From Cryphonectria parasitica EP155 (taxonomy: Eukaryota; Ascomycota; Sordariomycetes; Diaporthales; Cryphonectriaceae), in NCBI RefSeq assembly GCF_011745365.1, contig NW_024468912.1:1364001-1428000 (forward strand): 64,000 nt of DNA. The letters run 5' to 3'. Positions 1 through 64,000 of this stretch are shown piece after piece. Position 1 is the first letter of the stretch. Each line of letters begins with the position of its first letter. The notes under the pieces were generated by a model. It saw only the letters and a program-made list of their open reading frames with translations, was not told where the DNA came from and did not search any database. The position numbers were made by a program, and so were the translations under genes.

Positions 1-56
1 GAGGAGGAGGAGGAGGAGGAGGAGGAGGAGGAGGAGGAGGGCGAGGAGGAGGAGGT
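1..56. repeat. (GAG)n microsatellite, possible 3' end of a truncated gene
   Basis: A GAG/GGA triplet run fills the left edge. Two plus-strand frames stay open through it: one gives poly-Glu and ends at about 227; the other gives poly-Gly followed by a Ser-rich stretch and a basic KRRRVR end, with its stop at 117-119. Either could be the C-terminus of a gene cut by the window edge, the Gly-rich basic tail being the more protein-like. It could equally be a non-coding repeat. Confidence 0.6.
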
Positions 57-499
57 GGTAGCGGTGGAGGAGGAAGCAGTTCGAGTCATGGGTCAAGCAA
101 GAGAAGGAGGGTGCGATGATATTGATTTTGATTTTGACTTTGATATTGATGTTTGTTTGTTTCTTGGCGGACGGATTTGTTTTCTCCAAGGCGTAAACAA
201 CAGTGGAACAAGAGTGGCTCGGGGCTGAAGAAGCGATAGCGACGACTGCTCATGATGATAACGACAACCATTACGAATTTCTTTACTAACAAGACTGCAT
301 AAAAAGACGTCCGCAAGAGGGTGATGGGTGGACATCGTGCATGGCAGAGTTGAAATTTCTAGATTTCCACTTCGAAAGCAGATAGAAGAGAAGGAGTTTA
401 GAGTCCACATGGCCGGGAATGGAGAATAGAGTTTTTGAGAAGAAGTCAGTTCTAAATTTTCAGCAAGCCTCAAACTTTGTGAATATCCCTATGGACGCC

Positions 500-1573
500 C
501 TATCCTGTCCTGTCTATGTTATTCAAACCTACTTCGCCATGGCCCCAGGTCTGCTCCAAGATAGACCGGTACCGCACCTCGTTCCCCCTCACATGCGCAA
601 CATGAGGCGTCCTCGCAAACTCCTCCAGCCGAGCCTCATACCCCCGCTGCCGAGCCTGCGCCGCATGCTTCTCGATGTCCCTGTAGTCCACGAGCTGGTC
701 CTCCCTGCTGTAGAGATACACCCGCCGGACCTCGCTGCCGTTCCTGGCCGGATCATTGTGCGCGAGCCAGATCCTGTCCAGAAACCCGGGACGGCCCCAG
801 GGCACGTTGCGCACCCAGTAGACAGCACAGAGACAGACGATGAGCGACTTGACCAACAACCTCACGATGAAGCTGCGCTTGGCCACCGCCAGGGTGAAGG
901 CGGTGATGCTGCGCCTGAAGTGGAAGAGGCCAGGTCCAGAGTCGAAGACGGTCACATGCGGCGGGAAGACGGCTGTAGCGCTGTGGCCCACATCGCCAGC
1001 TGCAGCCACAGCGGAGCGCCGGTACAGGTCGTAGAGCAGGCTGAGGACTGCCGAGCCCCCGTTCGAGAAGACTTGTATGAGCATCTCTGGGCGCCTGCTG
1101 CTTTTGCTCTCCCCGGCGACAATGTTGTTGTTGTTATTATTATTGTTGTTGTTTTTGTTGATAATATTATTATTATAATTATTATTATCGTCGTCACCAT
1201 CATGAGTATCATTATTGTTTTCTGCCTCTGCTGCCTCTGCCAGGATGGACCGGATCAGGAGCACGGCGGGCTCGAGCTCGTCTGGAAAGCTTTGGCCGGT
1301 GAAGTGATACCTAAAGCTCCGGACTAGCAAGATGGGCGAGGCCGGAAACAGCGCTTGGAGCATGGCGGTGTACTTTGCGAGGTGAGCCTCGCGGGCGTCC
1401 ATCCAACCACCGACAAGGATGAGCTTGGGCGAGGAGGAGGAGGAGGATCCCGAAGGGTTTCGGTCGGTGCTGGGCCGGTAGAGATAGACTATCTTGGAGA
1501 CCCTCGCAAAGCTGGACAGAGGAGGATCCTCTTTGGCGCCACTAGCAGGCACTGCTGGCACGGTGGATGCCAT
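500..1573 (-). CDS. DUF829 / TMEM53-like alpha/beta hydrolase
   Basis: Single-exon protein of 357 aa from the ATG at 1573; an in-frame ATG at 1639 would add 22 residues. The family (TMEM53/DUF829, which includes PaxU of indole-diterpene clusters) has an alpha/beta-hydrolase fold of unsettled activity. Visible landmarks are an N-terminal strand followed by GGWMDA, the nucleophile-elbow-like QVFSNGGS, FDSGPG, a hydrophobic segment (about residues 235-255), YSREDQLVDY as the probable acid site, and a C-terminal VAHVRG His region before the usual RYxSILEQTW end. Odd feature: about 30 residues of Asn/Asp repeat in mid-protein, encoded by the TTG/TTA-rich stretch at about 1120-1200, inserted between conserved blocks. 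Family assignment is from motifs; substrate unknown. Confidence 0.8.
   Translation of the reverse strand: MASTVPAVPASGAKEDPPLSSFARVSKIVYLYRPSTDRNPSGSSSSSSPKLILVGGWMDAREAHLAKYTAMLQALFPASPILLVRSFRYHFTGQSFPDELEPAVLLIRSILAEAAEAENNNDTHDGDDDNNNYNNNIINKNNNNNNNNNNIVAGESKSSRRPEMLIQVFSNGGSAVLSLLYDLYRRSAVAAAGDVGHSATAVFPPHVTVFDSGPGLFHFRRSITAFTLAVAKRSFIVRLLVKSLIVCLCAVYWVRNVPWGRPGFLDRIWLAHNDPARNGSEVRRVYLYSREDQLVDYRDIEKHAAQARQRGYEARLEEFARTPHVAHVRGNEVRYRSILEQTWGHGEVGLNNIDRTG
1120..1200. repeat. TTG/TTA triplet repeat coding poly-Asn
   Basis: Imperfect (TTG/TTA)n tract inside the DUF829-like gene. On the minus strand it reads as an Asn-rich loop with Asp and Lys interruptions. It keeps the frame, as expected of an expandable coding microsatellite in a surface loop. 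Confidence 0.75.
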
Positions 1574-1771
1574 GTTTGGGTACAGTAGCGAGTTTGCAAG
1601 TAAAGTATCGACCGTTGAGGATCTCTGCTTGGGTCCCAAATATTGGCAGTGTTATGTTGTATTTGTTGTCGTCCTCTTCATCCCCGAGATTTTAGTAAAT
1701 TCGTGGTTCGCGTTTGCCTAGAGGATTTTGGGCCGAGGCTCTTCGGTCCGTGGATCACAAGATTACGCAAT

Positions 1772-1791
1772 AGTACTGTTACAACAGTACT
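1772..1791. promoter_or_regulatory. Perfect inverted repeat upstream of the DUF829-like gene
   Basis: Nine-base arms AGTACTGTT and AACAGTACT are separated by only two bases, about 200 bp upstream of the minus-strand gene's start. The near-continuous palindrome could be a binding site for a dimeric regulator or simply a chance hairpin. No function is shown. Confidence 0.3.
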
Positions 1792-3095
1792 GTACCATCC
1801 TACAGCAGCCACAAAGCCCGCCAAGGTAGGAAAAGTGGCCCCTTAGACATGTCAGTTAGTGATTGTCCAAGGCCTGGTCGGCTTGGTCTTGAGAGCCTAC
1901 GTGTCAGAGTGTCTTCACCGCAAAACTTTGGGGATGGGATTCAGACGATGGATCCCGCAAAAGAAAGATCGTCCGTCACGTTGCTCTGTTTTGTTGGGAG
2001 GAGGTTCGATCTTGTCCACTATCCCTTGCTCTGCTGTCAGCCCCTGGCGACAAGCCGTTGGGGAAAGAGGTTGGGCTTCAACACTTAGTAGAGGAAAATA
2101 CACAGTATGTAGGAATAAAACCTACCCTCCCCCCCCCCCCCTCTCTCAAGATCAAGAGGCGGTCCACACTAGGCCCATTTCTACATTGCTGACGACTCTC
2201 CGCCTTGAAAGATGTCATTAATCATTCATTAGCTCCTATCAAGCGGAAACAAGCCGCGCGGATAATGCTAGCTAGCAGTGCTTACTGTAATTTACTACTG
2301 CAGGAATCTTACTTAGACCCGAGCATGTGATCTACGCCATCGTCAACGACACCCCAACTATGCTGAAAAGAGTAGAGAAGACGAAGAGACAGGGTGGGGG
2401 GAAAAGAAGAAGGAAAAACGAAAGATATCGTATTTGGTTGACACAGCTCCGAGAAACCCCATTCATGTCGTCCTCCTCACAGGGGAGCCTGTCGTCTGAA
2501 TTCTCGGCTTACGAAAAGGTAGAGAGGAACTGATCCATCATGGCACAGGCGCGAGTTGAGCCGCTGGTAGCAGCTACAAGCAGTACAAGTTGTACAAGTC
2601 GGGCCTTTGTGTGACCGTGTTCATCCTCGCGCGTCAGGTCTTTGTCACTCCCAACTTGAATTTCTCCCTTGTCGGACCGAGACGTCCTTCCTACTTACTA
2701 GTGCTAGTTGGGAGAGTGTGAGCTTGGTCGAATCTGCGAGTATTGTAGCGGGTGGCCTTCCCTTAATGGCCTTCCTTTACTATGATTACTATGCTTCCCA
2801 CATTCGCAAACATGGGCCAACCTAGTCAAATTCTTCTTTACATGTTCATGCATTTGCTATAGTCATGGTACCGCTTGACCTCAGCGCTGTTCTAAAAGAA
2901 GCTCATCTCATAATTTGCTGTCAGGTAATGATGTCCATCGAGGGAACTAGCGAGGCACAAAAGCAAGTTAGTGGCGGGGACTCTGTGTTGATTCTCGGCA
3001 TGCACAACCCCCGAGCAGTAGGTTATACTGCGCTGCACAGGCTTGACTCGGGATACGAACCGCTGCCCAAGAATTGAAAAGTTGGAATGGGTGTC

Positions 3096-3124
3096 TGTGT
3101 GTGTGTGTGTGTGCGCGCGCGTGT
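3096..3124. repeat. (GT)n/(GC)n dinucleotide repeat
   Basis: Alternating GT then GC run in intergenic DNA, a purine-pyrimidine alternation that can adopt Z-form. No coding role seen. Confidence 0.8.
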
Positions 3125-3928
3125 GCGTTTCCTTCCCTCGTCCAAACTGGCCAAACTGCATGCAACGCTCGTGCATTGAGTCACCGATATCCTCATCCTT
3201 GCTCCTATCGTCAAAGCTTCATTATGGTCTGGTCTCACAGTCCTGCTTCAATTTGCTGAAATGCTTGACATGATCGTTGTGCCCAGAAGAAGGCTGGCCT
3301 GTCTGACGATCCCCTCTGTCCAGGACCACTCATTGAACCATTGAACAATAGAATCTCATGCAGTCTCTTTCAAGCAACCCATATTCACATGGATTGCAAG
3401 AGGTTCACTAGACTAAGAAGATCCATGCAGGTATAACAGCAAGTGCTCCCAAGAGTTCTGTGATACCACCAAAAACAGTTTGTCCGCACCCTACTCGCCA
3501 GTCTCATCTGCCTCTGGTTGCAAAACCATCCCGTCCCGTCCCACTGGAGATCTTCCAAGTCCTTTCCAAATGTCATGCCTCACGAATTTTCTGGGTGACA
3601 TGAATGCTGACCAGAGCATGAGAGAATACCGTTGAGACGCAACCTGGTGATGCCTTGGTTTTCTTCTCGGTGCAATACAATCTCGCCTATCCAGGCATGA
3701 TTGCTTTGTTCAAACATGGCGAGATAGGCACCGGGAGGCCCAACGCATTTGCTGTGATCATGGTTTGCCGACCACGCAAGGTGTCTGGTTGGGTTTAATG
3801 GTGACCTGTTAAATCACTCATATAAAGACTCGCATACTATTCCTTCCTTTACAATTAGCGATATTTGATGCCAAAGATTCAGCATCACCACTGAGCTGCT
3901 CTTGCACGCCTCAGCGACGCTGGCCTCT

Positions 3929-5488
3929 ATGAGTATGTTACGCGAAATGCATAGCATCCTGTTGATTGCAGCGTTCTCTTCCTCGCTCACTGTGGCAGCT
4001 GAGTGGTCCTCGCACCAACTGAGACCCTTGCCTCGAGAAACTCTTGATGCTGTGTTCACTCCTCCTTCGGGCGTCAGATTCAGTCGGGTTGTCCCAGACC
4101 TGCAAATGCCGTCCGAAAAGAGATTCAAAGACCGCTTCAAGAAGACGGACAACTGGACCACGATCAATAGGTACGGTGGCCTTGATTTCGGCCAAACACC
4201 CCTCACCACCGTCCTCGGCAGGCTCCAACGAAAATACGACGGAAGTGGCAACAGAAACATCACTTCCATCACCGCATACGGGTCTACGTACGGCGTGGAT
4301 GTTGTGTTCAATAAGCAGAGCCTCGTCCTGCAGCTCGACACAGGCAGCTCGGATACGTGGGCCGTCAGCGCCAGTTCGAACTGCACACCCTGGCACGGTG
4401 ACTGTTCTTTTGGTACCGCGTACACTGGCGGGTTTACAGGAGGATTGATTTCGAATGAGCACCTCTACATCCAGTATGGAGGCGGAGAAGTCGTTCAGGG
4501 ACCCGTAGGAGCCATGGATGTCACCGTCGCCGGCATCTCCGTGAGGAACCAGACCGTCGCCCTGGCGAACGACACCCTCTGGGACGGAAACAATATCACG
4601 AGTGGCGTCTTGGGACTGGCATACCCTTCCATTACGAGTGTTTTTACAGGCCCCTTTGGCGATCACAGTTCATATTATGGGGTTGAGTACGCGCCCATCT
4701 TCACAACCATGGTCGATCAGGGTCTGGTGGAGAATTACTTCAGCGTGGCCATCAGCAGGCACGCTTCTGGCGGAGCTCTCGCCTTTGGTGGTGTTCCAGA
4801 TGATCTTGACGGCGTGGACTACTCCTCTATGGGAATGACAGATATCATCATAGTGAGTAAATGTTTCAGTGCGTTACAAAGGGTCAAGTGCTGATGCCTT
4901 CGATACATCTGCAACAGGCCAACATTGGGAATGACGAGACCACAGCCTATGAGTACTCGTTCTACACAATTATCCCAGGCGGCTGGATCTTTGGTTCCTC
5001 CACCGATAACAGGAAAATTCCTTACATTGTGGACTCGGGCACCACCCTCATCTACCTTCCACTCGGTAAGCCTTGCCTTTGCCTCAACCAGCTCGCCACT
5101 CAAGACACACGCAAATCTCATTCACCACACGCATGATAAGTGTAGAACAGCCTTTTGCTGAATCCCACAAGCAGACCTAGCCGACGCCATCAACAACGCC
5201 TTCGAGCCCCCTGCGGAATACGACTTCCTCTACGGCAGCTACCTCACCACTTGCGACGCCGCCCCACCGCGCCTTGCCATCGTCATCGACAACACACCCT
5301 TTTGGCTACACCCGGAAGACCTGATACTGCGGGATTCGCAGGATCCTTTGAGCGGGCTGTGCATGACGGCCATTGCAACCAGCGAGGATGGGCCTTTTAT
5401 TCTGGGAGACGCCTTCTTAAAGAACGTTCTGGCTGTCTTTGATGTGGACGATGCTGTGATGCAATTTGCTAGTCGGAGGAATTATTGA
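3929..5488 (+). CDS. Secreted pepsin-type aspartic protease (A1 family)
   Basis: Three exons, 3929-4852, 4918-5065 and 5175-5488, join in frame to give 461 aa; introns are 65 and 109 nt with GT-AG ends. The first in-frame ATG is at 3929, with another at 3947. A signal peptide (hydrophobic ILLIAAF segment ending near AAEW) is followed by a propeptide. The first catalytic motif is LDTGSSDTW (Asp about residue 137), the second VDSGTTLIYLP (Asp about 347) in exon 2, and the C-terminal FILGDAFLKNVLAVFD motif is typical of A1 proteases. Several NxT/NxS sites fit secretion. Family members hydrolyse proteins at acidic pH outside the cell or in the vacuole; the signal peptide favours the secretory path here. 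No GPI-type tail is seen. Confidence 0.92.
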
Positions 5489-5716
5489 CGCATAAAGCGC
5501 AAATGTGTCAGTGTCGATATAATGACGGAGGACCCCTTACGAAAAGTCTCCTGGTCGTTTCTATTTGTGATTGAACCGAATTGAATGAACCAACAAAACG
5601 CTTGAACAGCTGCTGTAAATTGTGATCTCGTCGCGAGCTATTCTAAGAAGACAGGAAATCTAGCACCTTGGAGCAAAAATCAAAGAGGAGGTTCAAAACG
5701 GGAGCAAAACAAGTGC
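5489..5716. other. Protease 3' flank
   Basis: Short spacer between the protease stop and the 3' end of the minus-strand tRNA. It contains an AAAA run at 5706-5709 that reads as TTTT on the tRNA strand, matching a Pol III terminator. Confidence 0.5.
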
Positions 5717-5788
5717 TACCGCCGGGGGGAATCGAACCCCCATCCTCCGCTTGGGAAACGGAGATACTAACCATTGTACTACGACGGT
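5717..5788 (-). tRNA. tRNA-Gly (anticodon CCC)
   Basis: The 72-nt minus-strand sequence folds as a cloverleaf: acceptor arm ACCGTCG pairs with CGGCGGT, with discriminator A; the T arm is GGGGG-TTCGATT-CCCCC; the anticodon stem TCCGT/GCGGA closes the 7-nt loop TTCCCAA with anticodon CCC. The D-arm region contains GGTTAGTAT. No intron is needed. A TTTT Pol III terminator follows within about 10 nt. CCC decodes GGG (glycine). Confidence 0.93.
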
Positions 5789-6625
5789 TTATTATTTCCT
5801 TTGCTTGAGTGAACGGTAAATTGCTTCATCTATCGCCCCCCTGGGGAGGGGGTGAATGTGTCGATGTAGCTATGGTGCTGACTTGAGGTGAGTGAACAGT
5901 GGCCTCTCATCGAAAGGGTGCCTGGTGTGCTCCACTATTAGAGCAAACCATGCAAGTAATCTTCTTGAGCAGGACTTTGTAATCCTCATCTGATGTGTTT
6001 TGAACAAATCATTTCAGTTCTTCAAAGGATCAAGTGTGAGTGAAGATCTTATTAATATCACTTGGATAGCAAAGGTGTTGCTTATACAGCGTTGTGCTCA
6101 TTATCAGATTCCATCAGACATGAACCTTTGAAATTGCCGGACAATGACATCAAGTAATATCGTATCAACTCTAAAAATGTCTCAAAAAGCAGCTCCTTTG
6201 AAGTTGCTATTGGCTCATCAGAATGTAATTGTGGTTGAAAAGGCAGCCTGGCAACCCTGAAACAATTCTACGCAGGAAAATAAACTGTGTAGGTGGATTC
6301 CTAGAGGAATACGACCTGGCATTGGATGTTGAAGCGTGAGTTCCACGTCAAAGATATGATCTCTAAACGCATTGTCAGAATAGGTCTGCTTTAGACTGGC
6401 TATGTGATTCAACGCTTTTGGTAGCGAACTCGCACCACGCTCCATCATCCAGTTGAGCCACGATGGCTTTCATTAGCCTGGATCTAAGGTGCGGGGGTGG
6501 ATTTCCTGTAAATCTGGGGTAAACGAGCACGATTCATGTGGGAAGCAAAGGAATATCCGGCAGTTCGCCATTGAGGATTTACTTATATCCGAGTACTAAA
6601 TGCTTCTGGGGGCGAGCCGTGGTCA
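5789..6625. other. Intergenic region, no supported gene
   Basis: AT-richer spacer between the tRNA and the 3' end of the first SDR gene. I see only short frames without recognisable motifs. Confidence 0.5.
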
Positions 6626-7629
6626 TTAAGCATATCCTAAATTCCAAAAATTCTCCAGGTTCTTTCTGCTATCCTCATCCACGTAGTCGTGCGGAGGTCG
6701 GAGTGTTACGCTGTCTCCATGTATCTCGGCGACCTCGCCAGTCAGCTTGGGATCAGAGGTCAGCTGAACGACGCCCTTGACCAGCGTGGACATTGGGGTG
6801 ATAATCATGTTCTTGAATAGAGCTTTGTCTGGAGCAATATTGGTTACTGATAACCAGGGGAAATACGTCAGTTCCCGAAGTAATTTGAGCAGAGTGGTCC
6901 CAAGGTACATCTCTTGGGACCGAAGGGGAGACACAGGAAAAAAGACGTACCCAAGACTGCTGGAGCTAGAGCGTTGATCTGAATCTTTTGCCGCTCTAGG
7001 ATGGGGGCAGTCGAGCGGACGAGCCCAATTACTCCCGACTTTGCCGCTGCGTAGAGGGGTGAGACTGGGAATGGATAGAGACCCGCGTTGCTGGATGTAC
7101 AGATAATCGACCCTCGAGAAGGCCCTGTCGACGTGTTCTTGTTCATATAGTGTATCGCTAGCTTGACAGCTGTGTTGTTTTGAGTGAATCAGCATAGAAC
7201 TCACAAGCGCTTGTCACAGCAAAACTCACAGTATATCACACCCGAGAGGTTCACGCTCAAGCTCTTCAGATCTGGCTCCTTGGGCTCGTCATCCTCGATG
7301 CTTGCAAGGGCACTCGACCCTCTTTCCGAGATGCCAGCATTGGCACAGACGACATCTACCCTGCCAAACTCGGTGTATACCTCCTTGAAGTTGTCCGCCT
7401 GGCTTTGCCATGAGGAAACGTCGCATGACTTGAACACGACCTTCGCACTGGGGCTTTCTGAGGCGAGTTCCGACACAACTCTCCTACCAGCCTCGATATT
7501 GACATCGAATATGGCCACATTGTACCCCATGGAAGCAAAATACTGCGACATTGCCAGACCAATCCCGCTGGCACCACCTGAGATGACGGCAGTCTTGCGA
7601 TCGCGGGCATCTGTGCTGTTCTGCGCCAT
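6626..7629 (-). CDS. Classical short-chain dehydrogenase/reductase (SDR), copy 1
   Basis: Three minus-strand exons, 7629-7230, 7169-6951 and 6846-6626, give 279 aa; introns are 60 and 104 nt, GT-AG, and the frame is continuous. The start at 7629 places the cofactor loop at the usual distance; an in-frame ATG at 7698 is possible. Motifs: Rossmann loop GGASGIGLA, acidic residue after beta-2 (AIFDVN, suggesting NAD(H) preference), CANAGISE, catalytic Ser in the SIICTSSNAGL strand, YAAAK (YxxxK), then the NALAPAVL substrate-loop region. It resembles fungal 15-hydroxyprostaglandin dehydrogenase-like SDRs; the substrate is unknown. It is transcribed away from a second SDR at 8006, and the two probably share regulation. 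Confidence 0.88.
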
Positions 7630-8005
7630 CTTGGGATAATCAAGTGGATCCAATCTCTGCGACTCAAATGCAAGTAACGCGTGACTGAGCAGCATCAAAA
7701 ATCTGCAGACAATGAAGGCACACCAGATGACAAGGGAGAAGAGAAAAGAGAGACTTGCCTCATAGCTGTAATTATATGCCAGTTCTCTTACCGCAGTAGC
7801 GATGCCGGATGTTTAGCCCAGAATGCAAAGCGGAGATCCTCAGCATGGCGGGAATGGTTGACCCGGTGCTCCACCACTTTGTACACAGTTTCCCCCTATT
7901 TAGACGACCCCGCAGGACAAGGAAAATGAACAGACAGTCACTTCCCGGCATCAATCAATATTTATCGCTCAGCTCACTGGTTATTACCACGTAATTCTAA
8001 AGAAG
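7630..8005. promoter_or_regulatory. Divergent promoter region of the two SDR genes
   Basis: The 376 bp between the two divergent start codons must hold both core promoters. No clear zinc-cluster CGG inverted pair or CCAAT box stands out by eye, so only the shared location is supported. Confidence 0.5.
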
Positions 8006-9123
8006 ATGACTGAAATACTGTATTCCGAAAGCGATGTGCAGGCTCTCAAGGATAAAGTCGTGGTGTTGACAGGTGAGACTGGTCCTTCGTCCTCTCTTTT
8101 CTCAATCTGCCGTGTCGATGCTCACTCTCGGTAATTCATGACAGGAGGAGCCCAGGGCGTTGGTGCTGCTACTGTGGCCTTGTACCACGGTCTCGGGGCG
8201 CATGTGTATTTCGGAGACTGGGACGAGTCCAAAGGAAAGGAAGTCGAGCAAGAGTTGCAGTCGAAGAGTACTGGAGGATCAGCGCACTTTCAAAAGCTTG
8301 ATGTACGGGACTATGCCTCACAGCTATCCTTGTTCGATGTTCCGTTCAAGAAGCATGGCACGATTGACGTGGCAGTCTCCTGTGCAGCAGTCAGGGAGCC
8401 TAGAGGCTGGTTTGAGGGCCTAGACCTCGAATCTGTGAAGAAGGTAAGCCTTGGCCATTCTTTACAACCTCGAAAAAAATATGTATACTGAAAAGTCAAT
8501 CGAAGGAGCCGACCCCTCTCAGGGAACATATCGACATCAACCTCGTAAGCGTGATCTCTTTCAACAGAATCGCTCTCGCCTACATGAAAGCAAGCAAGCC
8601 ACAAGGAGACGGCCCGGCCTTCTCAAAGTCTATCTGCATGGTGTCTTCCATAGCTGGACTTACGGAATCGCCAGGGCTCTTCGCCTATGCGGCCTCCAAA
8701 CACGGCGTGATCGGCCTCCTGCGTGCTTTGAGACCATGGGCACCCGTCCAATATGGCGTCCGAGTCAACGCAATATGTCCCTGGGCTACCGACACTCAGA
8801 TGTTGGGAAGCGTCAGGGATGACTGGATCGATCAGAAGCTGCCACTGAACGCCCCGCATGATGTGGCCAAGATCATCGTCCAGTGCTCTGGGGATCCCAA
8901 ACTCAACGGTACAGCAATCTTTGCGACTGGAGGCAAATATTTTGATACCGAGAAAGGCATCGATAAAACAATGCCCCAGTGGTTGGGAGATCACAATGCA
9001 AAGGAATTCAACCGGGGACAAAGACTCCTTGGTATTGTAGGTTCTCCTATCCCCTTGAAACCTTTGAGAGATACGACCGGAATACTGACCGCAGTTCAGG
9101 GAGAATTCTGGGCCGAGGATTGA
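8006..9123 (+). CDS. Classical short-chain dehydrogenase/reductase (SDR), copy 2
   Basis: Three exons, 8006-8072, 8145-8443 and 8506-9123, yield 327 aa; introns are 72 and 62 nt. The first intron interrupts the cofactor loop itself, VVVLTG|GAQGVGAA. Other motifs: YFGDWDES after beta-2 (Asp, NAD(H)-like), SCAAVREP in place of NNAG, IDINLVSV, catalytic Ser region SICMVSSIAGL, YAASK (YxxxK), and NAICPWATDT. The C-terminus is about 50 residues longer than usual for a minimal SDR. It is divergent from SDR copy 1, whose protein is clearly related but not a near-identical duplicate. The function is probably oxidation or reduction of a small alcohol/ketone, perhaps consecutive steps in one pathway; that is inference. 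Confidence 0.88.
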
Positions 9124-12100
9124 GACATTAGGTATATGTACAAGTCCAGTAAGATTTTGGGTAGCTTTTGACCAAAATCGATATACTCACATGATAGATT
9201 GGAACAGATTACCCACCAACAAGTGGTCAGTGTTCAGAATTTTGGTACTTGGCAATGCTTTTATATACCGTAATCGTACTTTAAGACCATGATCTCACGA
9301 TCAAGTGTTTATATACTGCTTCATAGCCCCAAGAAATATCCAGCACTATTGCGCATTCTGCGACAGCACAAGCAGTATTATCAGGACCTCCAAATGCTAT
9401 AGAATCTTCTCGTTGTCTGACCCGGGATGCCTGCTGGATGTTCTGGACCATGTGGGCTTGGAAGACGAAAACACCATGCCTACGCACAAAAAGATAGCAC
9501 CATTGCGTCATGATACTCGTCACGCTACCCTGAGCTTTCTAGCTGATGCTGTCATAGTCGTGGATAATCTTTGGTTCGAGGCTCGTCCAAGCGCCAGGGC
9601 CAGACTCGAGGTACATGTCGATAGGTCGCAGCTCGGAAAAAGGTACTTGGACAATCAGGCTGGTCGGAACAAACGGAATGAGAGAATTCCCATTGAGGAA
9701 CATTATAATAGCATGTGATGATTGGAGACCAAGTAAAAGAGGAGTTGAAGCTCCGCGCAGGCCTGGCTCCTGATAGGCTTATAGAGTCATCCAGGAGGTC
9801 ACCCGACCATCGATGGGCTATTTCGTGGTATTATCTGGAGAATTTCCTCCTGTCACTCATCTAGTGCTTACAGGGTGCTGCCTGCCTTGTACGGTTCTAG
9901 CATTCTTATTACTTGATTCTGTGATTACGTCTACACGCTGTGTGCACATTAGAAAACACGAGGAAGGACGAAGCGAGACAACTCCAACCTCTCAATGATT
10001 CCAGTATTTAGCATCCTAGGTTTAAGGTGTCTCTCTACCGTGCCGAATTTCCGGCGCCATCTCAAGTATTTCTCAATTGGGCTGGTCCGTTGGAGCCTGC
10101 CAGGGACTCGGGACAAGTGCTTGGTATCCTCTTCAATTTCACTGCCAGCGCTATTGTGGCCTTATGCTAGGACAATAGTGATTCATAAGACGACCAATGA
10201 CAGATAGGAACATATCATAACGTAATTCATATTCTTCTGGACTAGAAATACAACTAGGCACCGTTAGCTCATTTTCAATCCCTAGGGACATGGACGGTCT
10301 TGTTCTATTAATGGCACGTCTCCGAGACTCTCAAACAGTAGTATTCTTTTAGTCGAGCCCAACAGTGGAAGCCAAAGCTACACGGATAGCCAACACTGGC
10401 GGGCCTACGTAACGGCAACCTTGGAATTTCATGTCACAACTTTCAGTCCTTGTTCAACAAGCAGACCTGCAGAGAATATGGACTGGCTGGATCCGAGCAC
10501 AACATTCTATGACGAGACGACAAAGGGCCTTAATTAGGTGTTTGACACTTTTACAGACTTGGGGTCATTCCGAAGACCTCGCCCTCAACTGAACATAGTG
10601 TACTCTAAGGAGTAGTGTGGATAGTATATTGAACATAGCTATCTCTTCTACATCCTCCATGTTTGCTTTATTGTCGCGAACTACTTAAGGTAGGTCCTCA
10701 TACCTAGTTTGCTCTTATAAATTGTGTGGCGCAGTAGCCAATAATAGTAGCATGTAGCAAACATAAACTACTTCTAGTCTATTCCCGAGTCCTTTCAAAT
10801 TTCGACTGGGTTGGCTTCGCATGCATTTCGACTATACATGTACGCGAGCCCTGGTCCTTGGCCTTTCTTTCTCTTTTTCCTGTAATTAGGGCGCCCTCTC
10901 GAAAATAGAACCTTTCCTTTCGTGCTGGTACAGTATCAGCTCATGGCAGGGGTTGGCCGTCCCATCTCTTATGGGCACACTCTGCCATAATCCAACACCT
11001 GCCCTCTCATGTTCGAGACCCAATTACAGCTCCCTTTTAGCATTTCAGATAGAACTGAATAGACGCAACTCATCCCCGCGCATGGTCTCTAGAAAGAAGT
11101 TTGAATCATTGCTCAATACGTGTAGGTTTAGACAGGAATTGCATCATTCTAGACCCATCGAATTGAGTCTAACTACCTATGGAATATCCTCTAGTTTTCG
11201 CATAGCGCCTCTTATAGTTGACCTCCTGGGCCTATGACAAAGATCTTGTAGATTCTGCAGTCTAAGTCGTTTAGCTGCCGTCAAACATCTGATCTTACCT
11301 AATGTTGATCAGGTCGACACAAAATGGCTTCCATGTATTGTAGTAGTAGTGTCCATCTTGCTTGGCGTGTCTTCGATCCAGACTCGACTCGACTCCTCAT
11401 CCGACGAGGATGAAACCGCTATCGTAGACTTTGCGAGTTGATAGTTTCTTAGACACCCTCAAAGCAGCCGAGACCCACCATGTGATCAACTTCAGCCTCA
11501 ACGATGATCGCTTTGATCAAAGCTTTCAGAGCAGCCGTGACGCGGTTCTAGTCTTCCGGATCATGACGGCTGGACGTCGCCTGCTCTGTTAGACTTTTCT
11601 ATCTCGGAAATCATGGACTAGAAAGTACAAACCGTGGTGTCTCGAAGCTCCAAGAAGTGCAGCTAAGTTGAAAACCAGAACGCTCTGGAAGGCGTCGCAT
11701 GCGGTAGTCGAGTCACCCAGTAGGGAGCAAACATGCCATGGCCAGACTGACCAAAGACGACTCACAACGCCTTGAGCCGGCGCTGAGTACACAGTGCTGT
11801 AGTCTTTCAAGTAGCTCTTAACGCGCTGCTCTGACGCTATATCACCATGAACACATCAGTGAAGGTAGACACCGGCGGCTTTCTGGAGCTTCCAAAGTAA
11901 CTCCCCAGACCTCGTGATGATCTAGTCATAGTCGTGCAAGCCCCCCTAACATCTTTAGATGCCAAACCGGTCCTCAAGAGCTTTATAGACCCATTCAGCA
12001 TGTGCCTCTCGCAGCGCGAGGTGCCATCTTAAGGTCTCCCATAAAAGGGCAGCATCTCTCTCTCGTCTGCTCGGGGGAGAAAGCATCCTTCGTCACTCGC

Positions 12101-12248
12101 AGACATCGTAACACGCCTGATCTGTACGTCTTTAAATCGTCAGATCAATCTTTACATCTCTGTGAAAGAAAGACTGCGTATATCTTACCTTGCACGTCAA
12201 GAAGATATATCGCCCAACCCACCACCAACCACCCACCAACCTGACGAG
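9124..12248. other. 3-kb gene-free region, possible decayed sequence
   Basis: No frame carries a recognised domain. A minus-strand frame ending at the TAG at 9539-9541, open back to about 9786 (ATG at 9703), gives an even, protein-like 54-80 aa sequence that could be a small gene, an exon or a gene remnant. Between about 11300 and 12000 the sequence looks like former coding DNA broken by stops in all frames, but I cannot assign a family. The last 250 bp are the presumed promoter of the next gene. Confidence 0.4.
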
Positions 12249-14143
12249 ATGGACCAAGTCGCCAGCGGCAGAGTCAGGAAGCGTCGGGGTCCCCGTGCCC
12301 CAGGCGCGGCAACCCGTGGCAGAACTCGCCACGCTCGAGGCCCAGGCGAGCTGGACAACGTCCCGGAGAGGTATCTGCCTCTTCTCCAAGAGCAACGGAG
12401 ACTATACCTCTCCGTTATCGACCAGACTCCAGTCCGACGTGAGGAGGGGAAGCGAGGTAAGAACATGTCGCGACTTGTGCTGTCTGTTGTATTGTTGCGT
12501 GACCCTGTAATTATATTCTTATGACTAAGCCGTGCAAATCCGATGATGTTTTGCTGTATCTCCTGTTGCCGTGTGTGCATATTGCCATGTTTTCCAGAGC
12601 ACCCTGTTCCGAGAGCACTATGTTGATCGTCTGTCCTCGTGTATCCGTCCTTGTCCTCGTCGTCGTGTATCTCGTCGTCGTTCTTCACCTCCTCTTCATG
12701 CTCAACCTCGTCCTCATTCCTTTACCTCGTTGTCGTCTTCCCTTATGTTCCTGGCGAGCTCGAATCCAACGCGTAGATTAACACATGCCGTAAACAGGTG
12801 CCCCACCAAGATGGCCCGACGGACCCGGGAAAGAAGGGTTCAAGAGCGAGTACCTGACCGTCGCCCACCGGGAGATGAACCGCAGACGTGAAGCCGTCAG
12901 CGACACGATCGACAAGATCGTGGAGAACGGTCAGGACGGCTCGGCCCCCGGCTGGGAAGCCAAGGAGCGGCGCCTCATGAAGCAGCTGGGCAAACACCAG
13001 AGGCAGCTTCGCGACGCGGTGCAGGACTTCAGGGACCTCTACCTGGGGGGGACCCTGACCCGCAAGAACGACCAGGAGTCCTTGGCCAAGCTCCAAAAGT
13101 ACGGAGCCAAAGGCAAGTTCTGCGACGAGCCGACCCCGGAGCAGCTCAAGGCCAAGACGGCCGAGAAGAGCAACTGGAAGGAGAGGGCACGGAGGGTGTG
13201 CCTGATCGAGAGGGCCAGGCTGCAACTGGCGGCAAACGGCGACGGGGCGGATAACTTCCAACCACCCTCTCCTCGTCGTGCCGTCGAGGAGCCTGCAGTG
13301 GAGGCGCCTGCGCCCATTCAGGCTCCTCTAAGTCCTGCTCCTAGTCACCCTCCGAGTCTTGGCCACCAAGACGAGTTTGTTGACTGGGACCCTTTCAATC
13401 CCCACCCTCCCAGTCCCTTGCCCACTCCTTCGGATCCGCCCTCGCTACCCTCGTCAGCGAACCAGGAGCAACGTCTGCGCGTGCACCAGTCGCCGGACAC
13501 GTCTTCACAGTCGTCTCTTGCGAGGAGCCTGGAAGCCGCAAGGCAGAGTGGACAAGTCCAGGAACAGGCCGGTCCGCAGCCCTTTGCTCCTCTCCAGCCT
13601 GGCACGGTGGCCGCTCTTCCCGCCACCATCAACCCAGCGCTCTTGCACCTCCCTGGCGGCATGGAGGTCGATCCACTCTGGCCATCAGCTCCCAACGCTG
13701 AGCTGTTCCTCCCGGCGGTGCCTGGTGTCGTGCCCGAGCAAGCACACCAGCCCCAGCAGCCCGTCGTCGACGACGACGACGACGATAAGCCGTTGACTCT
13801 GGAGGATATGCTGAATGGTGTCGCCTTTCCTTCCCCCATGGAGGACGTTGAAGCGTCTCAGGAGTTGCAGCAACCCCAGCTGCCAGCGCCCGATGCCGAG
13901 ATCGACGTCCCCGTGGCCGCCGCCGTTGAGCAGCCGTACCAAGCGGAGCTTGCCGAAGCCGACGTGCCGTGGGTGCCGAACCCTTGGGGGCCTGAAGAAT
14001 TCATGCCAACACCATTGGATCTTACCCCCGCACCACGACCGGGCATGACAGCGGAGGAGGAGCAATGGGTGGCGGACGCATATGAGCGGTATTATAACCA
14101 ACAGCTCCAATATTCGGACCTGGGGTGGGATTTGCTGGCGTAG
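12249..14143 (+). CDS. Unknown proline-rich acidic protein
   Basis: Two exons, 12249-12456 and 12798-14143, give 517 aa; the 341-nt intron is long for this window but has GTAAGA and ACAG ends and preserves frame. I recognise no family. The N-terminus is Arg-rich and basic (RVRKRRGPRAP). Residues about 75-205 are charged, helix-rich and possibly coiled coil (AHREMNRRREAV, EAKERRLMKQLGKHQRQL). The remainder is low-complexity Pro/Ser/Gln, with an Asp run (DDDDDDK) followed by LTLEDMLNGV, a short acidic-hydrophobic motif resembling activation or docking peptides. No signal peptide or membrane segment. A nuclear regulatory role is possible but unsupported. It lies just upstream of the copia element, in the same orientation, and has no retroelement motifs. 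Confidence 0.6.
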
Positions 14144-14510
14144 GGTTAGAGGGCGCGAGGAGGAACTTCTTGCAGGCGGCGTATGAACACTTGATCAAGA
14201 TGTTTGATTATGGCGGACAATGGAAGATAACGATAAAGGTAAAGGGTTGTTTTTGAGGTTCTACATGAGATCATCAGCGTTTATTCATGAGCAAAGAAAA
14301 CTGGACTGTTCGGATTTCGTATGGGAAAAGAGAGTGATTAGCATGAGGCTGAAAACTTACACATTAAGTACCTTGCTTGAAGAAAAAGCTCGTGTCTTAC
14401 TATCGTCGTTGTTCATACATGCACTAGAGTTAGCTTTTCAATGGACATTATATCATCAACCTGCTGTGGTATGTCGTGTTGTGACAGGCTGGTCTGCATA
14501 TTATCCAAGT
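14144..14510. other. Spacer before the retrotransposon
   Basis: 3' flank of the proline-rich gene up to the target-site duplication. No gene seen. Confidence 0.5.
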
Positions 14511-14515
14511 ATTTC
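14511..14515. other. Target-site duplication, left copy (ATTTC)
   Basis: ATTTC directly precedes the 5' LTR and recurs directly after the 3' LTR at 19897-19901. A 5-bp duplication is the standard footprint of copia integrase and fixes the element's ends. Confidence 0.92.
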
Positions 14516-14649
14516 TGTGCGAGGCCAGATGAGTCACTGGCCCCACTATCGCCAGCCTACCTCTATAGCCTCAGATAGCCAGCTGTTTTTCCTTTCTTTT
14601 CCTTCCTTTTCCTTCCCTCAGCGCAGTCCAATACAGTTCATTTCCCATA
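14516..14649 (+). repeat. 5' LTR of copia element
   Basis: 134 bp, starting TGTGCGAGGC and ending TTCCCATA, with a CT-rich tract (TTCCTTTCTTTTCC) and a CTCTATAGCC TATA-like patch that may be the promoter core. Confidence 0.94.
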
Positions 14650-14663
14650 GGTTATGACCCCTC
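14650..14663 (+). other. Primer-binding site, copia-type (internal tRNA-iMet)
   Basis: GGTTATGACCCCT begins immediately after the 5' LTR. It closely resembles the complement of the anticodon stem-loop of fungal initiator tRNA-Met (GGTTATGAGCCC...), the same kind of internal priming used by Drosophila copia, rather than the complement of a tRNA 3' end. The comparison with the tRNA is from memory. Confidence 0.6.
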
Positions 14664-14946
14664 ACACTCTTCTTTCATCAATTTGACGATATTCCTCGTC
14701 AATTGACCCTGAATTACGAGCCCACCTTTGATTTCTGACCTCGTACGCGCTCGCGACGGTCAAAATCACCAAAAACCACGAGAAAGAGGCCTGAAAACCT
14801 CCACTCGACCACACTGCGAGGACGTCGAGAACGGCGAAGAACCCTCGCAACAACAACAAACAGCTGCAACAGAGGCGCCAGAAGCCCCTCAACTGCAGCA
14901 ACAACAACAACTAAACCTTCCCCTTCAGCAAGACAGTTCGTTGAAG

Positions 14947-17900
14947 ATGGAGGAATCTACGAGTCGGCCATGGCAGCCGATCACCCACGCCATCCCTGTC
15001 CTCCTCGGCGAGAAGAACCTCGAGGATTGGTCAGTGATGGTAGCATCGACCCTTAGGCAAATGTGCCTAAGCAAATACATCAAATCCTCTGTCCCTGAGC
15101 CTGACGAAGAGAAGGACCCTAAGGGATGGAACAAGTGGAACCAAGAGCAGGGAACAGTGGTTACCCTCCTTCAAAGCACACTGCACAAGGTGAGGAGCAC
15201 GCTGACGAACGCTGGCCTCTCTGTGGGAGAGGAGGACCCGTATGTGATATACAACGCCGTCCTCAAGACGATCCCTAAGCACTCAGAAGACCACATCGAC
15301 CAGATAGCCATACGACTGGCAAACTGCAAGGTGGCAGACTACTCGACTCTCCAAGCCTTCAGAGACGACCTACAGTATATGAAGAGACGCCTGAAGGAGC
15401 TCAAACTGGAGCCCCCAGAGGGCTTCCTCCTTGCTATCGTCCTGAAAAAGATTGAGGATGTGCTACCAGAAATGCACGCGTTTGCCAGAAGGGACCACAA
15501 GCTCGGTACGCTTACCTGGGACAACCTTATGGCAGAGATCAATTCGGCTATCGTCACAGGTACAGGTAACAAGGCCTTTTCATCCTTCAAGAAGACAGCT
15601 CAAACGTCGACCTCGTCGAATGCTTCAGGAGGAGCTCAAGGGGGTGCGAGGCAGTGGCCTCGCGAGGACTCCCTGCCCTCCACAGGCATCGTCAACGGCG
15701 TCAAGCTGCCTAAGTCGATCATCGAGAAGATTTCCTACTGTTGCCAATGCAAGAGATACCTTCTTACTGGCTGGAAACACTGTGAGGAATGTGGCAAGTG
15801 CCATGGCACGTCTGCACGAGGCTGCAGGAACAACACTCAAGGCCAAGCAACCCAGCCAATATCGACGAACTCGTCGACCACGGCGGGACCAACAGTTTTT
15901 GGTGGATCGAGCGTGGCCGGCAAACCAGCTACGGTCGCCATCTCTGCCCTCGTCGAGAACGGAAAACTCTCGAGGGATAGCATCATTGCTGATACAGGCG
16001 CTTCAGAGACGCTCTTCAACGACCCCAAGTGGTTCCTGGACCTGGTCCAACTACGCGAACAGGAAGCCATGGAGTCAGCAGCAGGACCCTTCAAGATAGA
16101 AATGGCTGGAACGGTACAGTTCGACGTGGTACGCGACGATGGATCGGTCGCTACTATCACGCTCGAGGATGCCAGATTCTCCCCAAGCACGCCTTGCAAC
16201 CTCATCAGCGTGGGTAAGCTGATGGCGCGTGGATATGGCTTTGACGGCCGTATGAACCACATCGTCAACACCACGAACAAAAAGGAGGTATGCCAGGTCA
16301 ACTGGAAAGAGGGGGTGCCAGTCCTGAAGGCTGTCGACCGCTCTGAACCCTCAGGGGGTGGATTTCTAGCCAAACCGGCGATGCTTACGTCGGTCACGTA
16401 CAAACGCCTTCACGATCGCTTTATGCACGCTGGCCCAGCGGCCATACGAGGTGCAGCGAAGAGGGCTGGCATCACGATCGTCAAGGACAAGGATTTCCAC
16501 TGTGAACCGTGCCTTGAAAACCGCCTGACGGACATGTATGGAAAACACCAGAAGTCCAAGTACAATGCCCCTGGCCAGCTTATCCGCTTTGATCTTGTCG
16601 AGTTCAAGGAGGGATACAATGGCCGTCGCTATTGCCTTCACTTCGTCGATATGGATACGAACTTCCACTGGGTTTACTTTGCGAACAGGAAGCACGAGGC
16701 ATTCGGCCAGATCAAGGAGTTTGTTGCTTTCTTCGAGCGTCAATCGGGCAGGAAGATCCAGGCTCTTGGATGTGACAATGGACCAGAGTTTGGCCTTGCT
16801 ACAGCCCTATTCAAGGACTCAAAGCTCATCAGATGGGCAAATGAGAACGGCATCGCCATCCTCCGCACTATTCCTCATTCACCGTGGATGAACGGCAAGG
16901 CAGAAAAGGCTGGCCGAGACATAGTCGAGAAGGCACGAACAGCCCACAACGCAGCTAATCTTCCTTCACAGCTGTGGCCGTTCACGATGGAAGCGGCCTG
17001 CCGTGTAATCAACCTTCTCCCGTGCACAGCAAACGAGGACAACAAAGCACCCATTCAGTTGTTGGGAGAACGCCTAAACCTCGACAAGGAGGCGATTCCT
17101 GATGCTGGCTTCCTCAGAGTCGTTGGCAGCGAAGTCTGGATCCACGTGAAGAAGGCATATCGCCAGTCGAGCGACAAATACGCCAAAACGGGCATCAAGA
17201 CTAAGCTCCTCTCCTGGGATACACCTTCAGGGAAGATCGTATGGGTATACGATGCTAAAGCTGACAAGGTCTATCGAGCAGTGGCTATCAAGATACGAGA
17301 ATGCGAAGACCCCCCTCTGAACGACCCAGAGATGGAGGAGGTCGAGCATGTGGCTGAATTTGGCGATACCTCTATCGAAGACGAGTTCACGACGATCACG
17401 ACGATCCTCGAGGAAGCCAACACCCTACCTACCCTCCAAGAGCCTATTATCCGACTAGGCACGCCTATCGAGGACCGAGAGACCTCAGACCCTCAAGATC
17501 AAGCTCCTGACGCACGTTTGAACGAGACTCCAACCGAGGTTCCAGGGCCTTTCCAATTGCCAAGCCCAGGTTGCACCCCTGAGCCAGAAATACATACAAA
17601 GGTGCAGGGCAGGGAAGGGTCTGGGGAAAGCCAGAAGAACAACCCTCGGTGCAGCCCTACAAACAAGACAAAGGGCCAGAGAGGGGTTCTTGGAGACACA
17701 ACAGTAGAGGAACGAGATACAATAAACCAAGAGGAGGAATCGGTGGGAGGACCATCTAGGGTCCTGCCATCCGTTGAAGACCTTCCTCATGATGATATTC
17801 CCCAGGGCGTACGAGATGAAGATGTCCTGGTCGAGGAGGAACCCATCCCGAGGTCCCGTCGACCTCGTTCAAGCACTCCTCAGGTCCCCACGAGGGAACA

Positions 17901-19641
17901 GCCAAAACGAGCGGCCAAAGGCAAGAACCGCGTGGGCCTTCCAGACTCCTCGAAGGGCCTGGGTGCCCTCGCCATCAACGCTACCGTTCCTCACGATAGT
18001 CATGAACCAATCCTCGAGTCTATCTGCCTGTCGGCACTCAAGGTTCAGCACCTCATCGACACCAAGACCTCTGATATACCCAAGAACTACAAACAGGCGA
18101 TGCAATCGCCTGACTTTGATAAAGCTTGGAAGCCTGCGTGCGACGAGGGCATCGCCAAACTTGAGGAAAACCACACCTACGACTGGTCGGACCCTGATCC
18201 AGGTGCAAACATCCTCCCTGCTAAGTGGGTGTTCGACCTCAAGGACGATCCTGAGGACCCCTTGGGAGACAAGAAGGTTCCTCGTGCAAGGCCTGTTATA
18301 TGTGGCAATTACGAGACGGAGAGCTGGGCTATGGAGGATATCTACTCAGCTGTCGCATCCTCAACAAGCATCAAGCTCTTCATGGCTTTTGTTGCCATCA
18401 AAGGCCTGGCCTGGAAGAAGTTCGACTTCGTCGTTGCCTTCCTGAACTCCCCTATCCCTGAGGGCAATAGGATCTTTGTTAGACCTCCTCCTGGCTACGG
18501 ACGCCGTGATGGCAAGGTCTGGCTGATGGTCAAGGGGATGTACGGCATGCGACGATCCCCCCTGTGGTGGTTTGAGACTATCACACCCTTCCTCAAGGAC
18601 CTTGGCTTCGAGCCTTTCGACAACGAGCTGTGTATCTTCAGGAACGAGAAGACTGGAGTCCTTTTGATCCTCTACGTCGACGACATGCTGATAGCTGGCC
18701 CCGTATCCTCGGACATCGACGAGGTCGCTGCCGCCATCAGCAAGCGATTTAACCTCAAGCATTTGGGAGACCCAGAGAAGTTCCTGGGCTTCAATATCAA
18801 GAGGGACGAGGAGAACGCGACCATCTTCCTCTCGCAGGAGGAATACACCAAAAAGACCGTAAAGCTGTACGGCTTCGAGTCCACCAAACTGGCAAAGACC
18901 CCTTGGCCTGCTGGCCTCGAACTTCCCAAGGACTGGGAGCCTATGGATGAGGAAACGAAGATGTATCAGAAGAGGACTGGTGCCCTCAACTGGCTGTCAA
19001 CAGGCACGAGGCCTGACATCACATACACGGTCAACAAGGTGGCGAAGGGCAATGTAGGCCCCTCGGCCATGCATCTACGCCTCCAGAAGCACCTCTTCAG
19101 GTACCTTGAACGCTTCCCAGACCTGGGCATCGTCATCAACGGCAAGATGCCATTGAACAACATCATCAAGGCGTACGCGGACGCTTCCTTTGGTGACGAC
19201 CTCTCAACGCGTCGATCAACAGCGGGATACGTTGTCTTCGTGGCTGGGGCGCCCGTGCTGTGGAAATCGAAGGTACAGAACCTCGTCACCCTATCCACCA
19301 CGGAGGCCGAGTTCGTGAACCTCACCCCGGCCGGCCAGGCCTTGCTTTGGGTCTGGTCGTTCCTCAAGGAGTTTGGTATACACCCTGAGAAGCCACTGTT
19401 GTTGTTTACGGATAGCCTGAACGCCAAATACAACGTCTTAAACAGGAACAACGCCGCCAGGACTCGTCACATCGATATCCGGTACAAATGGGTTGTCGAG
19501 AAGACGAAGGAGGGCAACTTCAGCATTCAGCACGTCGGCACAGAGGAAATGGCCGCTGACGGCCTGACGAAGCCGTTGGAGGCCATCAAACACAGCCAGT
19601 TCGTCCAGGCCTTAGGCCTCAAACGGTGCTCTATCTATTAG
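14947..19641 (+). CDS. Copia Gag-Pol polyprotein
   Basis: 1564 aa from the first in-frame ATG at 14947; the frame is open upstream to about 14728 but without an ATG. A Gag-like helical region (residues about 10-240) is followed by a Cys/His zinc-binding cluster near 265 (CCQC...CEECGKCHG), aspartic protease IADTGASETLF (Asp about 349), a pre-integrase HHCC-like segment, the integrase core with FDLVEF, DNGPEF (Asp about 610) and NGKAEKAGR, reverse transcriptase with YVDDM (Tyr about 1243), and RNase H with YADASFGDD (Asp about 1412) and TRHIDIRYKWV. All catalytic motifs appear intact and there is no frameshift between Gag and Pol. The RT has RARPVICGNYE where most copia elements have a RLVAKG-type motif. 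Confidence 0.95.
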   Translation: MEESTSRPWQPITHAIPVLLGEKNLEDWSVMVASTLRQMCLSKYIKSSVPEPDEEKDPKGWNKWNQEQGTVVTLLQSTLHKVRSTLTNAGLSVGEEDPYVIYNAVLKTIPKHSEDHIDQIAIRLANCKVADYSTLQAFRDDLQYMKRRLKELKLEPPEGFLLAIVLKKIEDVLPEMHAFARRDHKLGTLTWDNLMAEINSAIVTGTGNKAFSSFKKTAQTSTSSNASGGAQGGARQWPREDSLPSTGIVNGVKLPKSIIEKISYCCQCKRYLLTGWKHCEECGKCHGTSARGCRNNTQGQATQPISTNSSTTAGPTVFGGSSVAGKPATVAISALVENGKLSRDSIIADTGASETLFNDPKWFLDLVQLREQEAMESAAGPFKIEMAGTVQFDVVRDDGSVATITLEDARFSPSTPCNLISVGKLMARGYGFDGRMNHIVNTTNKKEVCQVNWKEGVPVLKAVDRSEPSGGGFLAKPAMLTSVTYKRLHDRFMHAGPAAIRGAAKRAGITIVKDKDFHCEPCLENRLTDMYGKHQKSKYNAPGQLIRFDLVEFKEGYNGRRYCLHFVDMDTNFHWVYFANRKHEAFGQIKEFVAFFERQSGRKIQALGCDNGPEFGLATALFKDSKLIRWANENGIAILRTIPHSPWMNGKAEKAGRDIVEKARTAHNAANLPSQLWPFTMEAACRVINLLPCTANEDNKAPIQLLGERLNLDKEAIPDAGFLRVVGSEVWIHVKKAYRQSSDKYAKTGIKTKLLSWDTPSGKIVWVYDAKADKVYRAVAIKIRECEDPPLNDPEMEEVEHVAEFGDTSIEDEFTTITTILEEANTLPTLQEPIIRLGTPIEDRETSDPQDQAPDARLNETPTEVPGPFQLPSPGCTPEPEIHTKVQGREGSGESQKNNPRCSPTNKTKGQRGVLGDTTVEERDTINQEEESVGGPSRVLPSVEDLPHDDIPQGVRDEDVLVEEEPIPRSRRPRSSTPQVPTREQPKRAAKGKNRVGLPDSSKGLGALAINATVPHDSHEPILESICLSALKVQHLIDTKTSDIPKNYKQAMQSPDFDKAWKPACDEGIAKLEENHTYDWSDPDPGANILPAKWVFDLKDDPEDPLGDKKVPRARPVICGNYETESWAMEDIYSAVASSTSIKLFMAFVAIKGLAWKKFDFVVAFLNSPIPEGNRIFVRPPPGYGRRDGKVWLMVKGMYGMRRSPLWWFETITPFLKDLGFEPFDNELCIFRNEKTGVLLILYVDDMLIAGPVSSDIDEVAAAISKRFNLKHLGDPEKFLGFNIKRDEENATIFLSQEEYTKKTVKLYGFESTKLAKTPWPAGLELPKDWEPMDEETKMYQKRTGALNWLSTGTRPDITYTVNKVAKGNVGPSAMHLRLQKHLFRYLERFPDLGIVINGKMPLNNIIKAYADASFGDDLSTRRSTAGYVVFVAGAPVLWKSKVQNLVTLSTTEAEFVNLTPAGQALLWVWSFLKEFGIHPEKPLLLFTDSLNAKYNVLNRNNAARTRHIDIRYKWVVEKTKEGNFSIQHVGTEEMAADGLTKPLEAIKHSQFVQALGLKRCSIY

Positions 19642-19752
19642 GGTACGACGAATGGATTTGAAATGGGATCTGGCACACGAGATAGAGTGAGGAGGACCTA
19701 GAGGATGGAAAACACCATGAGGAGGATCGCCAACGAGGCTCGCGAGGTTGGC

Positions 19753-19762
19753 TGAGGGGGTG
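19753..19762 (+). other. Polypurine tract region of the copia element
   Basis: TGAGGGGG just upstream of the 3' LTR is the only good purine run at the place where plus-strand priming is expected. Confidence 0.55.
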
Positions 19763-19896
19763 TGTGCGAGGCCAGATGAGTCACTGGCCCCACTATCGCC
19801 AGCCTACCTCTATAGCCTCAGATAGCCAGCTGTTTTTCCTTTCTTTTCCTTCCTTTTCCTTCCCTCAGCGCAGTCCAATACAGTTCATTTCCCATA
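19763..19896 (+). repeat. 3' LTR of copia element
   Basis: 134 bp, identical by eye to the 5' LTR. Confidence 0.94.
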
Positions 19897-19901
19897 ATTT
19901 C
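19897..19901. other. Target-site duplication, right copy (ATTTC)
   Basis: Matches 14511-14515; together they define the insertion site. Confidence 0.92.
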
Positions 19902-20137
19902 ACAATGCGACTTCTCCAGCGCCAGGAGACGCATCCATTCAGGAGTTCTTCGAATGACTTTCCCTACACGTTTTCAAAGTTTTTGCTGGATCAATTAAAG
20001 ATATGTAGGAGACTTTCATGGCAGCTGGATGAGTCCCACACACGAAAGGCTGCATATCGCTCAATTACTTACAGAATATCCAAAGAATATCTCCTGCTGC
20101 CGTACGGATGTCCTCTCAAAAGTCCTAGCCCAGAAAC

Positions 20138-21088
20138 CTAGCCCAGCCCCTCCCAGAAGTTGGCCGCCCCCTCCAGGTCATCCACATTTAGAATGTCCAC
20201 CCCATTGTCCCACAAGGTTCGCCAGATGGCGTTGCGCGTGCCGATGGGCCAGCCTGGTTGATCCCAGTATCGCACCTTGATACCCTTGGCGTGGGCAACA
20301 GCGACCTGGTCCTGCAGCAGGGCAAGCTGGGAGCTGTTGAAGCCCGTGTTAGACAAGACATCCGGGAACTGGACGCCAAAGTCGGTGCTGGCGATGGGAG
20401 AGACGTCGGCGGTGATGTTGGAAAAGGTGCCGTTCAGATAGGGAATGGGGGCGTCGTAGAAGTAGTCACGTGGGGAGACGCCCTGAATTTGGTTCAGAGG
20501 GCTGTTGCCTGTGCCTATGACGGTGATGGGTGCTGTGGTGACGGTGGTGCCGTTGACGGTGGTCAGGTAGCCGGCGTCGCGCAGGGGCTGGAGGGCCTGT
20601 ACGACGTAGGGGAAGGTGGTGGCGCCGTCGGTCTTGACGTCGACAAAGAGGTACAGAGTCTGGCCGCCGTCGGTGTCGTAGACGCCGTTGTACGTGGTGC
20701 CATCGGTGAGAAAGCTGCTGTTGGGGTTCTGAGCGCGCAGGATCGACAGCAGGGGCTGGACATAGAGGCTGTCAAAGGTGCGTTCGTTGGTGAGGGCGGA
20801 TTCCTCGTGGCCAATGTGGAGGGTGCCATTGTACAGCCAGACATCGGCCTCGATCGACAGGGCGCCGACCGAGATGGCAGAGTAGACGGGAACAGGACGC
20901 CAATAGTCGTTGTGGGAGTGAAAGTTCTTGGGGATGATGCCCTGGGTCAAGGAAGTCGGATAGGTGTATTTTGGATCCGTGGAGGCATTGGCGATAATGG
21001 ACTGCAGGGCCGAGTTGATGGGGATATCGGACTGGCATAGGGATGGACCAGCGGCTGCCAAAGCCGTGGCCAAGATGGTTCGCAGCAT
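20138..21088 (-). CDS. Secreted AIM6-like PLC-fold phosphodiesterase
   Basis: Single exon, 316 aa. The N-terminus is a signal peptide (MLRTILATALAAAGPSL, cleavage near CQS). The protein matches the fungal 'altered inheritance of mitochondria 6' group, which has a TIM-barrel PI-PLC/glycerophosphodiesterase fold. Key residues in view are HSHNDY (His 57 and 59), SIEADVW (Glu 80, Asp 82), LHIGHE (His 91, 94) and the closing WDNGVDILNVDDLEGA. Several NGT/NSS sites fit glycosylation in the secretory path. In this family the AIM6 name comes from a yeast genetic screen; the substrate is not established. The retrotransposon's 3' LTR ends about 240 bp beyond its stop codon, so it may lie near the transcript's 3' UTR but not in the coding frame. 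Confidence 0.88.
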   Translation of the reverse strand: MLRTILATALAAAGPSLCQSDIPINSALQSIIANASTDPKYTYPTSLTQGIIPKNFHSHNDYWRPVPVYSAISVGALSIEADVWLYNGTLHIGHEESALTNERTFDSLYVQPLLSILRAQNPNSSFLTDGTTYNGVYDTDGGQTLYLFVDVKTDGATTFPYVVQALQPLRDAGYLTTVNGTTVTTAPITVIGTGNSPLNQIQGVSPRDYFYDAPIPYLNGTFSNITADVSPIASTDFGVQFPDVLSNTGFNSSQLALLQDQVAVAHAKGIKVRYWDQPGWPIGTRNAIWRTLWDNGVDILNVDDLEGAANFWEGLG

Positions 21089-24000
21089 GGTGAAAAGTGT
21101 ATGATTAGATTATAATTTCTCTTTCTTTCCCTTGTCAATATGGAAAGAGGGGGGGGGGGGGCAGGAGACGGCGAAGACTTCCTGCAGACACAAGTAAACA
21201 GTGCTGTCGTAAGTCATAGACGAGTTCTTCATCTTATATTCCCGAGGAGGGGAACTATCACGACATTTATGCATACGGTCGAGTAATGATCTCGAGCCGA
21301 AATTGCATAGACCCTGGCCACATGAGAAGCATCGTGATGTCACCCTCGTGGGCGGATGGCCGGCTCGCTTGAGAGAAGAGGGGGGGGCCATGGCGCGGGG
21401 TGAATAATCTGGGTATTTGGCCAATAGAACGCGCACGTGGAGAGTAGTAGTTGCATTGTCCTGCAGGAATGGTCGCGCCAGATACTGTTTTTTATCACAC
21501 GTGCTGGAAAAAGAGAGGGAGGGGTGCCCTCTCAAAGAAGGAAGATCGCTGGGTAAAATTATTTGAGCAGAAGCAGTGGAAACCAGTGCTGTATGAATGT
21601 TTGGTCTCGTGGAGGGGGGAAATGCAATCATGACAAGGTAGGCTGATGTAACTTCATGGCATGCACGTGCATGCAGACAAAGGTAGGGGGAGCGGGAAGG
21701 GGAAGTCTATCAGGCATGTGTGATGGTGTGTAGAAATCATTGACAGTGGCCAGAAGTCCTTGAAGAGGTGGTCTTTCATCATTGAACACTCGGATGGTGT
21801 ACTTGGTGTCCTGGTGATGCCCGTCCTGTAAGGGTTTCGTGGTCAAGGAGCGTAACTATCATCGTGAGGCGGGAGGAGACCAAGTACTTGATTATCTCCC
21901 ACTGAACCCAACAATTCATTCTCAACACTGAAGTTTGAGACTGTCCCTAATTGGCCATCAGATGGAAAAATTGAACAAGGTCGGTGCCGGTGTAAGGATG
22001 ATAGCATCTTGGACAGCATCGGACGAACCTTTGGACCATTTTGCAGGTGCAACGCACTGGCGCCGCAATCCACCATGCATCCTCTCTGTATGCTGCCTAA
22101 GGTTGGAGGGCGGCAGATCGAACTGAGACTGAAGATTAGCGGCCACACAAGAAGGTGAGCGATGCTCGATGCTGGATCGTGGTATGCATGGTTGGTTGTA
22201 GTAGGCGAGGGTGAGGGTGAGGACGGCTTCTGGGAGATGATACGCAGTGATACTTTTTGGGTGGTAGAGACATCTGTGGTGTTCACCCAAGCGTGGCGCC
22301 AAGTGGAGAGCCCTGCAATAGCACCATTAACCTTATTTGCAGGCTCTTTGGATGGGAGTGAAAAAGAAAGGGGCCACTGCCAGCCAAGGACGAAAAAAAG
22401 AAAGAAAAAGAAGGAAACAAGAACAAGAAGCAAAAAGGCTGCATTGAAAATCAGGTCTCCTGAGATGTGATGTTCGAAGAGAATGTACTCATTGGCTTTC
22501 TTATATACTTTTTTTTTGTGACTTCCATCTTAAATCATCGTCATCGGCTTTGCGAGTTTCAATGAGAGTCATCTGGGAAAGCACGTCCAGTCAGTCCCGT
22601 CCGTCTGTCCTAGTGCAGGCCACAACTTGAAGATTAAATTGAAAATAACTCAAGGCTTCTTCGTACATCCCAAGCTCTTATAGACTGCTGCGGTAGGCAA
22701 GACCTTTTTCTACATGCGTATCATATGAACAAATTTGATTTTATATGATTCAAATGCTCCAATAAGGATACTGAAGTCATCGGGATTGCGGCGATGACAG
22801 CATACTGCTGGAACCTGCTGCTGTTCAGCAAGTGACCACGGAGACAAGCCTCGACTCATCAGTCAGGCCGATTGTTTGTCTGCGAAAAAGACAAATTGAG
22901 AAAAAAGTAAGGACGGGGAGAATTTGATCAATTTTATGAGAACATGATGATGGTACTATATTTTTTGACAATAATATTTGGATCTGATACTGATGGGTCC
23001 TCGAGGTCTTCCGACATGATCGCCAGCGACACATCAACATTGACTCGTCAGACTGGCCACGTCAGGACCGTCCACCCGCCTGGCCCCGCTCTTGGATTTT
23101 TCTTCTCTTCTCTTGCCCATAAAGCATACAGAATATCCACCAGTGAAGGTCTACATTGAAGTTCCAAGAGCCCTGTCCGAATTGGTGACAATTCATGAAT
23201 AGGGGTCCCGTGCAGGACAGATTTACGGCATGATGGATAATAGAGAATAAAGCCCGGACAAACGCGCCGAAAACTTTGGCCAAACGCTGATATTCGGCAT
23301 GCTGAACAATTGAGGTACTAAAATCAGTTTGACCTTATGAATGAGGAAGATAGTGATTTATCGTGGATCGGAGTTCGAAAAAGAGAGAGGAGGCTGGGGG
23401 GGGGGCGGTTAACTGTTCAGAAGGAGAAGGGGAAAAAAAAGGGTAGGCCTGGGCACACAATCTTCTACCCACCTGCTATCCACCCTGAAAAAGGCTTGCC
23501 TCGTGGAGGTCGTGGCGCGTGATTGGCCTGCACGTCAGACATCATAGGCCATGTGGTTGATTACTACTATGGGGAGACACACTCGTGGCAGCAGCTGATG
23601 GCTGTGCCCTGTTGGCCCTGGGCCCCCTGCTATGCGACCCGCCCAGGCTAAACCGAGTACGGTAAAACACTGTTCAAGCTGACTGAACCTCCATTCAAGT
23701 CAGGTTCTCTCCGACCGACTTCAATCCAACCCAGTTACCAACTGACGCAGCCAAAGTCCATCCAATCTGCCATCCGCAGGCAGACGACCACGTTTTCTGC
23801 ATCACGACCCACAAACACCATCATAGACTTCATTGCGATACCCCTCCAGTATTCATTCTGCATTCATCCTTCCCAGGACTGCATGCGTCCCGGTGGACTC
23901 CAGATTGGGGACTGGGAATCAAGATTGGCACTGGAGATTGGCGGGCTTCGGCTATTTTTCACCTCGTCATCTCTTCTTGATTCGAGGTCGAGACCTTCGA

Positions 24001-24236
24001 AAACAACGGGCACCCGTGTTTCCGACTATCGCCGGCACGCCCACGTCCTGTCGTGTGAGGTCTTGTGACCTGGCTTCTTGTACACAAGCTCCCCTGCTGA
24101 CGTTCGTCGTCAACATCAACGATCTGCATGAACGCCGTCTTCCATCCTCGATACGTTCCCCTCCACATCTTGTGCCCCGTCTGGCGTCACTCAGCTGGCG
24201 CCGTGACATAGGGCTCTTCACCACAGCGCTGGCACC
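21089..24236. other. 3.1-kb intergenic region with two promoters
   Basis: Lies between the divergently transcribed AIM6-like and SAPS genes. A minus-strand 196-aa frame (21843-22433) begins with a low-complexity hydrophobic stretch and lacks motifs; I do not call it. Poly-G runs occur near 21148-21162 and 23397-23405. The CT-rich stretch from about 23650 to 24236 is the presumed SAPS promoter and leader. Confidence 0.5.
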
Positions 24237-27200
24237 ATGTTCTGGCGATTCGGCGGCTACGCCAACATCTCCACCATCGATACCATCCTCGACAAGTCCG
24301 ACTTCACCCTCGAGGAGCTTCTGGACGAGAGCGACCTGATCCAGGAGCTGAAACAGCACAATGCAAAGCTCATCGACTATCTCAGGGACGAGCCCGTCCT
24401 GGTGAGCCTGCTCGAATACGTCGTTGCCCCAAGGCTTGAACCCGTCGCCACCCCCGATACCGATGCCACCGCTGCCGGTGCCGCCGCCGACGATGATGAC
24501 GACACTGACAAGGGTAAGGCTCGCGTCCTACCTTTCTCCCGGCCCAGGGTGTCCTCGCGCGCATCCGAACCCGAGAACAAGGAGGAGGAGCTAGAGAAGA
24601 AGCGCAACAGATATGCCTATGTCGCTGCCGAGATCCTGGCCTCGGACAACTGGTCTATCTGCGAGGCCCTCCTCGCGAACAAGGCCATGCTGCGCAACTT
24701 TTGGGACTTTTTGCGGCGGGATACCCCGCTTGATCCGCTGCAGGCCAGCTACTTTACAAAGGTCAACGAGGCCCTCTTCGACAAGAAGACCGAGGAGATG
24801 ATCGACCTGCTCAAGTCCATCGAGAATGCCGTTCCCGACATGCTGCGGCATGTCGACTGCCCTATGATCATGGACCTACTGCTCAAGATTATCAGCCTTG
24901 AGCGAACAGAAGCTGGACAAGGCATTGTCGAGGTACGTCTGCTTAAACCACGAGAGGCCCTGACACCTCCCTTCCCCCGCTAACCTCATCTGTCCCCCCC
25001 CAAAAGTGGCTCTACACACAAGACGTTATGCCGACCCTCCTCTCCTTCCTCGGTCCCGAGCACAGCTGGGCGACCCAGACCTCAGCTGGTGATTTCATGA
25101 AGGCTATCATCACCGTCTCGGCCAACGCCTCGCAGAATGAACAGACGTGCATCGGTCCCAACGAGCTTACTAGGCAGCTGGTGTCAAAGCCCTGCGTCGA
25201 GCAGCTGATAGCATACATGCTGGGTGGTGGGAACGCTCTCACCGTCGGCGTGGGCATCGTCATCGAGGTGATTCGCAAGAACAACTCAGACTATGATCCT
25301 GATGTCGGCGCCGAGGCCAATGCTATCCCTTCAAGTCGGGATCCGATTTACCTTGGGACCTTGTTGCGGCTCTTTGCAGAAAATGTGCCTGACTTCATGA
25401 ACCTGATCATGAATGCCCCGGCGCAAAAGGCACGACTGGTCTCTACATTCGGCGATAAGATCGAGCCGCTCGGCTTCGACCGCTTCAAGACATGCGAGCT
25501 GATGGCAGAGCTGCTGCACTGCAGCAACATGGGCCTGCTGAACGAGGTCGGGTCGGAGGAATTGATAGCAGTAAGAGATGCCGAGCGCCAGCGGCTTCGG
25601 GTCGATGGAAGGCTGTCCTCCCTGCGCGGTGAAGAGCTACCTTCGTCTGCAGATGATCTCACCATGAGGATATCCCACTCGTCTCCCGTTGATGAAGGTC
25701 GGCTGCAGATCACCAACATCTCGGAAGACGACGGGTTCGAAGAAGTGGCTCACAGCACTGAGATGACCGAGGACACTTCACATGAGTTTGTCAATGCCGC
25801 AGATGAAATACAGTCTGGCCACCCATCGTCATTCTTGGACAAGGACGACGACGATTTTGTGGATGAGCCCCTCACGTCGCCTCGGCTCAACGTTGCCTCT
25901 GATGAGCTGGAGAAGCCGCACTTCGACGAGCCAGACCTGGTTGTTGCGCCCCTTTCCCCATCCAAGCAGAAGGCTGTCGAAGTTGACGAGCTGCCGAGCT
26001 CGCCGCCACCCATCGGAGAGGACAAGGTTGAGGATCTGGTGGAGGACTTGCAGAAGTCTATCCTCGAAGACAAACCGGCAACGCCGGAGGTGCAGGACAC
26101 AGCTGCTGCCGGCGACAACAGCGAGGCTTCGAGCACTCCTGGCACCAACACACCTGCCGAGTCTTCTGTGGCTGGCTCCGAGGCCAAGCCTGACAAGGTC
26201 GAAACTGAGGCAGCAGAAGCGGCAGAGCCCGTCGAAGCGGCTCTTGATGATAACGAGAAGCCCGCTCCTCTGTTTCTCCCAACAACAACAGCTGCAGCGG
26301 AGGAGCAAAAGGCCGTGGCACCTGATGCTGAGGAAGGCCAGACGGCGGTGGGATCGGCGGAACCGCCGGCTCAGCCCCCGCAGGAAGCTGGCGACGCGTC
26401 CGTAACTGATGCTAAGGAAGGTCCCACAGAGTCAGATCTGTCAAACCTCCAACCTGTTGTCGGCGACTTCTTGAAGATGCAGTTTGTTGAGCACAATGTC
26501 GTGCCGACGATCCTTTCATTCTTCTTCAAGTATCCATGGAACAACTTCCTGCATAATGTCGTCTATGATATCGTGCAGCAAGTTTTCAATGGGCCCATGG
26601 ACCGCGGCTACAACCCCACCCTGGCAATTTCCCTGTTTGAAGCTGCCGACGTGACGACCCAGATCATCAACGGCCAACGCGCTAGTGAGGAGTCGCAGCG
26701 GCAGTCAAAGACCCGGATGGGCTACATGGGTCACCTTACACTCATTGCCGAGGAGGTAGTCAAGTTCACTGAGCGCCACCCGCCTGAGCTTCTCAGTGAG
26801 ACTGTCTTGCAGAGGGTCATGGACCAGGAATGGATCAACTACGTCGAGGGTGCATTAGCTGAGACCCGAGAACGTGACAATGCCATACTGGGCGGAGTTC
26901 GCCCCGAGGTGGCTCTGAGCAATCGTCAAGCCGGCGGCCTTGCTACAGTAGGGCTATCCAGCCTCGGCGCAGCATTCGGCAGCTCTCAGAGCGGTGGCTC
27001 CAACGCCCTTGCGGAGGCAGGTTTGAACGGCAGCCTGGGTGATATGGGCGGGGATGGAGGAGGAAACGGGATCGGGCCTTTCGCCATCTCTGCTGGGACC
27101 CTGATGTCTGGCTTTGGAAGCAGCTCTGATGAAGACGAGGACGAGGAGGCTGAGAACGAGGAGGATGTCAACAATGAGGTTAGTTCTTCCCTAAATCGCC

Positions 27201-27820
27201 GTCCTAGGAGGCACTCTGGTTTGTCTTTCGAGGGCCGCCCTGCGCCGCAATCTTTTATTCGTTCTGTCAGCATGAGTGCTGTGGACGGCAGCGACGAGGA
27301 GGATTCAGGGGATGATGAAGAGCCACCGAAACAATCCAAAGTGCCCATCTCTCGCACGGCTGCCAACCCGATCAGAAGCGCTGGACTGTCAGACAATGAC
27401 GAGCTGGGCCATGAGTCACCTGATGATAAGTACATTCCGGGTGGCCTAGACTTCATCGCAGCTAGCAGGTCTTGGTTCTCAGAGGATCAATCGTTTCAGG
27501 ACGTGTCGTTGGATGAACATTCGGATGCGTCCCTGGACCATTGTTCGCCTGACGAGTGGGAGGACGTGGATGAGGAAGATCGCGAGGGGGAGGAGCAAGA
27601 GGAATTGGACCCTGTCCGACAAGCGGAAGATGGGGAGTCGCAGACAGCTGTCGTTGACCAAGTGGAGAGCGACAAGTCGGAGACCGTATCAACCATCACC
27701 CCCCAGAGCAGGAACCCAGGCCCTTCGCATCCCATTAAGCAGACGCAGCAGAGCAATGGAGGATTTCTGCTCGAGCTCGCCCAGCCTCGCCACGAAGCGG
27801 AAACGACGATGTGGGCATAA
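24237..27820 (+). CDS. Sit4 phosphatase-associated (SAPS) protein
   Basis: Two exons, 24237-24932 and 25007-27820, join in phase (GIVE|WLYTQDVMPTLL) across a 74-nt intron to give 1169 aa. The first residues MFWRFGGYANISTIDTILDK are the conserved start of fungal SAP/Ekc1 proteins. The SAPS helical repeat region covers roughly residues 100-420 and resumes at about 710-850 (FFKYPWNNFLHNVVYDIVQQ). An acidic, Pro/Ala-rich disordered insert separates them, and the tail is acidic (FGSSSDEDEDEE). These proteins bind the PP2A-like phosphatase Sit4/PP6 and direct it to targets in the G1/S transition, TOR signalling and mitosis. Intracellular; housekeeping in character. Confidence 0.9.
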
Positions 27821-28342
27821 CGAGGAGGAGTTGGAGCTTAATGTAGGGTTCTATGGAAGTGTAATGGTCTTATAAGAGCTGGGGTTCCAAAAAAGATGTT
27901 TGGCTTGGTACGGCAGAGAGTAGTTCAGCGTCTTGTCTTTCCGGCCCGGGGAGATGCGCCAGATTCGTTCTCCCGCGCGGATGACGATGGACGCTGCTGT
28001 TCTTTGTCGGTTATGGGTTTTGATCACCGTCGTCTGTGTCGTTTGTGTTTTGAAATCCTTGCGGGTTGAACTGCTGGCAAGGCTGGCTTGCATCGAGGAC
28101 CCCCTTCCTACTCGACCTATTGTTCCGTTCCCTTCCGGTCAAGCCTCAAGTCTCCTCAGTCGGCTCATTCATGGTACTCTGGTGTGGATCCTGGGCTCTC
28201 GTCACTCGTCCGTGCTCTGGTGGTGATTCTTGTCGACTATCCTTCGCTCTATTACCTGTTTATTTTCTCCGTCTCATCTCTTTTTGTCTGCCAGGACCTC
28301 CGGCGATTTACAGATGATACTCTTGCTGCAAGATGCTGACCT
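27821..28342. other. Spacer or long intron between SAPS gene and acidic ORF
   Basis: 522 bp with no coding-like frame. Near 28260-28295 a strong pyrimidine tract ends in CAG, and another AG lies at 28350-28351, so this could be an intron of the SAPS gene or a promoter/leader of a separate gene. No good in-frame 5' splice site was found before the SAPS stop. Confidence 0.4.
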
Positions 28343-29332
28343 ATGCTCCAGTTCCGCGCCTATACGGACCCGCTCAACTCCACCAGCGCATCCAACAGCC
28401 TGAACCCGCCATCCATCCCGCCACCCCCGCCACCCCCACCACCACTGAACATTCCTCCCTCGCGTGCCCGCATGGCCTTTGCTGCACGCCTTGCTTCTAA
28501 GCGCAAAGCAGAGGAGGGTGGTGGTGATGTGGAAGAAGAGACTGAGACTGGCCTTGGTCGTGGTGGCATGTCTTCGCTTCTCATGCAAGGTGATCATTCC
28601 GAGAGTGGACTTAGGAATCCCTTTGCAGATGATGAAGACGAGGGCAGCGACGAAGGCAGCGACGAGGGTAGTGACGATGGAGATCTGGGTGCTGGATCTG
28701 GCGATGGTGCCCGCGGCGGCAGCAGCTGGAATCGTGGTGGTTGGTGGCGTGGAGCACTCGGGACTCGCAAGAACAAGCCTGCTCAGAAGAGCGAGAAGTT
28801 TGGTGACGGGCGAGACTCTTCTACCGATGAGGAGGAGATGGGAGAAGGTGCGGCAGGTGGCGGAAACAGTAGTGATGAGGACGAGGAGTTTGGAGATTTC
28901 GCCATGCCCGAGGGCCAAGGGGGGGCAGGTGGAACTGGCATCGATGCGGACAGGGAGAAGATCCTCGTGAAGCCGTTGCCCGTGCATCCACCTCCAGGAG
29001 CTGGCAGCAGCAGTGGTGCCACCTCGGGAAATAAAGGCCTGATGGGTCTGTGGCCCTTTACGAAGAAGGACAAGGATGCTACCAGCAGCAGCAAGGAGGA
29101 GCATGATGCGGCCGAGGCAGAGAAGGCAGCAGAAGGAGATCTTGAGGGAGACAAGACGACTGAAGAGGATGCAAAGAAGACGGAATCTGGCGCCGAGGAA
29201 GAGAAGAGAGGGGCGGGAGAGCGCCCGGTCGTGCTAAGCGAGGACGGCGAGAAAGTCCAAGCTGCTGTCGAAGCCAAGCGCCGCACGAGCATTGAGGAGC
29301 CGGACGAGGGAGAGGATGAGGTTGTTGTCTGA
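28343..29332 (+). CDS. Acidic low-complexity protein, possible SAPS tail
   Basis: 329-aa frame starting MLQFRAYTDPL, with a proline run, an ARMAFAARLASKRKA segment, NPFADDEDE, Ser/Asp/Glu-rich stretches, a WNRGGWWRGALG patch, EEFGDFAMPEG, and a highly charged end RRTSIEEPDEGEDEVVV. No enzyme domain, signal peptide or membrane segment. The composition matches the disordered tails of fungal Sit4-associated proteins, and it lies 522 bp downstream of one on the same strand. It may be the last exon of that gene, or a separate gene. Real coding status is supported by a long open frame with strongly biased but ordered composition; identity is inferred. Confidence 0.65.
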   Translation: MLQFRAYTDPLNSTSASNSLNPPSIPPPPPPPPPLNIPPSRARMAFAARLASKRKAEEGGGDVEEETETGLGRGGMSSLLMQGDHSESGLRNPFADDEDEGSDEGSDEGSDDGDLGAGSGDGARGGSSWNRGGWWRGALGTRKNKPAQKSEKFGDGRDSSTDEEEMGEGAAGGGNSSDEDEEFGDFAMPEGQGGAGGTGIDADREKILVKPLPVHPPPGAGSSSGATSGNKGLMGLWPFTKKDKDATSSSKEEHDAAEAEKAAEGDLEGDKTTEEDAKKTESGAEEEKRGAGERPVVLSEDGEKVQAAVEAKRRTSIEEPDEGEDEVVV

Positions 29333-29933
29333 AGAGAATGACCACGGTGGATCTGTCTCTCTATAACGTATACCATTTGGGGGGGTCTTTGCATGGGATT
29401 TGGAATGCTGTGCTGTACAGTTAACGAAATGACTTGCGGACATAATGCTGCTGTGGCTGCTGTTTGTTGCTGGCTCCTTGCCGAGGAAGATTGTAGCTAG
29501 CTGCTTGCATGTATGGAAACTTTCAGAGATGAGCATCATGGCATCACGGATGACGGTCGTGCAATGAAATAGGGATTTGATTGATGGGGACTGGGGCGCG
29601 TATTTGGGGCGGGGGTTGGTGAGGCCAGTCTTGTTGTCTTGGTCTGTCTATTTGTACTATATAGTGTGGTCATGATATGTGAAGCTCGCATCATCGCATA
29701 TTGACGAGAAAGAGTGACTCTTGACCAATCGGTGTCGTTGAACTGTGATTTGTGCGTGTGTGTTTGTGTGACAAGAGGAGAGGCGAGAGAGGAAGAGAAG
29801 GGAACTGTTAGGCTCGTTCATGTCAGTGCTTCTATAAGATAGGCAGACACCTGAGGTTTGGAACGAATGCAAGAGGTTGGTTGGGATTATTCTACAGTAG
29901 TAGATTCTGCCGAAAAGCAAGGGAATCAATCAG
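29333..29933. other. Convergent 3' intergenic region
   Basis: 600 bp between two converging genes, presumably both 3' UTRs. Nothing else seen. Confidence 0.5.
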
Positions 29934-31469
29934 TCATATCCCCCAAACAGTCTCGCGCAACCACTCTCCGATCTCTCCCACACACGCGTTAGTATCACGA
30001 TGCTGCGCAGGCTGTAGTTGTGTTGCTCCGGCACGAGAGGCTACGACACGGTCGAACCCATGGAGTTCATCTGGGACCAGTATCCACTTTACGCTTCCAT
30101 CAGGAGAGGCACTGCCCGTGTTGGCCCAGCGTACTTCAAACCCAGACCTATGGCGCAGGCTCAGACCATCATCAGCCTTTTGGTCCATCTCGCCTTGCCC
30201 AGATTGGCCCCGCCCACAGATCTTCTCGGAAAGATCATCGGCATCCGGGTCAGGCACTCTCCATTTCTCATACTGCCCGTCGCCCCTCTTCACGCCGCCG
30301 TCCCGGACCAGACGACAGGCTAGCCGCCAGCTCTCGTGAGCCAACATGTCCAGCTCAGCCCCAACAAGACAAACATGCTGCGGAAGCCCACCACTTCTTC
30401 CTCCCTGTCCTCCTCTACCTGCACCACTAGCACCAGCCCCGTCCTCGTCAGTCCAAGTCGCGTATGCAGGACTCAGGAGCGGGTCTCTGAGATCGTGCCC
30501 GTACGGCGTGTACCCCCACACATACGCTTCGTGCGTGCTCGCCAGCGGGTCGACTGTCCCGTTTCGCGGCCACGGTAGCAGGTCAGCCCTGTAAGGCCTG
30601 TTTTGTGACTTCTCCGCTGCGGACCTCTCGAGGTCGAGGTAGCCCGAGATACTGACCGCCGCAGAGGGGAACACTGTATTCTTGCGCATGGCAAGCAGCT
30701 GGCTTAGGCCTAGGGCGAGATTCCCGCCGGCGTCGTAGCCAAGCACTGCAACTCTGCCTTTTCCTGTTGTACCTATAGAGGACGAGGACGACGACGTCCG
30801 ATCGATGGGCAGACTCTCGTCGCTTAGAACAGCCAGGTATAGGGACTCCAGATCGTGCAGTGCAGCGGGGAACGGGGCGCGCGGGGCCTTGGAGTACGGC
30901 AGGCTTATGACAAGCATCTCCTGCGAGTCTGCAAACGCCCTGTTCCACTCATCGTCATCACGGGCTGCACCGAGGCAGAAGCCGCCGCCGTGGATCGAGA
31001 AGACGGTCGGGAGTGTTTGTGGGGACGTGAGGTCATAGGATACCGGGAAGAAGATGCTGTTGGTGGGTTTTCATTGAGGTCAGCCAGTCAGTCCGTCAGT
31101 CCGTCACGCGCCTCTGTCACGAGCGAGGGGAGAGAATGAGAGAGAAGCAAAGAGGTCACTGTACCGCACGCCGAAGCTCGGCCGCACCTCGTAGGCTTTC
31201 ACAATGTTCGGTCCGCCACCCGGCGGGTAGAGCCATTCCCGCCATCCCTGGAACCATGTTGCTGTGCCCAACAGTCCCTGGAGGCCATAGACCTGCGCCG
31301 CAAGGCCGACCTTTTGTGTGAACGGCGGTGGATACCTGCTCTTCTTCTGCCTCTTTCGTTTTCTGTGCATGTGATCAAGAGAGCCATTGTCGTGCTGTGA
31401 CTCTGTAGGCCTCCGGACGGCTTGGGATGCGTGGGTCGGTGGTGGACGGGTGAGTGTTGCGGCTGACAT
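29934..31469 (-). CDS. HSL-type alpha/beta hydrolase with altered nucleophile
   Basis: Two minus-strand exons, 31469-31165 and 31056-29934, join as SFGVR|IFFPVSYDL over a 108-nt intron to give 475 aa. Fold landmarks of the hormone-sensitive-lipase (alpha/beta hydrolase-3) group are present: oxyanion motif HGGGF, acid site AELDML, and C-terminal DELHGFDRV with the catalytic His. The nucleophile elbow reads LGYDAGGNLA where active enzymes have GDSAGGN, so Asp (about residue 210) replaces the Ser. The protein is therefore either catalytically dead or works by another mechanism. The N-terminus is basic (HRKRKRQKK) with no signal peptide. A Gly/Ala-rich loop (GAGASGAGRGGQGG) interrupts the cap region. 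Confidence 0.82.
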
Positions 31470-33336
31470 TGTGTTTACTGCTCGTCTGGGGCTGTTGTGG
31501 TGCAGGAAGGTGGAGGGTTATCTTCCTGTCGCTCTTCAGGTCGTCTTGCTTGACCAGGCATTGGACCGAGACAGGTCACGTCATGCCCGTTGTTGCGGTG
31601 GCGGTCGTACGAGGGAGATGAACTGCGAGATGAACAATTCCAAAGTCAGCAAGTCTGTCTACATTCGAGGATCGCCGTTTCTCTCTGTTGAATGGCAACG
31701 ACTCACCCTCAGGTAGATATGGACGTAAAGCAGCGCGTAGACTGCATAGAGAAGCCTAGAGATCATATTGAAAATACAGAGGAGGAGAGAGTGATCTCCC
31801 CTTCTAAGCCGTCACTCAGTCCCCCACGAGTCCCGAAACTGCCCTGTGCGAGAAAGGGGCCAAGAAATCCAGACTTGTGCCGGCTGAAACGTGTAGTGAC
31901 TGATGAGTTCCTTGAGCCGTCATGCGTTGTAGGCAGCGGGAGTGTCGGAAGGGCGGGAGGGCCATCTCGTCACACGGCGTCGATCCGTAGGGCGTGCTCG
32001 CCGGCTGGGGCCTTGACGTGGGATCGACGGCTTCCAACAGTGGTGACTCGGATCAATGGGAAAGGGTGGGCGTTGAAGGTGACCTGGCGAGGCGGAGCTC
32101 GTCGACGTGTCTCGTTGTTTCCATTGTTCGAGCTTGGGACAGTTCGGAGGGGTTAAGAAACGGGATCATACCATCGCGGCCGAACTCGGTCCCGAGGCGC
32201 TGTTCTCTGCAGGAGCCTGTCTTGGGCATCTCGCGCTGAAGACACTTGCTCCCCACTCGATCGGGGCTAGTAAGAAAGCTACAGCGCATTCTAGGGCATG
32301 TTAAAGTCCCACTAGAACCATTGAGCAGGCCAGTATTTTCAAGGCTGCGGCGCAAGCACACATTCTTCATTCCAGGCGACACTTCACTCTAGTGTAACCT
32401 CCAAACAGAACAGCGCTCACATGAGACTTTGATTATCAAGGGGGCTAAATACTGAAGTGATACTGAAGTGCATAGTAACGTAACGGCCACTGCGGCGAAG
32501 CATCGGGTAGAGACGCCACGCTGCAACGCAACGCAACATGCGTAGACGGCTCGGTTTCGCAACACTTCTGCATGGTCCTGCCGTATAGTCTGCTGTGAGC
32601 TAATGCTGCCATCTTGCTTTCAGGTCAGAGGCAGTGCTCGCATTTTCCATCATGAAGTTGATTGCTTCTTCCTGTTCCCCAAGGAGGGATGGGGACTACA
32701 GCCGGGCTCTGATACTGACAACGGGCATATTGACTCCCTCCCACCGGGCTCGGTTCCGGGTTGCTCCACTCGGGGCCGGTTCGAGGCACGACGGTAGTCC
32801 GAGAACCGTTAGTGACTTGCCTAATGCCTGGAATGTGAGCTGCTAGAGACTTCCTTCCCCCTCCGGCCTCCTTCACCTTTAACACCTCTTCGGTCACGAT
32901 CGAGCATCTGAGAACTACTCCTCGTGCGTGACCTGCGGCGTCCTATGTAGATTGTGGAGGCGGAGGTGACCAAACCCAACGGCTGTATGCATGAGTGCGC
33001 TAACGCAGGACGACCTGCCGTTGCATCTCCGTCATGGTGGTACGCATTCGTATCGGCGGCGGTAGATGCCGGTTCTTTTATTTTAGTATGTTGTTATAAT
33101 AAGCATCCTGTGATGATGCAAAACTGCAAAACAAAGGTGCTTGGCACGCCGTCGTGGTGACATCGTGCCAAATGCGTCGGAATCGTCCCTGGCGTTGGCG
33201 GCAGACGGTCAGACGAGGTGGGGGTCCAATAATGGACGTGTGTATCCGGAGAGTGGTGACGATTAACTGCTGTAGGTGTTACTGTCTATCGATGGGCCAG
33301 ATGAGAGAGATGTGTGGGTCTGCACCAGCCTGGCAC

Positions 33337-33387
<51 letters not shown>

Positions 33388-36300
33388 AATGACGACGACG
33401 GCGACGACGACGACAATGATGATGACAACGAGAGCCGATGGTATGCCGTGATAGTCCTGTGTGTAATATTCAGGACTGCCCATCTTTCCAAAAGGTGATT
33501 CATGATGATACATAACGCTCCACTCGGTTCATGGCGTTTCCTCGTATGCAGGGTCTTCCAAGAACGTCGCCCAATGTGCCTAGATCGGGTGATTGGCGTA
33601 GTGAGACGCACATCGCAGCGGCCCGATGCCACAACTTGTGGTCAGTAATCGCAAAGCCCGAGTCCGTATCAGGAGAAAGTCTCTGGAACCTTTGCTTCAA
33701 TGGAATTGATCTGAGAAGCCCAAGCCCTAGAGGCGATGGTAAGTGCCCCTCGGGTGTCAGATTGCTCTTTACGACACAAGCTTACTGGGGCGTGATTCGC
33801 AGGGTATCACTCGCGTGAGGTTCAAATCACGAGGGACAGAGGCAGACGGGTCCAGACGGTTGCCAGGGCCGCCACTAACATGGCCACCCTCCGAATACCA
33901 GCAGTGAGAGGGCCTGGCGACATAGCGGGACAGCCCGGCGGGGACGACGTGGAGATGCTATTCTACGTGCTTGGCCCGCTCTCCCCTCGTTCGTTCTGGT
34001 CCCGGGCTATCTCGACATCAAGTCACCCTCAGATGCGGATCACGTATATGATCTGTTTAAGTTTGATAGGCCAGGACATCGGAACCGAAAGGAGACAAGA
34101 AGACCTCTGTGAAGGTTTCGCTGATGCGCGCACTGCTAGCGTAGAGATGCCCAGATCCTTCGACAGCCTTAGATCCTGCGTCTGCAGGAACCACGATCCA
34201 TGGATCATGGGAGGGCTTGACTTTGCTAAGGAGGAGCCGCAGCTGCCCCGCCGTGCGACGAGATCCATGTCCAGACCAACTTCGGCTGTCTACCTGACCG
34301 GGGACCGAGGCTTGCCTGAGACTCAACCGGCCTTACGCCTTGTTGATGATGACTTCCACGCGCCCTCGACAACAGATTCAGCCAACGGCAAGGAAGGGAT
34401 GCATGCCAACGTGGCGAACTTCTTCCTCCTCCTTGCACAGCGAAATGAGGCATGCTTAGGCCTTGCTAGGTGGTCTTTTGACAAATTAGCCTTGCTGCCT
34501 GGCCTCCCCTGTTGGACCACGAGGTGATGCTCTATACTACCGATGGTGAGCGCGGGGGCGACTTTGAAGAAGAAAGGAATGCTCCATCTGCGGTTCCGAG
34601 AGCTGTTCACTGCCCCGAAATTGTCCGTGAACATCTGCAGAAAGGGGTGGTTGGATTTCGTTCCTTTTACGGTCTTATTCTTGTCCCATCTCGAGTGTGA
34701 CATCAGGACCAGCAGCCTGGTAAAGTTAATACAGCCTGCAGCGCGCTAGAATCACCACCCTTTCCCCCTTCCGCCCTACGCTGCACGCTGGGTCAAGATT
34801 ATGCATCTCTTATTGGCAAGGCAGATAGGGACCTTCTGGTGCTCTGATGGCCTGAACTCGCCTAGCTTCAGCACTGGGCTACAAATTTACTCATTCAGTC
34901 AGCATACAGCATAAGCCCATGATCAGTCGCCGTCCGCACCAAGAAGTTGACCGAAATAAGGGCTGCGAAACGGCGACGAGGAGGTCTTGCCCGTCTTTCC
35001 CCGCTGCGTCCCTCGTTTCGATTGCTCACAGGTGGCAAGGTGGCTCACTGAACTGACACAGACTGCGGATATGCCGTCATCTCGCCGAACGAGAATCCAG
35101 ATATAGCCAGGGGGATTCATGAGATCCGCAGGGCTGACTGAGGGCGGTCGCGGCTGTGTAGATGAGTATTTGGTATGGTAAGTCTTCTTTTGGTGACACT
35201 GTCTCAATGTCGTGCATTCCTGAGCATCAGTCTTGAGTCAGACACGGGAGAGGAATCGACGAGAGGGAGTGTCCGTTGATTGTGAGTGGAGTAATCTTTT
35301 CCTTGTTTTGTGGTTTCTTTTTCCCCCTCTCAAAATCTGACATTTGTGATAGGAATAGAACCTGTGGGGGGGATTGGTGTGATGAGAAGTGATGGCAACA
35401 ACGGCCAAGGATCGAGGAGGATTGTTTCCTGTGAGAACACAATCAAGGACACCCCTGCAGACAGAACACTCAAGGTACAGTGATGGGCAGGTGGGGTACC
35501 TAGGTACTAAGCCCAAGCCCAAAAGCCCACGTTCCCCGCAGAAGCTTGGGTGGGCGACCCGGAAGATGATTGGCTCAGTTCACTGCATTTGCCGCGGAAG
35601 GTGCTCTGGGAGCGCCTAATTATGGTGGTCACAGCCGATCACCACAGCACTGCGCAGTACCATAGTAAGTAAGTAAGAGCTACCACCATGAGATGTATGT
35701 CTCAGGAAGGACCGACTCTACCATGGTACCTACTGTACTATGGTATTACGGTGATCGTACCTACATGCTATAGCACATTCTACCGTACGCACAGCAGGTC
35801 TTCTCAGGGCTCAGCTCCGGCACTGCGGGCCCACCTGCAGCACATGCTTCCCTATGCTTCTTCAACTTGTTCCATCAAGCTTCCATCGATGCCTGCACCA
35901 CACCATCATTTGCAACTTTTCTTGGATGGCGAGCTAATATCCATGTTCTCACACATACTATTGACATGTACAGCACGAACCATCAATCACATGCCCAATT
36001 ATCAGTTTGATGTGTCACCAGGGCCCTTATGAAGACCACAATGAACAGCCAACCGGTCTCGGATAAACCACCCACCACGTTCTTCATACAGAGCTGTATA
36101 GGCATCAGCGTCCCTCAGACCCTTCTAAATAGTCTCTGTGAGATCAGACAGCTCCATCAAACGATTGCTGAAACCCCCTTTGATGATGCTCTGCGGCCAA
36201 CAGAACTGGCCTGGAATAGGCTCTATCTCCGGTGTCGACTCATTCCTCCCCCCCCCAGATGGAATCCGGCTGACAAGCGACAGCAACCCTGGAGGGCAAC

Positions 36301-38173
36301 CGAGTCCACTTTTCGGCCCCCAAATGGATACCATAGTACCATAGTACTCGAGGGCCCCGGCAAGCATGATAGGTCGACCAAGTACCCTGCGCCACACGCG
36401 GTTGGTACATCTCGGCGTGTCAGCAAAAAAGAAAGATGGGTGGACGGCGATCGGCCGTGCCGCACGCACACAAAGTGACCACGATGGCCGCGGGCAATGA
36501 ACGGTCAGCCAGCTCATCTGCTGTTCGGTTACGATCACAGAAGTGAGGTGCATCAAACGAACGATCTGGAGAGCATAAGCCAGGGGGTCAAGACGAATTG
36601 TGAGCCCGACAGATCAAGAAATATTGATCATCTGAAAATGAATGGAGATGGATAACCAGCAAGCACACCACCGCACAGGGCACAGGACCGAGGGGGGAAA
36701 GAGAGAGAGGGCACATCCGAGGGCTGCCCACAATTTGTCCGCCGTGGAGTGCCGTGGCGTCCACACTTCCATTTCATCTCATGTCCACAATCTCACCCAG
36801 CTCACCCACAGACTCGCCCACTTGGTGTCCCCCCCCCCCCCCACATACACCCTGGTGCCTGTTTACCAACAGCATTGGTCTTCGCTCTCGACCTAAACTT
36901 GCCAGGCTCGAGCCCTAGCCATTAACCCACTACAGCTCATGGTCTGCCGGTGCCGTCTCCCAACGGCCCGCTGCGTGATCGCCTTAAGTCCACTCCCGGT
37001 TCTTAGAGACTCGGGATCAACCTAGTTGGTTGTTATGGGTTATGCTTCAACCGCAGCAGATTGACATCAATATTGAATCTTGAGCTGCCAGGGAGAAACT
37101 ATTGCTGCTGTTCGGCCACGATGTCAGTCTAGGCTCTGAACTGGAAACTCCGGTGCAGCACCAGCTCATCTCGCCTTGGCCCTCTTCTTGCCTCGCTGCG
37201 GAACAAGCAGGGTACTACCACGGTTTGTCTTTTGTCGCTGGGGGTACCGTCGCAGTTGTCGGTCTCCTCTTGGTGTCTGTCAGCCGCTGCGACCGAGCCA
37301 CTCGCTCGGCACCACCCTGCGTACAGTATGGCCGGTGAATGCTGTCGTAGGTGGTGCCTGATTTGTACCATTCCTACAGCCAGCCACCACAGGGTGACAT
37401 CTGGCTTTTTAGGATCCACACTCACCTGAACATTTATGTTGCACATCCATGCTCATCTGCACCCAAGGACGGGGCAGATCCTTTTCCATATCAATGTTCC
37501 TGCACCTGCGGCCAGGCTCTCTGTTCGTCTTTTTTGCGCCCTTGGAATCCTTTTCCTCGCCCCCCCCCCCCCCCCCCCCAAATTCTCTCTTCTTTCTAGG
37601 TCTCTGACCTTTCCCTGGCCTTCGTCATCTGTCAGTGCTTGTCAGCTGCTGCATGGTAATTCTCTTGTCACTACCTTTTTCTTCCGATACACTCCGGGAA
37701 TTCGACAGCCTTGACCTGACTTGACCGGAAGCACACCTTCTCTCACTCTCTCATCGTGACTCCTCACTGCATGAGCTCGCCCTTCCTCATGCTCGCTCCA
37801 ACGGCGGACAACGCTCTTCCCGCGGCCTTTCATTTCGATTTCTGCCTTGCCATTACGATACTCTCTCCGTCTTTTCATTTCTAATCCATTCGACTGCGGC
37901 GTAGACGTCTTGTACCGATTCAGAGATACCCAGCCTGTGCACTCTACTCCCATAGACCTGCTCTTCTATTATTATGACCTGCCGACCAAACCGACGACAA
38001 GAGTCTCCCATAGTCTCACCTTGACTTACCTGAGTCTCGACATCAACGCGCTGTCCGTCGACAGTGCGCCGATCTCAACCCCTCTATCTTTGCGTGCGCG
38101 CGCCGCTCACATGCACTGGTAACCCTGTACATTTCGAACCGCTCCACATCAATCTCCTAGTGGCCCCTCCAGC
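31470..38173. other. 6.7-kb gene-free region
   Basis: No frame here shows a domain, and the longer ones (for example 33880-34527 plus) overlap equally poor frames on the other strand. The region holds a compound microsatellite at 33334-33413, repeated 10-mers TACCATAGTA near 35.66, 35.74 and 36.33 kb, and poly-C runs near 36830 and 37560. The final 600 bp are CT-rich and likely the promoter and leader of the NRPS-derived gene. Decayed transposons or unannotated non-coding RNAs cannot be excluded. Confidence 0.5.
33334..33413. repeat. Compound microsatellite (CA)n(GA)n(GAC)n
   Basis: Contiguous CA, then GA, then GAC repeats in intergenic DNA. Confidence 0.88.
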
Positions 38174-41100
38174 ATGGCCCAGGACACCACCAGACTCGAG
38201 AGAGTCTCTGTCCCTCAGAACGCCGCGAGTTCCGGTAGCCAACAAAAAAGCGGCCGGCCGAGTACGATAGAGGATCGTATTCTCGATTCCTTCGCCAGCT
38301 CCCTGTCATTGTCTCCCGAACGGCTCCGTGAGTCCCTGTCTGCAGATCGGCATGAGAACCAGCGTTCAGGAGACTCCGGCGCAAGCGATATGCCTCTGGC
38401 AAACATAGATGGCCTCACTATTCAGACCAAGGTGTTGGCCGGCTCCAGGACGCTCGCAGATGTAGAAACCAAGGTCGTGCCGCCGTCTGCGCATTCTATG
38501 GCTGCTGAAGTCGTTGATATGGAGTCCTACGAGACGGAGTCTGATGCGACCGAGGAATACCACGATGCGCATACCAATGAGGAGGACCATGACAGTTCTT
38601 CCGAGGACGACTTCGACATGCGGTCTGCTTCTATCATGATTGCGCCCGAAAAGATCCACAGGGCGAGTCGCATGGACTCCATACGGCTCAGGGCTGGAAA
38701 TCAAGACTTCGACAAGCATGTGCGCATGCCGAGCGTGGACGATCCGCCGCCGCCAATGCCGACGAATTCTTTCGAGAAGCCTGGAGAGGTGGAACTTTTT
38801 TTGGGCTCAGAAAAGTCCGTGTCTAAAGTTGTCATCATCAGGCCACGAGCTGGGCTCTTCGAGGAGAAACTGGTCGCCTGCCTGACCCTCACCAGCATAT
38901 CCCCAAATGGGGTTGATCCTTCCAAGGTCGATCTGATCCAGCCAGCACAGATGTTCTTCGCAGGCACGCAGATTGCAACGCTGAAGCAGAACCTCAAGGA
39001 CACCAAGCTTGTCGACGACAAGGCTATACCAGAGGTATGGATTCCGTTGGATAATATGCCTACTGTACCAGAGACGGACGATATCGACCGGAGAAAGCTC
39101 CGGACTTGGGTTCAAAACGCGAATTCCGACATATACGAGCGGGTGATGGGGATTGCGACGGACCAGACTTTGCAGCAGCCAGCTAGCGAGATGGAGAGGG
39201 AGGTTCAGAAACTTGTGGCGCGGGTACTGCACGTTCCTCAGGAGCAAGTGAGCATGAGCTTCACATTCGCATCGTTAGGTGGGGATGAGGCTACGGCTAT
39301 GGCCCTTGTCACAAATGCACGTGTTGAGTCGATCTTTCTGGAGAGCCACGAAATCCTGCAACACAACAATACACTTGCACACCTCGCGGCTTTGGCTACC
39401 CAGCGGGGTGGGCTTGCACACAAATGGACCGCGGACCAGGAAAACAAGGCTGCTGAGGGCAATACGAGCCCGACCTCGACTCACTTCGACCTCTCACCGA
39501 TGCAGAAGCTCTACTTCAACACCAAGATGGGTGGTGACCTGACGCTACGCGACTCGGGCGAGGGGAATTACAGGTTTAACACGTCGCTGCTTTTCCGCGT
39601 CGCCAAGGGATACAGCGTCTACGATATTTCTGCAGCCACGGATGCCGTCGTGGGACATCACGCAATGCTTCGCGCCCGATTTGTCAACGTCCAGGGCGAG
39701 TGGATGCAGCACATACTGCCCAAGGTCGAGGGCTCGTACTCTTTCATGCATTACACCATCAGCACTAATCAGCAGGTCGAGTCCGTTGTTCAGAACACCC
39801 AGGCATCCATCAACGTCGAAGAGGGACCCGTTTTCGCCGTGGCTCACTTCCAGACCACGGATGGCCACCAGATGATCTACGTTGCCGCTCATCACCTCGT
39901 TGTGGATGTGGCGTCGTGGCGACTGATCATTCAAGATATGGACGAGTTATTACAACATGGTAGCCTCTCATCGCAAAGGGCCATGCCGTTCCAGAAGTGG
40001 GCCGAGCTGCAGAAGCTGGACGCGCAGATGCCATCCGGTGGGCTTCCCTTCGAGTTGAGTCCTGGGGATCTGGATTATTGGGGGCTGTTGGACACACCGA
40101 ATACCTATGCAGACGCCAACGAGGCGAGTTTCTCGTTATCCGAGGAGCTGACATCCATCTTGGAGACCACGTGCAATCAGGTGCTGAGGACGGAGTCGGT
40201 TGACATTTATATCGCTGCACTGCTTCTTTCCTTTGCCCAGACGTTTCCAGAAAGACAGATACCGGATGTCTGGAACCAAGAGCATGGTCGGGGCCTGTGG
40301 AACAACGAGATCGACATTTCTGAGACGGTCGGATGGTTCACATCCCTCTGCCCCCTCAACCAACAAATCAATGCCAGCAGCGACTTTGTCGACGTGCTCC
40401 GCCGATTGAAGGATACTCGACGGGCAATACCTCACCGAGGTGCTCACTACTTCGCCAGCAAGTTCTACTCGAATGATGATGGGAACACAGACATGATGAA
40501 CTCAGCACGGCCTCCGTCACCCAATACTCTCCAGATTGCGACTCGTGACTGGCCCATCGAGATACTTTTTAGCTATGCTGGAAATATTCAAAACATTGGC
40601 AGGGAGAATGGCGTCCTCGAGCAGATTGCCCTTCCAGGACGCACACTCGACTCTAGAATTTCCGACATTGGACCTGCGGTAGGCCGAATTTCTCTGTTCG
40701 AGGTCAACACGACGATCGACCAAGGGTCGGCCAGGATCAAGTTTCTTTACAATCGACATAGCCGGCATCTAAATCTGATCAAGTCCTGGATCAGCAACTA
40801 CGAGCACCTGCTTCTCGAGGCCATCGGCCGTTTACGATTTGCTGATCCCGAGTTGACCCTGGCTGATATTCCACAGCTCTGGGCTACTGGTGTCACGTAT
40901 GAGGGACTGGCTACGCTGAACAAGACTGTGGTAAGCGAATTGGGACTAAGTGGCGTTCACGAAGTCGAGGCTGTCTATCCAGTCACTCCCGTACAGCAGA
41001 GTATTCTGGTCAGCCAGGCCAAATCACTTCAGTTTCCTGCCGGCTGCGGAAGGAGACATGGCGAGGAGAACGGCTTTCAGTATATGCCACAGCCGAGCAA

Positions 41101-44100
41101 CCCCGGAAATATGAATGCTTGTCATATTCACGTCATGTACGAGTTCGCAAGTCCAAACGGCGCTCCTGTGGATCTGGCTCGGGTGGTCTCTGCATGGGAT
41201 CAAGTCGTCGCCCATCACTCAGCACTCAGGACCGTCTTTATCGAGAGCATTGCAGAAGAGGGCTTATTCAACGCTGTCGTCTTGAAACGGTGGGCCCCGA
41301 ATATGTTGTTCCTCGATGCAACACCTAGCGAAGATCCGATCGACACGCTGAACAATCTCCCTCCGCTCACTGCTTACCCGGCGGTGAAGAGCGTGCCCAG
41401 ACACAGGCTGACGGTCTGCCACTCCCCCATGAAGACAGTTGTAAAGCTGGACGTGTCAGCTGCCTTATGCGACATGATGAGCGTTAATGGGATGGTTGCA
41501 GATCTGAGGAGAGGGTACGCCACGGGCAGGGCCATTCCAGTCACCAGTGGGGAGGCAGCCGTCTTCTCGTACTCTGGGTACGTCGACATCATGCGCGGAT
41601 TAGACCGAGACAGAAGTATCGCCTGGTGGAAAGAAACTTTAGGAGAGGTCACTCAGCCGTGCCTCTTTCCAAGACTGGACTTCTACTACGGAGGCGACAA
41701 CAAGGACCCAAGCAGGCCAAAGCAATACGCCAGTCTCCATACTGAGATTACCGATGTTCTTTTTCAGAAGGTTGCGGAGTTCTGCCGAGCCCAGAAGACT
41801 ACGATAGGCACAGTGCTGAGGCTAGCTTGGGGATTGGTGCTGCGCGCTGTCACCGGGAGCAGTGACGTGTGTTTTGGCTACAGAGCCCCTGGACGGTCTG
41901 CAACACTCGAAGGCATGAGGTCCGCTGTTGGATGTTTCGCAAATACGATTCCAGTGTCCTTTGACTTGTCTCCGTTCAAACCATTGGCCATCCTTCTCAG
42001 GCAGGTCGAGGATGGTTACAATGCCGCTCTACCACACCAGCATATCACCATGGCAGAGATCAGACATGCCCTGTGCGACGGCAAGAAGGGGGCTGGTCTC
42101 GATGTACAGCTCTTCAACACGTGTTTTGCTTTCACTGAGGAGCCCGCTGACCTGCACAGCCGCTTCACGCAGCCTACGACCTTGGAGCTGCGGAACGTGA
42201 TGAACCACGAAACGACCGACTACGACCTTACAATCAATACGCGTTTTAGCAACGCCACAGGTCGGTTGGTTGTTGATATTGGCCACTCGATCCTCTCGGA
42301 GACGCAGGCTCAGAACATTACGAATACATTTGCACGTGCGGTCATCGCCATACTTCAGTGTGCTTCGCCTGCAGCACATATTGGATCTCTCGATCTGTTC
42401 TCGGACCGCGACTACGCTCAGATTGTGGAATGGACCAACCCATCGGACAGGGATACCCAGCAGCAGAGGACTCTGTTGCACGAGCTCGTCTTTGCGCAGA
42501 GCATCACGCGGCCAGACTGCAAAGCGGTTTGCGCTCATGACGGTGACCTCACATATCTGCAGATCGAGGTTCTTGCCCACCGACTGGCGCACGTTCTGCT
42601 CGAAGCGGGTGTCGTTCCTAAAGGCAATTCAAGGGCTGCAGTGCCAGTCATCCTCGACAAGTCCAAATGGGCACCAGTTGCCCTGCTCGCGATTCTAAAA
42701 GCCGGTGCTGCTTTTGTCCCGGTTGACGCAGACGAGATGGGCTTCGTCGCCAAGATTGCCGAGCATCTCGGGCCTGCAAGCAAGGTGGCTGTCGCCTGCG
42801 TAGCAGCGGCGGAGGCCCTGGACAATGCCGATAATGAAGTTCCCTCGTTCGATCGTGTAATCTGCCTTGACGATGCGCTCATGAAACGCCTGGAACGTGA
42901 GGCTCCCGTTCCTGGACAGCTGCTGCCGCCAAGTAAGCCCGAAGACGTGGCCTGCGTCTTCTTCACGCCAACCTCGTCACGTTCCGTCCGCGGCATCAGC
43001 TTCACGCATGCGTCGCTGTCGACTTGTTTCCTTGGTCAGGGTCCAGTGTGTGGTATCAACAACACGACTCGCGTGCTGCAGCTATCCAGCTTCAATGTTG
43101 ATGTTGCCCTCTCTGAAGTGTTCACCACCCTCGTCAATGGCGGCGTAATGTGTATCCCGACGTCCAGAGACAGATACAGCGATTATACTGGATGTGTGAC
43201 GCGTTTCAGTGCCACCTGGAGCTACATGACGCCCTTGCTTGCTCGCAAGCTGAATGTGGAAATGCTTCCTACGCTCAAGACGGTCTGCTTCCGAACGCGC
43301 GGCTTGGACGAAGACACTTATGAGCCGTGGAGAGGCCGGAAGAGGGTCGTGATGGCTTATGGAGCGCCGGATGTCTGCCCGCTTGGTATCTCTTTTCTCG
43401 AGATTCATGGACCTCACCATCTTCGCGCCATTGGTCGACCTATCGCAGGCTCTGCGTGGATTGTGTCTGGAGAAGACCACAGAAACCTGATGCCCGTCGG
43501 CGCAGTAGGCGAGATGGTCATTGAAGGTCCTACTCTGGGAAAAACTTTCCGCAAGAGTAGCCTTGCTACAGCAGGGGACGATGGCAAAGATGCACCCGAC
43601 ACTCCCACCAGCCCTGGCCACAAGACGCCTTTTGTGCGAGGACACCAGCATCAGAAGAGCATCAGCACCATCGCGACTGAGGATACTGGTCAGGGGAAGA
43701 AGAGATACTACAAGACAGGGCACAGCGTGCGGTATATCGAGGGCGGTCTGATGGAATACGTCTCGTCCAAGCGGGATGACCTGGAGATCAACGGCCGCGT
43801 TGTCAACTTGGCAGAGCTAGAGCAGCAGATCCGCCGTGCTCTGGGGCAGCGCGTCGATGTCATGGTCGAAGCGCTGGCCTTCAAGGGTGAACGTGGACGA
43901 AGCCCTACGCTTGCAGCCTTCCTTGAACTGGGCGGTGACGGGAGTACTGCGGCTCCGCATGCCCTAGATTTGGCTAACCTGGGCGATGAGGTGAAACAGC
44001 GTGTTCATATGGCCAAGAGGATCGTGGAAAAGGCTTTGTTTGGAATAGTGCCCGACTTTATCATCCCGAAGATTTTCATCCCTGTTCGACATCTTCCGAC

Positions 44101-47100
44101 AACATACTCGCTCAAAGTAAACCGACGCAAGCTACAGAAGGTCATCAAGGGCCTGTCGCGCCAGCAGCTTCTCGAGCTTGCGACGGTTGAGAGCCCAGAG
44201 CAATTGTCGGACATCAATGCCTCGACTCCACTGCTGATGGGTGGGCTGGAGGCTAAGATCCGTGCCGTCTGGGCCCAAGTATTGAACCTCGACGAGAACA
44301 AAATTGCACTCAGTGACGGGTTCCTCAAGCTTGGCGGTGACGAAGTCTCAGCCGCCGAAGTGGTCGTCAGGTGCCGAAAGACGAAACTCCCTGCCAACAT
44401 CTCTGACCTCATGCGCGACGTTCCACTTGGTGAAATCTGCCACACGAGCAATACTCTTGTTGGCCATCCAAATCAGTCTGCAGTTCAAACTGATGAGTTC
44501 TCACAAGCGCGAGGAGGGACTTTAGATAGAGCGTTGGACAGCGCGATCGAGTCTATTCAGCAGCAGCAGCAACATGAGCAACAACAACAACAGCTGCTGC
44601 CGCAGGAAGATATCCCAGCGAAACAGAATCTAGCCAATTCTGTCGCACTGGTCGCGCCAACACCTCAGGTCATCGACAGAAACTTTATCGAGGAAACACT
44701 TGCGCCAAAGCTCCTCCTGGAACCTGAAGTCGTCCGCGATGTCGCTGAAGCCACGTCCACACAAGTCCGCGCCATCGAGACGGCGATGCTGACGCAGGGT
44801 CGGCTGCGATCACAATCGACGTCGCCTCACGGGCCTGGTCTCGCTGATGTGTCCTACTTCGTGTTCCACTTCACTGCCGCCAGCTCGACGTCGTCTGTCT
44901 CTGCCCGCCGCATTGAGGAGGTCTGCCACATCCTCGCGTCCATCCATCCCATTCTCAGAACAGCTTTCATCGCGCATGTGGAAGGGCAGAACCGTAAGCT
45001 CTACCAGGTTGTGCTGAGAAACTACAAGGCCGACTTCAAGCACATTCCACGCGTGCAGAGCTGGCGCCTGGGTGCAACTCTGGAGAAGGAGATCAAGAGA
45101 GACCGCGAAGCCCTGCTTACCCAGTGCGATCTGTTCGCCAGCCCCATTACACGCTTCATCTTCCTGGACGCGGGTAAGACGTCTACGCTTGTACTCCGAC
45201 TGTCCAGAGCCCAATATGATGACGTCTCTATTGCGCTCCTCGTCAAGGATTTGAGAAAGCTTTATGATGGTGGCCAGAATCCTCCACGTCGTCCTGGCTT
45301 CGCCGACTTTGTCCGTGAGGCTGCACTTGCTCATGTCGGTGGTGAGGCAGAACGCTACTGGCGAGGACTGCTGGAGCATGCAGTACCGACTCAGGTGGTG
45401 GCCCACACCAAGCCTCCCAAGCTGACCAGCTCGGTGCGTACGCTGCGCGAGTCGGTCTCGGTGAACACGGTCGCCATGGGCTCCCTTGGTATCTGCTTCG
45501 ACACCGTGCTCAAGGCCGCGTGGGGTATGGTGCTTGCGACCTTCTCGGGGACGCCTGATGTCGTTTTTGGTGAGGTTGTCGAAGGCTGTCACTCTCGAAT
45601 GCAACAAACCCTTGGTCCCTCGAGTGTGAACCGCGGTGGCGTGCTGGGTCCTACATCGACCATCCTACCAGTTCGCATCTGCTTTGCGGACAGCCCAACC
45701 AGCCCGCTGCACCTATTGAAGTGTGTGGCCAACCAGAGGACCGCGGGTATGCCGTACGAGAACCTAGGAATGCTAGACATCGTGGAAAAGTGCACACCGT
45801 GGCCATACTGGACACGTTTGAGCACCATTGTGCAACATCGGACTGATGCGGAGCTGCTTATGGACGGCAAGGCCAAGAGCTTCAAGCTGGGAGCTGCTCT
45901 GTGCAAGATCAACGTGATTGAGAGTGATGTGGTGGACATGCCGGATTTTCTGGTGCGAAGTCTCCTCAGAAACAAGCCAGCCATAGGTGCGACGGCCTCC
46001 AATGGAGCTGAGAAACAACAAGCCGCGAGTGCCCAGACGAGGTTAGAAGGTGACGAAGAGCTGGAGGTCTCGGTGTCTTTCTGCGAGCAGCGCGTCCCTG
46101 CCAACCTAGCGCAGGAGGTCCTGCACAAAGTCTGTGGTTTCGTGGGCCTGTTGACGGGCGTCAGCATCATGCAGTCTATCATACCGACGGCGGCGCAGTA
46201 CTCGGCTCTCGCGAAGCAGATTCCACTCGCCAACAGCACGTACGCAGGCAACCCGGCTGCAGGACCTGCGGGCGTCACATTCAACAACCCGTTCGGCGGC
46301 GGCTCGATTAGAGTCAACTTCGCGCAGCTGGAGGCCAAAATGTCGCCGGACCAGATCACCACCATCCAGTCTACTATCGAGGATGCCTGGCGCAGCACGC
46401 TTGACCCAAGGACCCTGGGCGTACCAGAGGAGCATGTCACTTCTGCTGCCTTCTACGATCTCTGGGGCTCACTTGTCCCCGCCGCCCAGCTGGCTGACTT
46501 CATCACTGATGAGATCCCCATGAGGCTGGTCGGTGAGCTTTCGACGAACCTCTTCAGCAACAGCCTCGACGGCTTCTCGGTCACGATGGAGGAGATTGTT
46601 GACAACCCGACCATGCTTGACCAGTTTCAACTCATCGTCAGGAAGGCGTTCGGCGGCGAAGGGCGTGACAGACCCGGCGCCCTAAAGATGAGGAGCAATA
46701 GCCTAGCGAATTCAGTGCGGAAGAGTAGCAGCCTCACCAATGTGGCGGGGGCGAGCTCGATTCGCAGCAGCAGCCCGACCAACCTGACCAGTGTCAACCG
46801 CGCGGGCACCATCTCTATTCATGGTCCGTCCAAATTGGGCCACAACAGGACGAGAAGTGACTCGACCGGCGGGAACACAGCTGGCTCATCGAACGGGGAC
46901 TCGCCTGCCATGGGCACGGCGCCTGTCTTCCCTGCACATCCTGCTGTTGCACCGCCCGTTAACAACCATCTAGCACAAGCATCTATACGGACTTTTGGGC
47001 CTCGGCACGCCCGGAGAGGCAGCGACGCAAGCAATGCTACCCACCACAGCATCACCACGACAACGACAGCTGTCACTGCACTTGACAGTGCCGGCCTGGC

Positions 47101-48727
47101 GCCGACGACAAGCGTCATGCACACCCCTCCCACGAGCGTCGGAAGCCCCGACCCTAGCGAGCTACCTGGTTCGGCCATTCACGCCTTCAAACGTTCCAAC
47201 AGCATCCGTCGCGCTGAGGCGAGTCCCGAGTCGCCTGTTCTCGGCAACGTCAACCTCGCCACGAGCCCTCCTGTAGTGCAGGCCGGCTTCGTCGCAGCAC
47301 GGAAGAAGTCCAACTTTGGGTTCGGAAGCAGCCTGCGACGCATGGCCAGCAACGCTCTCCGGCCTGGACTTCAAAATCACAGTCATGGCCACAGCCACAG
47401 CGCCTCGAGCGGGGCGAAGTCAGTTTCATCATCCTCAAACTCGTTACTGAAGCCACCAAAGTCTTCTGGTTCGGACTTGACAACGCACAAGGAGAAAGAG
47501 CTTGCTACAGCACCTCTGTCACCATGGGTGAGAGTGCAAAGCATGGCCCCCCAGCTACCACCCTTCTCCCCGTTCACGCCTGTTACGGACGATGACTTCA
47601 GCCTGAACGGGAGCGTCAACACATCATCCGACGGCCAGAGGACTGCTGCATCGCCTGACCCTTCTCAGGATAGGACCAGCCGGGGCACTTCGCCAGAGCT
47701 CGTCTTGCAACACAATAATGATGATGGTAAGGCTGACTTGGGCATGAGCATGGACGCGATCGCTCAGTCACCAAGAATATCCGGGACTCTGGTCCTTGAT
47801 GACAATGGCGAGCTGTCTCGTGCGGTGTCGTCCGAGTCCCTGACAGAGGGCGCCAGTACCTCGCGGGGTGACAGCGCGGATGTGTCAGCTGAGAATACCG
47901 AGGACGATGAAGATGAAGACGAAGAAGACACACTCCGGGCGGATGAGGCGCAGAAGCTCCTCGCCAGCGCGAACATCCAGGCCCAAGGGGCCCGAGACGG
48001 CCCCGACGCACAGCAGAAGGCCACCAGCGAGCGGAATCAACAAAAGCATGAAGATATCCCGAGCCCGAGCCCAGTAACAGAGACATTCTACATGGAGGAC
48101 GACGAGGGATCAGAGGAGGAAGATGGAGGCATGACGCAGTACGACTCCTTTGAAGAACTCGAGAGCGGGCCTGTGACTCCCAGGCAGGACGGCGACGGCA
48201 CGAGGCCTGCCAGCACAGTCCGCTCGCCGGAAACACAGACACAGACATCATCACCACCTCGTCAGAAGAAGAGCGCAGGTCTACCTGGCTCTTCTTCCCC
48301 CAAACCTCAGCACTCTCCACGGTATAGTGTCTTCCCGCGCACCTCCACCCAGGCCTCCCCGCCCCAGTCTACACGTACCTCCACATCCACATCCGCCGTG
48401 AGACACACTGGACCACCCCCTGTGACACCTACCACGGCAGTATCGGCAGTACAAGCAAATCCCACAGCAACCGGCACGGATGTACAGGACTTTGCAACCC
48501 TCGAGGCCGCCGAGATGGACGACGTAGTCTCCCCGCTGACACCTGTGGAGCGGGCCATGCTGTACAAGCAGCAGGGCATGGGGCGTGGGCAGGGCAGGCT
48601 CGTCTCGGCTGGCAGGGTAGCGATGAACGTGAGCCCGCTGACGCCAGGCTCATATTTCCCACAGCAACAGCAGCAGCACCAGCAGCAGCAGCATGGGCCC
48701 TCTTTGGGTGGGTTTCACGCTATATGA
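38174..48727 (+). CDS. Giant NRPS-derived protein lacking carrier serines
   Basis: One intronless frame of 3517 aa. Order of parts: disordered acidic N-terminus (1-200), C-terminal remnant of an adenylation domain, carrier T1, epimerization-type domain, condensation domain, adenylation domain, carrier T2, Q-rich linker, second condensation domain, T-like domain, and a 680-residue Ser/Thr/Pro-rich tail. The order resembles the end of a cyclic-peptide synthetase (T-E-C-A-T-C). Key catalytic positions are lost: GGDE replaces GGDS in T1 and T2, the A-domain SGSTG loop is gone, and both C domains have a broken HHxxxDG. Such a protein should not carry out thiotemplate synthesis, yet 10.5 kb remain open, implying selection for another, perhaps scaffolding or regulatory, role. 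No signal peptide. The start at 38174 is the first ATG of the frame; codon use looks like that of neighbouring genes. Confidence 0.9.
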   Translation: MAQDTTRLERVSVPQNAASSGSQQKSGRPSTIEDRILDSFASSLSLSPERLRESLSADRHENQRSGDSGASDMPLANIDGLTIQTKVLAGSRTLADVETKVVPPSAHSMAAEVVDMESYETESDATEEYHDAHTNEEDHDSSSEDDFDMRSASIMIAPEKIHRASRMDSIRLRAGNQDFDKHVRMPSVDDPPPPMPTNSFEKPGEVELFLGSEKSVSKVVIIRPRAGLFEEKLVACLTLTSISPNGVDPSKVDLIQPAQMFFAGTQIATLKQNLKDTKLVDDKAIPEVWIPLDNMPTVPETDDIDRRKLRTWVQNANSDIYERVMGIATDQTLQQPASEMEREVQKLVARVLHVPQEQVSMSFTFASLGGDEATAMALVTNARVESIFLESHEILQHNNTLAHLAALATQRGGLAHKWTADQENKAAEGNTSPTSTHFDLSPMQKLYFNTKMGGDLTLRDSGEGNYRFNTSLLFRVAKGYSVYDISAATDAVVGHHAMLRARFVNVQGEWMQHILPKVEGSYSFMHYTISTNQQVESVVQNTQASINVEEGPVFAVAHFQTTDGHQMIYVAAHHLVVDVASWRLIIQDMDELLQHGSLSSQRAMPFQKWAELQKLDAQMPSGGLPFELSPGDLDYWGLLDTPNTYADANEASFSLSEELTSILETTCNQVLRTESVDIYIAALLLSFAQTFPERQIPDVWNQEHGRGLWNNEIDISETVGWFTSLCPLNQQINASSDFVDVLRRLKDTRRAIPHRGAHYFASKFYSNDDGNTDMMNSARPPSPNTLQIATRDWPIEILFSYAGNIQNIGRENGVLEQIALPGRTLDSRISDIGPAVGRISLFEVNTTIDQGSARIKFLYNRHSRHLNLIKSWISNYEHLLLEAIGRLRFADPELTLADIPQLWATGVTYEGLATLNKTVVSELGLSGVHEVEAVYPVTPVQQSILVSQAKSLQFPAGCGRRHGEENGFQYMPQPSNPGNMNACHIHVMYEFASPNGAPVDLARVVSAWDQVVAHHSALRTVFIESIAEEGLFNAVVLKRWAPNMLFLDATPSEDPIDTLNNLPPLTAYPAVKSVPRHRLTVCHSPMKTVVKLDVSAALCDMMSVNGMVADLRRGYATGRAIPVTSGEAAVFSYSGYVDIMRGLDRDRSIAWWKETLGEVTQPCLFPRLDFYYGGDNKDPSRPKQYASLHTEITDVLFQKVAEFCRAQKTTIGTVLRLAWGLVLRAVTGSSDVCFGYRAPGRSATLEGMRSAVGCFANTIPVSFDLSPFKPLAILLRQVEDGYNAALPHQHITMAEIRHALCDGKKGAGLDVQLFNTCFAFTEEPADLHSRFTQPTTLELRNVMNHETTDYDLTINTRFSNATGRLVVDIGHSILSETQAQNITNTFARAVIAILQCASPAAHIGSLDLFSDRDYAQIVEWTNPSDRDTQQQRTLLHELVFAQSITRPDCKAVCAHDGDLTYLQIEVLAHRLAHVLLEAGVVPKGNSRAAVPVILDKSKWAPVALLAILKAGAAFVPVDADEMGFVAKIAEHLGPASKVAVACVAAAEALDNADNEVPSFDRVICLDDALMKRLEREAPVPGQLLPPSKPEDVACVFFTPTSSRSVRGISFTHASLSTCFLGQGPVCGINNTTRVLQLSSFNVDVALSEVFTTLVNGGVMCIPTSRDRYSDYTGCVTRFSATWSYMTPLLARKLNVEMLPTLKTVCFRTRGLDEDTYEPWRGRKRVVMAYGAPDVCPLGISFLEIHGPHHLRAIGRPIAGSAWIVSGEDHRNLMPVGAVGEMVIEGPTLGKTFRKSSLATAGDDGKDAPDTPTSPGHKTPFVRGHQHQKSISTIATEDTGQGKKRYYKTGHSVRYIEGGLMEYVSSKRDDLEINGRVVNLAELEQQIRRALGQRVDVMVEALAFKGERGRSPTLAAFLELGGDGSTAAPHALDLANLGDEVKQRVHMAKRIVEKALFGIVPDFIIPKIFIPVRHLPTTYSLKVNRRKLQKVIKGLSRQQLLELATVESPEQLSDINASTPLLMGGLEAKIRAVWAQVLNLDENKIALSDGFLKLGGDEVSAAEVVVRCRKTKLPANISDLMRDVPLGEICHTSNTLVGHPNQSAVQTDEFSQARGGTLDRALDSAIESIQQQQQHEQQQQQLLPQEDIPAKQNLANSVALVAPTPQVIDRNFIEETLAPKLLLEPEVVRDVAEATSTQVRAIETAMLTQGRLRSQSTSPHGPGLADVSYFVFHFTAASSTSSVSARRIEEVCHILASIHPILRTAFIAHVEGQNRKLYQVVLRNYKADFKHIPRVQSWRLGATLEKEIKRDREALLTQCDLFASPITRFIFLDAGKTSTLVLRLSRAQYDDVSIALLVKDLRKLYDGGQNPPRRPGFADFVREAALAHVGGEAERYWRGLLEHAVPTQVVAHTKPPKLTSSVRTLRESVSVNTVAMGSLGICFDTVLKAAWGMVLATFSGTPDVVFGEVVEGCHSRMQQTLGPSSVNRGGVLGPTSTILPVRICFADSPTSPLHLLKCVANQRTAGMPYENLGMLDIVEKCTPWPYWTRLSTIVQHRTDAELLMDGKAKSFKLGAALCKINVIESDVVDMPDFLVRSLLRNKPAIGATASNGAEKQQAASAQTRLEGDEELEVSVSFCEQRVPANLAQEVLHKVCGFVGLLTGVSIMQSIIPTAAQYSALAKQIPLANSTYAGNPAAGPAGVTFNNPFGGGSIRVNFAQLEAKMSPDQITTIQSTIEDAWRSTLDPRTLGVPEEHVTSAAFYDLWGSLVPAAQLADFITDEIPMRLVGELSTNLFSNSLDGFSVTMEEIVDNPTMLDQFQLIVRKAFGGEGRDRPGALKMRSNSLANSVRKSSSLTNVAGASSIRSSSPTNLTSVNRAGTISIHGPSKLGHNRTRSDSTGGNTAGSSNGDSPAMGTAPVFPAHPAVAPPVNNHLAQASIRTFGPRHARRGSDASNATHHSITTTTTAVTALDSAGLAPTTSVMHTPPTSVGSPDPSELPGSAIHAFKRSNSIRRAEASPESPVLGNVNLATSPPVVQAGFVAARKKSNFGFGSSLRRMASNALRPGLQNHSHGHSHSASSGAKSVSSSSNSLLKPPKSSGSDLTTHKEKELATAPLSPWVRVQSMAPQLPPFSPFTPVTDDDFSLNGSVNTSSDGQRTAASPDPSQDRTSRGTSPELVLQHNNDDGKADLGMSMDAIAQSPRISGTLVLDDNGELSRAVSSESLTEGASTSRGDSADVSAENTEDDEDEDEEDTLRADEAQKLLASANIQAQGARDGPDAQQKATSERNQQKHEDIPSPSPVTETFYMEDDEGSEEEDGGMTQYDSFEELESGPVTPRQDGDGTRPASTVRSPETQTQTSSPPRQKKSAGLPGSSSPKPQHSPRYSVFPRTSTQASPPQSTRTSTSTSAVRHTGPPPVTPTTAVSAVQANPTATGTDVQDFATLEAAEMDDVVSPLTPVERAMLYKQQGMGRGQGRLVSAGRVAMNVSPLTPGSYFPQQQQQHQQQQHGPSLGGFHAI
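38780..39163 (+). other. NRPS-derived protein: adenylation C-subdomain remnant
   Basis: Residues about 203-330 contain a beta-alpha region and WIPLDNMPTVPETDDIDRRK, which aligns with the A10 segment (usually P-x-G-K-I-D-R-R). The A10 lysine position is Asp-rich and altered. The large N-terminal adenylation subdomain is absent. Confidence 0.7.
39182..39388 (+). other. NRPS-derived protein: carrier domain T1 without Ser
   Basis: Residues 337-405 follow the T-domain pattern (EREVQKLVARVL...SFTFASLGGDEATAMALV). Codon 372 (GAG at 39287-39289) encodes Glu at the phosphopantetheine attachment site. Confidence 0.85.
39467..40843 (+). other. NRPS-derived protein: epimerization-type domain
   Basis: Residues about 432-890 start FDLSPMQKLYF and include HHLVVDVASW (His 573-574), NQEHGRG, SETVGWFTSLCPL and EILFSYAGNI, all E-domain landmarks. 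The HH pair is kept, but the catalytic Glu of the usual NEGHGRE motif is Gln here, with a Glu one place later. Confidence 0.82.
40946..42358 (+). other. NRPS-derived protein: condensation domain C1, degenerate
   Basis: Residues about 925-1395, with VYPVTPVQQSIL, HHSALRTVF, and GYRAPGRSATLEGM...VGCFANTIP. The active-site motif reads VSAALCDMMS (residues 1094-1103) in place of xNHALIDGxS: Ala replaces the catalytic His, and Met the Gly. Confidence 0.82.
42461..44143 (+). other. NRPS-derived protein: adenylation domain, degenerate
   Basis: Residues about 1430-1990. AILKAGAAFVPVD (A2) is recognisable. A3 reads VFFTPTSSRSVRGISFTH rather than FTSGSTGxPKG, A5 reads AYGAPDVC rather than YGPTE, and A7 YKTGHSVRY has His for Asp. 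The A10 Lys seems kept (SLKVNRR). ATP binding is doubtful. Confidence 0.82.
44216..44428 (+). other. NRPS-derived protein: carrier domain T2 without Ser
   Basis: Residues 2015-2085, EAKIRAVWAQVLNLDE...FLKLGGDEVSAAEVV. Codon 2057 (GAA at 44342-44344) gives Glu at the carrier Ser position, the same substitution as T1 but with a different codon. Confidence 0.85.
44666..46168 (+). other. NRPS-derived protein: condensation domain C2, degenerate
   Basis: Residues about 2165-2665, including HPILRTAFI and VFGEVVEGC. The active-site motif is LSRAQYDDVS (Arg 2345, Asp 2350) instead of LSHAQYDGxS seen in terminal cyclising fungal C domains. Confidence 0.8.
46346..46639 (+). other. NRPS-derived protein: third carrier-like domain
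   Basis: Residues about 2725-2822. IEDAWRSTL...AAFYDLWGSLVPAAQLADF and TMEEIVDNPTMLDQF match the helices of a T domain, but the loop reads DLWGSLVP with no GGDS. Confidence 0.6.
46679..48724 (+). other. NRPS-derived protein: disordered Ser/Thr-rich tail
   Basis: About 680 residues rich in Ser, Thr, Pro and Gln with basic-serine patches (RSNSLANSVRKSSSLT, FKRSNSIRRAE), SP/TP sites, an acidic run (EDDEDEDEEDT) and a final Gln/His repeat. It looks like a phosphorylatable signalling or docking tail, which is unusual for an NRPS. Confidence 0.75.
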
Positions 48728-49595
48728 ACTACTTGTGATGTTTGATCGGGCTTCTTATTCTGTCTCTTTCTCTTTTTTTTTTCTTTTTTGGTTCTTCTTC
48801 TTCCTCTATCTTGCCCAAAGCATGCATACCATGAGCATTTCCCGGCGTTGTTGTCTGATTGGGGGGGGGGGGGGGGAGAAGGTTTGGGGTGGGCGCCGCT
48901 GGTTTATCTAATCTGGGATAATGAGGGTACAGGAATGTGTACCTATTCGGTCAAGACGTCTTTCAGTGTATGACTTGACGTTCGCGTGAGATTGCGTTTT
49001 TCTTCTTCTTTGGGTTGTCCTTTTCATCACGTTGAAAACGTTATCAAGACTTCATGTTATTATTTTGTCAATTTTTGGCTGTCACATCAAAATACCATTT
49101 ATGTATGCATTACCACTATTTTTATGTTCCTTTTTCTCATGGCTTGAATTTATTATTCTTGGAGATTCTTTGCATCTAATTACATCTGCGCTTGGGTATC
49201 ATATCATCATCAATGTGCTCATTTACAAGCCCTCCCTTCTCTTTGTCTTGGAAGAACCTCTAGTCATGCTCCAAGGATGGTCTGTACATCTAGGTATGTA
49301 TGTATCCCGTATGTATAAAAAAAAAAAACTCAATAATGTTGAAAATCCCGTGGTGTAGTGACCGCTTGGCTTTTTGTCACCAGCATTCATCGGGTCGTGC
49401 CGGTGTCATCTGCTTCTGAAAGTTGTGCCTCTTGCAGCCGCGAAATGAGCAGCACAAGGTCATATGGGATGATCCCCTTGTTTGCTGGCGTTATGGCTGG
49501 TCAGGATATTTGTCTTTACGCCCTTTTCTAGGCATGGGCAGAGGATAATCCGGGGCAAGCATCTCATATTTAGTCGTTATGGTTTCACTTGGCCC
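48728..49595. other. Convergent 3' intergenic region
   Basis: T-rich flank with a poly-G run at about 48861-48876. No gene; holds the 3' ends of two converging genes. Confidence 0.5.
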
Positions 49596-50946
49596 TCACC
49601 TTCTATCGAGGCGAAATCTTGTCGTCGGCAGACGCTCATACTTTGTCTCCGCAGCACCACCACCACCGCCCCTGCGCCTCAGCCAGCGCGGGCGGAGGAT
49701 GGCAACAGCAAGCAGGCACACCAACGACAAGGCGATGAAGATGCCGATAGGTGGCGAGGCCAGGCGCCCTGCCACCGCCGCTGGTGGGAACTTGAGTGCC
49801 GATTGCTGAGAAAAGAAGCCAGGGATGTCGGCCGGGGCGGGGACCTCGAGAGGCCCAGTGCCGAAGAGGAACTGCTCGTGGAGGACTCTGGTATAGGCGC
49901 GGGCGATCTGGAAATCGCCTAGGGCGTTGGGGTGGAGGCCGTCTGCGCCAGCGGGGCAAGCTTCGACATGGCCTGGAGAAGATGTGAAAAAGAAGGAGTA
50001 GTCACGTCGTCAGCTTTCTTGTTCTGTCTTGTTCCCTTGTTCTGATCCACTTTGGTTTTTTTTGGTTTTTTTTTTGTGGTCTAGAGGCTTTCTTTGGGCT
50101 TGGGGCTAGCTTACAGTCATAATCCTCGCTGACCTTGACAATGGTCACGGGGCTCTCAGGGGTCGACCACTCGCGGACCTTGATAGCCAGCATGGCATTG
50201 TACTCGTCCGTGGTGCCGGGGATGTCCTCGCGGCCCAGGACGAGCAGACGGTGGCTCACGTCGGCGATGAACAGCTTCACGTCGCGGCGGCCGAGGCGGG
50301 CCATGAAGACCAGCTTCTGCATGCTCTCGAGCAGGTCGTTGGCGTGGAGGGTCCACCAGGCAAAGTCGTTGAAGCCGAGGTGCAGGATGACGAGGTCGGG
50401 CTGGTAGGTCGCGACCTGCTGCTGCAGGGCGTCAACGACGAGCCAGGCGGGCCGGCCGTAGACGGCGAAGTGGCTGCTGCCGCCGCCGGGGGAGAAGGCT
50501 GGGTCGACCTGCGGGGCGTAGGTGCCCCAGGTGGCTAAGGTGGCGGTGTCGAGGTTCGTAGGGCCTATGGAGCTGGGGAGGGTGCCATTGTAGGGGCCGA
50601 CATACTCGAGGGCTGGAGAGAGATGGTCGATGCTGGAGGAGGAGGAGGAAGAGGAAGACGACGACGACGACGACGACGATAGAGAGGTGAATTGATTGCT
50701 GCGGAACCACTCCCACAGGCGGTAGCGCCAGGTAAAGTCACCCTCTGCACCCTGAGTAATCGAATCACCGCACACGAGGATCTTGATTGTGTTCTGGGGA
50801 GGAGCAGGCACAGTGTTGGTATTGGTGCCTGTGACGTCGCCAGTGGAGACAGCGTCAGGACTCGAGCCTGGGATTAGAAGCTGAGCTGAGGAGAGAGAGA
50901 AGGAGGAGAAGAGGGCAAGAAACCCTACTATTATGGGTGGTGGCAT
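49596..50946 (-). CDS. Membrane-anchored SGNH/GDSL hydrolase
   Basis: Two minus-strand exons, 50946-50115 and 49972-49596, give 402 aa; the 141-nt intron has GTAAGC and CCAG ends. A signal peptide (IIVGFLALFSSFSLSSA) is followed by the nucleophile motif CGDSITQG (Ser 62), block III LGFNDFAWW (Asn), and in exon 2 the Asp-His pair DGLHPNALGD. Near the C-terminus a single hydrophobic segment (IGIFIALSLVCLLAVAIL) and a basic tail (RPRWLRRR) predict a type I membrane anchor with an extracellular catalytic domain. Relatives are carbohydrate or lipid esterases, including CE3-type acetylxylan esterases. A run of 17 Ser, encoded by GAC-type repeats on the plus strand, lies between blocks I and II. Confidence 0.88.
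50640..50682. repeat. Triplet repeat coding poly-Ser
   Basis: GAG/GAC triplet run in the SGNH gene, read as consecutive serines on the minus strand; the probable length variation would leave the frame intact. Confidence 0.75.
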
Positions 50947-52605
50947 CTTGACTTTGGTGTAGTTGTCTAAGATGACGACAACATCATGAGGCTCAGTTGG
51001 TTGTAGTGGAAGGTGATGGACAGTTGGAGGAGATGGAGGAAGGACGGTGTTACTTTGTTGTATTTACAGCAAGTGCAATTGGGTTTGGGGCTGCATCAAG
51101 TCAGGGTTGGGTTGCACGTGAATTGAGTGTCAAAGTTTCGAGGGGTTGAAACCTTAAAAGGGGGACGAATGGTTAGAGATAAGTAAGCAGTATGCATACA
51201 TATATGCATATCAGATAATTACCCCCAATCTCATCCCAGCCAGAGCAGTATCATATGGTGTATCTGCTCGAAATCTCACTTCCAGTGTGGTAGAAGATCA
51301 CTACTGGGCGGATCAGGCAGGTGAACAAGAGGCCTGTGGCATGGCGAGTGGAACGGCTACAGTAGGTGAGGTGGCTGGAAGGATCGCGGGGTTGCTGGGT
51401 TGCTGGGTGGTTCCGGTGCTTAGCGTACAGAGTCATAGCCCCCACTGTACATTGCCATAGTGGGCTTGCACTAGGCTACTGATAGTCACTCTTGGCAAAC
51501 ATGTTTATGCCTGAGTTCAGAGGCAAGCAAGTAACAGGCAGCCGCGTGCCAGCATGGGCCAGCGCCAAGCCCTCTTTTTGCCCCTTCTACGCATAACTTC
51601 CTATCGCTTACAATCCGACCCAATCGCTGTCGTCTTCGTTGTTCCTCTTTTTCCCTCCCCAGTGCTATCATCCTCCCGATACTGGCAGCAAGCCCAGCAG
51701 GGGTTCCTGAGTGGATGATCTACGAGGATCAGATTGTGGCCGTTGTCGTTGACGCCATCCTCGTACGACCCCTCCAGCGCTTTTCTTTCTTGTTCTTCTG
51801 GCCGTTGTTGCTAGTTTTCTTCGGCCCTGAATTCCTCCACGGCCCAACTCTTTCATGTCAGCACTTGTCCCTTTTACGTTCTTCACCGGAGCATGTGATA
51901 GTCTTGGCCAATGCCACCCACCACCCCCATGGCCCTCGCGCCATCATGGTTGTGCCTCTTTAGGGAACTTCTCGACTGCCTGTCTGGCCCTGCCGAGGCC
52001 CTTTCCCTGTCGTCTTGGATAAAAAGCCTCTACGAGTACGCCGGTCCGTAACTTGAAGCGCTCTTCGCAATCTCTAGACTCGATGCTGCTGTCTGCATAA
52101 AATCCCCCCGCTGGGGAAGGAAGAAGAGGCGGAGCTAATACTTTGTATCTGTGGGTACAGTTTGGCGCTTGTCAGTCTCTCAAGTCTTCCTCTTGGCCTC
52201 GGCTTGGCACTTCCCAAAAATCCGGGGTGGGTGTGGGGACAAGCAAAATCATCTGATGGCTGGTGTTGTGCTCCTTTATCATTGCCTCGTAGTACAAGAC
52301 CAGGGTCATGATGGATAATGAAGAGACAGAGAGAGATTGTACTAAGGCGATCATCATGAACTATGCTATTTCCATAGCTACATCCTACCTAAGATGTGAG
52401 GAGTTGGCCGTGGTTGCTCTTAGGATGGCGCTGGAGCGTCGGGTTTTGTCGCCATTGTCCCTGAGTTGGTTGTTTGATGCTCGACGCAGCGATAGTATGT
52501 GGTGCTATCTTCATCTGCGCCAAAAAACGGATGCTTTCATAAAAATAAAGAAATTGAAAAGTACCAAGTCATTCTGAACCCAAGGAGCAATTTGGGGGGA
52601 AGAGG

Positions 52606-52636
52606 GAGAGAGAGAGAGAGTGTGTGTGTGTGTGTG
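52606..52636. repeat. (GA)n(GT)n dinucleotide repeat
   Basis: Adjacent GA and GT runs in intergenic DNA. Confidence 0.85.
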
Positions 52637-53107
52637 GCAGATGCCTCGTTCTCATCTGTTTCTTTGAGAGCGTTTAGTACATAAGGGCAATATCCGATGG
52701 GACTCGACAACATCAGGCTGCCTTTCCAAGCCTCCATGCCGAAAAGTTCCTTGTGCTTCCTTTCTGTCTACTTTTCTCTTTTCTTATTTATTGGAAAAAT
52801 TCTTAACCAAAGAGTATCACAAGGTCGTCCATCCAATCAGCCCTTGACGGTAAAATAATACCCGTTGGTCCCAACCTGCAAGGCTTGGGTGGCCATCAGG
52901 AGTCAACCAGTGTATTGACGGCCATCATGGCCATAATGTTCATATTTACACTTTAATGGTGTGTCAGAAGGAGAATGTCAGCATAGAATACAGAAGAAGA
53001 AGAAAGGCAAAGAAAGAGAGAATTGGAACCTGAGAGTAGCCGTGGCCCACGCCATACTTTACAGCCACTCATTTCTGATTCTGATGGGTAAATCTGGTTC
53101 TTCCGGC

Positions 53108-53113
53108 CACGTG
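53108..53113. promoter_or_regulatory. CACGTG box upstream of the arylsulfatase
   Basis: Palindromic bHLH-type site about 400 bp before the sulfatase start. In yeast Cbf1 uses this core at sulfur genes. One six-base match is weak evidence of control. Confidence 0.25.
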
Positions 53114-53518
53114 AAAATCTCTGGTCACATTCTCAAATAGACATATGAGAAAAATTCATGAGACGAGACGAAAATCTACTGTAAGCATATGTCATCGCAT
53201 CGTAAAGCCGGATGATAATACGACGGCACCGACGGTCGCTCCACTCATAAATGCTGAGAACCCGCAGCGTTACTGCACGGTCCCCGCTCCCCCGGAATAG
53301 GTCCGGACCGGGACTGACATCACGGCATGCGCGTTCCGGATGGCGTAATTCGATTCTGTATCCACAACAACAACTGCTTGCTCCAAACAATGGCAGACTT
53401 TACTTCGAATAGATGTTCGAAGAGTGCCTCGTTTGATTTCTAGCAAGAATCTTGCTTACTTCCTGGCTATCGTCGTGGCCAAATTTTTTTCCCCTGACGT
53501 TAAGGAGGCAGTCATAGG

Positions 53519-55624
53519 ATGCATTTGATCGGCCCCGTGCTATGGTCAGCCTGGCTCGTCGTCAGCGTGCAGGCGGCCTTTTTGGACCGTGATAGTCAGG
53601 CAGTACTGCTCGAAGACGCAAGCCCAGCAAGCAGACCAAAGAATGTAGTCTTCATACTCACAGACGACCAGGACGCGGCGATGGACTCCATCTCCTACAT
53701 GCCTCTACTCAAAACGTATTTGACGGACAAAGGCACCACCTACACAAACCACTTTACTACCACAGCCATATGCTGTCCCTCACGGGTGTCATTGTGGACT
53801 GGCAAGCAGCCTCACAACACAAATGTCACGGATGTGAACCCTCCATATGGTAAGGAATAAGCAATCCGTTCCTTGATCTGCATAGAAGTTAGGGGAAATC
53901 CAATGTGCTAACAACGAGACACCTATTGATGTCGTCGTCTCAAAAAGGCGGATATCCAAAGTTTGTATCTCAGGGCCTGAACAGCAATTATCTCCCGGTC
54001 TGGCTGCAGGAAGCAGGCTACAACACATACTACACGGGCAAACTCTTCAACTCTCACACTATTGCAAACTACGACTCGCCCTACCCAGCAGGCTGGACAG
54101 CCACAGACTTCCTCCTCGACCCAGGCACATACTCCTACCTCAACCCCATCTACCAGAGTAACAAAGACAGCCCGGTCCACCACAACAATGAGCACACCTC
54201 CGACCTCATCACCATCAAGGCCCAAGGACTCCTCGACCAGGCCCTCGCAGCCGACAAGCCCTTCTTCCTCGGCGTAGCCCCCGTCGCACCACACTCCAAC
54301 ATCGACATCAACAGGCACGCTCACACGCCCCAGATGACAGAGCCTATTCCTGCCCAGCGCCACGAGGGTCTGTTCGACGGCGTCCAAGTTCCCAGGACCC
54401 CCAACTTCAACCCAGACACGCCGAGCGGGGCGAGCTGGGTCCGAAATCTGCTGCAGCACAACGCCTCGTCCGTGGAGTACCTGGATCACTACTACCGCCA
54501 GCGCCTACGTGCGCTGCAGGCTGTGGACGAGCTGGTGGAGAAGCTCATCGCGCAGCTTGACGAGGCTGGCGTCCTGGATGACACTTATGTCGTCTATAGC
54601 TCGGACAATGGATTCCATATCGGCCAGCACCGACTCCCGCCGGGGAAAGAGTGTGGGTATGAGGAGGACATCCGTGTGCCGCTGGTCGTGAGGGGTCCAG
54701 GCGTGCCGCAGGGTGCAGTTGAGGACTCGGTAACTACGCATATCGATCTTGCGCCGACTGTGCTGAAAATGGTCGGGGCTGAGGCGAGGCCTGACTTTGA
54801 CGGCGTGCCGATCCCGATTGGGTCGGCCTCTGACCGTGCTGGTGAGAAGGAGATGGTTGGACCGGAAAGGTGGGAAACAAAGAGGCATGAGCACGTCGCA
54901 GTTGAGTACTGGGGCTATGCGATTGCGGAAGGCGAAGGTGGTGGGTTTGGTAAGTTGGCACAAGGAGGACGGATCGCTTATTGATCTTCTCTCCCCTCCT
55001 TTCTCTCTGTGCAGATGACGAAATGGCATTGAAGCTGACGGCACATCTTCATCTGTTGGTTGTAGATGGCGAAGGGCAGCTCGTCGTGACCAACAACACC
55101 TACAAAGCTGTGAGAATCATCGGGGATTCCTACGATCTCTACTACGCAGTATGGTGCAATAACGAGCACGAACTATATGATATCAAGGTACGCGCATTTT
55201 CCTCTCAAAATTTTAAAAAGAAATACGAAAAAGACTTGTCGTACTAAAGCAAGTTCTCGCAGACGGATCCAGGACAGTTGGACAACCTATACAACAAGTC
55301 TCATAAATACATGTCACCTAATGGCAAGAACCGCCTGCTCGGAACGGACATAGGCCTCGTCATCGACCGTCTCGACTCCCTCATGATGGTCCTGAAATCA
55401 TGTAAGGGAAACACCTGTATCGAGCCGTGGAGGGTACTCCACCCGCAAGGAGACGTCGAAAGCCTGTCTGATGCGCTGCAAGTAAGATTCGACGCGTTCT
55501 ATAAGGAGCAGGCTAAAGTCTCGTTCGATAGGTGTGAGCTTGGGTATATCATCGATGCCGAGGGACCTCAGGTGCCTCTTGCATATGAGTATCGGAAGGG
55601 GTCGAGTTGGCATATGTGGGTGTG

Positions 55625-55625
<1 letters not shown>
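53519..55625 (+). CDS. Secreted arylsulfatase
   Basis: Four exons, 53519-53849, 53948-54949, 55015-55187 and 55263-55625, give 622 aa; introns of 98, 65 and 75 nt have GT-AG ends and preserve frame (PPYG|GYPKFVSQGL at the first join). Signal peptide MHLIGPVLWSAWLVVSVQA. Type I sulfatase motifs: metal-binding FILTDDQD; signature CCPSR (Cys 85 is the formylglycine precursor) followed by TGK; YYTGKLFN; and YSSDNGFHIGQHRLPPGK. Arylsulfatases release sulfate from sulfate esters, in fungi typically when sulfur is scarce. The third exon junction is well supported; an alternative small intron within exon 3 is possible because its start (DDEMALKLTAHLHLL) is less conserved. A 35-nt A run starts at the stop codon. 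Confidence 0.9.

Positions 55626-55659
<34 letters not shown>
55625..55659. repeat. 35-nt poly-A run at the sulfatase stop codon
   Basis: Uninterrupted A tract beginning with the last base of the TGA. The upstream gene has introns, so it is not a processed retrocopy. Confidence 0.9.
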
Positions 55660-55662
<3 letters not shown>

Positions 55663-56356
55663 AGGATGTGTATAAGAGAGGATAACCATCGTGCAAGCCT
55701 AGACAGATAGCTTCACTCATCATCCATAGCCCCCAGACTTGCTTAGCACAGCCGCCATGTTTACGTCACTGAGCGCCTGTCGGTCAGCCCTCGAATGGTT
55801 TTCTCAATTGGCTAAAGGATGAATTAGTGCACTGATCCAAAGTCCGTAGATGCGAATGCGAGCGAGGACAGTAAGTCAGCCCCTTGCCAGTGGCTATCGA
55901 CGTGTCTATTACTGTCGTCGTGTTGTGGTTCTTACACTTTTTGGGGGCTGCCGTGGCGGATGCGGTAAATTAGCCCGCCGGGCAGACTTTCGTCCGTCCC
56001 GCTGTGGTGCATGTCGCTTTGCGTTTCGAACGCCGCGCAATGGAATGGAAACGTCAGCCCTCTTGAGCTCAGCATGGGATGGAATCAGTGAGCAATTGGG
56101 ACGAAGCGCTGTCAGAGGATCGTATGGAAAGGGGGCTATGTTCTGGTGGTGCGTTATGTGTACATAGTATAGTAGGTCGAGAATTGTTTTAAATATTGAA
56201 CCTCTCCCAAGGTTGCAGTGGACTTTGATAATCTTGTTTTCTTCTTTCAAGACAACACTTGTATCAGTCTTATAGTGTATTTTCACCCTTTATTTCAAAT
56301 TTACGATCAGGATTTGATACCATTCTTCGCACAGTCTCATTCCAGACAAGTACAAA
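55660..56356. other. Intergenic region
   Basis: About 700 bp containing the sulfatase 3' flank and the promoter of the small Cys-rich gene. No gene seen. Confidence 0.5.
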
Positions 56357-56838
56357 ATGTGCTGCAACAAGAAACGCGCTGCTCGATACGCCGCCAGCGT
56401 GCCCGCTGCGGACGAGGGTCAATATTACTATCACCACCAGACCGGACGACGAGGCTGCGGAGGCGGCTATTCATCGGGCTGCCGCCGAAGACCAGGCCTG
56501 ATCCGAAGCCTGTTCGGCATGGCCAAGGAGTACAGCGACAACAAGGCCGTAGGTCAACCTATTTGCTCCGATGTATTCGACATAGTTGATTGCTAACAAA
56601 CTCTCAGCTTCCTCAGGCTGCTCATCAAAGAGCTTCTCAGGAGACTGATGGTTCATGGCCGGCTGAGAAGCAAAATCATCTGGACTATCCTGTGCGGGAG
56701 CAGCCAGAGGCGCACCAGGTTGAAGGCGGAGTGAAGGCTAAGGAGGAGGATTATGATCTTGTGGAGGACGGCAGGGATGTGCACGAGGCCCGTCCTGAAA
56801 TGTTGCCGAGATACTCCCAGGTGGTCAATGCTGAGTGA
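56357..56838 (+). CDS. Small two-exon Cys/Gly/Arg-rich protein, unknown
   Basis: Exons 56357-56548 and 56608-56838 give 140 aa. The 59-nt intron has GTAGGT, a textbook TGCTAAC branch point at about 56591 and TCAG, which strongly supports a real gene. The protein starts MCCNKKRAARY, has a Tyr-rich patch (QYYYHHQTGRRGCGGGY) and a short amphipathic segment (LIRSLFGMAKEYSDN), then an acidic second half ending EMLPRYSQVV, a PxY-type motif. MCC at the N-terminus with Lys following could be a palmitoylation site. No signal peptide. I do not recognise a family. Confidence 0.7.
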
Positions 56839-57027
56839 AGAAACCACGAGATACTGCTTGGTCCAAGGTCTTTTTGCTACTATATTTGTACTTTCAGCTC
56901 TTCTGTTCAATCGTTCACACCTTTTGTGGACTTTCGATAGTCTATTTTAGGTCTAGAGCAAAATGGTCTATCTGCACACTGGGTACACAGATTCTTTTAT
57001 CTATTCAACCCTTCTCCAGCTGGCTGA

Positions 57028-58652
57028 TTACCTGTTGTTTTCTCCCCAAGGCGCCCCAGTGCAGTTGAACCCCGTCGGAGCCACCACACTATCACACAAG
57101 TAATTACTCGGCGCCGTATTGTTGACCGTGTCCAGGATATCAACACCCTCAATGACGATCCCCGTGCAAGGGCTCGCCCCGCTGCACTGCAGCTCAGCAA
57201 CAACATCACTCGTCGTCGTCCCCACCCACCCGCGCAGGGTGAGGTCCCGGATGTTGAACGGGCTCGTGTCGCAGTTGCCTGTGGCCGAGTTGTAGCTCGT
57301 GCACTGCGTGATGGCGAAGATGCCCGAGGCGTTGTCGAGCTTGAAGTCCTCAAAAGTCAGGTTGGCCGCGTAGCCCAGGCCGCCGCCGCCCCCGTTGGGT
57401 GGGTAGCCTGTGCTGTTGCCGGTCCAGGTCTTGACGTAGGCGCCGTAGCGCATCTGGTTGTTGATGGTGATGTTGCGGACTGTGACGTTCTCGATGGTCT
57501 CGAAGGCGTTTTCTATAAGTGATTGGTATTAGCATGCGAAATTCTCTTTGTAAAAAGCCAAAAAAAAAAAAAAAAAAAAGGAGGGGGGGAGGGGTTGATT
57601 CAATGTGAGTGAATGTCTCTTCTCTAAAAGGACTTACCGTATTGTCCAATGCTGCCAATGGCGATTCCCAGACCGGTGTAGAAGTCGCAGTTCTCAATGA
57701 GAATATTCGTGCTGTTGGCTTTCATGCTGATGCTGTCGTCGCCATTGTCAACGACCCAGTTGCGGAACGTGACGTTGTTCACGTAGACTGTATCTGCGCC
57801 ATCGGTCTGTAATTACGATGAATCTCATGTCAGCGCTCACCCGGTTTCCGTCCTGGTCAAAGACTGTGATAACTCCCGGTGATGATGACGAGAAAGAAGA
57901 ACTTACGTTGAGAGAAGAGAAGTCGAAGCCAACAGCATGTTCGTAATCAGTGCTGTTGATATAGATGTTCTCAAGAAGGACATCCTCGGAATGGATGATG
58001 GTCATGGTCCTAATTACGCAAGTGTGTGAGTTTCCAGTGGCCAGAACACATAATGAGGTCAAAAGGACGACAAGATCAGCTCTACTCACCACATCTGGCT
58101 CTGAACAAAACGCAGACGCTCAAACACACCATCCTTCACGCCCGTAAAGGTGATTTGGTGCGGCCGACCAGGATAGTTGTTCGTCCCGTTCACAAAGTCA
58201 TACCACACCTGCCCATTGCCGTCAAGAGTGCCATAGCCATGCCCATCCCACCTGATGCCCTCGCCGCCAAACAGCCACGCACTGGTCTGATTCTGGTACC
58301 CCACGGGCAGCGAGTAGTTCAACCAGTACGGGATGTTGGTGTCCCAGAGCAGCGTGCCCTGCAGGTCGACCTCCACGTTGCTGAGGCCCGTCGTGTTCAT
58401 GACCGACTTGACATTGTACGTCTCGTTCAGGAACACGACTTTCCCCCTTGCGGTGCCCACATCGTTGTGGCCGCACTGCGCAAAGGCCTGAATGATGGCG
58501 GGCGCCGAGTCTGTGCCGTTAGGGCCGGGCTGGACGACACATGTGTTGCTGCCGCTGCCGCTGCCGCTGGCGCTGGGCAACGAGGCGAGGGGCGCGAGCT
58601 CGGAAGAGAGGACAAGAGGCACCTGCAGTGCCGCTACCAGTGAGGAGCGCAT
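57028..58652 (-). CDS. Secreted GH28 family glycosidase (pectinase fold)
   Basis: Four minus-strand exons, 58652-58090, 58009-57907, 57806-57638 and 57512-57028, total 439 aa; introns of 80, 100 and 125 nt. The ATG at 58652 gives a clean signal peptide (MRSSLVAALQVPLVLSS); an in-frame ATG at 58742 would add 30 residues. GH28 landmarks: GTLDGNGQVWYDF, the split NTDGAD (Asn in exon 2, TDG in exon 3), VDNGDDSIS with the catalytic Asp pair, and GIAIGSIGQY. The site that is usually GHG reads GLG, so the His of classical endopolygalacturonases is missing. That pattern suggests an exo-acting GH28 subgroup (exo-rhamnogalacturonase or exo-polygalacturonase type) rather than an endo-pectinase. Many NxT/NxS sites fit secretion. 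Confidence 0.87.
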
Positions 58653-59740
58653 CGTGGCAGGGAGTATGAGAGAGACCAGAAGAGCTTGGGCGGACGAGAG
58701 AAGCCCATGGCCTCGGAGGTGGCGCAGTCTGGATCCTGTCATCGTATTTATATGTTTTCTTTTCTCTTTTTTTTCCCCTTATCGCCCTTGCTTGATCTTT
58801 AGAGCCAAAGATCTACACCATGTTGATGATGATGTTACCAGTCAATTGAAGACTTTTTTCCTTCTCTCTTTCGTAAGGAGTTCCACCGCCAATTCAGAAG
58901 GGCGACCTCGGGGTGGGAAGAAAGAAGGAGGAGGGGAAATATCTGGGGGGGTGGACCTTGGGGGTGGGTCTGGGGGTTGGACCCGTGGGGATCTTTTGAG
59001 GGGTTTCCCCGTGTTATAGCCGGTTTACTTGGGGGCTTTGGTGAAGAGGTTAAGCATATCTCGGCGTCTATGGCCTGCTCGAGACAGAAACATGACTCGG
59101 GAGAGCATTGCTGACGGGATCGTATCCCTCATAATGGATGAATTCATTACCTTAGACTACCTACTATACTACGATGAGGTAAGGGTAGTAATACATGTAT
59201 TGGACGTGGAATATTGGGAAAAGGCTGAGATGATTGTAGATGAAATATAAACAGATGGTGGTCTATCTGTCCAGTATATAATTTCTGATCATATCTAAAG
59301 CCAGTTCTGAGGTAATCATTCCGCTCACAGGAATGGGTAGGCTTTCTTCCGGTGCCTTTTGCCGGAGCCTACTTCCAAGTAATTGTCGATAAATGCCCCA
59401 TCCACGACACTCCACACTGGATACGACTTGTGCGACATAGCAAAGGTCAATTCGAGGATGATCAGCAGACGTCATATTGAAAAGGAAACAGCACAAAAAC
59501 AACGCACGAACACACCCAGTCAGTCAGTCACGACTCACACCGGCCCGGTTATGAGGCACTTTGAATTTTCGTGGCTCCAGTATGAAAAGTACCTTATAGA
59601 CAAGTGGGCAGCAAAAGAACCGACATGGTTTATAGCATTGAATCTTGGTCGTGCCGTTCACCGTCGCTGTGTTCTACAACGAAGTGGCCCAAAGGCATAG
59701 AAAGGGGGGAAACAACATCGTGAGTAATTTAATAATGTAT
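58653..59740. other. Intergenic region
   Basis: 1.1 kb holding the GH28 promoter and the 3' flank of the reductase gene. G-rich around 58915-59000. No gene seen. Confidence 0.5.
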
Positions 59741-62700
59741 CTAACAAGTAACGCTGTCTAATATGTATATGTTCTTCTCTATCCATGCCCACATGCTCAT
59801 GACAGCCTCCTTCTCTAGCGGCTGAACCCTTCTCATAACCTCTGACGCAGCCTCTGCCCGCTTCACATCAAAAACAACACTGAGACTTTCGTGGTGGTCG
59901 TCCGAATGAGCATACATGCTCTTCCAGAGATGAAGCAGGGACCGTGCTGGATGATTCCCATGCTCGAGTGCCGTCTCGAGTTGGTGCAGCCACGTCTGCG
60001 GAGAGACGATTTGGATTTTATGTGCACCAGTCACGTTGTCGGTCGACACTCGGCCGGTCTTACCCGAGTCTTGTTTTACCAATGAACTCTCATCGGCAAT
60101 CCAACCGACCATCTCTGACCACATCGGCCCTTGGTGCGGATTCAAAACATGATACACAGGTGTTCTCTGGTGATATTTCGACCCGTGCGCAGGCCCATCT
60201 AGAGCTTCGTTGAACGAGATGTCCAGGACAGCCCTCGCGGCGACATCTGCAGGCAGCCAGCTGAGAGGTTCCTCTCCCAGGTCCGGAAGACAGTTTGTGA
60301 TCTTGGCCGAGGAGAGCATGATTGGGTACGCCTCAGTCATGTTCCAGACCCCGTGTTTATTCCCGCAGAGCTGGCCGACACGAATGATGACAATGGGTGA
60401 TTTTTCCTGGGCGGGAAGGGTGCTGTCGACGTTGATAGTAGGTGGAGAGACACTCCCGCCCACCTTGGCCGTGGTGCAGATGTTCTCCGCCACCCATTTC
60501 GACCTGGAGTAGCCGAGAGGAGACGCATCTTCTGGCTCGGAACTGAGTGTCTCAGGTATGGCGCGCTCTGCGGCACTTCTTGCAGAAGACACAGCTGCTA
60601 TCGATGATATGAAGACAAATCTTGCTGCCGCGCCGCCCGTGGCATCTCTCAATTCGAGGAGGTTGTGAAGGCCACTCAGCTGATCTTCAAAAGACTTCAG
60701 CCTCAGACTAAAGTTGACTGACCACGCCGAGTGGATAATCATGGTAGCCTGGCTGGTAAGCTGGGTCCAGTCGCTATCCTCAAGCCCAAGCCTTGGTTTC
60801 GAGATAGCACAGGGCATACAGACAAGTCTTGTTCCCTGTTCATGCTCCATGTTCACCGTCGCCAGCCCTCGAGACTTGAGTGATTTTTTGATGCGCCTGA
60901 CTCCATCATCATGACTCTGGGTGCGGACCAGACAAAAGACTTTCGAGACTTTGGCGTCCTGGAGGAGTAGATCGAGGATGTGAGCTCCCAAGAATCCGGT
61001 AGCACCCGTGAGGACGACGACGCGCTTATTTTGATGGTCGAAGGATCCCGTCGGCGCTTGTATGGCATGCCGATATTTCTCGACTAGGTCCAGCATAAGT
61101 TGTTCCTCGTCGGTGTCTTCTTCAGCGGCAATACCGTTCAGAGTCATCGTACTATCTGCTGCATTCCGGCATCGTAGTATGTATTTCGATAGCTGATCGA
61201 TAGAGCCTTGCTCGTATATGATATTGAGCGGCAGCTTCTTGTCGGTGTCGAAAAAGGCTCTTGAAATGCTATTTCTGAGGCGCGAGCAGGCGATCGAGTC
61301 CACGCCTTGTGCAAACAAATCGCCTGTGGGGCTGACACGTCGTCCAAGAACATTACTGAAAAGCTTCGTGAGCTCCTCCAGAACTTTGCTGTCAGGAACG
61401 TTGACCTTTTGGGGAGGAGATCCCCCTAAAGTCGCTCCATCTCCATACACTCCTTCGATGTCATACTTGAAAAGCTTCTCTGCTTGCCTCCTCAGGATTG
61501 TGCCCTTGCTACTCTTCGGCAACGCAGTAGTCCCGCCATTTTTATCCATAACAACAACAATACTTCCCCTTCCTATCTTGGCGTGCCCTTGCGCCTGAGA
61601 ATTCATCTTTTCAATCACAGGCCACACATCATCGATGACCTGCTGATTATTGACGTAGTCAACCCCCCGTTTTGTAACAAGGAGCAGGCCAGGCGCATCT
61701 CGCCCCGTGCCAAAGATCATGGCATCTTCCAGAGCTCGCCTGCCCACAGCTGAGGCCAGAAGTTCCGCCTCTACTGGTGCAGGATCAAATTTCTTTCCGT
61801 TCACGAGTGTGATCTGCGCATCTGCTCTGCTGTGGTACCGCCAGGCGTTTGGGATCGTAGGATGCTGTTCGAACAAGTCTGCCGTCGCAAAGGAACCATC
61901 TGGTCGGTTTGTTTTGCCGCGATGCGGCCAATGTGGTTTTACCACGAATTCAAAGAGCTGAGGACCATCCTCGCCTTCTTGCTGCTCGGTTTGAGGCATA
62001 AAATCGTAGTACTCTGGTTGTAGAGAAGGATCCGCTCGCAGCCATGACCATTCTCGGTCTGTAGCATAGTCTCTGTGCGACGAGAGCAGAAACCCGCACT
62101 CAGCACTACCAAAACGCGAGATGAGCTTGACGCCATTGGAGACGAGGTCATCGCCTAGTGATGGAGGCAGAGCGGCCCCTCCGACGCCGACGAGGTCCAT
62201 GCTTTGGAGAACATTCATGCCGGCAGCGGCAGCTTCTGCATCGTCTTCGTGAATCGAAGATCCAGAGACCAGCGACTGTAGGACATAGGGCACCGAGGTG
62301 AAGTACTTGGCAGGATATGCGCCCTGAAGATACGCATTGGCTCGGTCGACGGCCCGGAGCACATTGACTGCCGTGATCGGCTGCGTTCCCGGAAACAAAT
62401 GGATCATGGCGCCGCTGGACCACGCACGAAGGCAGTCTGCGATGCCACCATGATACAAGGGCGTGGTAGAGAAACTGGCATGACTCTCACCTCCAGTCAG
62501 CCGTGGGAGAACGCCGACAGCAGCGTGGTGCGTCTGAGGAATTGGCTTAGGCAGGCCGGAGGAGGTGCCTGAGGTGTGAAAAAGGTAGGCGATGTCACCT
62601 GGTTTGGGACTCTTGGTGGTTGTGATTGTCGGAGAGTCGGATCTCAAGTTGTGCAGCACGTTGCTGATGTTGATGGCGAAAGTGCCGCCGTCCTTCGACC

Positions 62701-63451
62701 TCGTGACAGCGTCGTAGTTACGGCCATCGGCGAATATGACGGAAACCTGGCACGTGGCACAAAGATGCTTGATAGCGTTCGCCTCGAGTTGCGGACTATG
62801 ACAAAGAATGTCAAAAGAAGAAGAAAAAAAGAAAAGAAAAATTGGAAGCTAGCTTCATCGTCGTCAAGGGATTTGGGCAAGGAGGAGGAGAGCGTAAATA
62901 AGACGACCTACGCAAGAAGCAGCACGGACATGCCCAGTCTCATCAGACCAAGCCAAGTCAGGAGGAACTCGGGTGTGCTCGAGCAGAGCAGGCCAGCTGT
63001 TGAGGACCCAGCACGGCTGGCTATCTGCATCCGTCTACGCAGCCGTACTGCGGTAGCCAGAGAGTAGTCTCGTAGTTCTCGATACGTGAATTCTTGTGAT
63101 GAAGAGAACTCAACTGTCAGCCAGGCTTGGTCGACTTCTTGTGGCGTTGTCTCCCACTATTCGTCCTTCTGGGGCCTTACCAGATTTCATCTCCCTGCCT
63201 CCGTCATCATAGCAGCCGCCCGCGAAGTTGACAGCTGGCCTTTGCCTCAGTTCTTTTGCCTGCTCATCTATGAGACGGTTGACAGTATTGAAAGGGTGTG
63301 GGTGCTTCAGATTCCATCTTGCTGCTTCGCCGAGGGTGCATGTGAAGTATGTGAGTGTCTTCTTCGACACTGCGTCCTCCTCAATGTCGCCCATGTTTTC
63401 GTCGTCATCGTGGTTCCATTTGTGAACCTGGAATCGCACGTGCTTGGACAT
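59741..63451 (-). CDS. NRPS-like carboxylate reductase (A-T-R)
   Basis: Three minus-strand exons, 63451-63181, 63113-62912 and 62795-59741, give 1175 aa; introns of 67 and 116 nt keep the frame (KSG|VEFSSSQEFTYREL and SVLLLA|PQLEANAIK). The adenylation domain has LFHTSGTSSGLPKPI (about 230-242), RFGSAECG (about 385-392) and SSKGTILRR with the C-terminal Lys near 589. The carrier has LFAQGVDSIACSRL with intact Ser near 658. The reductase domain begins VLTGATGFLGAHILD (about 753) and contains GYSRSKWVAE (YxxxK). Enzymes of this type activate an acid with ATP, load it on the carrier, and release it as an aldehyde with NAD(P)H. No condensation domain, so it acts on one free acid; substrate unknown. 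All catalytic sites look intact. Confidence 0.9.
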
Positions 63452-64000
63452 GTCCTCTTTCTTTTCTTTGCTTCTTCCGCTTCTTCTTCTTCTTCTTCTT
63501 CTTCTTCTTCTTCTTCTCTCTGCTTGCCTTCACTCTCTCGATCTCGATGGACGTTGTGAGGGCAAACGAGGGGCTGTGGAGGAAAACAAGTCCAGGCTCT
63601 GTGATGAGATAACCGAAACTCGCTAGGCTAGGTCACGATGCGCTGTGATTAGGCACCGAGCTTGCTGAACAGTGGGCGCCAGGGCCCTCACATTAGCGTC
63701 TTTGCCTCCTTGTCGCGAGCCAGTTCGCCATGTGCGCCATTGGCGTCGAGTCTAAGACACCCGGGAGCGGCCTAGACACCTTCTAGGCTTATCCACTGTA
63801 GGACGGAGTGATGAGATCATAGAAAGAAAAAAACGAAGAGGGCAAAAAAGGGGGAATGGCAAAGGAAGGGGTTGTTACAGAAGCAGACCTTGTCATTATC
63901 AACAATAGTGGCAACCGCCCCCCCCCCCCCCAAAATAGAAATGGTTTCCCATCTCTAGGAAAAGGAGACTTTCGAACTCGCGCTCTATAACTGGATGGAA
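63452..64000. other. Promoter side of the A-T-R gene and window edge
   Basis: Contains a (TTC)12 run at 63481-63516, read as GAA on the gene's strand and only about 30 bp before its ATG, and a poly-C run near 63917-63930. No further gene supported. Confidence 0.5.
63481..63516. repeat. (TTC)12 microsatellite in the A-T-R leader
   Basis: Perfect triplet repeat directly upstream of the reductase start codon, probably in its 5' UTR or core promoter. Length change there could alter expression. Confidence 0.88.

What the first reader, a model, noticed from the sequence alone, without database searches (positions are those of the whole stretch)
39182..46639. NRPS-derived giant protein in which no carrier domain keeps its serine
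T1 and T2 both read LGGDE where LGGDS is needed for phosphopantetheine attachment (codons 372 GAG and 2057 GAA), and the third carrier-like domain has WGSL with no GGDS. The same Ser-to-Glu change at two separate domains with different codons, in an otherwise open 10.5-kb frame, argues against random decay. It suggests a protein class that left thiotemplate chemistry but kept the multidomain scaffold. Glu could mimic a charged or phosphorylated carrier.
Basis: partly seen in the sequence, partly recalled or inferred. Interest (0 to 1): 0.9.

Follow-up and report, generated by a model that had tools for sequence, protein, structure and literature searches.

The report
Catalytically dead peptide-synthetase scaffold protein, conserved
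A giant fungal protein built like a peptide-making assembly line has lost its chemical working parts, yet related fungi have kept the long protein, so it probably now serves as a docking or control platform rather than as a peptide-making enzyme.

Summary
ORF 38174..48727 (+, 3517 aa) is a single-copy gene of a Cryphonectria parasitica genome. T1 and T2 read LGGDE (Glu372 GAG, Glu2057 GAA). It belongs to a monophyletic Sordariomycete family (184 sequences, support 1.0; search lists were capped).

Lost serines are only part of it. Catalytic residues kept: epimerase Glu 0 of 184, C2 His 0 of 183, A-domain P-loop 0 of 184, C1 His 7 of 176 (all Colletotrichum), T2 Ser 3 of 184, T1 Ser 25 of 168. 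Long frame and folds are kept, and 43 class-specific residues are nearly fixed.

T1 Glu is fixed in Diaporthales (37/37) and Sordariales/Coniochaetales (34/34), but the site drifts in Xylariomycetidae. T2 Glu is fixed only in Diaporthales, without special constraint. T3 without Ser is ancestral: catalytically complete sister synthetases share it.

Best reading: a pseudo-NRPS scaffold. C2 shows the same type of inactivating change (HHxxxDG to S[R/K]xxxD[D/E], 162 of 184) as the glycopeptide X-domain, a known recruiter. Glu starts carrier helix 2 in both models, so helix capping is simpler than mimicry. Partner, expression and dN/dS are not known.

The parts
38174..48727 (+). whole ORF, 3517 aa, pseudo-NRPS (T0-A_C-T1-E-C1-A-T2-C2(CT)-T3-tail)
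   Evidence: homologues over up to 100% of the length
38261..38464 (+). vestigial N-terminal carrier T0 (GGDx motif absent here; E/H/Q/K/R/D and others in relatives, never Ser in the 106 of 184 where the motif was found)
   Evidence: consensus; counts; low model confidence; boundaries by eye
38756..39133 (+). remnant C-terminal subdomain of an adenylation domain (aa 195-320); the N-terminal part is missing
   Evidence: by sequence (IDRRKLRTW) and model helices and strands; the single Pfam AMP-binding stretch lies elsewhere
39176..39403 (+). T1 carrier fold
   Evidence: 2 PP-binding stretches in the protein; helices in model
39287..39289 (+). Glu372 (GAG) at the phosphopantetheine Ser position, first residue of helix 2 in the model
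39476..40918 (+). E (epimerization) domain fold
39890..39907 (+). E-domain HHxxxD (aa 573-578), kept
   Evidence: H573 182/182, H574 169/182, D578 182/182
40277..40279 (+). Gln702 in place of the catalytic Glu of EGHGR
   Evidence: alignment; 0 of 184 family members have Glu, 67 of 67 canonical do
40961..42403 (+). C1 condensation fold; HHxxxDG position reads SAALCDM
42467..44158 (+). A domain with altered P-loop (FFTPTSSRSVRG, 42959-42994) and TGD changed to TGH; substrate Asp kept
44231..44443 (+). T2 carrier fold
44342..44344 (+). Glu2057 (GAA) at the phosphopantetheine Ser position, first residue of helix 2 in the model
44666..46228 (+). C2, terminal condensation (CT-type) fold
45203..45223 (+). 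C2 motif SRAQYDD in place of [HS]HxxxDG (X-domain-like inactivation)
   Evidence: R/K with D/E in 162 of 184, 0 of 67 canonical
46316..46618 (+). T3 terminal carrier-like helical domain; WGSL at 46463-46474
   Evidence: model helices; same motif WGN/WGS in two sister synthetases
46661..48724 (+). C-terminal Ser/Thr-rich tail, 26 SP/TP in 688 aa; Diaporthales motifs PFTPV and SPLTPVERAML (48530-48562)

Best explanation
A conserved pseudo-megasynthase. The gene is related to the last T-E-C-A-T-CT part of large fungal NRPSs of the type of P0072/P0080. SHOWN by sequence: the catalytic motifs of E, C2 and A are lost in every family member examined and C1's in all but one genus, T2 Ser is nearly gone and T1 Ser was lost later, in several lineages; frame length, domain order and folds are kept, and new residues became nearly fixed. 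INFERRED: the protein no longer makes a peptide. Its C-type folds (above all C2, whose HHxxxDG became S[R/K]xxxD[D/E], the same type of change found in the P450-recruiting X-domain of glycopeptide synthetases) bind partner proteins. In Diaporthales the long SP/TP-rich tail with fixed short motifs adds phosphorylation-controlled docking. INFERRED: Glu372 caps the start of carrier helix 2, so that T1 stays folded as a spacer or docking unit; it is a structural replacement rather than a mimic of the pantetheine arm.
Against: No binding partner, expression or phenotype was shown. The E domain keeps HHxxxD (H574 169/182), so some chemistry is not excluded. The A domain keeps its substrate Asp in 183/184, which a pure scaffold would not need. 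T1 and T2 drift in Xylariomycetidae (26 and 30 changes, more than 93% and 97% of sites), so Glu is not needed for the family's function as a whole. T2 as a domain is nearly as variable as the tail in Diaporthales (1.14), against the idea that all folds are equally held. T1 Glu is among the slowest 18% of sites in the 80-sequence clade, not exceptional, and that clade has support of only 0.08. Purifying selection is inferred from protein conservation only. Structure alignments were shallow (32 and 33 sequences).
Confidence: 0.6

Rival explanations
1. Metabolite sensor: the dead A domain still binds an amino acid or related ligand through its kept Asp, without ATP chemistry, and passes the signal through the C/E folds.
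For: Substrate-binding Asp (A4) kept in 183 of 184 although the P-loop motif is found in 0 of 184 and the A7 Asp in 4 of 184; 11 of the 43 class-specific sites lie in A.
Against: The A10 Lys, which contacts the carboxylate (recalled), is kept in only 111 of 183. The Asp may be structural. No ligand is known.
Confidence: 0.12
2. Altered enzyme: the E domain keeps HHxxxD and performs a different reaction, or acts on a carrier supplied in trans.
Against: The catalytic Glu is absent in 184 of 184 (Gln in 174). PDB entry 9bfg shows Ala at that place, which I take to be an engineered inactive mutant (not looked up). The own carrier has no Ser. Several relatives without a T1 motif also lose H574 (HR in Monosporascus, HQ in Fusarium), though Annulohypoxylon does not.
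Confidence: 0.12
3. Glu mimics the negatively charged phosphopantetheinylated or phosphorylated carrier and locks T1 in its docked state on E.
For: T1 Glu in 37/37 Diaporthales and 34/34 of the Sordariales/Coniochaetales clade; 1 change in the 80-sequence clade.
Against: In Xylariomycetidae the same site has 26 changes and 12 different residues (Ser 23, Glu 19, Pro 9 of 73) while the E domain is kept (H574 78 of 85, Gln702 78 of 85). Pro, Gln, Thr and Asp occur, as expected of a helix start. T2 has Ile, Val or Ala in 71 of 184.
Confidence: 0.1
4. Pseudogene or relaxed decay of an old NRPS.
For: Catalytic motifs are lost; T2 drifts; dN/dS is untested.
Against: 10.5-kb frame open here and 34 of 38 Diaporthales members at least 3400 aa; 43 newly fixed residues; most folded domains far more conserved than the tail.
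Confidence: 0.03

Closest known systems
Large fungal NRPS of the type of P0072 (Nemania) and P0080 (Ilyonectria)
   Same: Sister in the E+C1 tree, support 1.0; same terminal order T-E-C-A-T-C(SHAQYDG) followed by a WGx carrier-like domain
   Different: 5743 and 5917 aa; GGDS, EGHGR, HH/SHxxxDG and TSG[ST][ST]GxPK motifs present, which the window protein lacks
Pes1 of Aspergillus and Penicillium; NRPS4 (fusahexin) of Fusarium
   Same: Similar T-E-C followed by T-C-T; a terminal carrier without Ser is common (44 of the 70 comparison proteins have GGD[IVL] last, 2 GGDS, 24 none found)
   Different: Catalytic residues present. In the two Pes1-type rows printed (P0062, P0071) the aligned A-domain motifs between C and T are missing
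X-domain of glycopeptide NRPSs (teicoplanin, kistamicin)
TqaA CT domain (5ejd, 5dij)
   Different: CT domains release and cyclise peptides (PMC8949500, passages); C2 has lost the His

Membership tests
Nonribosomal peptide synthetase (catalytic) | homologous C, A, T, E domains in NRPS order | tested here: met
Nonribosomal peptide synthetase (catalytic) | carrier Ser for phosphopantetheine | tested here: not met
   Glu372, Glu2057, WGSL
Nonribosomal peptide synthetase (catalytic) | A-domain P-loop and ATP-site Asp | tested here: not met
   FFTPTSSRSVRG, TGH
Nonribosomal peptide synthetase (catalytic) | HHxxxDG of condensation domains | tested here: not met
   C1 SAALCDM, C2 SRAQYDD
Epimerization domain | fold and HHxxxD | tested here: met
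Epimerization domain | catalytic Glu of EGHGR | tested here: not met
   Gln702; 0 of 184 relatives have Glu
X-domain of glycopeptide NRPS | condensation fold with second His to Arg and Gly to Glu | tested here: inconclusive
   fold and His to Arg met (R2345), Gly is Asp2350 here (Glu in 18 of 184 relatives); first His position is Ser
X-domain of glycopeptide NRPS | part of a glycopeptide synthetase | tested here: not met
   fungal family with CT-like C2
X-domain of glycopeptide NRPS | recruits a partner enzyme | not testable with these tools
   no binding data
Pseudogene | broken frame | tested here: not met
Pseudogene | relaxed constraint (dN/dS near 1) | not tested
   no orthologous DNA at hand; protein conservation argues against

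The most novel reading that the evidence does not exclude
Sordariomycete fungi carry a whole class of giant synthetase-derived proteins whose E, A and C2 catalytic centres were dead before the class radiated and whose carriers followed, and which act as non-catalytic hubs. This would be the assembly-line counterpart of pseudokinases, with an inactive C-fold recruiter evolved independently of the bacterial X-domain.
Probability: 0.5. Interest if true: 0.85.

Novelty: new variant of a known kind. Interest (0 to 1): 0.72.

Why it matters
Databases name several of these genes 'non-ribosomal peptide synthetase' (for example P0012, P0017, P0040), so they may be counted as metabolite producers. If they are dead scaffolds, such counts and product hunts are misdirected. 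The class also offers a case in which one can ask which surfaces of a megasynthase stay conserved when its chemistry is gone. A single-domain precedent exists (the X-domain); the searches made listed no multidomain one, in a library of open-licence papers only.

Tried and rejected
Synteny with the Neurospora cluster that holds NCU04531 (laccase, nuclear migration and spindle-pole genes; PMC9239088, passages): searches of the own genome for the GCP and Cu-oxidase type 3 families gave no place inside the window, so orthology with NCU04531 remains unproven. Biosynthetic cluster around the gene: Pfam scans of 27 neighbouring ORFs gave a DUF829 protein, aspartyl protease, retroelement, SIT4-associated protein, alpha/beta hydrolase, a weak GDSL lipase (below cut-off), sulfatase and an NRPS-like reductase; I saw no coherent cluster, but introns were ignored, so genes may be missed. 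A close paralogue in the genome: none found with the E domain (next best 27% identity, 40 bits). That T3 lost its Ser here was rejected. A tail motif SESMT suggested by an alignment consensus was found by regular expression in only 3 of 184 and dropped. P0242, P0246-P0248 and P0253, long proteins without an E-domain hit, carry GGDS and HH/SH motifs and were not family members. Rows dropped: P0210, P0222, P0236 and P0250 from the E+C1 family clade for short coverage; P0255 and P0257 were counted as canonical. 9 of 67 canonical segments miss one or two of the five residues, by gap or substitution. Literature listings were of no use.
Full report
WHAT IS THERE. The frame 38174..48727 on the + strand encodes 3517 residues. 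Pfam finds 3 condensation-type stretches, 1 AMP-binding and 2 carrier stretches. The nearest named protein is the partial C. parasitica EP155 model M406DRAFT_37891; over window residues 195-2825 it differs only by 5 gap openings and 2 mismatches at gap edges, so the window is from that species or a very close one. The genome held has 43.8 Mb in 17 contigs. The next best match to the E-domain region in it is 27% identical at 40 bits, so no close paralogue was found. Codon 372 is GAG and codon 2057 is GAA, each in LGGDE. Other carriers in the same assembly keep Ser: 6 of 6 motifs recognised in the other fetched NRPS loci (all from L020-L022), and QGVDS in the reductase within the window.

THE FAMILY. 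Three homology searches listed the best 120 of 682, 724 and 443 hits, together 257 proteins; the counts below are of these capped lists. I aligned the window with the 189 that are between 1500 and 3700 aa long and added 65 segments of long synthetases. In an E+C1 tree of 250 sequences, 184 of the 188 family sequences were kept (4 too short); they form one clade with support 1.0 and no canonical sequence inside, and the sister is P0072 plus P0080. The deepest split is 99 against 85 sequences, each with support 0.998 or more; the 85 are Xylariomycetidae by their named members.

THE CATALYTIC CENTRES ARE DEAD. Canonical residues over the 184 members, gaps excluded: T1 Ser 25 of 168, T2 Ser 3 of 184, epimerase Glu (EGHGR) 0 of 184, C1 His 7 of 176, C2 His 0 of 183, A7 Asp 4 of 184, A3 P-loop motif 0 of 184. 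In the 67 canonical segments: 67 of 67, 59 of 62, 67 of 67, 65 of 66, 62 of 65, 24 of 27, and for A3 20 of the 24 that have the region. The 7 with C1 His are all Colletotrichum, and they lack the other four residues except T2 Ser in two. 152 of 184 have none of the five E, C and T residues and no member has more than two. Of the 25 with Ser at T1, none has the E-domain Glu or the C2 His. The E-domain assignment was checked against tyrocidine synthetase, where the Glu of EGHGR aligns with Gln702. Kept: E-domain HHxxxD (H573 182 of 182, H574 169 of 182, D578 182 of 182) and the substrate Asp of the A domain (183 of 184). By parsimony the family root already had Gln at 702, Gln at the C1 His and Lys or Arg at the C2 His, but still Ser at T1: the E and C centres died first and T1 Ser went later, in several lineages.

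IS GLU FIXED? At T1, Glu stands in 37 of 37 Diaporthales (1 gap) and 34 of 34 of the Sordariales/Coniochaetales clade. Parsimony gives one change in the 80-sequence clade that holds both (tree length 11.5, mean 9.2 changes per site; 18% of sites have as few or fewer); the support of that clade is only 0.08, and the state at the root of the 99 is ambiguous (Ser, Pro, Glu or Asp). In the 85 Xylariomycetidae sequences the same site changes 26 times, more than 93% of sites, with Ser 23, Glu 19 and Pro 9 of 73, so Glu also arose there. At T2 Glu is fixed in 38 of 38 Diaporthales, but 34% of sites are invariant there; in the Sordariales/Coniochaetales clade T2 changes 12 times, more than 92% of sites, and in Xylariomycetidae 30 times. 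So T1 Glu is constrained in this lineage, moderately, and T2 Glu is not shown to be. Among T1 residues Glu, Asp, Ser, Pro, Gln and Thr make up 155 of 168; these favour a helix start (recalled), and in both models helix 2 begins at Glu372 and Glu2057. A structural cap is the simplest reading of Glu372. T2, with Ile, Val or Ala in 71 of 184, does not fit that rule.

THE THIRD CARRIER. Sister synthetases P0072 and P0080, whose GGDS, EGHGR, HH/SHxxxDG and P-loop motifs are present, read FYDVWGNL and FYDVWGSF near their C-terminus, against FYDLWGSL here. Of the 70 comparison proteins, the last carrier motif within 260 residues of the end is GGD[IVL] in 44, GGDS in 2 and not found in 24. T3 without Ser is thus probably inherited from working enzymes.

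HOW IT MAY WORK. C2 carries Arg or Lys in place of the catalytic His together with Asp or Glu in place of the Gly in 162 of 184 members and in 0 of 67 canonical ones. The glycopeptide X-domain, an inactive condensation fold that recruits P450 enzymes, shows HHxxxDG changed to HRxxxDE (PMC6565677, passages; also PMC8949500, passages). C2 resembles a CT domain most, so this would be a parallel change and not shared ancestry. I therefore propose a recruiting scaffold. In Diaporthales the protein also has a long tail (688 aa and 26 SP/TP sites in the window protein) with short motifs found only there (SPLTPVERAML 35 of 38, PFTPV 33 of 38, none in the other clades), which suits regulated docking. 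These functional steps are inference. The kept HHxxxD and the kept substrate Asp leave room for a sensor or an altered enzyme.

LITERATURE. Searches for inactive, degenerate or pseudo NRPSs listed no paper recognisable from title and abstract as dealing with such a family; one search matched 621 papers, of which 15 were listed, and the library holds open-licence papers only. N. crassa NCU04531 is listed as an NRPS in PMC9239088 (passages), in a cluster with coordinated expression in conidiation; whether it is the orthologue was not shown. PMC6563098 (passages) describes two other NRPS genes. Fusahexin and NRPS4 are described in PMC10967133 (passages).

LIMITS. No dN/dS, no expression, no partner. 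Gene models of relatives are mixed in quality. The structure alignments held 32 and 33 sequences, and the domain boundaries in the parts list are approximate.

Noticed in passing
window 59744-62659 (-): NRPS-like reductase: AMP-binding, carrier with intact QGVDS, male-sterility-type NAD-binding domain; served as an in-window control for a live carrier.
   Followed up: partly
window 14728-19641 (+): 1637-aa frame with RVT_2, Pol_BBD and a sub-cut-off integrase core: a retroelement, Copia type by recall, with a long open frame.
   Followed up: no
window 24237-27820 (+): SIT4 phosphatase-associated (SAPS) protein in two ORFs that match successive parts of the profile, probably split by an intron.
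   Followed up: no
family alignment, E domain: Several relatives in which the T1 motif is missing also lose the second His of the E domain (HR in Monosporascus, HQ in three of four Fusarium/Thelonectria-type rows), but Annulohypoxylon keeps HH without the motif, and Coniochaeta sp. 2T2.1 and some Xylaria have HR with it.
   Followed up: partly
Pes1-type synthetases (for example P0062, P0064): The last carrier motif is GGDI, GGDV or GGDL instead of GGDS in 44 of 70 comparison proteins although upstream carriers read GGDS.
   Followed up: partly
G000:C6:3557036-3570223: Five condensation-type hits within one 4972-codon open frame; the five carrier motifs recognised there are GGDS.
   Followed up: no
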